From a virus: 35,623 bases of DNA. Of the stretch, positions 1-35,623 are shown one piece after another (position 1 is the stretch's first letter; each line of letters starts with the position of its first letter). The stretch is from positions 1-35,623 of IMG/VR virus record IMGVR_UViG_3300032249_000810, one strand, 5' to 3'. The translations under genes were made by a program, and so were the position numbers. Below the pieces are notes generated by a model. That model did no database searches. It was not told where the DNA came from and was given only the letters and a program-made list of their open reading frames with translations.

Positions 1-3000
1 CAGATCGAAGCGCAAGTCTACACGCAAGGCGCCATCGGTGCGCTCGAAGGGCTTGGACTTGGCGGCCTAAAGTGGATCGACAAGACGCCATTCGGAAAGA
101 CCGTCAAGCAAGGCGTTGCTCGGTATCTGTTCGGTGGAGTCAAAGAAGGTGCGCAAGAAGTCCTGGCGGGTGCGCTGGTTGACGTGTCGGAGAAATACGG
201 CGGCATTGACCCGGAGCGGAACATTCTGGACGGGGAGAAGATCGCCCGGACGTTTGGGGCGAGCTTTATCGTAGGCTCTGCTTTGACAGGCCTGGAACGC
301 TCCGAACAGGAAACGTTGATCAAGGGGCAAGTTGCGCTCAACAAGATCGCCAAAGTTGAAAGCGCAAGCGTTCTCGACGGCTCGCATCCTGTCGTACAAC
401 AATTGCAATCCGTGATCGACGGCAACGCATCCGACGAAGTCCGGGCGGCTGCGTTGGAAAAGCTGGGCCAGTTCCGCGCGAACGCTCGGGAGCTTCTTGA
501 TTCGGTGACGCAGAACGAATCCCAGTTGACCGAAGCGGCGACCGTCGCGGGCATCATCCAACCGGAGGATAATCGTTCGCAGATCGAACGGCTTCTTGGC
601 CCTGAGCAAATCGTCGCTCTTCGGGATGCGGATGAAGCGGCGTTTTCGGAATCCTGGAAGGGGTTGGACAAGGCCGACAAGTCAGCGATTCGCGAAGCTC
701 TGGGCGTTTCTCCGAAGGCAAAGATTGCCGACGTTCGCGCGGCGTTTGTGAAGCAAGCGGAAGGCGTCGCAGTCGAGCCGGATCTTGCAACGGCAACGAC
801 TGCCGACCTTGTGCAGTTCTGGGAAACGCTTGACGCTCAACGCGGCGAGGCCCCATCGAAGATTGCCATTGTCCAGACCGAGGCGGACCTGCAAGCGGAG
901 ATTGATCGTGTCGGAATCACGCAAGAGGCGATGGATGCGGCGGTTTCGGTCGCGGACTCGCTCACGATTTCGGATGCATCCGTGACGGCTGACCCAGATA
1001 TCGTCCGCCCTGCTGAATCGGAGTTTGGCGAGTCCTTCGAGGTGCTTGGCGCCAACTGGGCCGAATACGAAAACGGCGTCCGTCAGTCTGCAATCTCGGT
1101 CGTGGCCGGGGAAAAGGCGCCTCTGATTCTGGCGCGGGAGAAGTCGCAAGCGTGGTTTAAGACTGCACTCAGCAGAGGCGAACTATCCCTTGATGAACTC
1201 CGCGCGGAGCGTGCGAGCTATGAGCAGTTCGACCCGGAAGCGGCCAGCAAGGCGCCAGACACGGACGAGGGAATGATCGAATGGGCGTCCGACCTTGCGG
1301 TTGACTACCTGACCGGCAAGGCGACGCAGACAAAGACGCTGCCGGAGCGTGTCCGCAACTTCTTTGCGGCTCTCGGTCGATGGTTCGATCACATCATGCG
1401 GCGGAGCGTGCGATTGCAGAAAGCTCTCGACGCTGGCGCAATCTCTCCCCGCTTTGAAGGTCAGCTGGCGCAAGCAACGGGCATTCAACGCGGCGCGGAA
1501 TTCAACCCGACCGAAGGATTGAGCGATGCCGAAGCGTTGCAGTTTAACGCGATTCGCGGAAAGACCGAAGCGGAGGTTGACGCTTATCTTGCGAAGAATC
1601 CCGACGTGTCCGACGAGGTTCTCACCGCTTACCAGGAAGACTTGCGGCGGTCGAAGGCGAGTCGCGAGCAAGCTGGACGGATCACGGTTCCGGGCGTTGC
1701 GGATCAAACTACGCTTTCCGTCTCTCGCCGTATGCCCGCGCTACGCATGACCCGAGAAGGGTTGCGTGAATCCATTGGTCGAATCAATGAAATCATCCGC
1801 GATCTTCCGCTATTCCGTCCAGCCAAGCGAATCAAGATCACGCTCCGCGAAGCGCAAGACTTGGCGCTAGGTGGCAGGATGGGTGAAGCGATGGCGCGTC
1901 GGAACCGGCTTGAATCCTGGCAACGTGACGCTGTTGTGAAGGCCTACCGGCAAGCTATGGGCCGCGTTCGTCAAGCTCGCCAGGATCAAGGCGAAGCTGG
2001 GCAACGTGTGGAGCGCAAACGTATCGAATCCGAATCCCTGGCGGTCGAGAAGTTGGCCGTTGAAGAGTTCACCAATTCGCCGGTTGTGTCTGCCATCCTT
2101 GCTTTGGGCGGCCTGAAGAGCAAGAAAGCGGCGGCAAAGAAAGAGAATTTCCGGCTCAACGCTGGCGACTATGATGGTGCCCCGAACCTTTCAAAGCGCG
2201 AGACCTCAGCCCTTTACAACGATGTAGACGGCGAGAGTATCGACGTTCTTGCGACCTCGATTGCAGAGCAAGGCTTGATCCCTGACGGCAATCCCCAGTC
2301 TCTCTGGGATGCCATCGACAAAGCCTCAAATGATTCAAAACGTCAAGCGGCGCGGCGATACCAAGAAGAGACCCGGGGCGAGTTCATGAACGCGCTAGGG
2401 GCCGGTCGGCAATTGATCTATTCCAATGATTTGGCGGTAGGTGACCAGCTGCAAATCGGCGGGCAGGCGATGACCGTAACGGACGTTTCAGAAGACGGCG
2501 CCGTTACTGTGCGCGGCGAGAAGTTTGGAATTCAAACCATTGATCCTGACAAACCTCTTTATGTGGACCGCGTTCTTTCTTCTGCGCTTGCTCCTCAAAC
2601 CATGGACGAGAACCAAGCGGCGCCACCGGAAGGCCTACTGAGCGTTGCGGAAGGGCGGCGCGTCCTTGAGTTGGATGTTAACGCGGAGATGCGCGAGACG
2701 TTCAAATCACGGATGGCAATCCTCAATGCTGTGCGCGACCTAGAAAGTATCCTTGCGGCGCTCCCGCCGGAACTGCGCGGCATCATTGGCGGATTCGGAA
2801 CCATCGCGGCAAGCGGCCCCCGTGTTCGCCGGAAGGTGCTGCTTGAGAAAGCGCGGAAAGCGCAAGGCGTCCTTGAACGCCACGCTCAAAGGACGCTTAT
2901 CGAGCAAGCGCACCGGATCATGGACCTGGGCGAAGCTCGGTTGAATGCCAAGGGATCGCCGGAGGGTCCAGCGGGGGCGGAAGTTGGGGCAAGGATTGGC

Positions 3001-6000
3001 AGGATTCGGGAGATTGCCAAGCTATCCCCGGATGAGGCGGCGGCACGGATGCAAGTCCTCGATGGGCTGATTGCCGAGGAAGAGGACGCAGACCGAATCA
3101 CGGAGCTTTTTGAAGAGATTCTGGATGTCGCGCAGTTCTCCGACCTGGAAAACCGGGACGCAACAACGCTTTTCGGAGTCGTCGATTACCTTCGCGAGTT
3201 GGTCGATACTGGACGTTCTCAGCGTCGCGCCCTGGTGGAGATGCAACGAAAGGAGAACGAGGATGACCGGCGCCAAGCTATCGACGTGATGACAGGCGCG
3301 ACCGCTTTGGCAAACTCCGCCGACGCTTCCCGCGAAGCCGACAAACTCGGGAGCTTCTTGGAGCAGCTTGACCAGTTCAACCGCGCCCATCTTTCCTGGG
3401 AGTGGCTTCTAAACGCAACGTCCCGACTGGACAAGTCGAGCGCACCGTTGCGGTCGTGGGTAAACCAAAAGTTTGGGCGACTTGTCCGCAAAGCCGAAGC
3501 CGGAGAACAAGCGTTCATTCGAAAGAAGAATAACGCGATGCTGGCCAAGATGGCGCAAGCTCGCGGGATCGACACGACAAGGCGCGGCTGGCAGTTCCGC
3601 TTATCACAAGCGAGCGTTGAGCATTACCAGAAGCAAGACAAGACCGGCGTGATGCGTCGGGAAATTTCCGATGACCGGCGCGAGGTTCGAGACGTTCCAA
3701 TCGCTCTGGCTTCCGAGCTGCAACGCGGGCGGATTCCAACCGATGAATCAGGCAAGAAGCTTGGCCAGAATCCGAACCAGCAACGGATTATCCTGGAGGC
3801 GTTGCAAGCCTACCAAGAAGAGGTTGCGGCGGTTGCGCAATCGCTCGAAGCCGAACAGGCGGAGCTTGCGCGGCTGACTGGAACCGCGACCGAGGCCGAA
3901 GTTTTGGCGGCATCAAAGAAGCGCGTCAAGGCTCTTGAATCCAAGCTGCGCGGCCTGAAGAGTAGGACGAAACTGAAAAGCGTTGACTTGACCGACTGGG
4001 ACTCTGTGCCGCTTGTCGAGCAACGGCTTTCCCAGGATCAAGCCATCAAGATCACGCTCGTTGCTCGCCAGGAGGACCAGCAAGCAAGCTTGCTTCACTG
4101 GGGATGGACTCCTGAAGTTGTGGAGCAAGTCGAGGCGTTCCTTACTCCTGAGAGTCGGGAGCTTCGGGACTGGCTGGCCGACGAATACAACGCGGGATAC
4201 GACGAGATCAACGCCGTCTATAAGGGAGAGTATGGTGCGAATCTCCCGAAGATTCTTAACTACTCCCCGGCTCCGAAGATCACGAGCAAGTCCATGGCGG
4301 ACATAAAGCTTTCGGGCGATGTCGGCGCGGCTGGGAATCTTTCCCCTGGATTCCTAACAACCCGTGTGAAGAACATGGCGGAACCGAATTTCGAGACAGG
4401 CGCCGTCTCCGAATATCAGCGTCACGTTGCGCAGATGGGGCACTTCATCAACTGGGTTGCACCGATGCGCAAGCTTCGTTCCGTGTTCGGTCACAAGGAC
4501 GCGCAAAAGGCAATTACGCAAGCCGGGGGGCGTGCGCTCAATGCAGAGATTCAGGCACGGTTGCGGATCTTCGCGGACGGCGGCGTTCGCAATGCGCAAT
4601 CGCTGGCGTGGGTTGACACGATTCGGCGGGCTTTGGTTCTCAAAGGGCTTTCGTTCAACCTTGGCCAGTTCCCTAAACAATTGACCGGCATCCCGGCCTA
4701 TATGTTTGAGGTTCCGGTGCGGAAGTTTCTGAAGTATCAAGGCGAGCTTGCGGCGGAGTTTGCCAAAGCGGTCGCGACTGGGGAAGCATCGGCAGATTTG
4801 CAAGCCGTTCTTGAATCGGACTTCATCAAGGATCGCTGGAATGATGGTTATGACCGGGACGTTCGGGCGATTCTGTCTGGCGCTTTTGATAAGCGGCCGG
4901 GCGGCGAGATGAAGCCAAAATCACTCCTTTCGCACATTATCGAAAACGGCATGATGCCTTCCCGCGCGGGCGACCTTTCGACGGCAGTCGTCGGAGGATA
5001 CGCGGCCTATCGGCATGGCAAGGAAATCTACCTTCGCGAAGCTCGGCAACGCGGCGAGGATGTCGATTCTCCGGCAGTCCAGAGAGCAGCGCGGGAGGAA
5101 GGGTTGCTCTACATGGCCGAAGTGACCGAGCGGACGCAGACAGGGAGCGGGTTGAAAGATCTTTCCTCGTTCGAGTCTGGCGGCTCTGCGTCGCGGTTGT
5201 TCACGGTGTTCTTGACCAACGCGCGGAACTATTACCAGTCCACCTACATGACCCTGCCGGATGCCATCGCAAACCGGCCCGGGGCGCGGAAGGACTTTGC
5301 GCGGCGGTGGATCGTCGGGCATATCGTCCTTCCAACGTTGTTTCAGCTTGTCGTGGATGCGCTGAAGGTGCCGTTTCAAGACGACGAAGAGCGTGAGGAT
5401 TATCTCGATCCTGTCGAGGCGTCGAAGCGATACGGTTACATGATGGCCCTTGGCCCGCTGGCGGGACTGTATGGCGCAGGCCAAGGGATCGCCTTTGCTC
5501 TCCAGAAGATTTTTGATCAAAAGGGCTTTTCAGCACCCAACCCGGTGACGGCGGCGGTCGTGGAATCCGGTGACGGGCTGGCGATGCTGGCCGATGGGGT
5601 AGAAGATGGCATCACCCTGGAAGACATCACGAAGACCACGCTCGAAATCCTCGAAGCTCACGCGGCGTTGACCGGGGGCGGAACGCTCGTTATCCCGATT
5701 GCGGAACGCGGCTTGAAGTCTCTCGGGTTGGACGATGACCTTGACCAAGCTCTATTCGAAAGCCCGACCGAAAAAGCGGCGAGGGTGGCGGACGAGCGAT
5801 GGGACGGGATGAAGCGCGACCTCGCCAAGCTGGACGACAAGGCCCGGAAGGGTCGCGTTGCAGAGATGCGCAAGGCTGGGGACATCACCAGTGCAGAAGC
5901 CAAGTTGTTGGCGCGGACGAAGAAAGAGCGCGAGGAGTCGCCGGAGATCAAGAAGCTACGCGGCTTCGGAACGGCCAGCGGCGCCAGGGCGGCGGCAATG

Positions 6001-6123
6001 CGCGAGCAACTTCGCGGACTGCCGGAAGCGGCGCGTCAAGACCTTATGGACGAATGGGAAGCGGCAGGCCTCCTGTCTTCAACAATCACCGCTCAATTGT
6101 CGCGTGTGCAACAGGGACGGTAA
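1..6123 (+). CDS. Giant internal virion protein (gp16-like/polyvalent), 5' truncated
   Basis: The frame is open from the first base, so the N-terminus lies outside the window; 2040 residues are visible before TAA at 6121. GTG at 184 is not a credible start because the codons before it read as good protein (QGAIGALEGLGLGGL, then FGGVKEGAQEVLAG). This Gly/Ala-rich stretch is typical of giant phage ejection or polyvalent proteins. Long charged helical stretches follow. Near the C-terminus are two hydrophobic segments (about residues 1768-1790 and 1811-1838), then a charged tail. It follows a gp14-like gene if the genome is circular, matching the T7 order gp14-gp15-gp16, so I infer a protein ejected with the DNA that helps channel formation. 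No lytic transglycosylase motif is visible, but such a domain would sit in the missing N-terminus. The class is fairly sure; the detailed function is not. Confidence 0.75.
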   Translation, partial: QIEAQVYTQGAIGALEGLGLGGLKWIDKTPFGKTVKQGVARYLFGGVKEGAQEVLAGALVDVSEKYGGIDPERNILDGEKIARTFGASFIVGSALTGLERSEQETLIKGQVALNKIAKVESASVLDGSHPVVQQLQSVIDGNASDEVRAAALEKLGQFRANARELLDSVTQNESQLTEAATVAGIIQPEDNRSQIERLLGPEQIVALRDADEAAFSESWKGLDKADKSAIREALGVSPKAKIADVRAAFVKQAEGVAVEPDLATATTADLVQFWETLDAQRGEAPSKIAIVQTEADLQAEIDRVGITQEAMDAAVSVADSLTISDASVTADPDIVRPAESEFGESFEVLGANWAEYENGVRQSAISVVAGEKAPLILAREKSQAWFKTALSRGELSLDELRAERASYEQFDPEAASKAPDTDEGMIEWASDLAVDYLTGKATQTKTLPERVRNFFAALGRWFDHIMRRSVRLQKALDAGAISPRFEGQLAQATGIQRGAEFNPTEGLSDAEALQFNAIRGKTEAEVDAYLAKNPDVSDEVLTAYQEDLRRSKASREQAGRITVPGVADQTTLSVSRRMPALRMTREGLRESIGRINEIIRDLPLFRPAKRIKITLREAQDLALGGRMGEAMARRNRLESWQRDAVVKAYRQAMGRVRQARQDQGEAGQRVERKRIESESLAVEKLAVEEFTNSPVVSAILALGGLKSKKAAAKKENFRLNAGDYDGAPNLSKRETSALYNDVDGESIDVLATSIAEQGLIPDGNPQSLWDAIDKASNDSKRQAARRYQEETRGEFMNALGAGRQLIYSNDLAVGDQLQIGGQAMTVTDVSEDGAVTVRGEKFGIQTIDPDKPLYVDRVLSSALAPQTMDENQAAPPEGLLSVAEGRRVLELDVNAEMRETFKSRMAILNAVRDLESILAALPPELRGIIGGFGTIAASGPRVRRKVLLEKARKAQGVLERHAQRTLIEQAHRIMDLGEARLNAKGSPEGPAGAEVGARIGRIREIAKLSPDEAAARMQVLDGLIAEEEDADRITELFEEILDVAQFSDLENRDATTLFGVVDYLRELVDTGRSQRRALVEMQRKENEDDRRQAIDVMTGATALANSADASREADKLGSFLEQLDQFNRAHLSWEWLLNATSRLDKSSAPLRSWVNQKFGRLVRKAEAGEQAFIRKKNNAMLAKMAQARGIDTTRRGWQFRLSQASVEHYQKQDKTGVMRREISDDRREVRDVPIALASELQRGRIPTDESGKKLGQNPNQQRIILEALQAYQEEVAAVAQSLEAEQAELARLTGTATEAEVLAASKKRVKALESKLRGLKSRTKLKSVDLTDWDSVPLVEQRLSQDQAIKITLVARQEDQQASLLHWGWTPEVVEQVEAFLTPESRELRDWLADEYNAGYDEINAVYKGEYGANLPKILNYSPAPKITSKSMADIKLSGDVGAAGNLSPGFLTTRVKNMAEPNFETGAVSEYQRHVAQMGHFINWVAPMRKLRSVFGHKDAQKAITQAGGRALNAEIQARLRIFADGGVRNAQSLAWVDTIRRALVLKGLSFNLGQFPKQLTGIPAYMFEVPVRKFLKYQGELAAEFAKAVATGEASADLQAVLESDFIKDRWNDGYDRDVRAILSGAFDKRPGGEMKPKSLLSHIIENGMMPSRAGDLSTAVVGGYAAYRHGKEIYLREARQRGEDVDSPAVQRAAREEGLLYMAEVTERTQTGSGLKDLSSFESGGSASRLFTVFLTNARNYYQSTYMTLPDAIANRPGARKDFARRWIVGHIVLPTLFQLVVDALKVPFQDDEEREDYLDPVEASKRYGYMMALGPLAGLYGAGQGIAFALQKIFDQKGFSAPNPVTAAVVESGDGLAMLADGVEDGITLEDITKTTLEILEAHAALTGGGTLVIPIAERGLKSLGLDDDLDQALFESPTEKAARVADERWDGMKRDLAKLDDKARKGRVAEMRKAGDITSAEAKLLARTKKEREESPEIKKLRGFGTASGARAAAMREQLRGLPEAARQDLMDEWEAAGLLSSTITAQLSRVQQGR

Positions 6124-6256
6124 TAATCGCCAGGATGATGGAGACGATCACCCATGGAAGAGGGTGCGCTCCATTGCTTACCATGATGCGGCAAAGCTCG
6201 AATCCTCCAAAGATTGCGGCCATGCCTGCAAGGGCTCGATTCTTTCGGGTATTCAT
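6086..6256 (-). CDS. Small membrane protein, 56 aa
   Basis: The ORF runs from ATG at 6256 to TGA at 6086 and overlaps the 3' end of the convergent giant virion gene by 38 bp. It begins MNTRKNRALAGMAAIFGG, with a basic N-terminus and a weakly hydrophobic segment, followed by a clear transmembrane stretch (about residues 34-51, WVIVSIILAIITVPVA). It has no recognisable family. The motif CGGACAATC lies 6 nt before the ATG and also occurs 4 nt before the start of the neighbouring minus-strand membrane ORF, which supports both as real and related in expression. Possible roles are holin/antiholin or superinfection exclusion; neither is shown by the sequence. Confidence 0.5.
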   Translation of the reverse strand: MNTRKNRALAGMAAIFGGFELCRIMVSNGAHPLPWVIVSIILAIITVPVAHATIER

Positions 6257-6291
6257 TACGTTGATTGTCCGAACATATCAGTTAGTCCGCC

Positions 6292-6447
6292 CTATTCTTT
6301 AATAGGGCTCTGCGTTATTAAAGGTTGAGCTGTCAAGGAATCCTTGCCAACTGCAAGCCTCATCTTCCTGAATTCGTCCCCGGCATAGGTCGCGGCCACC
6401 GCAACCCAGATCAGAACCAACACGCTCAAAGCCCATTTCTTCGCCAT
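6292..6447 (-). CDS. Small N-terminally anchored membrane protein, 51 aa
   Basis: ATG at 6447 gives MAKKWALSVLVLIWVAVAAT, a basic N-tip followed by one transmembrane helix. A polar C-terminal tail of about 28 residues with several charged side chains follows. A TTG 33 nt upstream would extend the ORF, but the ATG places the basic residues directly before the helix. The gene is upstream of, and on the same strand as, the 56-aa membrane ORF (35-bp gap). Both have CGGACAATC just before the start. The topology fits a small inner-membrane protein such as a spanin-like or exclusion protein. Family not recognised. Confidence 0.5.
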   Translation of the reverse strand: MAKKWALSVLVLIWVAVAATYAGDEFRKMRLAVGKDSLTAQPLITQSPIKE

Positions 6448-6554
6448 GGGAGATTGTCCGCAAGGGTTGAAAGAACGCAATTCAGAGTAATTCTAGCGTT
6501 GCATTTTAGTGATTATGAATGATGCTCTGTCAGGCAGAAAATTGACTCATTGAA

Positions 6555-7061
6555 ATGAAGCTGGAAGAAAGATTGACGCTTGAGGATGTGCGCGGGCTTT
6601 TAGCCTACAATCCTAAAACGGGCGTGATTACCAATAGGATCAGAAGAAACCCTAGGGCTGCGGCTGGCGCTGCGGCTGGATGTGTGGGAGGGCACGGGTA
6701 TGTAGTGGTTGGGATCAATGGTAGGCTATTCCGGGCGCATCACTTGGCGTGGCTGCTGCATTATGGGATGTGGCCAGCTTCATCAATCGACCACATCAAT
6801 AGGAACAAGCTAGACAACAGCATTAGCAATCTTCGCCTCGCATCTGATAGCGAACAGATGTGGAATCAAAGAGTCCGCAAAAATTCAACATCGGGCATCA
6901 AGGGGGTTATTTGGGTCAAGAAGCTGAAGAAATGGCAGGCATCAGCCTGCATTAATTACAAGAGGTTTACCTTTGGTTGCTTCGAGACAAAAGAAGAGGC
7001 GGCTGAGGCGGTTCGGATCGGGCGCGAGCGACTACATGGTCAGTTTGCCTGTCACGCCTAA
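6555..7061 (+). CDS. HNH homing endonuclease with AP2-type DNA-binding domain
   Basis: This is a 168-aa free-standing HNH/AP2 endonuclease. The HNH core is seen as the HHLAW motif followed by SIDHINRNKLDNSISNLR (about residues 70-98), with the usual His-Asp-His and downstream Asn. The C-terminal part (from about residue 112, GIKGVIWVKKLKKWQ, to FETKEEAAEA) is an AP2-like domain that would bind target DNA. This architecture is common in mobile genes inserted between phage genes. It sits between the virion/small-membrane genes and the tRNA. A second gene of the same architecture lies at 32237-32755. No Shine-Dalgarno is visible. A self-mobilising role is inferred from family knowledge. Confidence 0.88.
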   Translation: MKLEERLTLEDVRGLLAYNPKTGVITNRIRRNPRAAAGAAAGCVGGHGYVVVGINGRLFRAHHLAWLLHYGMWPASSIDHINRNKLDNSISNLRLASDSEQMWNQRVRKNSTSGIKGVIWVKKLKKWQASACINYKRFTFGCFETKEEAAEAVRIGRERLHGQFACHA

Positions 7062-7086
7062 TTCTAAGCCGTCATTTCACTGAGTA

Positions 7087-7115
7087 TTGACAGCATGGCG
7101 TTTGCGCTGTATGAT
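7087..7115 (+). promoter_or_regulatory. Sigma70-type promoter for the tRNA
   Basis: A consensus TTGACA at 7087-7092 is followed after exactly 17 bp by TATGAT at 7110-7115. This predicts a start at about 7122, some seven bases before the tRNA. It is the best promoter match I saw in the window. It probably also serves the zinc-ribbon and endolysin genes downstream. The -10 overlaps a GTATGA...TCATAC inverted repeat, so it may be repressed. Confidence 0.75.
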
Positions 7116-7126
7116 GTTCGTCATAC
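7109..7126. promoter_or_regulatory. Operator-like inverted repeat over the tRNA promoter
   Basis: GTATGA (7109-7114) and TCATAC (7121-7126) form a perfect 6-bp inverted repeat. It extends to the heptamers GTATGAT and GTCATAC, whose starts are 11 bp apart. It covers the -10 element and the predicted transcription start. The heptamer recurs at the control-region sites near 19.2, 19.8 and 21.5 kb. Confidence 0.5.
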
Positions 7127-7128
7127 AA

Positions 7129-7204
7129 GTCAGGGTGGAGAAGCCCGGTTTACCTTGTCAGGCTCATAACCTGAAGATCGCCAGTTCGAATCTGGCCCCT
7201 GACT
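7129..7204 (+). tRNA. tRNA-Met (CAT), initiator-like body
   Basis: A 76-nt cloverleaf. The acceptor GTCAGGG pairs perfectly with CCCTGAC. The D stem has three pairs (G10-T25, A11-T24, G12-C23) and a G18G19-containing loop. The anticodon stem is TCAGG/CCTGA with loop CTCATAA, so the anticodon is CAT. The T arm is GCCAG-TTCGAAT-CTGGC. CCA is not encoded. The D arm (AGCCCGG loop, A11:U24 pair) resembles initiator tRNA, but position 1 pairs with 72 and A29:T41 replaces one of the three G-C pairs expected in initiators. The discriminator is T73, unusual for Met. Either a charged elongator or an altered initiator is possible; an Ile decoder with modified C34 cannot be excluded. Confidence 0.85.
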
Positions 7205-7211
7205 CTTTTTC

Positions 7212-7424
7212 ATGACGAGAGCCGAAACAGCCCGAAAAATCGCAGCCAACCCGGGCGGATACAAGATTTGCCAGGGTTGCGACTCCATCGTTGAGGCTGA
7301 CGTTACAATCTGCGCGAACTGCCGCGCGTATCGCTTCGAATCCAACGCGCGGCTTGTGATTGCTCACGCGATGCTGCTTGGATCGAGGGCAAGGCAGACA
7401 CCGATTCCAGAAGATTACCAATGA
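7212..7424 (+). CDS. Small zinc-ribbon protein, 70 aa
   Basis: CQGC and CANC pairs (about residues 20-23 and 35-38) form a four-cysteine zinc ribbon in the middle of the protein, followed by CRAYRF-like residues and a helical C-terminus (ARLVIAHAMLLGSR). The ATG lies 8 nt after the tRNA 3' end, so it should be cotranscribed with the tRNA. It overlaps the amidase start by four bases (ATGA), suggesting translational coupling. Similar small zinc-ribbon proteins occur in other phages, as I recall, but no function is known to me. DNA- or RNA-binding or regulatory roles are possible. Confidence 0.75.
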   Translation: MTRAETARKIAANPGGYKICQGCDSIVEADVTICANCRAYRFESNARLVIAHAMLLGSRARQTPIPEDYQ

Positions 7425-8161
7425 AAACCACCGATCTAATCGAATCAGCCCGTCGAGCACTTAACGCGGGAGACTTTGCCGGAAGCCTTGCGGCAATCAA
7501 TGCGCTTGAATCGGCGTTGTCTCCCGTGTCGTTTGTTCCTGTTTCTGGCGCGAACACCCTCGGCCAGGGGGCTTTGACAAAGCGTCCAGGCACAAGGCGG
7601 GCTAAGGTCGCGATCTGCGTCGGCCATTCCCGCCAAGGAGACAAGGGCGCGGAATCGGTAAATGGCGTGACGGAGTGGACCTACAACCGCGACGTTGCGG
7701 AATACCTGTTCACGGAACTTGGAAAGCGCGGCATCGATTCGAAGATCTTCCACCGCTACGCCGGACTTGACTACCCGTCCGCGATGAAATGGCTTGCGGC
7801 CCAGGTGAAAGACTACGGCGCAGATTGCGCCCTGGAACTCCATTTCAACAGCGCGGGCGCGATGGCGAGCGGTTTCGAGGTGCTTTGTTTCGATCCCCGA
7901 AAGGACATCCCGTCAACGCGGTTTGCAAAGTCCGTGCTGGACAAGATGGCGAAGGCATGGCCGGAAGGACGCAACCGCAACGTCAAATGGGCGGAGCGTG
8001 GCCGCCTCTTCATTGAGTCGCTCCCCTGCCCTGCCATCATCGTCGAGCCGTTTTTCGGCAGCAACACATCCGACTGGGAGCGGTGGAAGAACGCGCAAGC
8101 TGAACTGGCCGGGATCTACGCGGACGGGGTCCAAGATTGGATGCTGACCCTGGCAAAATGA
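7421..8161 (+). CDS. N-acetylmuramoyl-L-alanine amidase (Amidase_3), endolysin
   Basis: The catalytic domain spans about residues 61-242 of 246. The zinc/catalytic pattern of Amidase_3 is visible: H69 in VGHSRQG, E85 in GVTEW, H141 in LELHFNS and E209 in IIVEPFF. A 60-residue N-terminal helical segment (ESARRALNAGDFAGSLAAIN) precedes it. There is no signal peptide, so export would need a holin. It cleaves the amide bond between MurNAc and L-alanine in peptidoglycan at lysis. It overlaps the zinc-ribbon gene upstream and the Trp-rich gene downstream by ATGA junctions, forming a compact lysis operon. Confidence 0.9.
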   Translation: MKTTDLIESARRALNAGDFAGSLAAINALESALSPVSFVPVSGANTLGQGALTKRPGTRRAKVAICVGHSRQGDKGAESVNGVTEWTYNRDVAEYLFTELGKRGIDSKIFHRYAGLDYPSAMKWLAAQVKDYGADCALELHFNSAGAMASGFEVLCFDPRKDIPSTRFAKSVLDKMAKAWPEGRNRNVKWAERGRLFIESLPCPAIIVEPFFGSNTSDWERWKNAQAELAGIYADGVQDWMLTLAK

Positions 8162-8373
8162 AAGCAACGCTCGAATACAACGATCACTGGCACGCGCTTC
8201 GCCTGTCATCGCGTCGCCTTCGGATCGTCATCACTGCCCTCCCCTTCCGCTTTTGGGAGGATCGCCGGATCTGGGCCTACTCTACGGAGTCGTTTGGATG
8301 GTGGGGCGGTCGCGTGTTTGGGCCGGTGACGGTTTTGGTTCCCTGTGAGTCGATGAAGGCTTCGATTCTCTGA
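8158..8373 (+). CDS. Small Trp-rich protein downstream of endolysin, 71 aa
   Basis: The start was chosen at the ATG overlapping the amidase stop (ATGA at 8158-8161); a start 21 nt upstream is also open. The sequence is basic and rich in aromatic residues (WHALRLSSRRLRIVI, FRFWEDRRIWAY, ESFGWWGGRVFGP). It has no long transmembrane helix. Position suggests an accessory lysis or late function. Family not recognised. Confidence 0.6.
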   Translation: MKATLEYNDHWHALRLSSRRLRIVITALPFRFWEDRRIWAYSTESFGWWGGRVFGPVTVLVPCESMKASIL

Positions 8374-8384
8374 ATGCTAGACTT

Positions 8385-8428
8385 TTTCCGTTGTCGGATC
8401 CTTGCCCATAAAACCTTTCCTTGTCGGA
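8385..8428 (+). repeat. Direct repeats, candidate integrase arm-type sites
   Basis: TTTCCGTTGTCGGA (8385-8398) and TTTCCTTGTCGGA (8416-8428) are near-identical direct copies about 31 bp apart. They lie in the non-coding region just left of the tRNA-like attP core and upstream of the integrase gene. Tyrosine integrases bind short direct repeats (arm sites) flanking attP, and this position fits. Confidence 0.45.
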
Positions 8429-8487
8429 AAAACCATAAATCTTAATGGGTTCAGAAGGAAAAGCGGCGAATCCTACGGGGTAAAAAG

Positions 8488-8530
8488 TGCGCGATACAGG
8501 ATTTGAACCTGTCTCCTACTCAGGCTTAGT
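8488..8530 (-). other. attP core: 3' fragment of a host tRNA gene
   Basis: On the minus strand this reads as the 3' part of a tRNA: a TGAGT-like anticodon-stem strand, variable loop, T arm ACAGG-TTCAAAT-CCTGT (8512-8496), acceptor strand ATCGCGC (8495-8489) and discriminator A (8488). No matching 5' half (GCGCGAT) lies within tRNA distance at higher coordinates, so it is not a complete gene. A tRNA 3' end next to an integrase gene is the classic signature of an attachment site that restores the host tRNA on integration. Phage genes lie on both sides, so the sequence is the excised or virion form. Isotype not assignable. Confidence 0.75.
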
Positions 8531-8664
8531 ATTTTCTCAAGGTATGGATTTTGCGGCATTTAGAATCAGACTTGAGTGATGCGTTCTTAGTTGCGAGTTA
8601 GGTTTTATTGTCGTTTCTTGACGGAACCTCTTGATTTGTTGGCGCAAAGGCTAGAATTTCAGCG

Positions 8665-9936
8665 ATGCCTAAATCTCCTGCCGTCAAAGTCCGATTCGAC
8701 GCAACAACAGCATATTGGTGCGTCGATGCTCCGCCGTCAATCTCCCCGACTGGTGTTCGTTTGCGCGAGCATTTCCGAGACGAAATCAAAGCGCGTGACC
8801 GTGCGGCGGAACTCCGGCAAGCCGTCCTGAGGAATCAGTCGGGCCGGAAAGCAATCAGTGAAGACCTCGCGCGGGTCGCGGTCTACTATGACGGGATCTT
8901 CCAGGGGCTCGGCTACGACGGCTTGGAGTCCGCTTGCCGTGAGTTCCACCTTCGAATCCAATCAACGGCAGGTTCTCCAACCTTGCGCTCCCTGGTCACT
9001 GCTTACCTTCAGGAGATGCCCGCACCTTACAACGTCGCGGTGTTCCGTCGCCTGGAGGCCGCGCTTTCCCCGGGACTCTTCGACAGAGAGACTGGCACGA
9101 TGGACGGCGATTTCTGGCGGGATGAAATTTCCGCTGCATTCCGGCGCCGCGGCTGGTCCGCGAAAACTCACAACGATCTTGTGTCGTACCTGCGAAGCCT
9201 CTTCCAGTTCGCGGTTGACAATCGGAAGTTGCCAATCAACCCGATTGCGGCAATCAGGCCGAAGAACGTCATCAAGCGTTCCGCCGCAATCATCACCCCT
9301 GGCCAGCTTCGCGAGCTTCTTTCGACTTGCCTTCGCGACGATCCGCCTATCGCTCTTTACTTTGCGGTGCTCTGCTTCGGAGGTCTTCGCCCGGTCGCGG
9401 AATTCTCCTCGCCGTCTGGTGTCACCTGGGAGGATGTGTTGTGGGATCGCGGCGTTTTGCGGATCCGCGACACGAAGAACGGGCAAAAGACCGGCCAGCT
9501 AAATCGGTTCGTGACACTGAACGCAACGCTTCTTTCCTGGCTCAACGCATACAAGCAAGACTCTGGCCGGATCTGTCCGAAGAATTGGGCGAAGCGATAC
9601 CCTCTTGCGCTCGAAAAGGTTCCGAGCATTCCGAGAGGCGAACAAAACCGCGACCTCACGCGGCATTCGTTCGGCTCCTATTTGGCTGGCATCGCAACTG
9701 CCGACCAAGTGCGCGGCGAGATGGGCCATACAAGTATGGCAATGTTTTTCCGCCACTACAGGCACGCAGTCACGCGAGAACAGGCTGAGCTATATTGGTC
9801 CTTGACTTATGAGGCTTGCGGAGGTGGTCCAAGGTTGACAACTTCGGAAGTCCTGCATACTTCCGGCGATGCGGAGCAAAGCGCGACGACTTCCGACACT
9901 ACAACCGACTGGGACACAAGCGGAGACGCAAGGTAG
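8665..9936 (+). CDS. int: Tyrosine recombinase (phage integrase)
   Basis: A 423-aa protein. The N-terminal and core-binding region (about residues 95-200) includes an SAM-like segment (NDLVSYLRSLFQFAVDNRKLPINP). The catalytic domain begins with the FGGLRP motif (catalytic Arg), followed by a TKNGQ Lys strand, RHSFGSYL (His-x-x-Arg-like, seen as LTRHSF), MGHTS and the nucleophile Tyr in FFRHYRH. It catalyses integration and, with an excisionase, excision. The last about 45 residues (SGDAEQSATTSDTTTDWD) are low-complexity, and their DNA overlaps the next fibre gene. Immediately upstream lie the attP core and arm-like repeats. The C-terminal box style resembles integrases common in Verrucomicrobiota. 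Confidence 0.95.
   Translation: MPKSPAVKVRFDATTAYWCVDAPPSISPTGVRLREHFRDEIKARDRAAELRQAVLRNQSGRKAISEDLARVAVYYDGIFQGLGYDGLESACREFHLRIQSTAGSPTLRSLVTAYLQEMPAPYNVAVFRRLEAALSPGLFDRETGTMDGDFWRDEISAAFRRRGWSAKTHNDLVSYLRSLFQFAVDNRKLPINPIAAIRPKNVIKRSAAIITPGQLRELLSTCLRDDPPIALYFAVLCFGGLRPVAEFSSPSGVTWEDVLWDRGVLRIRDTKNGQKTGQLNRFVTLNATLLSWLNAYKQDSGRICPKNWAKRYPLALEKVPSIPRGEQNRDLTRHSFGSYLAGIATADQVRGEMGHTSMAMFFRHYRHAVTREQAELYWSLTYEACGGGPRLTTSEVLHTSGDAEQSATTSDTTTDWDTSGDAR
9845..9865 (+). promoter_or_regulatory. Hairpin directly before second fibre start
   Basis: CGGAAGT (9845-9851) and ACTTCCG (9859-9865) form a perfect 7-bp stem with a 7-nt loop. The hairpin ends three bases before the ATG at 9869 and lies inside the integrase coding region. 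There is no T-run, so it is not a terminator. It could limit or tune initiation of the overlapping fibre gene. Confidence 0.35.
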
Positions 9937-11794
9937 CGTCACGCTGCATCGGGCGCTCCCGACTTCAACCGGCGCCCCTGGTGCTGATGGGGATGACGGA
10001 TGGTCTCCCGTCCTTGCGGTCGTCACCGATGGTTCTCGCCGCGTGCATCAAGTCATCGACTGGACGGGCGGAACGGGCACAAAGCCAGCAACCGGCCTCT
10101 ACGTTGGAGCTTCTGGACTTACTGCGGTCCTTGCTGATGCGATTGATATTCGAGGAGCGGCAGGAGCTACAGGGGCGACGGGTTCCACTGGATCAGCAGG
10201 GGCGGCGGGCAGTAATGGAACGAATGGATGGTCCCCCGTTTTTGCGGTTGTTACTGACGGATCCCGTCGCGTCCTTCAGGTTTCTGACTGGACGGGCGGA
10301 ACAGGAAGCAAACCCGAAGCCGGGCTTTACGTTGGAGTTTCCGGCCTGACTGCCGTCCTTGCCGATGCGATTGATGTTCGGGGAGCGACGGGAGCGACGG
10401 GAGCGACTGGTAATTCTACGACGTGGCTTAATGGGACAGGGAATCCTCACCCGGCGCTAGGAGCAGTTGGCGATTATTACGTAGATTACAACACGCATGA
10501 CGTTCACGAAAAGACCGGGGCATCTACTTGGACTTATCGGATGAACATCTTAGGGGCGACCGGCCCCTCTGGGGCAACTGGGCCGCCAGCAGGTTTAAAT
10601 TATATTCGCGGCGGCAATTCCAACCCTCCCGGATCTGGTCGGCTAAAGGTAAACACTTCGACGGAAACCGCAATTACAGAATTGCAGGTGTATGATATGG
10701 ACATGGGTGACGAAAACAATGGTGCCTTTCTTGAGTCAGTTCGGCCTGGAAGCACCATTGTTCTTACAGGTGAAGGATTGAGCGGGGTGCTTTTGACGGT
10801 AGCGTCCGTTTCAAGATCGAGCCAGATTTCTACGTTTGTCATTTCCTCGTCAACTGGCAGCCTTATGGCTGTAGGGGCAACAGCAGGTTTAATTGTTTGC
10901 CCGCCAGGAACTGACGGATTAGACTCAACGGGCGGATGCGACATTCAATTACTCACGACATCCGGCACGTGGACGAAACCGGCTGGAGCGACGTATTGCG
11001 ATATCACGTTGCAAGGCGGTGGTGGCGGCGGAGGATCGGGACGGCGCGGCGCAACATCGACTAACCGCATGGGCGGGGGGGGAGGCGCTCCCGGATCGCG
11101 GCGTATGGTTCGGGTTCCGGCGAGTATCTTTGACGCAACGGAAGCCTACACGATTGGCGCTGGCGGGCCCGGTGGGGCGGCGATCTCCACGGACAGCACA
11201 AACGGCGCGACTGGAACGGCTGGAGGGTTGACCCGGTTTGACGATTTCGGCACGTCTCTATTTGCAAACGGCGGCGCGGCGGGCGCGGGAGGGACGGCAG
11301 CAAACGGCAATCCGGGAAGCGGTGCCGTCAATGGTTTCTCTAATCTACTGATGGGCTTGCTAGCAAATGCACCAAACGGCGGGACAGGCTCAACAACTGC
11401 GCCGACTGTTGGCGTTGCTCCTACTGTTATCATGCCGACGGGCGGCGGGGGTGGTGGCGGTATCAGCAGCGCCAACGCTCTTGGGACTGGCGCGGCTGGC
11501 GGCGGTTTGACGCTCGATGGTGGAACTTTCTTTGCAGGGGGCGCGGGAGGTGCGCCTGCGACAGCAGGCTCAGCGGGCGGTAGTCTGGCTAATTACCTGC
11601 TAGGAACTGGCGGCGGTGGTGGCGGGACTGGAGGAAACAATGGTCTGACAAACGGCGGCACGGGTGGCGAGGGCGGCGGCTATGGATCAGGAGGTGGCGG
11701 AGGAGGGGCGGCTAGTCAGTCGGCGGCATCCTCATCCGGCAAGGGCGGAGATGGGGCGCCTGGATTTATTTTAGTAATCACATATTTAGGATAA
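9869..11794 (+). CDS. Second tail fibre/receptor-binding protein with glycine-rich tip
   Basis: A 641-aa protein. After about 30 unusual residues come collagen-like G-x-y runs and two copies of a 76-residue module (WSPVLAVVTDGSRRV, WTGGTGTKPATGLYVG). A further collagen-like region and a carbohydrate-binding-like beta segment follow. The C-terminal half (from about residue 375) is a Gly-rich domain with long G runs (YTIGAGGPGGAA and others). Such domains form receptor-binding tips in phage fibres. There is no virion-anchor domain like that in the fibre at 23107. The ATG at 9869 is the only convincing start and overlaps the integrase by 68 bp. It may therefore attach to another fibre, be a side fibre, or have lost its anchor. 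Confidence 0.8.
   Translation: MRSKARRLPTLQPTGTQAETQGSVTLHRALPTSTGAPGADGDDGWSPVLAVVTDGSRRVHQVIDWTGGTGTKPATGLYVGASGLTAVLADAIDIRGAAGATGATGSTGSAGAAGSNGTNGWSPVFAVVTDGSRRVLQVSDWTGGTGSKPEAGLYVGVSGLTAVLADAIDVRGATGATGATGNSTTWLNGTGNPHPALGAVGDYYVDYNTHDVHEKTGASTWTYRMNILGATGPSGATGPPAGLNYIRGGNSNPPGSGRLKVNTSTETAITELQVYDMDMGDENNGAFLESVRPGSTIVLTGEGLSGVLLTVASVSRSSQISTFVISSSTGSLMAVGATAGLIVCPPGTDGLDSTGGCDIQLLTTSGTWTKPAGATYCDITLQGGGGGGGSGRRGATSTNRMGGGGGAPGSRRMVRVPASIFDATEAYTIGAGGPGGAAISTDSTNGATGTAGGLTRFDDFGTSLFANGGAAGAGGTAANGNPGSGAVNGFSNLLMGLLANAPNGGTGSTTAPTVGVAPTVIMPTGGGGGGGISSANALGTGAAGGGLTLDGGTFFAGGAGGAPATAGSAGGSLANYLLGTGGGGGGTGGNNGLTNGGTGGEGGGYGSGGGGGGAASQSAASSSGKGGDGAPGFILVITYLG
9998..10400 (+). repeat. Duplicated fibre module, 228-bp period
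   Basis: Two copies begin at the GGATGG of 9998 and 10226 (period 228 bp, 76 codons). Both encode the WSPV...VVTDGSRRV...DWTGGTG...GLYVG...GLTAVLADAID module. The copies are similar but not identical, implying an older duplication or recombination between fibre modules. Confidence 0.8.
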
Positions 11795-11795
11795 C

Positions 11796-12263
11796 ATGAG
11801 AGCGGCACTAGTTAGGAACGGCATTGTTGAAAATATTATTATTGTTAGCGAGGAATACACCCCGCCCGAAGGTTTCACCTTGATCCCCCTTGAGGATGCG
11901 GCGGAGCTTCCTCGTTTGACTGTCGAGGCTCCTGTTGATCCCCGCGAAGCTATTGAGGCGGAATACCAGGCCGCGATTTCAACCGGGCATTGCGTTACCC
12001 CTGAAGGGTACTGTATCGCGTGCGATGAGCCAGACGTAAATAGGTGGGCAAACTATTTGACGGAGCTTCGGGAGCGGGAAGCGCTTCCAGAGGGCGATCC
12101 CTTCCGAGTGACTGCGGATTCAGACATTCCGTTTTTTGACATCAGCGGGACGGCCAGGGCGGCCAAACTTCCTCGCGCAAGGCAGATTTTTCTTGGAGCT
12201 GGTAGTGCCTGGAAGACGGCATTTTTCACCCGCTCATCTGCGCTTGCTGCGTTGCAGGGTTAA
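11796..12263 (+). CDS. Fibre-associated protein/assembly chaperone-like, 155 aa
   Basis: The gene starts 1 bp after the fibre stop. The N-terminus (MRAALVRNGIVENIIIVSEE) matches the pattern of small proteins encoded after phage tail fibres, which begin with a 'YALVKNGVVENVI'-type strand and often act as fibre chaperones or attachment factors. The middle has four cysteines (HCVTPEGYCIACDEPD, plus context), and the C-terminus has a helical AAKLPRARQIFL segment. Function is inferred from position and the N-terminal pattern only. Confidence 0.6.
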   Translation: MRAALVRNGIVENIIIVSEEYTPPEGFTLIPLEDAAELPRLTVEAPVDPREAIEAEYQAAISTGHCVTPEGYCIACDEPDVNRWANYLTELREREALPEGDPFRVTADSDIPFFDISGTARAAKLPRARQIFLGAGSAWKTAFFTRSSALAALQG

Positions 12264-12264
12264 C

Positions 12265-12295
12265 AAAAAAAGGGGCGAGCCACCCGGCCCGCCCC
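12265..12295 (-). terminator. Rho-independent terminator of the early minus-strand operon
   Basis: On the minus strand the stem GGGGCG/CGCCCC (12295-12290 with 12277-12272) contains an inner GCC/GGC pairing with a 4-nt loop. It is followed by seven T residues (complement of 12271-12265). It lies between the convergent fibre-associated gene (stop at 12263) and the last gene of the minus operon. Confidence 0.85.
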
Positions 12296-12325
12296 TGGCG
12301 CGTCCTGACACGCCGAACCAACAAA

Positions 12326-12685
12326 TTACCAAGGACAGGCTTCGTCTTGGCCGGCCAAATGCGCGGGCGTCGCGGCCTGAACGGTCGAGCGGTAGCCGTC
12401 GCGGTTCCGTCCGTGAGGATCGGGGTTGCTTGGCGGCACGCTTTCGGAGTAGTCGGCGGGCGCGTCATCCGGCACGATCATGTTGCCGAGGAAGGGCGAT
12501 TCCTTCGCGCGTGGGTCATCCTTCGGAAAAGACTGCTTCACGGAATGCGTTTCGCCGTAGCGGCTCTCTCCTTTGATCGGGAACGCGACCAAATCGAGAT
12601 ACACCGCACCAGTTTTGTCGGAGCGGAAGAGCGCGGTTTTGTCGATGCGGGTGACGTCGATGCGGACTTTAATAGGCTTTGCCAT
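12326..12685 (-). CDS. Conserved phage protein, 119 aa (KVRIDVTxIDK family)
   Basis: The N-terminus KVRIDVTRIDKTALFRSDK followed by VYLDLVAF is a pattern I associate with small phage proteins near replication genes. They often continue with a 'Y-G...VxQ' strand and a '(P/I)(I/L)GN' motif, seen here as SPFLGNMIV. The C-terminus is polar and proline-rich (SESVPPSNPDPHGRN). The fold looks like a small beta barrel, so a single-strand DNA-binding role is possible but not shown. It is the last gene of the early operon, and its start follows a CA-rich leader without Shine-Dalgarno. Confidence 0.7.
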   Translation of the reverse strand: MAKPIKVRIDVTRIDKTALFRSDKTGAVYLDLVAFPIKGESRYGETHSVKQSFPKDDPRAKESPFLGNMIVPDDAPADYSESVPPSNPDPHGRNRDGYRSTVQAATPAHLAGQDEACPW

Positions 12686-12716
12686 AGTGTGGTTGTGGTT
12701 AGTTTAGGTTGTGTGT
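12686..12716 (-). promoter_or_regulatory. CA-rich leader before the 119-aa gene
   Basis: Read on the minus strand, the bases before ATG at 12685 are almost only A and C (GACACAACACACAACC, then ACCACAACCACACT). No purine-rich Shine-Dalgarno is present. Similar CA-rich leaders precede the genes starting at 13816 (-), 30208 (+) and 30617 (+). Confidence 0.5.
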
Positions 12717-12727
12717 TGTGTCAAATA

Positions 12728-13816
12728 CTAAGCGGCGTAAACTCGCCCTTTAATCACCTTTTTGTTGTGAAGCTCAAACTCGCCATTCTCTCCGACGATC
12801 TCCGCGATAGCAAAACCGTGGTTCCAGGCATTCATGGGCAGATACTCGGGCGACAGGTGGCACAAACAACCGAGCGAGAACGTCGAATACTCGCTGTTAT
12901 CAAGGGACCGCTCCGAGTGGCTGGACGTTTTGTGATAATGCCCGCCGATCATCGTTGATTTTGCGCGGAGCCAGTAGCCGCGGGCCGGGTTGACCGGCGA
13001 AGTGAACGACTTGCCGAACTCGTGACCGTGCAGAACTGGGAGCTTTCCGAAAGTGCCATAGCAACGCGACGGAATCAGGGTGATTCCGAAGCGGGCAAGG
13101 TCCATGATCGAGGCGAATTCGAAAGCATCGATTCCAAGAAGCTCGGGCGCACGTTTGATCATGAACGCATTGTAGCGTTCCTCGTGATTGCCGAGCTTGT
13201 AGTAGATGCGCGAGTCGTGGAACACCGTTCGAATCACTCCGAGAAGCTGCTTGGTTGCTTCGATCTCGCGTTTCAGATCACGCTTGCGCGGGTCGGATTC
13301 CCATCGGGAAATAGAGTAAAAGTCGATGATGTCCCCGTTGAGAATGACGCAATCGACGTTCTCCTCAACTCCGGTTTGCAATGCGCAACGGAGGGCAACC
13401 TTATCGTGGTAGGGAACGTGCACGTCCGAGATAAGGAGTGCTTTGGTTCCTTCGATCTTGACCGCATCCCACACGTCTAGGGATTCGATGGGTTCCGGCA
13501 GTCCGTCGAAGATGTCGTTTCCAGCATCGGTGCCGCGCGAGGACTTGCAATGAATCGCCTTGTCGGCACTCTTGGCGCGGTGCGCGTCGCCAATCTGTCC
13601 GCGATAGTATCGGATCATGTTTCGGCATCGCTCGTAATTGGTCCAGAGCTTTGGGTTGCGCTGCATCGCAAGGCGAGCAAGGCGCATGGTTGGCATGTCT
13701 AAATACTCTGCGCAAATCTTGGCGGCAACTTCCCCGGCTGGGGATCTGCTGCTTTTGAACTTGATTTCATAGACGACCTTTCGCGCGTTCTTCTTCTGTG
13801 GTTTTCGTTCGTTCAT
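12728..13816 (-). CDS. Calcineurin-like metallophosphoesterase with N-terminal helical domain
   Basis: A 362-aa protein. All metal-binding blocks of the superfamily are visible: D131 and H133 in LISDVHVPYHD, D162 in ILNGDIIDF, N210-H211 in LGNHEER, H263/H265 in LHGHEFG and H293/H295 in GGHYHKT. Residues 1-90 form a basic helical region (LARLAMQRNPKLWTNYERCR, ending MIRYYRGQIGD), seen in related phage phosphoesterases and possibly DNA-binding. Substrate unknown: nucleotide, RNA 2',3'-cyclic phosphate and DNA ends are all possible. It lies in the replication operon, downstream of the helicase loader and a small protein. Confidence 0.88.
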   Translation of the reverse strand: MNERKPQKKNARKVVYEIKFKSSRSPAGEVAAKICAEYLDMPTMRLARLAMQRNPKLWTNYERCRNMIRYYRGQIGDAHRAKSADKAIHCKSSRGTDAGNDIFDGLPEPIESLDVWDAVKIEGTKALLISDVHVPYHDKVALRCALQTGVEENVDCVILNGDIIDFYSISRWESDPRKRDLKREIEATKQLLGVIRTVFHDSRIYYKLGNHEERYNAFMIKRAPELLGIDAFEFASIMDLARFGITLIPSRCYGTFGKLPVLHGHEFGKSFTSPVNPARGYWLRAKSTMIGGHYHKTSSHSERSLDNSEYSTFSLGCLCHLSPEYLPMNAWNHGFAIAEIVGENGEFELHNKKVIKGRVYAA

Positions 13817-13827
13817 GGTTGTGTGCG

Positions 13828-14031
13828 TTAAGCTGGAAACAAAGTCATCTGGTCCGGGCTTTCCGCTTCAAGCGGAAGCTCGGGCTGCATCGCAATCTGG
13901 TTGAGCGCGTCAACCATGGCTTGCGCTTGCGCGTCACTGAGTCTGCTGCTGAGGTGGCAATCAGAGAGTCGACCTGGCCCGAGAATAAACCGGACCCCGT
14001 GTTCGTTCACTAGTGTGTATGGTGCATTCAT
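13828..14031 (-). CDS. Small hypothetical protein, 67 aa
   Basis: ATG at 14031, four bases after the loader gene stop; longer in-frame starts would lie inside the loader gene. The sequence MNAPYTLVNEHGVRFILGPG is followed by a helix DAQAQAMVDALNQIAM and an acidic tail ending DQMTLFPA. That tail resembles clamp-binding peptides (Q-x-x-[LM]-x-[LF]-[FW]: QMTLF). Interaction with the sliding clamp is only a suggestion. Confidence 0.6.
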   Translation of the reverse strand: MNAPYTLVNEHGVRFILGPGRLSDCHLSSRLSDAQAQAMVDALNQIAMQPELPLEAESPDQMTLFPA

Positions 14032-14035
14032 GGTA

Positions 14036-14692
14036 TTAGAGAGTTTTGGATTTCCGGCGAACGCTTCCATTACCACGGAACGATTTCCATTTTGGTGCAT
14101 AGAGCCCGCCGCCTTCGCGGACGCGATCCTTGATACTTTGGTCAAGATTCGCTTCAACTTCCTCTTTCGGTCCGTTGGTAATCAAGATGGTTGGTCGTCT
14201 AGCAGAGTGCCGACGAATGAGAAGATCTTGCAGCACTCGTACGCCAAGCGGGTCGCGCATGACGTGAAACATTTCATCAAGGATTAGGATCCGCGTTCCG
14301 ACTCTTCGAGCGCGAATTTTCTGGGCCTCTTCGACGTGCCGGAAAAGGCGACCGGACACCAGAAGCGCAACGTCTTCGAAGTAGTCCTGGGCAAGCTCAT
14401 AGATCCCGTGCCCAATCCTCCGTTGGACCTCTTGCGCAATCGTTGTCTTTCCGGTTCCGCGCTCTCCGCACAGAACGACCACGCCACCGCGCGACATTAC
14501 CCCAGAAATCGCTCCGATTAGTCGAAGCTGGTCAGCAGTCCATGGGAAGTCATCCGGGCTTTCTGTAGCCTTCTCAGGGCCTTCTGGCGGCAAGGGTGGC
14601 AGATTCGATCCAAGAGCCTGCGGATTCTTCATTGCGGCCAATACTCCGCTCATGAGTGTCCCGGGCGTTTTCGGTTCTTCAAAATTCTTCAT
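14036..14692 (-). CDS. DnaC/IstB-like AAA+ helicase loader
   Basis: A 218-aa protein. Walker A is GERGTGKT (residues 76-83), Walker B is RILILDE (134-140) and sensor 1 is TILITN (168-173), followed by a charged C-terminus with arginines. The first 50 residues are Pro-rich and flexible. The family loads the host replicative helicase onto the origin. It starts inside the last 14 bases of the initiator-like gene, so the two are probably translated together, like lambda O/P or DnaT/DnaC pairs. Confidence 0.88.
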   Translation of the reverse strand: MKNFEEPKTPGTLMSGVLAAMKNPQALGSNLPPLPPEGPEKATESPDDFPWTADQLRLIGAISGVMSRGGVVVLCGERGTGKTTIAQEVQRRIGHGIYELAQDYFEDVALLVSGRLFRHVEEAQKIRARRVGTRILILDEMFHVMRDPLGVRVLQDLLIRRHSARRPTILITNGPKEEVEANLDQSIKDRVREGGGLYAPKWKSFRGNGSVRRKSKTL

Positions 14693-15470
14693 AGGGCATT
14701 TCGGCTTGGGTTGCGGTTTGGGTCGCGAAGTCAGCGACGTTTGTGGATAGGAATGACGTAAGAGGTGATCTCCACTTTTCCAACTCGATCAGGTCATAAG
14801 GCGAAGGAAGGAAACGCTTCTCTGCTCTCGGGTTGCGCTTGGCGTAGGTGCAGATTTCCAGGATCGTAGCGCAAAGCTCATCTTGCGTTGTCGCTCCCGA
14901 CTTGATCGCGCGAACCATCGAGTCAATCGCCTGCGAGTCGTATCGCTTGTCGGAAGCGCGGCAATACTCTTGCAGGGTTTGCGCCAGCTTGATCCCGTCG
15001 ATTTTCGGTTCCATCGCTTGCTCGGGCTGTGAGTGTTCTGACGAAGGAAGAACACTCTCTTCTCTATTCTTCTCTTCTCTAGCTAACGGCGGTGTAACGG
15101 TCGGTGCGTTACTTTGTGGCTTTTCCGGTTTGCTGCCCCGATGGGCCGCGACCCTTTTGGCTGTATTTGCACGGGCTTTTGCCGTCTCCCCGTTGTGTTT
15201 CCCGAAGTTCGGAAGAATCAAGACGCCTAGTTTTTCGTCAAGCCACCCCGCGTTTTGCATCGCTTGCGCGAATCCAACAAACGAAACGATAGCATCTACT
15301 GTTACAAGTGTAACGCCTTTAGCGTTACCTGTTTCCGTGTGTTCGTCGAACCATGACCATATAGCCTGAAGCCGACCGACGACAGAAAACCTGTCGAGTC
15401 CTGTTTCGTTCGCAATCTGGAACACTTCCGGCTTTGTGGAAATGTTCGTCTGCATCTTGATCCAACTCAT
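14679..15470 (-). CDS. Replication initiator-like protein (phage O/DnaD type)
   Basis: A 263-aa protein. The start chosen is the ATG overlapping the upstream stop (ATGA). The N-terminal about 75 residues (WIKMQTNISTKPEV, ARL-type helices, NAKGVTLVTVDAIVSFVGF) look like a winged-helix replication-initiation domain. A low-complexity linker follows (SNAPTVTPPLAREEKNREES), then a C-terminal helical domain with FLPSPYDLIELEKW, a pattern of DnaD/DnaB loader-interacting domains. It pairs with the adjacent loader. Function is inferred from architecture and position; no enzymatic motif is expected. Confidence 0.7.
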   Translation of the reverse strand: MSWIKMQTNISTKPEVFQIANETGLDRFSVVGRLQAIWSWFDEHTETGNAKGVTLVTVDAIVSFVGFAQAMQNAGWLDEKLGVLILPNFGKHNGETAKARANTAKRVAAHRGSKPEKPQSNAPTVTPPLAREEKNREESVLPSSEHSQPEQAMEPKIDGIKLAQTLQEYCRASDKRYDSQAIDSMVRAIKSGATTQDELCATILEICTYAKRNPRAEKRFLPSPYDLIELEKWRSPLTSFLSTNVADFATQTATQAEMPYEEF

Positions 15471-15802
15471 GATTTTTTCGCCCAACGTTTCCCTGCAAGC
15501 TCCCTGCCAATCTGGCGGCGTCTTTTAACTTGTTCTTCTTTCTCGCGCGGGTAATTGCTGACGATCAAGTCATCACCTTCCCAGGTCCAGAGGTTGCACT
15601 CTGAGAGGACTTCCGAGAGGAACACCGCGCAAACCATTTGCCACTGGCGATCCTTCCACCGGGCGGCTCCGACAATTCGCCCGCCGTTTTCCTCCGCGTG
15701 GCAATGCGCGAGGAGTGCAAGCCACGTTGCGCGGTCTGTCGGTTCGCTCCCCCGGAAGTCGGAGGAGACAAGGAACTCTAGGGGGATGTTCACCCAGGTC
15801 AT
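15467..15802 (-). CDS. Small replication-module protein, 111 aa
   Basis: It begins MTWVNIPLEFLVSSDFRG and contains WLALLAHCHAEENGGRI and WKDRQWQMVCAVFLSEV, ending in a basic stretch (EEQVKRRRQIGRELAGKRW). The pattern resembles N-terminal winged-helix domains of phage replication proteins, with the Arg/Lys-rich tail likely nucleic-acid binding. It overlaps both neighbours by 4 bp (ATGA). It could be a half-length relative of the initiator-like gene downstream. Confidence 0.6.
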   Translation of the reverse strand: MTWVNIPLEFLVSSDFRGSEPTDRATWLALLAHCHAEENGGRIVGAARWKDRQWQMVCAVFLSEVLSECNLWTWEGDDLIVSNYPREKEEQVKRRRQIGRELAGKRWAKKS

Positions 15803-16122
15803 AATTCGCGAGATGTAAAAAATGTTGTGGTTTTCGGAGTCATCACAAGAGCAGAATGTTGATAGGTTTTAGCCATTAGCTGCTTCGCTAGAGCCTCGGC
15901 GCGTGCGCTAATTGCTTCCTCGCTTGAGGGGAAGCGGGGATAGTTTATTAAGCTCACAACGTAGCCGGATTCCTCGCCTCCAGTGTAAACATACAAGGTC
16001 GGCTCAATCGTCACGCAAAGCCCCTCCTTCATGCACTCCTTCCGACAAATTTGCTTTGCGACTTCAATTGGTCCGCTCATATAGATGCGAACATGATATG
16101 TTGGCAGTGTCAGAGCTTTCAT
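15799..16122 (-). CDS. Conserved phage protein adjacent to PAPS-reductase-like gene, 107 aa
   Basis: ATG at 16122 overlaps the PAPS-reductase-like gene stop (ATGA). The protein reads HVRIYMSGPIEVAKQICRKE, then CMKEGLCVTIEPTLYVYTGGE, VVSLINYPRFPSS and SALVMTP. It has three cysteines and a ferredoxin-like alternation of strands and helices. I recall this family from other phages without a known function. Tight coupling with the PP-loop protein suggests they act together. Confidence 0.7.
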   Translation of the reverse strand: MKALTLPTYHVRIYMSGPIEVAKQICRKECMKEGLCVTIEPTLYVYTGGEESGYVVSLINYPRFPSSEEAISARAEALAKQLMAKTYQHSALVMTPKTTTFFTSREL

Positions 16123-16901
16123 ATAGAAGCCCCTCCGTCGTAACATCCGCATGGCACCAAATCGGGTAGATCTTCGAAAAGCTTCATCTGTGCATCGTCG
16201 GCTTTTACAAGGTCTTCCCATTTCCAATTCCTGCCAAGTCCAACAACGGTTGTCAATGCGGTAGCTCCTCGCTCCATTTCGATTGCGCGAGCGAATAAAT
16301 CTGGATGCGATTTAGCTAAAGCCAGCACTTCGCCGCGTTTCGAGGCTGGGCAAAAAAAGCAGGCTGATTTGCCTGGATTGAATCCAGCCGCCCTCACAAC
16401 AGCCACGCATTCACGGCGACGCCATCCCCATTCAACGAGTGGATATGTTACAATAAAGCGGTCGTCATTGTAGTCTTTAACTCGGTGTCTCTCCCCTGCG
16501 TCGTAGCCGATAAGCTTTACAACCTTTCCCCCTGACTCCCACGCATCAAGTGCTGGTTTCCATTGCTTTAAATAGTTCTCTTGGGGACGAACCTTGTATT
16601 TATCAGAGCATGATCGCCAGCCAAAAGCGAGTGAGGGAAGGGTTCCCGCTTCGCGCACTTCTTGTTCTAGGGTTTTCCGCTCGTCTCTTACGGTGATTAC
16701 TGGAGGCATTCCGCGATCCACTAGCCACGCGCTGAAATCCTCCACAAATCGCAGCGTTTCCGGCAGTTCGCCACCCGTGTCCGCAAATGTAATAAGATCA
16801 GGACGCACGCCACGGCGCTCCATCTCGATAAGCATCGCGGCGCTATTTGTTCCCCCCCCAAAAGAGACGACAATCGGATAACTTGATGGTTTCTCTTTCA
16901 T
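16119..16901 (-). CDS. PAPS-reductase-like PP-loop protein (adenine nucleotide alpha hydrolase family)
   Basis: A 260-aa protein. The PP-loop SFGGGTNS (residues 13-20) binds ATP or a similar nucleotide for adenylation. TFADTGGELPET (38-49) is typical of the CysH/DndC-like group. Cys98, Cys165, the pair CFFC (181-184) and C251/C253 could bind a metal or Fe-S cluster. Family members reduce PAPS or carry out adenylation/sulfur chemistry on nucleic acids. Phage copies are common and mostly uncharacterised. It has ATGA overlaps with the nuclease upstream and the 107-aa gene downstream. Sulfur modification of DNA or tRNA, or a host metabolic role, is possible. Confidence 0.82.
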   Translation of the reverse strand: MKEKPSSYPIVVSFGGGTNSAAMLIEMERRGVRPDLITFADTGGELPETLRFVEDFSAWLVDRGMPPVITVRDERKTLEQEVREAGTLPSLAFGWRSCSDKYKVRPQENYLKQWKPALDAWESGGKVVKLIGYDAGERHRVKDYNDDRFIVTYPLVEWGWRRRECVAVVRAAGFNPGKSACFFCPASKRGEVLALAKSHPDLFARAIEMERGATALTTVVGLGRNWKWEDLVKADDAQMKLFEDLPDLVPCGCYDGGASI

Positions 16902-17965
16902 CCGATTAGCTCAACGCTCCCTTTGGTTGTTTCGACGGTGGAGACTTGGTCAAGAAGACCGTCCCAAAATTGATTCCAGGCCTTGCCCTTCATGCCGGTC
17001 TTTTTCTTGGCGAGCGGTTCAAGCTCGCCCATGACCGGCTTGACGCATTGCGCGAATTCTTCACCGGTGATTTGAGCTTGCGAGGAAAGCAGGCGGAACA
17101 GGGCCGGAATGTCCGTCAACGTCCGCTGTTTGCGGCCCTTTGTGAGCCGGAACGCTCCACCGAAAGCGTCAAGGTTTGCGCGGGCTTCTTCTTCGACAAG
17201 ATACTCAATCCGCGCAATTGCCTTTTTGACGGCCTTGGCGGTACGATACAGCGCGAGCTTTTCGTCTGGGGTCGCGAGTTCCCATCGACCGGCGTCCGTG
17301 TCTACGACGGCAAGCGTCGCGATTTGCTGGCGATGCGCGGGGCAGATTGCGAGGGCGGGGCAGTAGCGGCAAGCGTCCTCGGACGGTGCCGGGATCGGGT
17401 TGCCCAATACTTCGACCAACTCAATGGACGAAATCAGGGTGAGGATTCTCTCCCATGCGCTCACGAGTTCCCGACGCGTGAAGCATGCGCGGCTTCCCTG
17501 CCCTCGAACGCTTGGTTGCACAATCGCGAGGTCGAAGACTTCGACGCCACGGTAGGCTTTCGCGACCATCAGCGCATAGGCAAGCACTTGCAGATTCCGC
17601 GAAGCGTCAGACACTTTGTTGAAGCCGAATTTCAGGTCAGCGATCAACGCAACCCCGCCCCGAATCTCTACAAGGTCAGGATGCCCAGTGATCAAGACAC
17701 CGTTGATTTCAATTTCCATTGACTGCTCAATGATCGAGACATCTGCGGGCGTCTCATACATTCCGGCGATGATTTCGCGGGCAGTCTCAGCAATATCTAG
17801 GTCGGACGGCGAGAGGTTGACCGGCTTCCCTTCGAGCACGAAAGCGTGCATGTTTGTTCCCCGGATGCTGTCGGCGCTGTCGGGCGACGAAGGCGCGGAT
17901 TTTTCGAGCCAATACGAGGCGGGGCAGGCCTCATAGCGGGCTAAGGATGAGGATCGAAGTTTCAT
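16898..17965 (-). CDS. PD-(D/E)XK exonuclease, RecB/Cas4-like (DUF2800 type)
   Basis: A 355-aa protein. The start chosen is the ATG one base after the upstream stop; a longer frame would run through the repeat tract. Motifs: C14 in YEACP, H40 in RGTNMHAF, GHPD (94-97), DLK (110-112), then QVLAYAL (126-132). A Cys cluster C199, C202, C208 (CRYCPALAIC) with C14 makes the four ligands of a Cas4/AddB-type iron-sulfur cluster. It would resect double-strand ends to give substrate for the ERF annealing protein encoded two genes upstream. Confidence 0.85.
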   Translation of the reverse strand: MKLRSSSLARYEACPASYWLEKSAPSSPDSADSIRGTNMHAFVLEGKPVNLSPSDLDIAETAREIIAGMYETPADVSIIEQSMEIEINGVLITGHPDLVEIRGGVALIADLKFGFNKVSDASRNLQVLAYALMVAKAYRGVEVFDLAIVQPSVRGQGSRACFTRRELVSAWERILTLISSIELVEVLGNPIPAPSEDACRYCPALAICPAHRQQIATLAVVDTDAGRWELATPDEKLALYRTAKAVKKAIARIEYLVEEEARANLDAFGGAFRLTKGRKQRTLTDIPALFRLLSSQAQITGEEFAQCVKPVMGELEPLAKKKTGMKGKAWNQFWDGLLDQVSTVETTKGSVELIG

Positions 17966-17966
17966 T

Positions 17967-18212
17967 TCAGTTCTCGGAGATTTCAGATTCGGGAAAGCGC
18001 AGTTCCCACCGTGAGGCGTGATCGGCGTGATCGGCGTGATCGGCGTGATCGGCGTGACTAGGCTCGGGATCGCCCAACTTGTCCGCAATGCTGTTCGTGG
18101 CTTCGGCTAGCGCGTAACCCCATTCCGGGGTCATGTCGTCAGGGAGGAACAAAATAGGCTCCCCGCCCGGTTCGCACACTGCGAACAGGTCTTCAGAGAA
18201 GAAGTAGAACAT
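17967..18212 (-). CDS. Small acidic protein with (His-Ala-Asp)n repeat, 81 aa
   Basis: The ATG at 18212 shares one base with the ERF stop (TGATG). The N-terminal part (MFYFFSEDLFAVCEPGG, MTPEWGYALAEATNSIAD) looks like a small globular phage protein, followed by a tandem HADHADHADHAD tract and a short tail. The repeat comes from a 9-bp DNA tandem array, so its length may vary between isolates. His and Asp in a regular pattern could bind metal, but this is speculative. It is coupled between ERF and nuclease genes. Confidence 0.65.
   Translation of the reverse strand: MFYFFSEDLFAVCEPGGEPILFLPDDMTPEWGYALAEATNSIADKLGDPEPSHADHADHADHADHASRWELRFPESEISEN
18015..18057. repeat. 9-bp tandem repeat (GGCGTGATC), about 4.8 copies
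   Basis: Four perfect copies of GGCGTGATC and a partial fifth follow without interruption. On the minus strand this is CACGCCGAT, encoding His-Ala-Asp. Because the unit is three codons, slippage would change length without breaking the frame. Confidence 0.9.
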
Positions 18213-18901
18213 CAGGACAGGAAGTCAGGAGCTTGCGCGATTGGTTCGAAGAGGGAGCCGTCTTTATCCCACCGATAGCCGGAGGTTTTCGCCTTGCCGA
18301 CAAGCCACGACCAAGCGGTTTGCTTGGCGACGGCGTCCAGACCGGCAGCGTATGGCGCGAAGCGATTGTAGAGCGCGTTCCAGGCCGCTTTCGATTCGCA
18401 GTCGTCGGCGTCGGCTTCCAGGGCTGGCGGGGGCGTCCATGCCTCCGGTTGCTCGGCAGGCTTCTGCTTCTTGGCTGGTGGCTTCGGCGCAGATTGCGCT
18501 TGCTCCGTCCGTCCGCTGGCGGCGTTCCCGTCGTCGTCCTCCTGGGCGATGCAATACAGCGCGGCGGCGGAAAACCTCCGCAAATATGTCGTTGCTGCCC
18601 CGATCCCTTGGGCGTCCGTCTTGCCAGGAATGCAACTCGCTTCCGTAGTGATGTATCCACCCGACTTGTGAGCAAGGACGGACTGCACCACAACCTGGCC
18701 GTCGACCAGCTTTCCGGCAGACTGCACGAGGGACACCCCGTGTTTTGCGTAGATCGGGCGAGCGGTTCCAAGCACTTCGGCAAGGTCCGCGTATTTGCTT
18801 TTAAAGTGCGGATTTGTGCTGCTCTTGACAGCGTTCTCAACCTCGCACTGAGCGAGACCAAGAGCGGCGAACAATTCAGCGTTGGCGTGTGTTGCGTCCA
18901 T
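18212..18901 (-). CDS. erf: ERF-family single-strand DNA annealing protein
   Basis: A 229-aa protein. ATG at 18901 gives MDATHANAELFAALGLAQCE; the much longer open frame upstream is a shadow. ERF hallmarks are NPHFKSKYADLAEV (30-43), ARPIYAKHGVSLVQS (47-61), and GAATTYLRRFSAAALYCIAQ (101-120) followed by EDDDGN. A Pro/Lys linker leads to a C-terminal helical segment. ERF anneals complementary ssDNA during recombination and genome circularisation. It works with the nuclease two genes downstream as a Red-like pair. Confidence 0.92.
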   Translation of the reverse strand: MDATHANAELFAALGLAQCEVENAVKSSTNPHFKSKYADLAEVLGTARPIYAKHGVSLVQSAGKLVDGQVVVQSVLAHKSGGYITTEASCIPGKTDAQGIGAATTYLRRFSAAALYCIAQEDDDGNAASGRTEQAQSAPKPPAKKQKPAEQPEAWTPPPALEADADDCESKAAWNALYNRFAPYAAGLDAVAKQTAWSWLVGKAKTSGYRWDKDGSLFEPIAQAPDFLS

Positions 18902-18932
18902 AGCTTCGGAAGTGTCAGGATTCGGAAACGAA

Positions 18933-19214
18933 TCAGGCGGCGGAAGCACCTGCCATTTTGCGGATATCCTCCGCACGAACGCGCCAACGTCCGCCAACCT
19001 TGAACGCGCCAGGAAGCTGGTCACGGCACGCAAGGTAATAGGCGGTCGGTTCCGGGATCGACAAGAAGGCGGCAGCCTGCTTGACGGTCCACAATTCCGG
19101 CTTGCCGGTGACTTGCTGGCCAGCTTTGAGTTTGGCGCGTAGTTCGCGTTCTTCGATAGCCAGCGCTTCAAGCCTGGCTTCGACCTCTTTGAGTTCTTCA
19201 GATACGGTTTGCAT
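18933..19214 (-). CDS. Excisionase/MerR-type HTH DNA-binding protein with coiled coil
   Basis: A 93-aa protein. Residues 1-32 form a charged coiled coil (SEELKEVEARLEALAIEERE). Residues 42-88 are a helix_turn_helix_17-type winged helix (WTVKQAAAFLSIPEPTAYYL, then FKVGGRWRVRAEDIRKM). It is the first gene of the minus early operon, and its ATG lies inside the left arm of an inverted repeat (19211-19246). It may be an excisionase/directionality factor or a Cro-like regulator binding that site. Confidence 0.8.
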   Translation of the reverse strand: MQTVSEELKEVEARLEALAIEERELRAKLKAGQQVTGKPELWTVKQAAAFLSIPEPTAYYLACRDQLPGAFKVGGRWRVRAEDIRKMAGASAA

Positions 19215-19246
19215 GTATGACGACTATAATCCGCGGTCATACATGC
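19211..19246. promoter_or_regulatory. Operator: 11-bp perfect inverted repeat in divergent control region
   Basis: GCATGTATGAC (19211-19221) and GTCATACATGC (19236-19246) are perfect inverted copies. The GTATGAC/GTCATAC heptamers start 21 bp apart. The left arm covers the start codon of the HTH gene (ATG at 19214, minus). The spacer contains TATAAT-like sequence on both strands. Binding here would block the early operon. Confidence 0.75.
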
Positions 19247-19346
19247 GCAATACTTTTCTAGAAAATAATCATACACAGTGGAATTATCATAATTGACTCT
19301 CCATTCTTTATTTTGTCTCACGGCGCTTCCGAGCGTAGGAAGTGGC

Positions 19347-19772
19347 ATGACAAAACCCAAACAGGAACGGCATATGCTCTCAGTTGACCTGGAATCGAGA
19401 AAGGCCGTCGAGCGTCTCGAAGCTGCGGCGGAGCGAGCTGACGTTACTAAGAGCGAGCTGGCTCGGTTGGCTGTAGCAGCAATGTGCGATTACATTGAGC
19501 GGGGTGGGAGCCTAAAGGGTGCGGAGTTGATCCAGGAATCAAAGGCCGCTCAGATCAACCGGCTCAGCGAGATTGCTCGCACAACGAACGAAAGCCCGAC
19601 GCGCATCCTCCGGGAGCTAGTAGACGCAATCGAGCCCATGGCCGAAACCGGAGCAATCCCCCGCCCCATCAAGCTCCGGGCCGGTCCTGTCGATGCACGT
19701 TCGGAGCGAATCGCCGGTATGTTGGCGGTATTACGAAGGAACATTCAAGACCTCGAATTGCTCCTTGAGTGA
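19347..19772 (+). CDS. Ribbon-helix-helix-like regulator, candidate repressor
   Basis: A 141-aa protein. The ATG at 19347 is preceded by an AGGA-like Shine-Dalgarno (7-nt spacing); the longer open frame upstream has no good start. The N-terminus MLSVDLESRKAVERLEAAAE, then ADVTKSELARLAVAAMCDYI, reads as strand-helix-helix of the CopG/Arc type. A second helix pair (INRLSEIARTTNESPTRILR) follows, with a C-terminal helix. It is transcribed away from the early operon and flanked by both inverted-repeat operators, so it is the best candidate for the lysogeny repressor. Family assignment is by pattern only. Confidence 0.65.
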   Translation: MTKPKQERHMLSVDLESRKAVERLEAAAERADVTKSELARLAVAAMCDYIERGGSLKGAELIQESKAAQINRLSEIARTTNESPTRILRELVDAIEPMAETGAIPRPIKLRAGPVDARSERIAGMLAVLRRNIQDLELLLE

Positions 19773-19809
19773 CTGATTATGGTAATTTCTAGAATTCGGA
19801 TTGACTCAG

Positions 19810-19839
19810 TGTCATACGGGCGTAAGTTCCCGTATGACA
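19810..19839. promoter_or_regulatory. Operator: 11-bp inverted repeat over start codon
   Basis: TGTCATACGGG (19810-19820) and CCCGTATGACA (19829-19839) are perfect inverted copies with an 8-nt centre. Heptamers GTCATAC and GTATGAC start 21 bp apart, as at 19211-19246. The right arm contains the ATG at 19834. Confidence 0.75.
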
Positions 19840-20115
19840 GAATTCCTGCAACTTGAACCGACTCAGCCCGCCTTTACCGGCGATGAACTTGAACACCTGC
19901 AAGCCGTTCTCGACGGCCTGGACGATTTCGAAGGCGTCGAGCTTGGCGACATCGAAGACGACTGGACCCGTGACGCAGTGGCGGCGCATCGCCAGGAAAT
20001 CGGGGCTTGCGTCGATTGCGGGGGAGAATTTGTAACGCGGCGGATTGACGAGCCGCAGTGTTACCTAGTCGGTGATTATGAGGTTTGTGAAGGATGCGGG
20101 GAGATCGCTCAATGA
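19834..20115 (+). CDS. Small acidic protein with two CxxC pairs, 93 aa
   Basis: The start chosen is the ATG inside the operator; an upstream in-frame TTG at 19801 would span the whole inverted repeat and is less likely. The N-terminal half is acidic (DELEHLQAVLDGLDDFEGVE). The C-terminal half has CVDCGG and CEGCGE, a zinc-ribbon pattern. It overlaps the next gene by ATGA. Position in the control region suggests a regulatory or early takeover role; family not recognised. Confidence 0.7.
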   Translation: MTEFLQLEPTQPAFTGDELEHLQAVLDGLDDFEGVELGDIEDDWTRDAVAAHRQEIGACVDCGGEFVTRRIDEPQCYLVGDYEVCEGCGEIAQ

Positions 20116-20300
20116 AAACCTTCCACTCCCGAAACGGTTTCGGGCTTCACGTGCCGACCAAGCGCGGCGCGGTTCGCATCGGATGGCGCGGAGACGGCTA
20201 CCACACGCGGCGATTCTTTGCGGGGCGGACGGTCACGGGTTGGAGCGTTTACGCTCTGGGGTTTTGCGTTTGTTACGCGGGGAATCGCGTTACACGTTGA
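20112..20300 (+). CDS. Small basic hypothetical protein, 62 aa
   Basis: ATG at 20112 overlaps the previous stop (ATGA). The sequence is basic and aromatic (GFGLHVPTKRGAVRIGWRGD, then YHTRRFFAGRTVTGW), with a C-terminal hydrophobic run (VYALGFCVCYAG). No family recognised. Its end overlaps the convergent DUF2637-like gene by 11 bp. Confidence 0.55.
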   Translation: MKTFHSRNGFGLHVPTKRGAVRIGWRGDGYHTRRFFAGRTVTGWSVYALGFCVCYAGNRVTR

Positions 20301-20850
20301 CGCCCTTGGCTTTTTGCCGGTAGAGCGTGCGCAATGAAACGCCAAGCTCTCTCGCTTTTTTCGCCATTACTCCGGTTCCGTAGGTCGTTTTTGGCTTCTT
20401 GGCTCGCTTCTCCTTTGCTGGCAAAGGCTCAATAGGCGCTCGATCTTCTTTTGTGACTTTCTCCTGCGTCATCATTTGAGTTTGGGCGATCTCTCGAAGC
20501 ATGACCTCGAAAAGAAAGAGGGTCACAATAGGCGGAAACCCATGGCAAACTTTGGCCATCACGTCCAGTTCTCTCACGTGCCAAACGTTGAACATGACGC
20601 TTATAACCGTGAACACGATTGTCAGCGTCAGATACCAAAGATTCTCGCGCTTTGCCAGCGTCGCGCCAAGTGACGCAACGCTGAATCCTATGAGGCTTCC
20701 GTCAACGATCCACGGGAATAAGCCGGGAAATGCCATTTTGTTCTCCCTGGCAAATTCTATCAGGCCCCCGGCAGACGAGGCAAACGACATAATCGTCAAC
20801 GGAACAAGCGTGCTGATGACCATCCATGGCAATTTTAAAGTGCGAGGCAT
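20290..20850 (-). CDS. DUF2637/SpdB-like four-helix membrane protein with C-terminal HTH
   Basis: A 186-aa protein with four predicted transmembrane helices at about 10-34, 42-66, 71-92 and 101-121. The spacing and the motifs FPWIVDGSLIGFSVAS, MFNVWH and FPPIVTLFLFEVMLRE match the DUF2637 pattern I know from actinobacterial SpdB-like plasmid-transfer proteins and phages. A basic linker (EKRAKKPK) leads to an HTH at 160-180 (MAKKARELGVSLRTLYRQK). The gene starts within the last 16 bases of the HNH-HTH gene. Possibly a membrane-tethered DNA-binding protein (DNA anchoring, exclusion or regulation). The family assignment is from memory of motifs. Confidence 0.65.
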   Translation of the reverse strand: MPRTLKLPWMVISTLVPLTIMSFASSAGGLIEFARENKMAFPGLFPWIVDGSLIGFSVASLGATLAKRENLWYLTLTIVFTVISVMFNVWHVRELDVMAKVCHGFPPIVTLFLFEVMLREIAQTQMMTQEKVTKEDRAPIEPLPAKEKRAKKPKTTYGTGVMAKKARELGVSLRTLYRQKAKGVNV

Positions 20851-21428
20851 CCTGAATTGATTCGACGGTAAATGGTTCTGACGCTGACTCCAAGCAAAGC
20901 GGCATATTGCGCTCTTGTCACTTTCTTCTCTCCCTCTTGATGCGCAGTCTTTGGCTTGATTTGTGACGGCTTGGACTGCTCAACAATTTTGCCATCGAGG
21001 GCAAGCTTCCCAGAGTTGAGCCATCGGTAAGCGGTTCGAATGCTGATGCCGTGAGCTTTGGCAGAATCCTTAACTGATGCGCGGTTGGCAATTTTGCGCG
21101 ACTTTGGAACCTTGAATTTTGCGTGAGCAACTCTGTCACTGCCGTTTTCTGCTGCCGTTCCCCAAATTAAATGGCGCGGGTTGACGCAACCCTGGGCGCC
21201 ATTTCCGCAAGTGTGACGACATTGCGCCCCTTCAAATGGTGGCGGAATTGTCATGGCGAGAATGATTCGATGCGGTCGATGATGCTCGACGCCATCGACA
21301 AAGGCTCTCATTGTGCCGTATCCAGATTTTGCCATTCTGAACGGCCAGAGAATGCAATGATCCGCTGACGTAGTTGTCAGCGCCATCAAGTAATCCATTT
21401 TCTTTTTGTGCAAATCGACGCTCGCCAT
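20835..21428 (-). CDS. HNH endonuclease with two C-terminal HTH modules
   Basis: From ATG at 21428 the protein has 197 aa; an ATG 18 nt upstream (21446) is also possible. The N-terminal domain is HNH_3-like: CILWPF, SGYGTM, HRPHRIILAM, CRHTCGNG, CVNPRHLIWGT and ENGSDR. Two HTH modules follow: DSAKAHGISIRTAYRWLNSG and AQYAALLGVSVRTIYRRINS, separated by a Lys/Pro linker. The same HTH pattern ends the overlapping downstream membrane protein. A homing endonuclease with DNA-binding tail is the simplest reading, but the duplicated HTH and operator-bearing promoter point to a phage-integrated role. Confidence 0.8.
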   Translation of the reverse strand: MASVDLHKKKMDYLMALTTTSADHCILWPFRMAKSGYGTMRAFVDGVEHHRPHRIILAMTIPPPFEGAQCRHTCGNGAQGCVNPRHLIWGTAAENGSDRVAHAKFKVPKSRKIANRASVKDSAKAHGISIRTAYRWLNSGKLALDGKIVEQSKPSQIKPKTAHQEGEKKVTRAQYAALLGVSVRTIYRRINSGCLAL

Positions 21429-21468
21429 TGTGGCAAATAATGACATCAAAAAGAAACTATGCAAGAGC

Positions 21469-21498
21469 TGTATGACAAGATGCGGAAAATGTATGACA
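21469..21498. promoter_or_regulatory. Direct-repeat operator upstream of divergent genes
   Basis: TGTATGACA occurs at 21469-21477 and 21490-21498, starts 21 bp apart in the same orientation. It lies between the minus HNH-HTH gene and the plus gene at 21568. A related TATGACA is at 21548-21554. Same heptamer and spacing as the two inverted-repeat operators. Confidence 0.65.
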
Positions 21499-21504
21499 CG
21501 ACTT

Positions 21505-21520
21505 CTTGTCACAAGACAAG
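21505..21520. promoter_or_regulatory. Short palindrome CTTGTC-ACAA-GACAAG
   Basis: A perfect 6-bp inverted repeat with a 4-nt centre, seven bases after the direct-repeat operator in the same divergent intergenic region. It could be a second regulator's site. Confidence 0.35.
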
Positions 21521-21567
21521 GTTCGCTTGCTTGCTTTTTGTCGCAAATATGACAAAGTTGAATCCAA

Positions 21568-22062
21568 ATGGCATCAAGAGACTTGGCAAACATCGCAAAG
21601 GCACGCTATGGCGAATTGCTGAAAGCTGGCATTGCGCCACTGGCCGCCTATTGCGAAGCAACCGGGAAGCCGGACACAAAGGCCGCGCGAGAAACTGCGT
21701 CACGATGGAAGCGTGATCCGGTTGTCTTGGCCGTCATCAATCCGCCATCTCCCAGGCCGGTCCAAGAGGTGGTTGTTTCAGTGTCCGAGAAGCTGCCTTT
21801 CTCGCGAGATCAGATGATTTCCAAGATGATGTTTTTGGCCATGGCTGACAACGCAGATGAGAGCCCGCAATGGGCCGCCGTGCAGATTCAAGCTATGAGA
21901 TCAGTCTTCGAGTGGATGGGTTGGCAGAAGCCTGAAAAGGATGAAGCAGAAGACCTCGGCGCCCTGGTCCGCCGTCTAATCAAGCCGACTCCGGGCCTTC
22001 ACGGGGAGCACGTCAATCACGTCGCCATGGAAGCGCAGCAGGCAATGAAAAGCCCGGCCTGA
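21568..22062 (+). CDS. Putative DNA-binding protein, possible small terminase subunit
   Basis: A 164-aa protein. The N-terminal region LANIAKARYGELLKAGIAPL, then AAYCEATGKPDTKAARETAS, looks like a helical DNA-binding domain. The C-terminal part has MISKMMFLAMADNADESPQW and IQAMRSVFEWMGWQKPEKDE, a layout seen in some phage small terminases. It lies 4 kb upstream of the large terminase and is separated from it, so position does not decide. The 91-aa gene next to the large terminase is the rival candidate. Its stop lies in a strong hairpin. Confidence 0.45.
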   Translation: MASRDLANIAKARYGELLKAGIAPLAAYCEATGKPDTKAARETASRWKRDPVVLAVINPPSPRPVQEVVVSVSEKLPFSRDQMISKMMFLAMADNADESPQWAAVQIQAMRSVFEWMGWQKPEKDEAEDLGALVRRLIKPTPGLHGEHVNHVAMEAQQAMKSPA

Positions 22063-22078
22063 TTTCTCGGGCCGGGCT
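22051..22078. terminator. Hairpin overlapping stop codon
   Basis: AGCCCGGCC (22051-22059) pairs with GGCCGGGCT (22070-22078) around a 10-nt loop that begins with the stop codon of the plus gene. On the minus strand it is followed by TTTT, so it probably terminates transcription of the convergent gene at 22096-22545. On the plus strand no T-run follows. Confidence 0.55.
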
Positions 22079-22095
22079 GCGGGGTTGGTTGAGGG

Positions 22096-22545
22096 TTACA
22101 TCTGCCAGGTGAGATACTCGGGGAGCGTATCAAGCGGACGCGCCTTGTATTCTGGTCTTCCGCACTCGTTGTTGGACGTGTAGTAGACGGAATCGTCTAG
22201 ATCCTCGATAGCCTCTAGCGCATCCTTGCGGCTTGCATAGATGGCTGCGCGTCCGGTTTCGTCGTCGATCACAAGGCGACGCTCTACGCTCGGCCCGTAA
22301 TAATCGTGCTTTGCGACGATCACATACTGACGGCTTGGACGCCCGCCCTTCTTGCCGTTCTTGCGAGCGGCTTTGGCTTTGGCTTCGGTGGTGATGCTGC
22401 CGAGCGTAGCGGCTGCCTGACTGTTGTTGGTGATGTTGCTCACATCGGCATAATAACCCAGCGTTGGGTTTACGCAAGAATTATTTTCACTTCCCTTGCA
22501 AATATTTTCACGGCAGGGTAGGGGAGTGAATGCGTTTGGATACAT
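22096..22545 (-). CDS. Hypothetical protein with GKKGGRP motif, 149 aa
   Basis: ATG at 22545 gives the longest reading. The convincing part begins near residue 35 (VSNITNNSQAAATLGSIT), so a GTG start there is possible. AKAARKNGKKGGRPSRQY is a basic AT-hook-like motif common in small bacterial and phage DNA-associated proteins. The rest is acidic with paired strands (YVIVAKHDYYGPSVERRLVI, DDETGRAAIYASRKDALEAI). It is a single minus gene among plus genes. Function unknown. Confidence 0.6.
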   Translation of the reverse strand: MYPNAFTPLPCRENICKGSENNSCVNPTLGYYADVSNITNNSQAAATLGSITTEAKAKAARKNGKKGGRPSRQYVIVAKHDYYGPSVERRLVIDDETGRAAIYASRKDALEAIEDLDDSVYYTSNNECGRPEYKARPLDTLPEYLTWQM

Positions 22546-22581
22546 CAAGCGTTAGTGTATGCGTCCGCTGACTTCATGGCG

Positions 22582-22617
22582 GACCCATTACTAGACCCAT
22601 TGCGCGACCTATGCACC
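22582..22617 (+). repeat. 12-bp repeat array A, three copies
   Basis: GACCCATTACTA, GACCCATTGCGC and GACCTATGCACC follow head to tail. Consensus is roughly SACCYATTGC plus two bases. The same unit recurs as array B at 22823-22870. Confidence 0.6.
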
Positions 22618-22822
22618 GGCCTTTGACTGGCGTTATAAATCGCGTCATAAACAGCGCCCGTGAAATTATTTTCGGGAATCTTTGGTTAGGTTTCGGCCGG
22701 AAAACCTAGAGAATCACTAGTAGATGCTGCACCCAAGAACACTATCGCGCGATTGAGGATAATTGCACAAACATATTGCACACATAAGAACGGCTTAGCT
22801 TTTAGGAAGGAAAAACATAGGT

Positions 22823-22870
22823 CACCCATTGCTGCACCTATTGCGGAAGCCAATACTGCACCCAATGCGC
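22823..22870 (+). repeat. 12-bp repeat array B, four copies
   Basis: CACCCATTGCTG, CACCTATTGCGG, AAGCCAATACTG and CACCCAATGCGC follow head to tail. An inverted partial copy (ATAGGTGCGGCAAT) follows at 22877-22890. In the open plus frame each unit would be four codons (PIAA, PIAE, ANTA, PNAP). Confidence 0.6.
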
Positions 22871-23026
22871 CCGGTAATAGGTGCGGCAATACGAAAAGTA
22901 AGAGAAGAAAAGGAAAAGACAGTAGTCTAAAGCCTACTGTCTCTGCGCTACGCGCGAACGGTCGGTCGGGCTAAGCGTAAGCCGTTTTGGATGGGAAGAA
23001 GGATGTTGCAAAGAACCGAGCGTGGC

Positions 23027-23044
23027 GTATGATTTCGGTATGAC
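23027..23044. promoter_or_regulatory. GTATGAT/GTATGAC pair, 11 bp apart
   Basis: GTATGAT (23027-23033) and GTATGAC (23038-23044) lie in direct orientation with starts 11 bp apart, about 65 bp upstream of the fibre ATG. The heptamer is that of the control-region operators. Confidence 0.4.
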
Positions 23045-23106
23045 GCAGTCTTCTGTTTTCGCTTGGCTTGCCTCCGCCGTGATCGGATCGCATAACTCCT
23101 GAACCA

Positions 23107-24774
23107 ATGGCCGTCTCAAGCTCCACGACTTCCGTTTCCGTCACACTGACCGGCGCCCTGCAATCGGTCAGCGTTCCGTTTGTGTTTTACGACGCCATCG
23201 ATCTCAAGGTCTACAGCAACGGAACGCTTCAGACGCTTGGAACGCACTACATCGTCACGGGTGGCAACGGGAGCGCCGGAACCGTCGTGATGCTCGCTGG
23301 CGGGCCTACGACTGGCGCGGTGGTCATCATTGACCGGCAGATCCCAGAGCTCCAGCCGTTGGACCTCACAGACGGCGGACCTCTTCAGCCGTCCGCCCTG
23401 GAACGCGCGTTCGACCGTGCCTGCTACCTGATCCAGCAACTCTCCGCCCGCCTCGGTCGAACGATCCGGCTTGCGGTCGGGTCGGCTTCGCAATCTGACT
23501 TGGCCCTGGGGACTTCTCCGAGCGTCCTGGGATCGTCTGGCAACGGTCAAGTTGCGGTGTTGTCGATGGACGCGTTGATTGCGCAACTCAACCTCCCTTC
23601 GACTGTCGTTGACAAGCCGGTGAAGACCTGGGCGGACAACGCCGCGCGTGCCTTGGCAGTGCCGGATTACATCGGGCAACTTGGCATTCAGGTTGACAAG
23701 ATCGCGAATCCGAAGCTCGACGCGTTGTACGTCGGCACGGCATTGACTGCCGGAAGCTGGTCCGCTGCGGATCTGGCTACGGCGTCCGTATCGGATGGTG
23801 CGATTACAACGGCCAAGCTCGCCGATGATTCCGTTACGGCTAACAAGATTGCGGCGGGTGCCGTTGGATCGTCGGAGATTGCATCTGGAGCGGTCGGAAG
23901 TGATGAGATTGCTGATAGTGCCGTTGGAACGTCGGAGCTTGCAGACGGGGGCGTTACTGCCGAAAAGCTGGCTGCAAACTCGGTTGCTTCCGCGAGCATC
24001 CAAGCCGGGGCGGTGGTTACGGCTGCGCTGCAAGATCTCGCAGTGATCAACGCAAAGGTTGCTGACGGGACGCTGACGGCCAGCAAACAACAATACCCTG
24101 GGTACGGAATTAAATCCGTCACGTATCTGACGAGCGGAACCAATGCCACATTCACGCCAGCGGCTGGCGTCCGTGCGTTGGGCGTCGAAGTCGTCGGCGC
24201 TGGTGGCGGTGGTGGCGGGATTCCTTCTCCTGGCGGTGCTGGAAACGCTGCACAGTCTCGCGCGGGTGGTGGTGGTGGATACGCTGCAAAGCTGATCCCG
24301 ATTGATGCGGCCCACGTCTACAAATACACGATCGGCGCGGGTGGAGCCGGCGGAACTGCTGGCGCAATTGCTGGCGATGTCGGTGGATCGACTACGTTTT
24401 TCAACGGGGCGAGCGGAACGACTGTTGCGGTGCGCGCAACTGGAGGCTCTGGCGGCGGTGCTGGATCTGCTACGGCGGGGAATCAAACCAACATTGGAGC
24501 TGCAGGAGGCTCTGGCAACACTGGGGATTTACTGCTCACAGGTCGCGCATCCTCTTCTTCGGGGATCGTCGCTGGCGGCATCAACGCATCGCTTTCAATG
24601 CCGGGATCGGCTCCATACTTCGACGGTGGATCGCAGAGCGCGAACGATTCCGCTGGAGTCAACGGCAACAACTACGGCGTTGGAGGCTCCGGCGCATGGA
24701 GCAACGCTGGATCGACTCCCCGCGCGGGAGGCAATGGATCTGGCGGGCTGATTATCATTACCGAATATTACTAA
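23107..24774 (+). CDS. Tail fibre with T7 gp17-type anchor and glycine-rich tip
   Basis: A 555-aa protein. Residues 1-125 match the T7 tail-fibre N-terminal anchor: strand-rich VSVTLTGALQSVSVPFVFYD, then FDRACYLIQQLSARLGRTIR. Residues about 225-320 contain repeated short units (ITTAKLADDSVTANKIAAG, SSEIASGAVGSDEIA), probably a triple beta-helix shaft. The C-terminus is a Gly-rich tip (VEVVGAGGGGGG, YTIGAGGAGGTAG) ending LIIITEYY, the same class as in the second fibre. It binds the tail via the anchor and recognises the host. It heads a plus-strand operon with small genes leading to the terminase. Confidence 0.92.
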   Translation: MAVSSSTTSVSVTLTGALQSVSVPFVFYDAIDLKVYSNGTLQTLGTHYIVTGGNGSAGTVVMLAGGPTTGAVVIIDRQIPELQPLDLTDGGPLQPSALERAFDRACYLIQQLSARLGRTIRLAVGSASQSDLALGTSPSVLGSSGNGQVAVLSMDALIAQLNLPSTVVDKPVKTWADNAARALAVPDYIGQLGIQVDKIANPKLDALYVGTALTAGSWSAADLATASVSDGAITTAKLADDSVTANKIAAGAVGSSEIASGAVGSDEIADSAVGTSELADGGVTAEKLAANSVASASIQAGAVVTAALQDLAVINAKVADGTLTASKQQYPGYGIKSVTYLTSGTNATFTPAAGVRALGVEVVGAGGGGGGIPSPGGAGNAAQSRAGGGGGYAAKLIPIDAAHVYKYTIGAGGAGGTAGAIAGDVGGSTTFFNGASGTTVAVRATGGSGGGAGSATAGNQTNIGAAGGSGNTGDLLLTGRASSSSGIVAGGINASLSMPGSAPYFDGGSQSANDSAGVNGNNYGVGGSGAWSNAGSTPRAGGNGSGGLIIITEYY

Positions 24775-24775
24775 G

Positions 24776-25006
24776 ATGCCTAAACTGCTATCACTCGCCT
24801 TGAGCCTCTTCTCCGGCGCTCTGCAACTCCTCGACAACGACGACAAGGACGCGATCATCGACGCGATCGAAGTCAAGTTGATTAATCGCCAAGCGGAGTT
24901 TCCTGACCGGGCTCGACGGTATCGTGCCGCAATGGTCGCGCTTCGTGCATTGCGCGGCATCGCTGGGATTCCTGACGACGACACCGACCAAGCGCACCCT
25001 GTATGA
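24776..25006 (+). CDS. Small protein after fibre, 76 aa
   Basis: The gene starts 1 bp after the fibre stop. The N-terminus MPKLLSLALSLFSGALQLLD is an amphipathic or hydrophobic helix. An acidic turn (DNDDKDAIIDAIE) and a basic helix (RARRYRAAMVALRALRG) follow. By T7 synteny this slot holds the holin (gp17.5), but the hydrophobic segment is short. It has an ATGA overlap with the next small gene. Confidence 0.65.
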   Translation: MPKLLSLALSLFSGALQLLDNDDKDAIIDAIEVKLINRQAEFPDRARRYRAAMVALRALRGIAGIPDDDTDQAHPV

Positions 25007-25131
25007 TCCACATCGAAGCTCGCAAGCTCCCGAAGATGTTTCGATACCGCTGGCCGCGCGTCCAAGTGGACCGCTTTTGCGGAGTCGCCACGGTTGAGAT
25101 TGGACCCTTTGTGATTTCAATCTGGCGATGA
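25003..25131 (+). CDS. Very small basic protein, 42 aa
   Basis: It lies between two ATGA junctions: ATG at 25003 overlaps the preceding stop, and its TGA at 25129 overlaps the next ATG. Sequence: MIHIEARKLPKMFRYRWPRV, then a hydrophobic end (VEIGPFVISIW). Exact start and stop coupling on both sides supports it as real. Function unknown; it could be part of the lysis cassette. Confidence 0.65.
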   Translation: MIHIEARKLPKMFRYRWPRVQVDRFCGVATVEIGPFVISIWR

Positions 25132-25520
25132 GCGCGGCGGAAGAGGCGGAAATGTTGGAAACTGGCGGAACTCGGCAGGTTCTTAGCGAACTATTCAGTC
25201 GCGTCAATCATCAAGACATCGCCGTCGCGCAACTTCGGGCGGGGCAGGAGTCGCTTGAGAAAAAGATGGATTCCATCGGGGAATCTATCAAAACGTTTGG
25301 CGAGCAGATTCACAAAGGAACAGACTGGCCGTTGATCTGGACTGCAATGGGCGTTGTCCTTGCCTTCATCGCCGGGATGGGAACGCTTGTAACGGTGCCG
25401 ATGCACGACCGATTGACCCGCCTGGAAGCGTTCGAGGTCCGCGCGATTGAGGACGGGAAGACAATTGCGATGCTTCAAGAGCGATCTGAGTGGACGCGAC
25501 TTGCGACGGTTGGAAGATAA
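25128..25520 (+). CDS. Coiled-coil membrane protein (holin or spanin candidate), 130 aa
   Basis: Residues 15-60 form a coiled coil (HQDIAVAQLRAGQESLEKKM). A single transmembrane helix lies at 67-91 (WPLIWTAMGVVLAFIAGMGT). A C-terminal charged coil follows (HDRLTRLEAFEVRAIEDGKT). In T7 the holin and i-spanin genes lie between fibre and large terminase, the same place as here. One TM helix flanked by coils fits a spanin-like or pinholin-like protein, but no lipobox partner was found. Confidence 0.65.
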   Translation: MSAAEEAEMLETGGTRQVLSELFSRVNHQDIAVAQLRAGQESLEKKMDSIGESIKTFGEQIHKGTDWPLIWTAMGVVLAFIAGMGTLVTVPMHDRLTRLEAFEVRAIEDGKTIAMLQERSEWTRLATVGR

Positions 25521-25595
25521 TCTTCGGTGAGGAAATAGAGTCGGAAGAGAACTCCGAACGGGTGCGGTTCGCCTTCATTGAACATCCAAAATCCG

Positions 25596-25871
25596 ATGAA
25601 TCCAACAGTGCTTTCTGCAATCAATAGCTTCCGCGACACAATCGAGCGGACGGTCTTGAAACATCCGGGGAGGACCAAAGCAGAGCTTGCGCAACTAGTG
25701 ATCGAGGCGGGGCGCAAGCAAAAGAAACGCTGGCACCCTGGACGGTCCCCGGATCTGTTGGTGATGCGGATCTCTCTTGTTCTTCGTGAACTAAGGGCTC
25801 AACGCAAGGTGCGCAAAGAGCTTGAAGGCTACCCTGTTGTGAAGTCGGAAACATGGTGGCCGGTGCTCTAA
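25596..25871 (+). CDS. Winged-helix-like protein next to terminase, candidate small terminase, 91 aa
   Basis: ATG at 25596 was chosen over an upstream TTG. The sequence FRDTIERTVLKHPGRTKAEL, then AQLVIEAGRKQKKR and MRISLVLRELRAQRKVRKEL, suggests a winged helix (the 'RT(K)AELA' turn-helix). It overlaps the large terminase start by 19 bp, as small terminases often do, so it may recognise the packaging site. At 91 aa it is short for a small terminase. The protein at 21568 is the alternative. Confidence 0.6.
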   Translation: MNPTVLSAINSFRDTIERTVLKHPGRTKAELAQLVIEAGRKQKKRWHPGRSPDLLVMRISLVLRELRAQRKVRKELEGYPVVKSETWWPVL

Positions 25872-27400
25872 CGCTCGAGGAGGCGGTCGCGAATCTCAGC
25901 AATCGCGATTGGCGACTTCGCAATCTCTACGAGATTTTCGACCCGTGGGGTAGGCCTGTTCCGTTCCGTCCAAACGTCGGGCAAGAGTGGTATCTTGCCA
26001 ATCGCAATCACTGGAACCTGATTACCAAAGCCCGACGCAACGGGTTTTCAACCATCATCGGAATTTGCGACCTTGATTATGTAGCGTTCAACGAATCCCA
26101 GCATGCGGGGTTGATTGATCTGACGATTACCGACGCCAAGAAGAAGCTCGGGAACCTCGCGCACGCATGGGAGACGGTCGGCCTGAACGTGCCAGGGTTG
26201 AGCGATGGGGACCGCATTCGGCTTCGTGCCCTGCTTCACGCGATGTCTCCGATGAAGGCGACGGAGACGGAGCTAGAATTCGGGAACGGCTCAACCTATA
26301 CGTGTTCGACGACGTTTCGAGGTGGGGCATTGCAACGGCTCCACGTTTCCGAGTTTGGGCCGATGGCGATGCATCGCCCATTGGATGCAAAGAAGATCCT
26401 GACCGGCGCGTTGCCTACGGTGGCTGTCGGGAACCAAGTCAACTTCGAATCGACTCACAAGGGCGGGAGATTCGGGGAACACTTCGACTTGATCGAGGAG
26501 GCCATGGGGAGCATCGGAAAGCTTCACGGCATCCGTGAGTTCAAGCTGTTGTTCTTCCCGTTCCAACAGAATCCGGCAAACCGTTTACCGGCCAACTCGG
26601 TCGGACTTCGAGAGGTTGAGATTCAGATCCTGAAACAATACGAGCAAAAGGGAATTGTCCTAGAACCAGAACAAAAAGCGTTTTGGGCGTCGGAGTTCCG
26701 CAAGCTAAAGCATGACATTTATAGGGAATGGCCAGCTTGCCTGGAAGACATCTTCCGTTCCCCGGTGGAAGGCTCGATCTATGGCGAGCAACTAGCGGAA
26801 GTGGAAGCGCAAGGAAGGGTGGGGGACTTCGGAGTAGATGACCGTTGGCCGTGCTTCGTTGCGTGGGATTTGGGCTTCTCGGATGCAATGGCTATGTGGC
26901 TGATTCAGGTGACAAAGCGCGATTTCCGCGTTCTGGACTACTACGAGAATTCCGGGGAGAAGGTCGCGCATTACGTCCGCAAGGTCGCGGAGTGGAACGC
27001 ATGGGCGCCGGTCTCTATGAATCTCCTTCCACACGATGCGGAACAGACTTCACGAAGCGGTAGAACGTTCATCGGTGACGCTCGCGAGGCTGGGTTGAAG
27101 TCCTGTCTTGTTGTTCCGCAAACTCGTGACATCTGGATTGGGATAAACGAAGCGCGTTCGCTTATGGCGGATGCGGTCTGGCATTCTCGCACGAAGCTTG
27201 GGCGGGAACTCCTGGGCGCATATCGCAAGAACGTCGCGGAGGATGGCAAGACGCTTCGTCCTGGGGTGGTGCATGACCATACGAGCCACGCGGCGGACGG
27301 TTTTAGAACGTTCGCGGAAGCCTGGAAGCTTGGCATGGTGTCGCCTCACATTGGGAGTGAACCACGCGGCGAATATCAGGTTGAAGTAATGGGCGTTTGA
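25853..27400 (+). CDS. terL: Terminase large subunit
   Basis: A 515-aa protein. The ATPase domain has a Walker-A-like KARRNGFST (59-67), with the usual GK replaced by GF as in many terminases, and TYTCSTTFRGGALQRLHVSE (about 155-175) as the coupling/Walker B region. The nuclease domain begins at CFVAWDLGFSDAMAMW, with the first catalytic Asp, and ends with HDHTSHAADGFRTF. It cuts and pumps DNA into the procapsid. It is preceded by a winged-helix gene and followed by portal-associated genes. Confidence 0.95.
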   Translation: MVAGALTLEEAVANLSNRDWRLRNLYEIFDPWGRPVPFRPNVGQEWYLANRNHWNLITKARRNGFSTIIGICDLDYVAFNESQHAGLIDLTITDAKKKLGNLAHAWETVGLNVPGLSDGDRIRLRALLHAMSPMKATETELEFGNGSTYTCSTTFRGGALQRLHVSEFGPMAMHRPLDAKKILTGALPTVAVGNQVNFESTHKGGRFGEHFDLIEEAMGSIGKLHGIREFKLLFFPFQQNPANRLPANSVGLREVEIQILKQYEQKGIVLEPEQKAFWASEFRKLKHDIYREWPACLEDIFRSPVEGSIYGEQLAEVEAQGRVGDFGVDDRWPCFVAWDLGFSDAMAMWLIQVTKRDFRVLDYYENSGEKVAHYVRKVAEWNAWAPVSMNLLPHDAEQTSRSGRTFIGDAREAGLKSCLVVPQTRDIWIGINEARSLMADAVWHSRTKLGRELLGAYRKNVAEDGKTLRPGVVHDHTSHAADGFRTFAEAWKLGMVSPHIGSEPRGEYQVEVMGV

Positions 27401-27431
27401 CTTTTCAAATTGTCCTGCATACCGGAGAAAC

Positions 27432-27674
27432 GTGGCCGCCAAAGTCAAGAAGCCCTCTATCCTAGACCAGCTGAAAGCGAGTCTTCCGGCCTGGATGTTT
27501 GACGCAACGGCTCCTGGCGGCCCTGCGAGCAATCCAAATCCTGTCGCTCCGACGCCTCCGCCTATGGCAAAGCTCTTCGACAACAGCGCAAAGCAAGGCG
27601 AGATGACCAGACGCAGACGTCGAAGCGCGGGATTAATGGCTACGCTTGGCGCGGGAGGGATCAGCACGCAGTGA
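27432..27674 (+). CDS. Small proline-rich protein before portal, 80 aa
   Basis: GTG start at 27432; no ATG is available. Pro-rich middle (APGGPASNPNPVAPTPPPMA) and a basic tail TRRRRRSAGLMATLGAGGIS. A short basic '(R)n-x-x-T/S-L-G' tail is common in small ORFs before podovirus portal genes. Its TGA overlaps the portal GTG (GTGA). Role unknown, perhaps head assembly. Confidence 0.7.
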   Translation: MAAKVKKPSILDQLKASLPAWMFDATAPGGPASNPNPVAPTPPPMAKLFDNSAKQGEMTRRRRRSAGLMATLGAGGISTQ

Positions 27675-29293
27675 ACGCAGTTCAAGAGCAAGCGAAGCAG
27701 CTTTCCAAGGTGCTGCTTGAGAAGGTCCAGCAATGGCGCACGTCCTGGGAGGAAATCTCTCGCTACGTGCACCCTCGGTTGCAGCATTCGCAATCTACAT
27801 CTGGCGGGATCAACCTGACCAAGCCGGATGAAAAGATGAACGCGGATCTGTTTGATACGACTGGCGTTCTTGCTTTGCAGATCAACGCGGGCGGCATCCT
27901 TGCTTGGATGACTCCACGCGCGGAACGGTGGTTTGCTTTCTCTTGTCCTCCTGAGTTGGACGAAGACGAAGAGGCTAAGGCGTGGCTCAATGAGGCTACG
28001 GATACGGCCTACCGGCATATCACGGCATCGAATCTCTACACGGCATTGTTTGAGATGAACCTTTGTCGGTCGAGCTTCGGGACCGCGTGCATTTCACGGG
28101 CCTGGGACGATGCCAAGAAGCGTTTGGTTTTCGCGAGTGAGCGGCGCTTTGCTTGCACTGAGTCGGGCCCGGATGGAACCGCTGACACCGTGCTAGTCGA
28201 GCGGACGTTGACCGCACAAATGGCGGCGCAAATGTTCGGCTTGGAAAATCTTTCCAAGGCGGTGATGGAGATTGCGACGGATGCGGCCAAGCGGTTGACT
28301 GCGGCGGAATACGTCAATCTTGTTTTCCCGAATCCCGACTTTGACCCGGCTTCACCGCTCGCTACGGAACGTCGTTATCGTTCTGTGTGGATTCATACGG
28401 CAGACAATTACATTTGCTCCGATGGCGGCGTTGATTCATCGCCCTATCTGGTGACTCGATACTTGAAATGGTCGAGCGATCCCGCCGCGCCTTACGGGTT
28501 TTCCCCCGGTATGCAAACCCTGCCGGATCTGAAGCAAGCGAACCGCATGGAGCAAATGCGCGACGCCGCCGTTGAGGTTCGCCTCAATCCTCCGGTGATG
28601 GTCCCTCACGATTTCAAGGGTCGCGTTGACTTTCGACCGCGCGGCGTCACGACGTTGACTGCCGGGGGCGGCAAGCCTGAGTTGTGGCAATATCAACCTG
28701 ACACGCAAGAGGCTGCGGTAAGCCTGCAGGAGAAGCGGCAACGCATCCAAGAAGCGTTCCACGTTCCGTTGTTTGCGATGTTTCAGCAATTAGACAGGGA
28801 GATGACCGCAACGGAAGTCCAGGCGCGGCTGGGTGAGAAGCTGGACAACATCTCGCCGACACTTGGCCTTTATCACGACGAAGTTCTTGCGCCCTTGGTC
28901 GAGTGGATTTTCCTGACGCTTCTCGAAGCTGGGGAGTTTGGCGGAATCGACGACATCCCCGAGACGCTGCAAATCGTTGACGACCTGGGCGCATTCGTTC
29001 CGACTCCGAAAGTCGAGTTCTCGAATCGAATGAGCGTAGCAATTCAGACCGCGAAAGACGCGGCGGCGGTTGCTGCGGTCGAGCGTGTCGCTGGATTCCT
29101 GCAAGTCCAGCCTGATCTGATCGACGAATTCGACCTTCGCGAGATCGTTCGCGAATATTTCACCGCAACGGGCGCAAGTCCTAAGCGGCTGCGCTCACTC
29201 TCCGACGTGCAACGGATGCGCGACGAGCGAGCATTCCAGCAAGCGCAAATGATTGCGGCGGCGGAAGCGGAAGGGGAGGGCGTGCCATCATGA
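27671..29293 (+). CDS. Portal, T7-type head-tail connector
   Basis: A 540-aa protein starting at GTG 27671, preceded by a GGAGGG Shine-Dalgarno. Typical head-tail connector features: WEEISRYVHPR (26-36), LFDTTGVLALQINAGGI, LTPRAERWF-like MTPRAERWFAF, and MTATEVQARLGEKL near residue 378, with the conserved 'ERxxA/TATE(V/I)' pattern. It forms the dodecameric ring through which DNA is packaged and ejected. The downstream gene overlaps by ATGA. Confidence 0.93.
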   Translation: MNAVQEQAKQLSKVLLEKVQQWRTSWEEISRYVHPRLQHSQSTSGGINLTKPDEKMNADLFDTTGVLALQINAGGILAWMTPRAERWFAFSCPPELDEDEEAKAWLNEATDTAYRHITASNLYTALFEMNLCRSSFGTACISRAWDDAKKRLVFASERRFACTESGPDGTADTVLVERTLTAQMAAQMFGLENLSKAVMEIATDAAKRLTAAEYVNLVFPNPDFDPASPLATERRYRSVWIHTADNYICSDGGVDSSPYLVTRYLKWSSDPAAPYGFSPGMQTLPDLKQANRMEQMRDAAVEVRLNPPVMVPHDFKGRVDFRPRGVTTLTAGGGKPELWQYQPDTQEAAVSLQEKRQRIQEAFHVPLFAMFQQLDREMTATEVQARLGEKLDNISPTLGLYHDEVLAPLVEWIFLTLLEAGEFGGIDDIPETLQIVDDLGAFVPTPKVEFSNRMSVAIQTAKDAAAVAAVERVAGFLQVQPDLIDEFDLREIVREYFTATGASPKRLRSLSDVQRMRDERAFQQAQMIAAAEAEGEGVPS

Positions 29294-29520
29294 GCGACGA
29301 ACGAAAACAACTGGCGATTGCGCTAGTAAACCTGTCCCGAAACAGTGATTTCCTGATCTTCATGGAGTGGCTGAAAGAGAATTCATGGTGGGGTCAAGGT
29401 CCATTCGACGCTGCGAACTTCGAAGCACTCCGCGCGGCTCACATCGAAGGAAGACAATCCCTAATTAGACTAACCAAAATCGAAATTGAAGCGGCGAAAG
29501 CCATTTTGAATCATGAGTGA
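29290..29520 (+). CDS. Small hypothetical protein between portal and scaffold, 76 aa
   Basis: ATGA overlap with the portal; its last 8 bp overlap the scaffold gene. Helical: MSDERKQLAIALVNLSRNSD, then FLIFMEWLKENSWW and LIRLTKIEIEAAKAILNH. Similar-sized helical ORFs sit in this slot in other podoviruses, without known function. Confidence 0.7.
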   Translation: MSDERKQLAIALVNLSRNSDFLIFMEWLKENSWWGQGPFDAANFEALRAAHIEGRQSLIRLTKIEIEAAKAILNHE

Positions 29521-30184
29521 AGCCGTTGAAACTCCCGTCGTGGAGACCCCTATTGTCGAAACTCCCGTTGTGGAGACTCCCGTCATTGAAACGCCAGTCG
29601 TAGAACTTCCGGCCTTCCGGGTGCCAGGAGAAGGCGCGACCGCTGAAGAATGGACCGCTTGGCGTGCTGCTATCGGCGCCCCGGAGACTCCTGAAGGCTA
29701 CGAGATCGGAGACGACGACAACGCGAAGGCTCTCGCGGCGCTGCTGCACAAGCACAATATCCCTACGGCGGCGGCCAAGGAGTTGACGGCGGTGGAAGCT
29801 GCCAGGGCGGCGAAGGAGGCGGAGGAAACCAAAGCCTACACTGACGGGCAGGTTGCTTTGTTGAAAGCCGAGTGGGGCGACAAGCTGGGCGAGAACACAC
29901 AGAAAGCGGACGCGGCAGCCAAAGCTTTAGGCGTCAATCTTGACGAGGTTGGAGACGCTGCGCTCATCAAAGTCTTTGCGAAGCTGCATACTTGGATGGC
30001 GCAAGATACGCGGATGCAATCAGCGATGGGAGCTAATGGCGAATTCCTTTCTATGATTCGCGAAGATACTCGCACAAAAGCCCTTGACATCATGAAAAAT
30101 CCTTCAAACCCTCTGCATACAAGATACCGTAACGGTGATCCTGAAGTGAATAAGCAGGTTCTCGCGTTGCTCGCCTCCAACTGA
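29513..30184 (+). CDS. Scaffolding protein
   Basis: A 223-aa acidic, helical protein placed between portal and capsid, as T7 gp9. The N-terminus contains a VETP(V/I) repeat tract (residues 5-33). The body contains EWTAWRAAIGAPETPEGYEI and helical Ala/Glu/Lys-rich stretches (VEAARAAKEAEETKAYTDG), and the C-terminus is basic (HTRYRNGDPEVNKQVLALL). It would direct capsid assembly and leave before packaging. Confidence 0.85.
   Translation: MSEAVETPVVETPIVETPVVETPVIETPVVELPAFRVPGEGATAEEWTAWRAAIGAPETPEGYEIGDDDNAKALAALLHKHNIPTAAAKELTAVEAARAAKEAEETKAYTDGQVALLKAEWGDKLGENTQKADAAAKALGVNLDEVGDAALIKVFAKLHTWMAQDTRMQSAMGANGEFLSMIREDTRTKALDIMKNPSNPLHTRYRNGDPEVNKQVLALLASN
29528..29602 (+). repeat. 15-bp tandem repeat, five copies
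   Basis: Diverged head-to-tail copies of GAAACTCCCGTCGTG encode VETPV/VETPI units at the scaffold N-terminus. The copies differ at third positions, so the peptide is under selection rather than freshly slipped. Confidence 0.85.
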
Positions 30185-30207
30185 TCCACACACAAACACA
30201 CTAGAAC
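30185..30207 (+). promoter_or_regulatory. CA-rich leader of the small head gene
   Basis: CACACACAAACACACTAGAAC precedes ATG at 30208 with no Shine-Dalgarno. A close relative precedes the major capsid gene. Confidence 0.5.
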
Positions 30208-30567
30208 ATGCCTACTACTCGTATGCTTCGCGACTGGGAACGTGATACCGTTGAGAACGGTGGAGCGCTGACCTATTCTGCAAACCTTACTGCTGCCGTT
30301 GCTGGCTTGCAGGATGTCGTTCTCTTCACCTGCGCCTTGACTGGTGGCGCGGAGATCGAGGTTCCAACAGGTGGAAGGCTTGGGCAAAAAGTGATCCTGA
30401 TTCTGACTGCTTCCGGGCAAAGCCGCACGATCACAAAAGATGGCGCTTTGCTTGGTCCCGCGATTGGTGCTTCTGGCGTTATCGCAAGCGGCAAAAAGCG
30501 CGTTCTTGAATTGACCTGTATCGGAACGGATGAGTGGTTCATTACGAACGACCGGGAAGATGATTGA
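30208..30567 (+). CDS. Small head protein, decoration-like, 119 aa
   Basis: It lies between scaffold and major capsid genes. The sequence is strand-rich with conserved Gly turns (GALTYSANLTAAVAGLQDVV, TGGAEIEVPTGGRLGQKVIL, KKRVLELTCIGTDEWF). Length and location suit a capsid decoration or head-fibre protein; no family motif is recognised. Confidence 0.65.
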   Translation: MPTTRMLRDWERDTVENGGALTYSANLTAAVAGLQDVVLFTCALTGGAEIEVPTGGRLGQKVILILTASGQSRTITKDGALLGPAIGASGVIASGKKRVLELTCIGTDEWFITNDREDD

Positions 30568-30575
30568 TAGAACCT

Positions 30576-30616
30576 GAACATCCCAACAACACACAACACT
30601 CTAGCTAAACACTACC
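30576..30616 (+). promoter_or_regulatory. CA-rich leader of the capsid gene
   Basis: The leader CAACAACACACAACACT, then CTAGCTAAACACTACC, ends at the ATG of 30617. It has no Shine-Dalgarno despite this being the most expressed gene of the phage. Confidence 0.5.
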
Positions 30617-31546
30617 ATGGCTGAAACTGCTGCAACTTTCATTCCGAACCATTTTCGAGATGCGTTCGCTACAAACTGGGACTTCGCTGCCCAACAGATC
30701 GGCTCGCGCCTTTCCTCCTACGTCACCATCGAGGAAGTGATGGGCGAGCGGAAACGCTTCAACCGTTACGCTCAACGCGCAAACCTGACCGTCAAGGAAG
30801 GCCGTGCTACCGCTACCAAGGTTCGCGATCAAGAAAGCGATCTTCGCTGGTTGCTCGCCGATGAATATGACGATGCCGTTCGTATCGACGAGTTCGACGA
30901 AGTGCAACTTGCTGACATCACCGGGCCGAAATCCGGCTTGATCCAGAGCATGATGAACGCGGCGAATCGCACGGCTGACCGGGTGATTCTTGACGGCATT
31001 GCGGCGGCTGCGACTATCGGCAAGAACGGGACCTCTACGGTCAACTTCGACACCACGAACCAGCGGGTTGCTGCTAACTTCAACTACGGATCTGACGGCG
31101 TGACGGTTGGAACGTCTGGTGGTCCTTTCTCTCTGGACAAGATCCGCCGTGCGAAGGAAATCATGGGCGCGGCGGAAGCCTTGCAAGATTCCGGTGCCGA
31201 CTCTCGTCCGGTGATTGTCGCTCGCATGAAGGATTTGGACAAGCTCTACGGCTTCCTCCAAACCAAGTCTCTGGATGTTCAACTGCCAAAAATGTATGAT
31301 CAAAAGTTGGTCGAGCAAATCATTGGTTGCGACATCCTGCGGAGCGAGCAAGTCTACGACGACGGAACCAACGCGTGGCTATACATGTGGGTTCCTTCTG
31401 GCGTGAAATTCGCTGCTGGTCAGTGGAAGACCTACATGGACATTCTGCCGACGCAATCCCACGCTTTGCAATGCCGGATCACCGGGCGCATGGGTGCGGT
31501 TCGCTACGACGACAAGAAGGTCGTTCGGATCGAAGTCACGAAATAA
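30617..31546 (+). CDS. Major capsid protein
   Basis: A 309-aa protein. The N-terminus FRDAFATNWDFAAQQIGSRL matches capsids of T7-like and related podoviruses. DEYDDAVRIDEFDEVQLADI (about 91-110) is the conserved acidic region, followed by MMNAANRTADRVILDGIAAA. The C-terminus has CRITGRMGAVRYDDKKVVRI. HK97-like fold is inferred. A strong terminator follows 38 bp after the stop. Confidence 0.92.
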   Translation: MAETAATFIPNHFRDAFATNWDFAAQQIGSRLSSYVTIEEVMGERKRFNRYAQRANLTVKEGRATATKVRDQESDLRWLLADEYDDAVRIDEFDEVQLADITGPKSGLIQSMMNAANRTADRVILDGIAAAATIGKNGTSTVNFDTTNQRVAANFNYGSDGVTVGTSGGPFSLDKIRRAKEIMGAAEALQDSGADSRPVIVARMKDLDKLYGFLQTKSLDVQLPKMYDQKLVEQIIGCDILRSEQVYDDGTNAWLYMWVPSGVKFAAGQWKTYMDILPTQSHALQCRITGRMGAVRYDDKKVVRIEVTK

Positions 31547-31584
31547 TCTTCGACACTGGAGGGGCCTTGCTCCTCGTTCATGGA

Positions 31585-31617
31585 GGGCGGGGAGCTTAAT
31601 TGCTCTTCGCCCTTTTT
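31585..31617 (+). terminator. Rho-independent terminator after the capsid gene
   Basis: GGGCGGGGAGC (31585-31595) pairs with GCTCTTCGCCC (31602-31612), 11 bp with two G-T wobbles and a 6-nt loop, followed by TTTTT. It would cut read-through into tail genes, as after the T7 capsid gene. Confidence 0.9.
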
Positions 31618-31630
31618 GCTGCCTACCAAA

Positions 31631-32215
31631 ATGACAGACACTCAAATTTGCAACCTCGCGCTAGGAAAGATTTCCGCGCCGTCCATCGTTGACCTGAACG
31701 AACAAAGCGCGGTTGCGGAAGTCCTCCGCACGCATTTTGAATCTGTTCGCCGCGAGGTCATCGCGTCCTCTCCTTGGCCGTTTGCAACCAAGCGCGTCAA
31801 GGCTACGCGTTTGACCGCTGGACCAGCCTGGGGATATACCTACGCCTTCCAGATGCCAACGGATTACGTGTTCGTCATCGACGCTCTAGCCGAAGATGAA
31901 TCGAGGATCGCCCGGGATCGCTACGTGGTCGAAGGCAACCAACTGCTGACCGATGAGGGGACTTGCCTTCTGAAGTATGTCGCGGAAGTGACGGACCCAA
32001 ACCAGTTTCCAATGCTGTTCGTGAATGCGTTCTCGCATCTCCTAGCGGCTCGGATCTGTCCGGCGTTGACCGGGAACGCGCAACTCGGGGCTCTGCTTGA
32101 GTCCCAGGTTCCCGACCTGATCTCCAAGGGATCGGCCAGCAATCAAAACGAGTCGAGAGACCGTCAGGTTGACTACACGCTATTTTGCGAGAGCATTTCC
32201 GCTCGCTACAGTTAA
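31631..32215 (+). CDS. Tail tubular protein A (gp11-like)
   Basis: A 194-aa protein. ATG at 31631 was chosen because an upstream frame start lies in the terminator. Typical features: MTDTQICNLALGKISAPSI, DLNEQSAVAEVLRTHFESVR, PWPFATKRVKATRL, YTYAFQMPTDYVFVIDAL and ANAFSHLLAARI-like FVNAFSHLLAARICPAL. It forms the adaptor ring between portal and tail. It is separated from tail tubular B by an HNH gene. Confidence 0.92.
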   Translation: MTDTQICNLALGKISAPSIVDLNEQSAVAEVLRTHFESVRREVIASSPWPFATKRVKATRLTAGPAWGYTYAFQMPTDYVFVIDALAEDESRIARDRYVVEGNQLLTDEGTCLLKYVAEVTDPNQFPMLFVNAFSHLLAARICPALTGNAQLGALLESQVPDLISKGSASNQNESRDRQVDYTLFCESISARYS

Positions 32216-32219
32216 ACTT

Positions 32220-32234
32220 GTGTTATACTAACAC
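32220..32234. promoter_or_regulatory. Inverted repeat before the second HNH gene
   Basis: GTGTTA-TAC-TAACAC, a perfect 6-bp inverted repeat, lies two bases before the ATG at 32237. It overlaps a TATACT hexamer that could be a -10 element. A private promoter/operator for the homing endonuclease is possible. Confidence 0.35.
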
Positions 32235-32236
32235 CC

Positions 32237-32755
32237 ATGACGATTGACGGCGTTGAGTTGTTTGTTATCCCAGGAATCGACAACTACCTTATTTCTCGAT
32301 GCGGGAAAGTTTGGAGCATGGCTAGAAAGATTCCGACAAAAGGCGGGGCTATGTATTCCCGTCGAGGTAGATGGTTGAAACAAGTTCCGACAACGGCTGG
32401 ATATCCCCGCGTTACAATCGGGAAAGACAGGCTTGTGCATCGGCTCGTTGGTAGCGCCTTTCTTGGCTTGATGGAGGATCAGTGGATTGACCACAAGGAC
32501 GGCGACCGCTCCAATAATCACGTCGACAACCTCCGTATTTGTGATCCGAAGCAAAACCAATGGAACAAGAAAGGGTTTAGCAAAGGCGGGGTAAAGGGGG
32601 TTTCTCAATATAAAAAGACCGGGCGATGGAGGGCGATGATCAGAAAGAACGGGAAGAATGTTTACCTTGGTTCTTTCGGCACAAAAGAAGAAGCCGGTGA
32701 AAGATACCGGGAAGAAGCAAGAAAGCTTCACGGGGAATTCTTGAAAACTGCATAA
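32237..32755 (+). CDS. Second HNH homing endonuclease with AP2-type domain
   Basis: A 172-aa protein. The N-terminal region FVIPGIDNYLISRCGKVWSM looks like a NUMOD4-type motif. The HNH core is VHRLVGSAFLG, then WIDHKDGDRSNNHVDNLRIC. The AP2-like tail is GVKGVSQYKKTGRWRAMIRK, then YLGSFGTKEEAGERYREEA. It is inserted between tail tubular A and B, a frequent site for such mobile genes. Its stop shares one base with the ATG of the next gene (TAATG). Confidence 0.9.
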   Translation: MTIDGVELFVIPGIDNYLISRCGKVWSMARKIPTKGGAMYSRRGRWLKQVPTTAGYPRVTIGKDRLVHRLVGSAFLGLMEDQWIDHKDGDRSNNHVDNLRICDPKQNQWNKKGFSKGGVKGVSQYKKTGRWRAMIRKNGKNVYLGSFGTKEEAGERYREEARKLHGEFLKTA

Positions 32756-35022
32756 TGCTAACCCAGGTCTACTCACTTTCGGGCGGAGAGATTTCCCGTC
32801 GCCTATGGTCACGCTCCGACCTTGAACGCTATTACTCCTCGGTTGCGGAGCTTACCAACTTCCAGACGCTCCGTTATGGAGGCATCACGCGGCGGGCTGG
32901 ATTCGAGCACGTTGACACGTTCGGAACGGCTGACGTTCGCTTGATCCCGTTCCGGTATTCTGCCGGGACTGCGTTTGTCCTGGCGTTCACGGACGGCTTG
33001 ATTCGCTTTTACACTGGCGGCGCGGTTGTGACCTCTGGCGGCATTCCGGTCGAGGTTGTTTCGCCCTACTTGGAAGCCGACCTTCCGAACGTCCGCTATG
33101 AGCAGATCGGGAACGTCATCTACTTGACCCATCCGAGCTATGCGCCCCGCACCCTCACGCGGGTTTCAGATACGTCTTGGACGCTTGCGACGTTTGCGTT
33201 GTCTGCGCACCCGTTCAAAGATGAGAACACCGTTACAACGCTGACCGTGACTCCATCGGCGACCACGGGAACGGGCGTTACACTCACGGCATCGGCTGCG
33301 CTCTGGGATGCTGAACACGTTGGGGCCCGGTGGCGCATTGGGCACGTTCGGGCGGCGAATACGGTTTCGGTTGCGCTGACCGGAACCGGCAATTCGTCTT
33401 CGCTTTTGGTCCAGGGGGATTACGTCTTCCGCACATCGGGAACCTGGACGGCTACCGTTGCAATTCAGGAGAGCCTGGACGGCTCAACCTGGGAAACGGT
33501 CCAATCCTGGGCGGCTGCCAACGATACGAACATCACGTTCAACGGCTATTCTGACCGGCCTGTTTACGTTCGAGCGTCGGTCACTGCTTACACGTCCAGT
33601 TCCGGCACTCCCTCGGCATCGGTCGACGCATTGGATACCGTCGTTTGGGGCTCTGCGCTCATCACTGCGCGGGCCTCGTCCACGTCCGTCACAGTCACAA
33701 TTGAGGAACCTCTGTTCTCAACCGGGGCGACCTACTACCATGCAGAAGGATCATGGAGCGCAGCGGCTGGATACCCTCGCCAAGTGCTTTTGCACGAGGG
33801 GCGACTATGGTTTGCGGGGACCACGGATGAACCGTTGACCCTCTGGGCGTCCGCTGTCGATCAATACAACGACTTCCGGCGTCTTGCTGGCGCTCCTGAT
33901 CTTGCGATTCAGCGGACGCTTTATAGCGCAACGGCGGACCAAATCCAATGGATGATTTCCCGTGGTGGGGCCATCATCGTGGGGACTGCAGGCGACGAGT
34001 GGGTAATCCGCAACGCGGCGGATCTTGACAACGCGGAAGCGGCCAAGTCTACAGCCTACGGTTCTGCGGATGTTGCGGCTGTCGAGCTTAATGACTCGCT
34101 CCTTTTCATCGAGAGGCGAGGGGAGCGGATGCGCGACTATATCGGGCTAGACGTTCAACGCGATGACCTGGCGCGGGATCCATACGCGGCGGGCGACCTT
34201 ACCCGGGTGGCGGAGCATATCACGAAGACCGGCATCAAGCAGATGGCGGTGAGTCAGCAACCTGACCCGATCATCTGGGCGGTCGTCAATGGCAACCTGA
34301 TTGGCCTGACCTATGACCGGGCGGAAAACGTGATGGGTTGGCATCGTCACACGGTTTCCGGCACCGTGATGAGCGTTGCGACGATCCCAGGAACCTACGG
34401 CGATGAGGTTTGGATCGCAGTGACCCGGGCCGGCCAAAGTCGCATCGAAAGAATGCACCCGGCAACGCCTGAAAATGCGCTTGCGGGGCTCACTTCGGAT
34501 TGTCTCTTTCTCGATGCCGGAAAGCTGGTCAACCTTGGGACTTCGGGGACGGTCGTGAGCGGCCTGGATCACCTGAACGGCATGACGGTTGACGTTCTGG
34601 TGGACGGCGGGACGCATCCGCAAGTTGTCGTTTCGGGCGGCTTTATCACATTGGAGCGGGCTGGGACAAAGATTGCTGTCGGCTTGCCTGTTGTTGCTTT
34701 GGTCGAACTGCTTCCGCTGGTCGCGCAAACGCAATCAGGATCGACTCGCAATCTGATCGGGCGCGTGTCTGAAGTCACAGTAGACATTCATCAGACGTTC
34801 GGCCTTGAGTATGCGGATAGCATCAACGGGCGCTGGTATGCTCTGACGCAACGGATTGGCACGGATGATCCTATGCTTCCTCCTCCGCTGCGTTCTGAAC
34901 CTGTGCAGCTGCCGGTTGCTGGTGCATATTCCAGGGCTCCACGTATCAAGATGCGCCAAGCGGTCCCGCTTCCGGCGACTATTCTTGGTTTGTCGGTATC
35001 CTGGGAAGCGTCCGAGCGTTGA
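32755..35022 (+). CDS. Tail tubular protein B (gp12-like)
   Basis: A 755-aa protein. Conserved start MLTQVYSLSGGEISRRLWSR, then LERYYSSVAELTNFQTLRYG, and GGITRRAGFEHV are hallmarks of gp12-like nozzle proteins. QVLLHEGRLWFAGTTDEPLT and WASAVDQYNDF are also typical. It forms the tail nozzle. The internal section (about 200-310) is Thr/Ser-rich and variable. Confidence 0.94.
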   Translation: MLTQVYSLSGGEISRRLWSRSDLERYYSSVAELTNFQTLRYGGITRRAGFEHVDTFGTADVRLIPFRYSAGTAFVLAFTDGLIRFYTGGAVVTSGGIPVEVVSPYLEADLPNVRYEQIGNVIYLTHPSYAPRTLTRVSDTSWTLATFALSAHPFKDENTVTTLTVTPSATTGTGVTLTASAALWDAEHVGARWRIGHVRAANTVSVALTGTGNSSSLLVQGDYVFRTSGTWTATVAIQESLDGSTWETVQSWAAANDTNITFNGYSDRPVYVRASVTAYTSSSGTPSASVDALDTVVWGSALITARASSTSVTVTIEEPLFSTGATYYHAEGSWSAAAGYPRQVLLHEGRLWFAGTTDEPLTLWASAVDQYNDFRRLAGAPDLAIQRTLYSATADQIQWMISRGGAIIVGTAGDEWVIRNAADLDNAEAAKSTAYGSADVAAVELNDSLLFIERRGERMRDYIGLDVQRDDLARDPYAAGDLTRVAEHITKTGIKQMAVSQQPDPIIWAVVNGNLIGLTYDRAENVMGWHRHTVSGTVMSVATIPGTYGDEVWIAVTRAGQSRIERMHPATPENALAGLTSDCLFLDAGKLVNLGTSGTVVSGLDHLNGMTVDVLVDGGTHPQVVVSGGFITLERAGTKIAVGLPVVALVELLPLVAQTQSGSTRNLIGRVSEVTVDIHQTFGLEYADSINGRWYALTQRIGTDDPMLPPPLRSEPVQLPVAGAYSRAPRIKMRQAVPLPATILGLSVSWEASER

Positions 35023-35054
35023 CATAGTGCGAAAACCTGCATAGTAGGGAGATC

Positions 35055-35623
35055 ATGGCTTTTCCTCTTCTTGGTATTCTCGCGGGCGCATCCGCTGGCG
35101 GGCAAGTATTGGGCGGCTTGGCTGGCAACAAGGGCGCGAAAGAGTCGGCATCCGCGCAAGTCCGAGCGGGCCGAATCGAGTTTAAGGCCGCGCAAGCAAA
35201 CGCAAAGCTGTTCGATGCACAAGCGAAGCAGCTTCAGAAGAATGCCGGTGAGGCTATTTGGCGCGGGAAGTTCATTGCGGGACAGATCCGGCAACAATCG
35301 GAAATCAATACCTTCCTTTCGGGCATCGAATACACGGAGCAACTACGGATGGCCGACGTGATCGACCGGCAAAGCGGCCAAGCTCTTTCCCTGGCGCTAT
35401 CCAAAGAGGCGGAATTCGCCATTGAAGCAAAGGCCGTTGACGATGCCGCTATGGTGGCAGGGGTTCGGCAAGCGAAGGCAGGGCGGGAATTTCTCGGGCG
35501 CGAGCGTCAGGCTACGGCGTCCAGTGGTTTCGTCGGATCCGGCAGTGAGCTTGACCGGCTGGTTGAATCTTCCTCTCGCCTTGAGTCTGAGCGGTTCACA
35601 ATGGCAACGGAGGCGGCGAACGA
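35055..35623 (+). CDS. Internal virion protein gp14-like, 3' truncated
   Basis: ATG at 35055, preceded by AGGGAG, opens a frame that runs off the window with 189 full codons. The N-terminus MAFPLLGILAGASAGGQVLG is a hydrophobic Gly-rich segment. Helical coils follow (QVRAGRIEFKAAQANAKLFD), then GREFLGRERQATASSGFVGS, the typical 'R(A)xxASSG(F/V)' motif of podovirus internal proteins. It is probably ejected to form the outer-membrane part of the channel. The missing remainder and the left edge of the window do not join in frame. Confidence 0.85.
   Translation, partial: MAFPLLGILAGASAGGQVLGGLAGNKGAKESASAQVRAGRIEFKAAQANAKLFDAQAKQLQKNAGEAIWRGKFIAGQIRQQSEINTFLSGIEYTEQLRMADVIDRQSGQALSLALSKEAEFAIEAKAVDDAAMVAGVRQAKAGREFLGRERQATASSGFVGSGSELDRLVESSSRLESERFTMATEAAN

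Follow-up and report, generated by a model that had tools for sequence, protein, structure and literature searches.

Operators of the CopG/MetJ/Arc-type ribbon-helix-helix (RHH) proteins comprise short half-sites, each bound by one dimer and set along the same helix face at a distance of one or two turns, and are found mostly in one place beside the regulator gene. The GTATGAC sites that we describe here resemble these operators in half-site length, helical spacing and one-face layout, but they are dispersed over the window, i.e. the whole 35,623-nt stretch of viral DNA that we analyzed. The E. coli NikR operator has been published as GTATGA-N16-TCATAC (PMC7055735); at each half-site, NikR places its RHH sheet in the major groove (PMC4486848). 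One of our sites (19215-19242) is, in its half-sites and spacing, letter for letter this operator. The likeness to the operator of nikABCDE, itself read by an RHH protein, thus comprises half-sites, spacing and promoter overlap; the actual nikA promoter (L178:2603-2630) reads GTATGACGAATACTTAAAATCGTCATAC and is identical to the minus strand of the window site at 20 of 28 positions. In contrast to the NikR system, the setting here is a phage, there are several sites with everted and direct pairs among them, and the candidate regulator, P0002, has no nickel-binding domain.

Among phages, the SPBRE of SPbeta is likewise a short motif repeated at the promoters of a temperate phage and served by one repressor, but it differs in being a 15-bp single motif, and its repressor MrpR has a tyrosine-recombinase fold (PMC10516654). 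With the stoperators of mycobacteriophage L5 type, too, numerous repressor sites are scattered over a single phage genome; these are asymmetric single sites bound by a monomeric two-domain repressor (PMC9283540), whereas the half-sites in the window are paired, their spacing being fixed and their orientation free. Dispersed phage operators (SPBRE/MrpR, stoperators) and NikR-type RHH operators are therefore already known; what is new, to our knowledge, is a phage operator set with NikR half-sites, a fixed two-turn spacing and free orientation. We know of no description of such a fixed-spacing, free-orientation operator grammar for phage repressors.

Frequency, spacing and position of the GTATGAC heptamer

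The first-pass annotation had proposed that GTATGAC/GTCATAC heptamers, paired with starts 21 or 11 bp apart, form a dispersed operator through which one regulator coordinates five places of this phage. On recheck, all coordinates and pair spacings were correct, and the five places had been rightly named. There are 8 exact copies in the window vs. 1.34 expected (sd 1.06, largest 4) from 100 dinucleotide shuffles of the 35,623-nt window; a second set of 150 shuffles gave a mean of 1.55 with a largest count of 7. Three pairs have 21 bp between their starts, namely 19215(+)/19236(-), 19811(-)/19832(+) and 21470(+)/21491(+), and these are in three different relative orientations: inverted, everted and direct. 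To account for the choice of GTATGAC as the word, all heptamers of the window were tested; among non-tandem heptamers, GTATGAC alone displayed at least 3 equal spacings, and in none of the 150 shuffles did any non-tandem heptamer do so (0/150). The expectation that count and spacing would stand out from shuffled sequence was thus borne out, and a chance origin of the set is ruled out by both shuffle tests. The top over-represented A+T-rich heptamer of the window, TGTATGA (11 copies vs. 1.4 expected), is closely related to GTATGAC. The remaining heptamers with at least 3 equal spacings were set aside, as they are due to a 9-bp tandem repeat, GGCGTGATC, at 18015-18058, where the exonuclease gene region begins.

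The heptamers had also been placed in non-coding or start-codon positions, and we found 7 of the 8 copies to be wholly non-coding, though non-coding DNA makes up 10.3% of the window in our gene set (P ~9e-7), with the eighth containing the start codon at 19834. One motif thus recurs at five intergenic or promoter places of the phage. As judged by statistics, position and promoter overlap, a dispersed operator through which one regulator acts on several promoters is well supported, and we consider it very likely that the GTATGAC sites are a real protein operator.

Probable operators at the early operon and at other promoters

The features on which the argument draws are these (coordinates in the window, strand, description):

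7087..7126, plus: tRNA promoter TTGACA-17-TATGAT, sigma70-like, 11/12
8665-9936: tyrosine integrase
12728..19214, minus: early operon, the main proposed target of the operator
18933..19214, minus: P0003, HTH_17/excisionase-like, encoded at the head of the early operon; rival candidate regulator (PF12728, E=8e-11; phrog_66, E=3e-7)
19211..19246, no strand: operator 1, inverted pair GCATGTATGAC-N14-GTCATACATGC, half-sites 19215-19221 and 19236-19242
19216..19250, minus: putative leftward early promoter TTGCGC-16-TATAGT, 8/12 consensus match, weak on its own
19268..19274, minus: extra half-site GTATGAT, 32 bp from 19236
19347..19772, plus: P0002, CopG/ribbon-helix-helix-like, 141 aa, proposed repressor
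19810..19839, no strand: operator 2, everted pair TGTCATACGGG-N8-CCCGTATGACA, half-sites 19811-19817 and 19832-19838
19834..20115, plus: small gene whose ATG lies inside a GTATGAC of operator 2
21470..21497, plus: operator 3, direct pair GTATGAC-N14-GTATGAC
23006..23044, plus: fibre promoter TTGCAA-16-TATGAT, sigma70-like, 9/12

The arms of operator 1 form a perfect 11-bp inverted repeat with a TATAAT/TATAGT-like core between them. With respect to the putative leftward promoter, one half-site is in the spacer and the other just past the -10 box; the predicted start near 19216 would give transcripts with almost no leader ahead of ATG 19214 of P0003. The genes of the early operon comprise P0003, an ERF recombinase, an exonuclease, a PAPS-reductase-like protein, a replication initiator, a DnaC-like loader and a phosphoesterase. 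The P0002 gene adjoins operator 1 on the right, divergent from the early operon, and has half-sites in helical phase upstream (19215, 19236, 19268) as well as downstream (19811, 19832), as looked for beside the gene of an RHH repressor. A second shared element, TTCTAGAAAATA (19256-19267) and TAATTTCTAGAA (19783-19794), a 92% inverted match, borders the P0002 gene on both sides, adjoining operators 1 and 2, and is perhaps the site of a second regulator. We also noticed that GTATGACGACTATAAT, at L043:8169-8196 in an A+T-rich virus contig, exactly matches the first 16 bases of the operator 1 core and has GTCATAC at +21; no RHH_1 match was found in that record.

Operator 2, whose arms are again perfect over 11 bp, overlies the start codon of the 19834 gene, with ATG 19834 in its second half-site. 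Operator 3 is flanked by the leftward HNH/DUF2637 genes on one side and the rightward 21568 gene on the other, and an ATATGAC at 21547-21553, in the promoter region of the latter gene, may be a further half-site of it. In the tRNA promoter, GTATGAT (7109) is the -10 box and GTCATAC (7120) follows 11 bp further; in the fibre promoter, GTATGAT (23027) is the -10 box, with GTATGAC (23038) again 11 bp further, so that in both the true heptamer sits at the expected transcription start, 11 bp past the T-ending copy. Because these T-ending copies coincide with -10 TATGAT, the 11-bp pairs are half explained by the promoter consensus. The pairs with 11-bp spacing, which the first-pass annotation had counted as operators on a par with the others, are thus correctly located, but one member of each is also a plain -10 box, and their status as full operators was not clearly supported.

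Similar sites in other virus contigs

A scan of viral contigs for GTATGAC-N14-GTCATAC yielded 89 contigs and its everted control 92; hence inverted N14 pairs are overall no commoner in viral contigs than everted ones, and most of the pair matches are due to chance. Neither were RHH genes enriched with the inverted pair, with 3 of 74 contigs at E<=0.01 (2 over cut-off) vs. 5 of 50 in the everted control set (0 over cut-off). Two records, which are examples picked after the fact and not statistics, nevertheless deserve description. In the first, L022, an 18-kb record of an unrelated virus contig (GC 63%), an RHH_1 gene over the Pfam cut-off (5426-5668) has CTATGAC-N14-GTCATAG, at 21 bp, on its own promoter TTGACT-17-TATTAT (5374-5402), in addition to TATGAC at 5400 and ATATGAC at 5361. 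A second promoter of this record, TTGACG-17-TATAAC (10276-10304), contains GTATGAC-N14-GTCATAC, and upstream of it are two ATATGAC copies at a distance of 10 bp from each other. The RHH gene is followed by an HTH_17-like gene, so that both candidate protein types of the window recur here. L022 supports an RHH protein as the reader of GTATGAC-type half-sites. In the second record (L019), a GTATGAC-N14-GTCATAC pair is on the promoter TTGCAA-17-TACATT, before an operon with an RHH_1 gene (E=5e-10). A tandem duplication of ~60 bp was seen in the tail of the L022 RHH gene (L022:5560-5680).

Around the pairs, the loci that these scans retrieved show a clustering of extra GTATGAC copies, with 18 further spacings within 60 bp vs. 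0-3 for five control heptamers. Two of the loci, L210:7314-7586 and L191:777-832, have the arrangement GTCATAC-10-GTCATAC-21-GTATGAC in common, with seven copies in about 270 bp in L210. Another, L244:3132-3238, has five GTATGAC/GTCATAC copies with spacings of 33, 21, 33 and 13 bp around a promoter-like stretch, TTGGTTATAAT. The gene directly before the L244 cluster was considered as an RHH gene, being RHH-like by eye; it had no Pfam match, and the structure model of this neighbor (pLDDT 49.5) was too poor for a fold search. Near a contig end, L182:1579-1648 (L015) displays three copies of a palindrome, GTCATACGTATGAC, with a 28-bp period, and the record has a weak RHH_1 match. We raise tentatively the possibility that TATGAC is a recurring recognition code for the RHH repressors of unrelated viruses and for bacterial NikR, in which spacing (one, two or three turns) would be fixed and orientation free, the latter because each half-site is pseudo-symmetric.

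The proposed repressor, competing explanations and the phage

We surmise that the GTATGAC heptamers are probably the half-sites of a dispersed operator for the phage's own RHH repressor, P0002. The heptamer is a pseudo-palindrome, as GT-ATG-AC reads GT-CAT-AC on the opposite strand (GT-NNN-AC on both), and hence could be bound either way round. One symmetric RHH dimer would occupy each heptamer, with its two-stranded sheet in the major groove, and two dimers two helix turns (21 bp) apart on one helix face would bind cooperatively, as NikR does on GTATGA-N16-TCATAC. Since a symmetric dimer makes the orientations nearly equivalent, this arrangement would explain why inverted, everted and direct pairs all occur at 21 bp; the tolerance of everted and direct pairs is our extension from the inverted pair, the one arrangement with a known protein. 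At the early operon, the 19834 gene and the 21568 region, the bound complex would sit over the -10/start regions and cause repression, and weaker binding at the one-turn (11-bp) pairs would repress the tRNA and fibre promoters. In this manner, P0002 would keep the integrase-bearing (temperate) phage quiet and control its own region.

We infer that P0002 is an RHH protein, that it binds these sites and that its binding represses. Comparisons bearing on the RHH fold gave the following: 1) P0002 matches the CopG-like repressor phrog_7325 (E=3.3e-4, from residues about 18-47 on to 90), a RelB-like antitoxin (0.003, residues about 18-47) and RHH_1 (E=0.26, under the Pfam cut-off, over the same residues); 2) hhalign with four RHH proteins gave P=0.005 and 27%, with the strand and both helices aligned; 3) a single-sequence model placed helices at 15-30 and 35-53, as an RHH fold needs, at low confidence (pLDDT 49). 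This model was too poor as a query for fold searches, and a small home-made profile of 4 RHH sequences did not separate P0002 from shuffles. Sequence searches recovered no relatives of P0002 in phages, plasmids, viral or genome contigs, and there was no meaningful match in the PDB and none to NikR by BLASTP. That P0002 is itself a NikR is excluded by the lack of a nickel-binding domain; its single His (9) and its single Cys (47) both belong to the N-terminal half of the protein. The RHH assignment of P0002 from these comparisons is weak. Two proteins had been named as possible regulators, and the evidence favors the RHH-like one (19347-19772) over the HTH_17/excisionase-like one (18933-19214), since the inverted pair is exactly the operator to which the RHH protein NikR binds and since the same half-sites recur in an unrelated virus contig with an RHH gene. 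On balance, we think it probable that P0002 reads the GTATGAC sites.

As an alternative, the sites could be boxes for P0003, on the model of P2 Cox, a protein that doubles as excisionase and repressor and uses short repeated boxes. P0003 is clearly a DNA-binding protein by its profile matches, its start codon is inside operator 1, the family that it matches (phrog_66) is annotated 'excisionase and transcriptional regulator', and in L022 an HTH_17-like gene likewise adjoins the RHH gene. However, no GTATGAC pair is found around about 8490-8540, where the probable attP adjoins the integrase, the NikR-identical operator 1 points to RHH, and, while Cox-type boxes are usually direct repeats, the pairs in the window are equally inverted, everted and direct. 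We therefore regard P0003 as an unlikely reader.

We also considered that RNA hairpins from the inverted pairs hide start codons, a form of translational control in which the heptamer is start-codon context. Both pairs with 11-bp arms are predicted to fold strongly as RNA (-17.7 and -19.1 kcal/mol, z -3.5 and -3.8), with ATG 19834 and ATG 19214 in the 3' arms (19205-19250 on the minus strand, 19800-19850 on the plus strand), but the direct pair 21470/21491 (z -0.7) forms no such hairpin and yet has the same heptamer and 21-bp spacing; in addition, the candidate -10 box of the left promoter is inside the loop, so its transcripts would be without the 5' arm. Such control appears improbable. The exact E. 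coli NikR site at operator 1 might equally be taken to mean that a host NikR, or another host RHH regulator, binds and ties phage expression to the nickel status of the host; this we hold to be very improbable, given that no nickel gene was noticed among the named genes of the window and that, of the three 21-bp pairs, only one has the NikR orientation. That the heptamers are mere promoter elements (TATGAC/TATGAT -10 boxes) for a host sigma factor would suit the good -10 boxes at 7109 and 23027, but it is most improbable as TATGAC is without the essential last T, no sigma70-like promoter at 19 and 21 kb uses GTATGAC as its -10, and 21-bp pairs in three orientations are left unexplained.

Returning to P0002 as the proposed repressor, the presence of a tyrosine integrase suggests that the phage is probably temperate. 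Upstream of the integrase gene at 8665, the stretch 8485-8540 resembles a tRNA gene 3' end (antisense GGATTTGAACCTGTCTCC) and is the probable attP; a host search by this tRNA-3'-end-like pattern found no exact match in genome_contigs. Close relatives were found neither by megablast nor by queries with P0002, P0003, connector and tail proteins, and sequence searches with P0003 found no relatives of this protein. Identity of the tail, connector and terminase proteins to any match found was at most about 36%, and among 50 distant relatives, whose tail proteins were about 27-36% identical, none had the 21-bp pair. The phage is thus a podovirus-like orphan without close relatives in the databases searched. 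If our reading is true, the lysis-lysogeny repressor of this temperate orphan would have been identified together with its entire regulon, and a NikR-type RHH operator would be the basis of control in a phage. The rule of fixed two-turn spacing with free orientation would then be a simple, testable means of searching viral contigs that lack annotation for RHH repressors and the genes they control. The window also harbors three HNH endonuclease genes (6555-7061, 20835-21593 and 32237-32755), two of them with AP2 domains, which are candidates for free-standing homing endonucleases.
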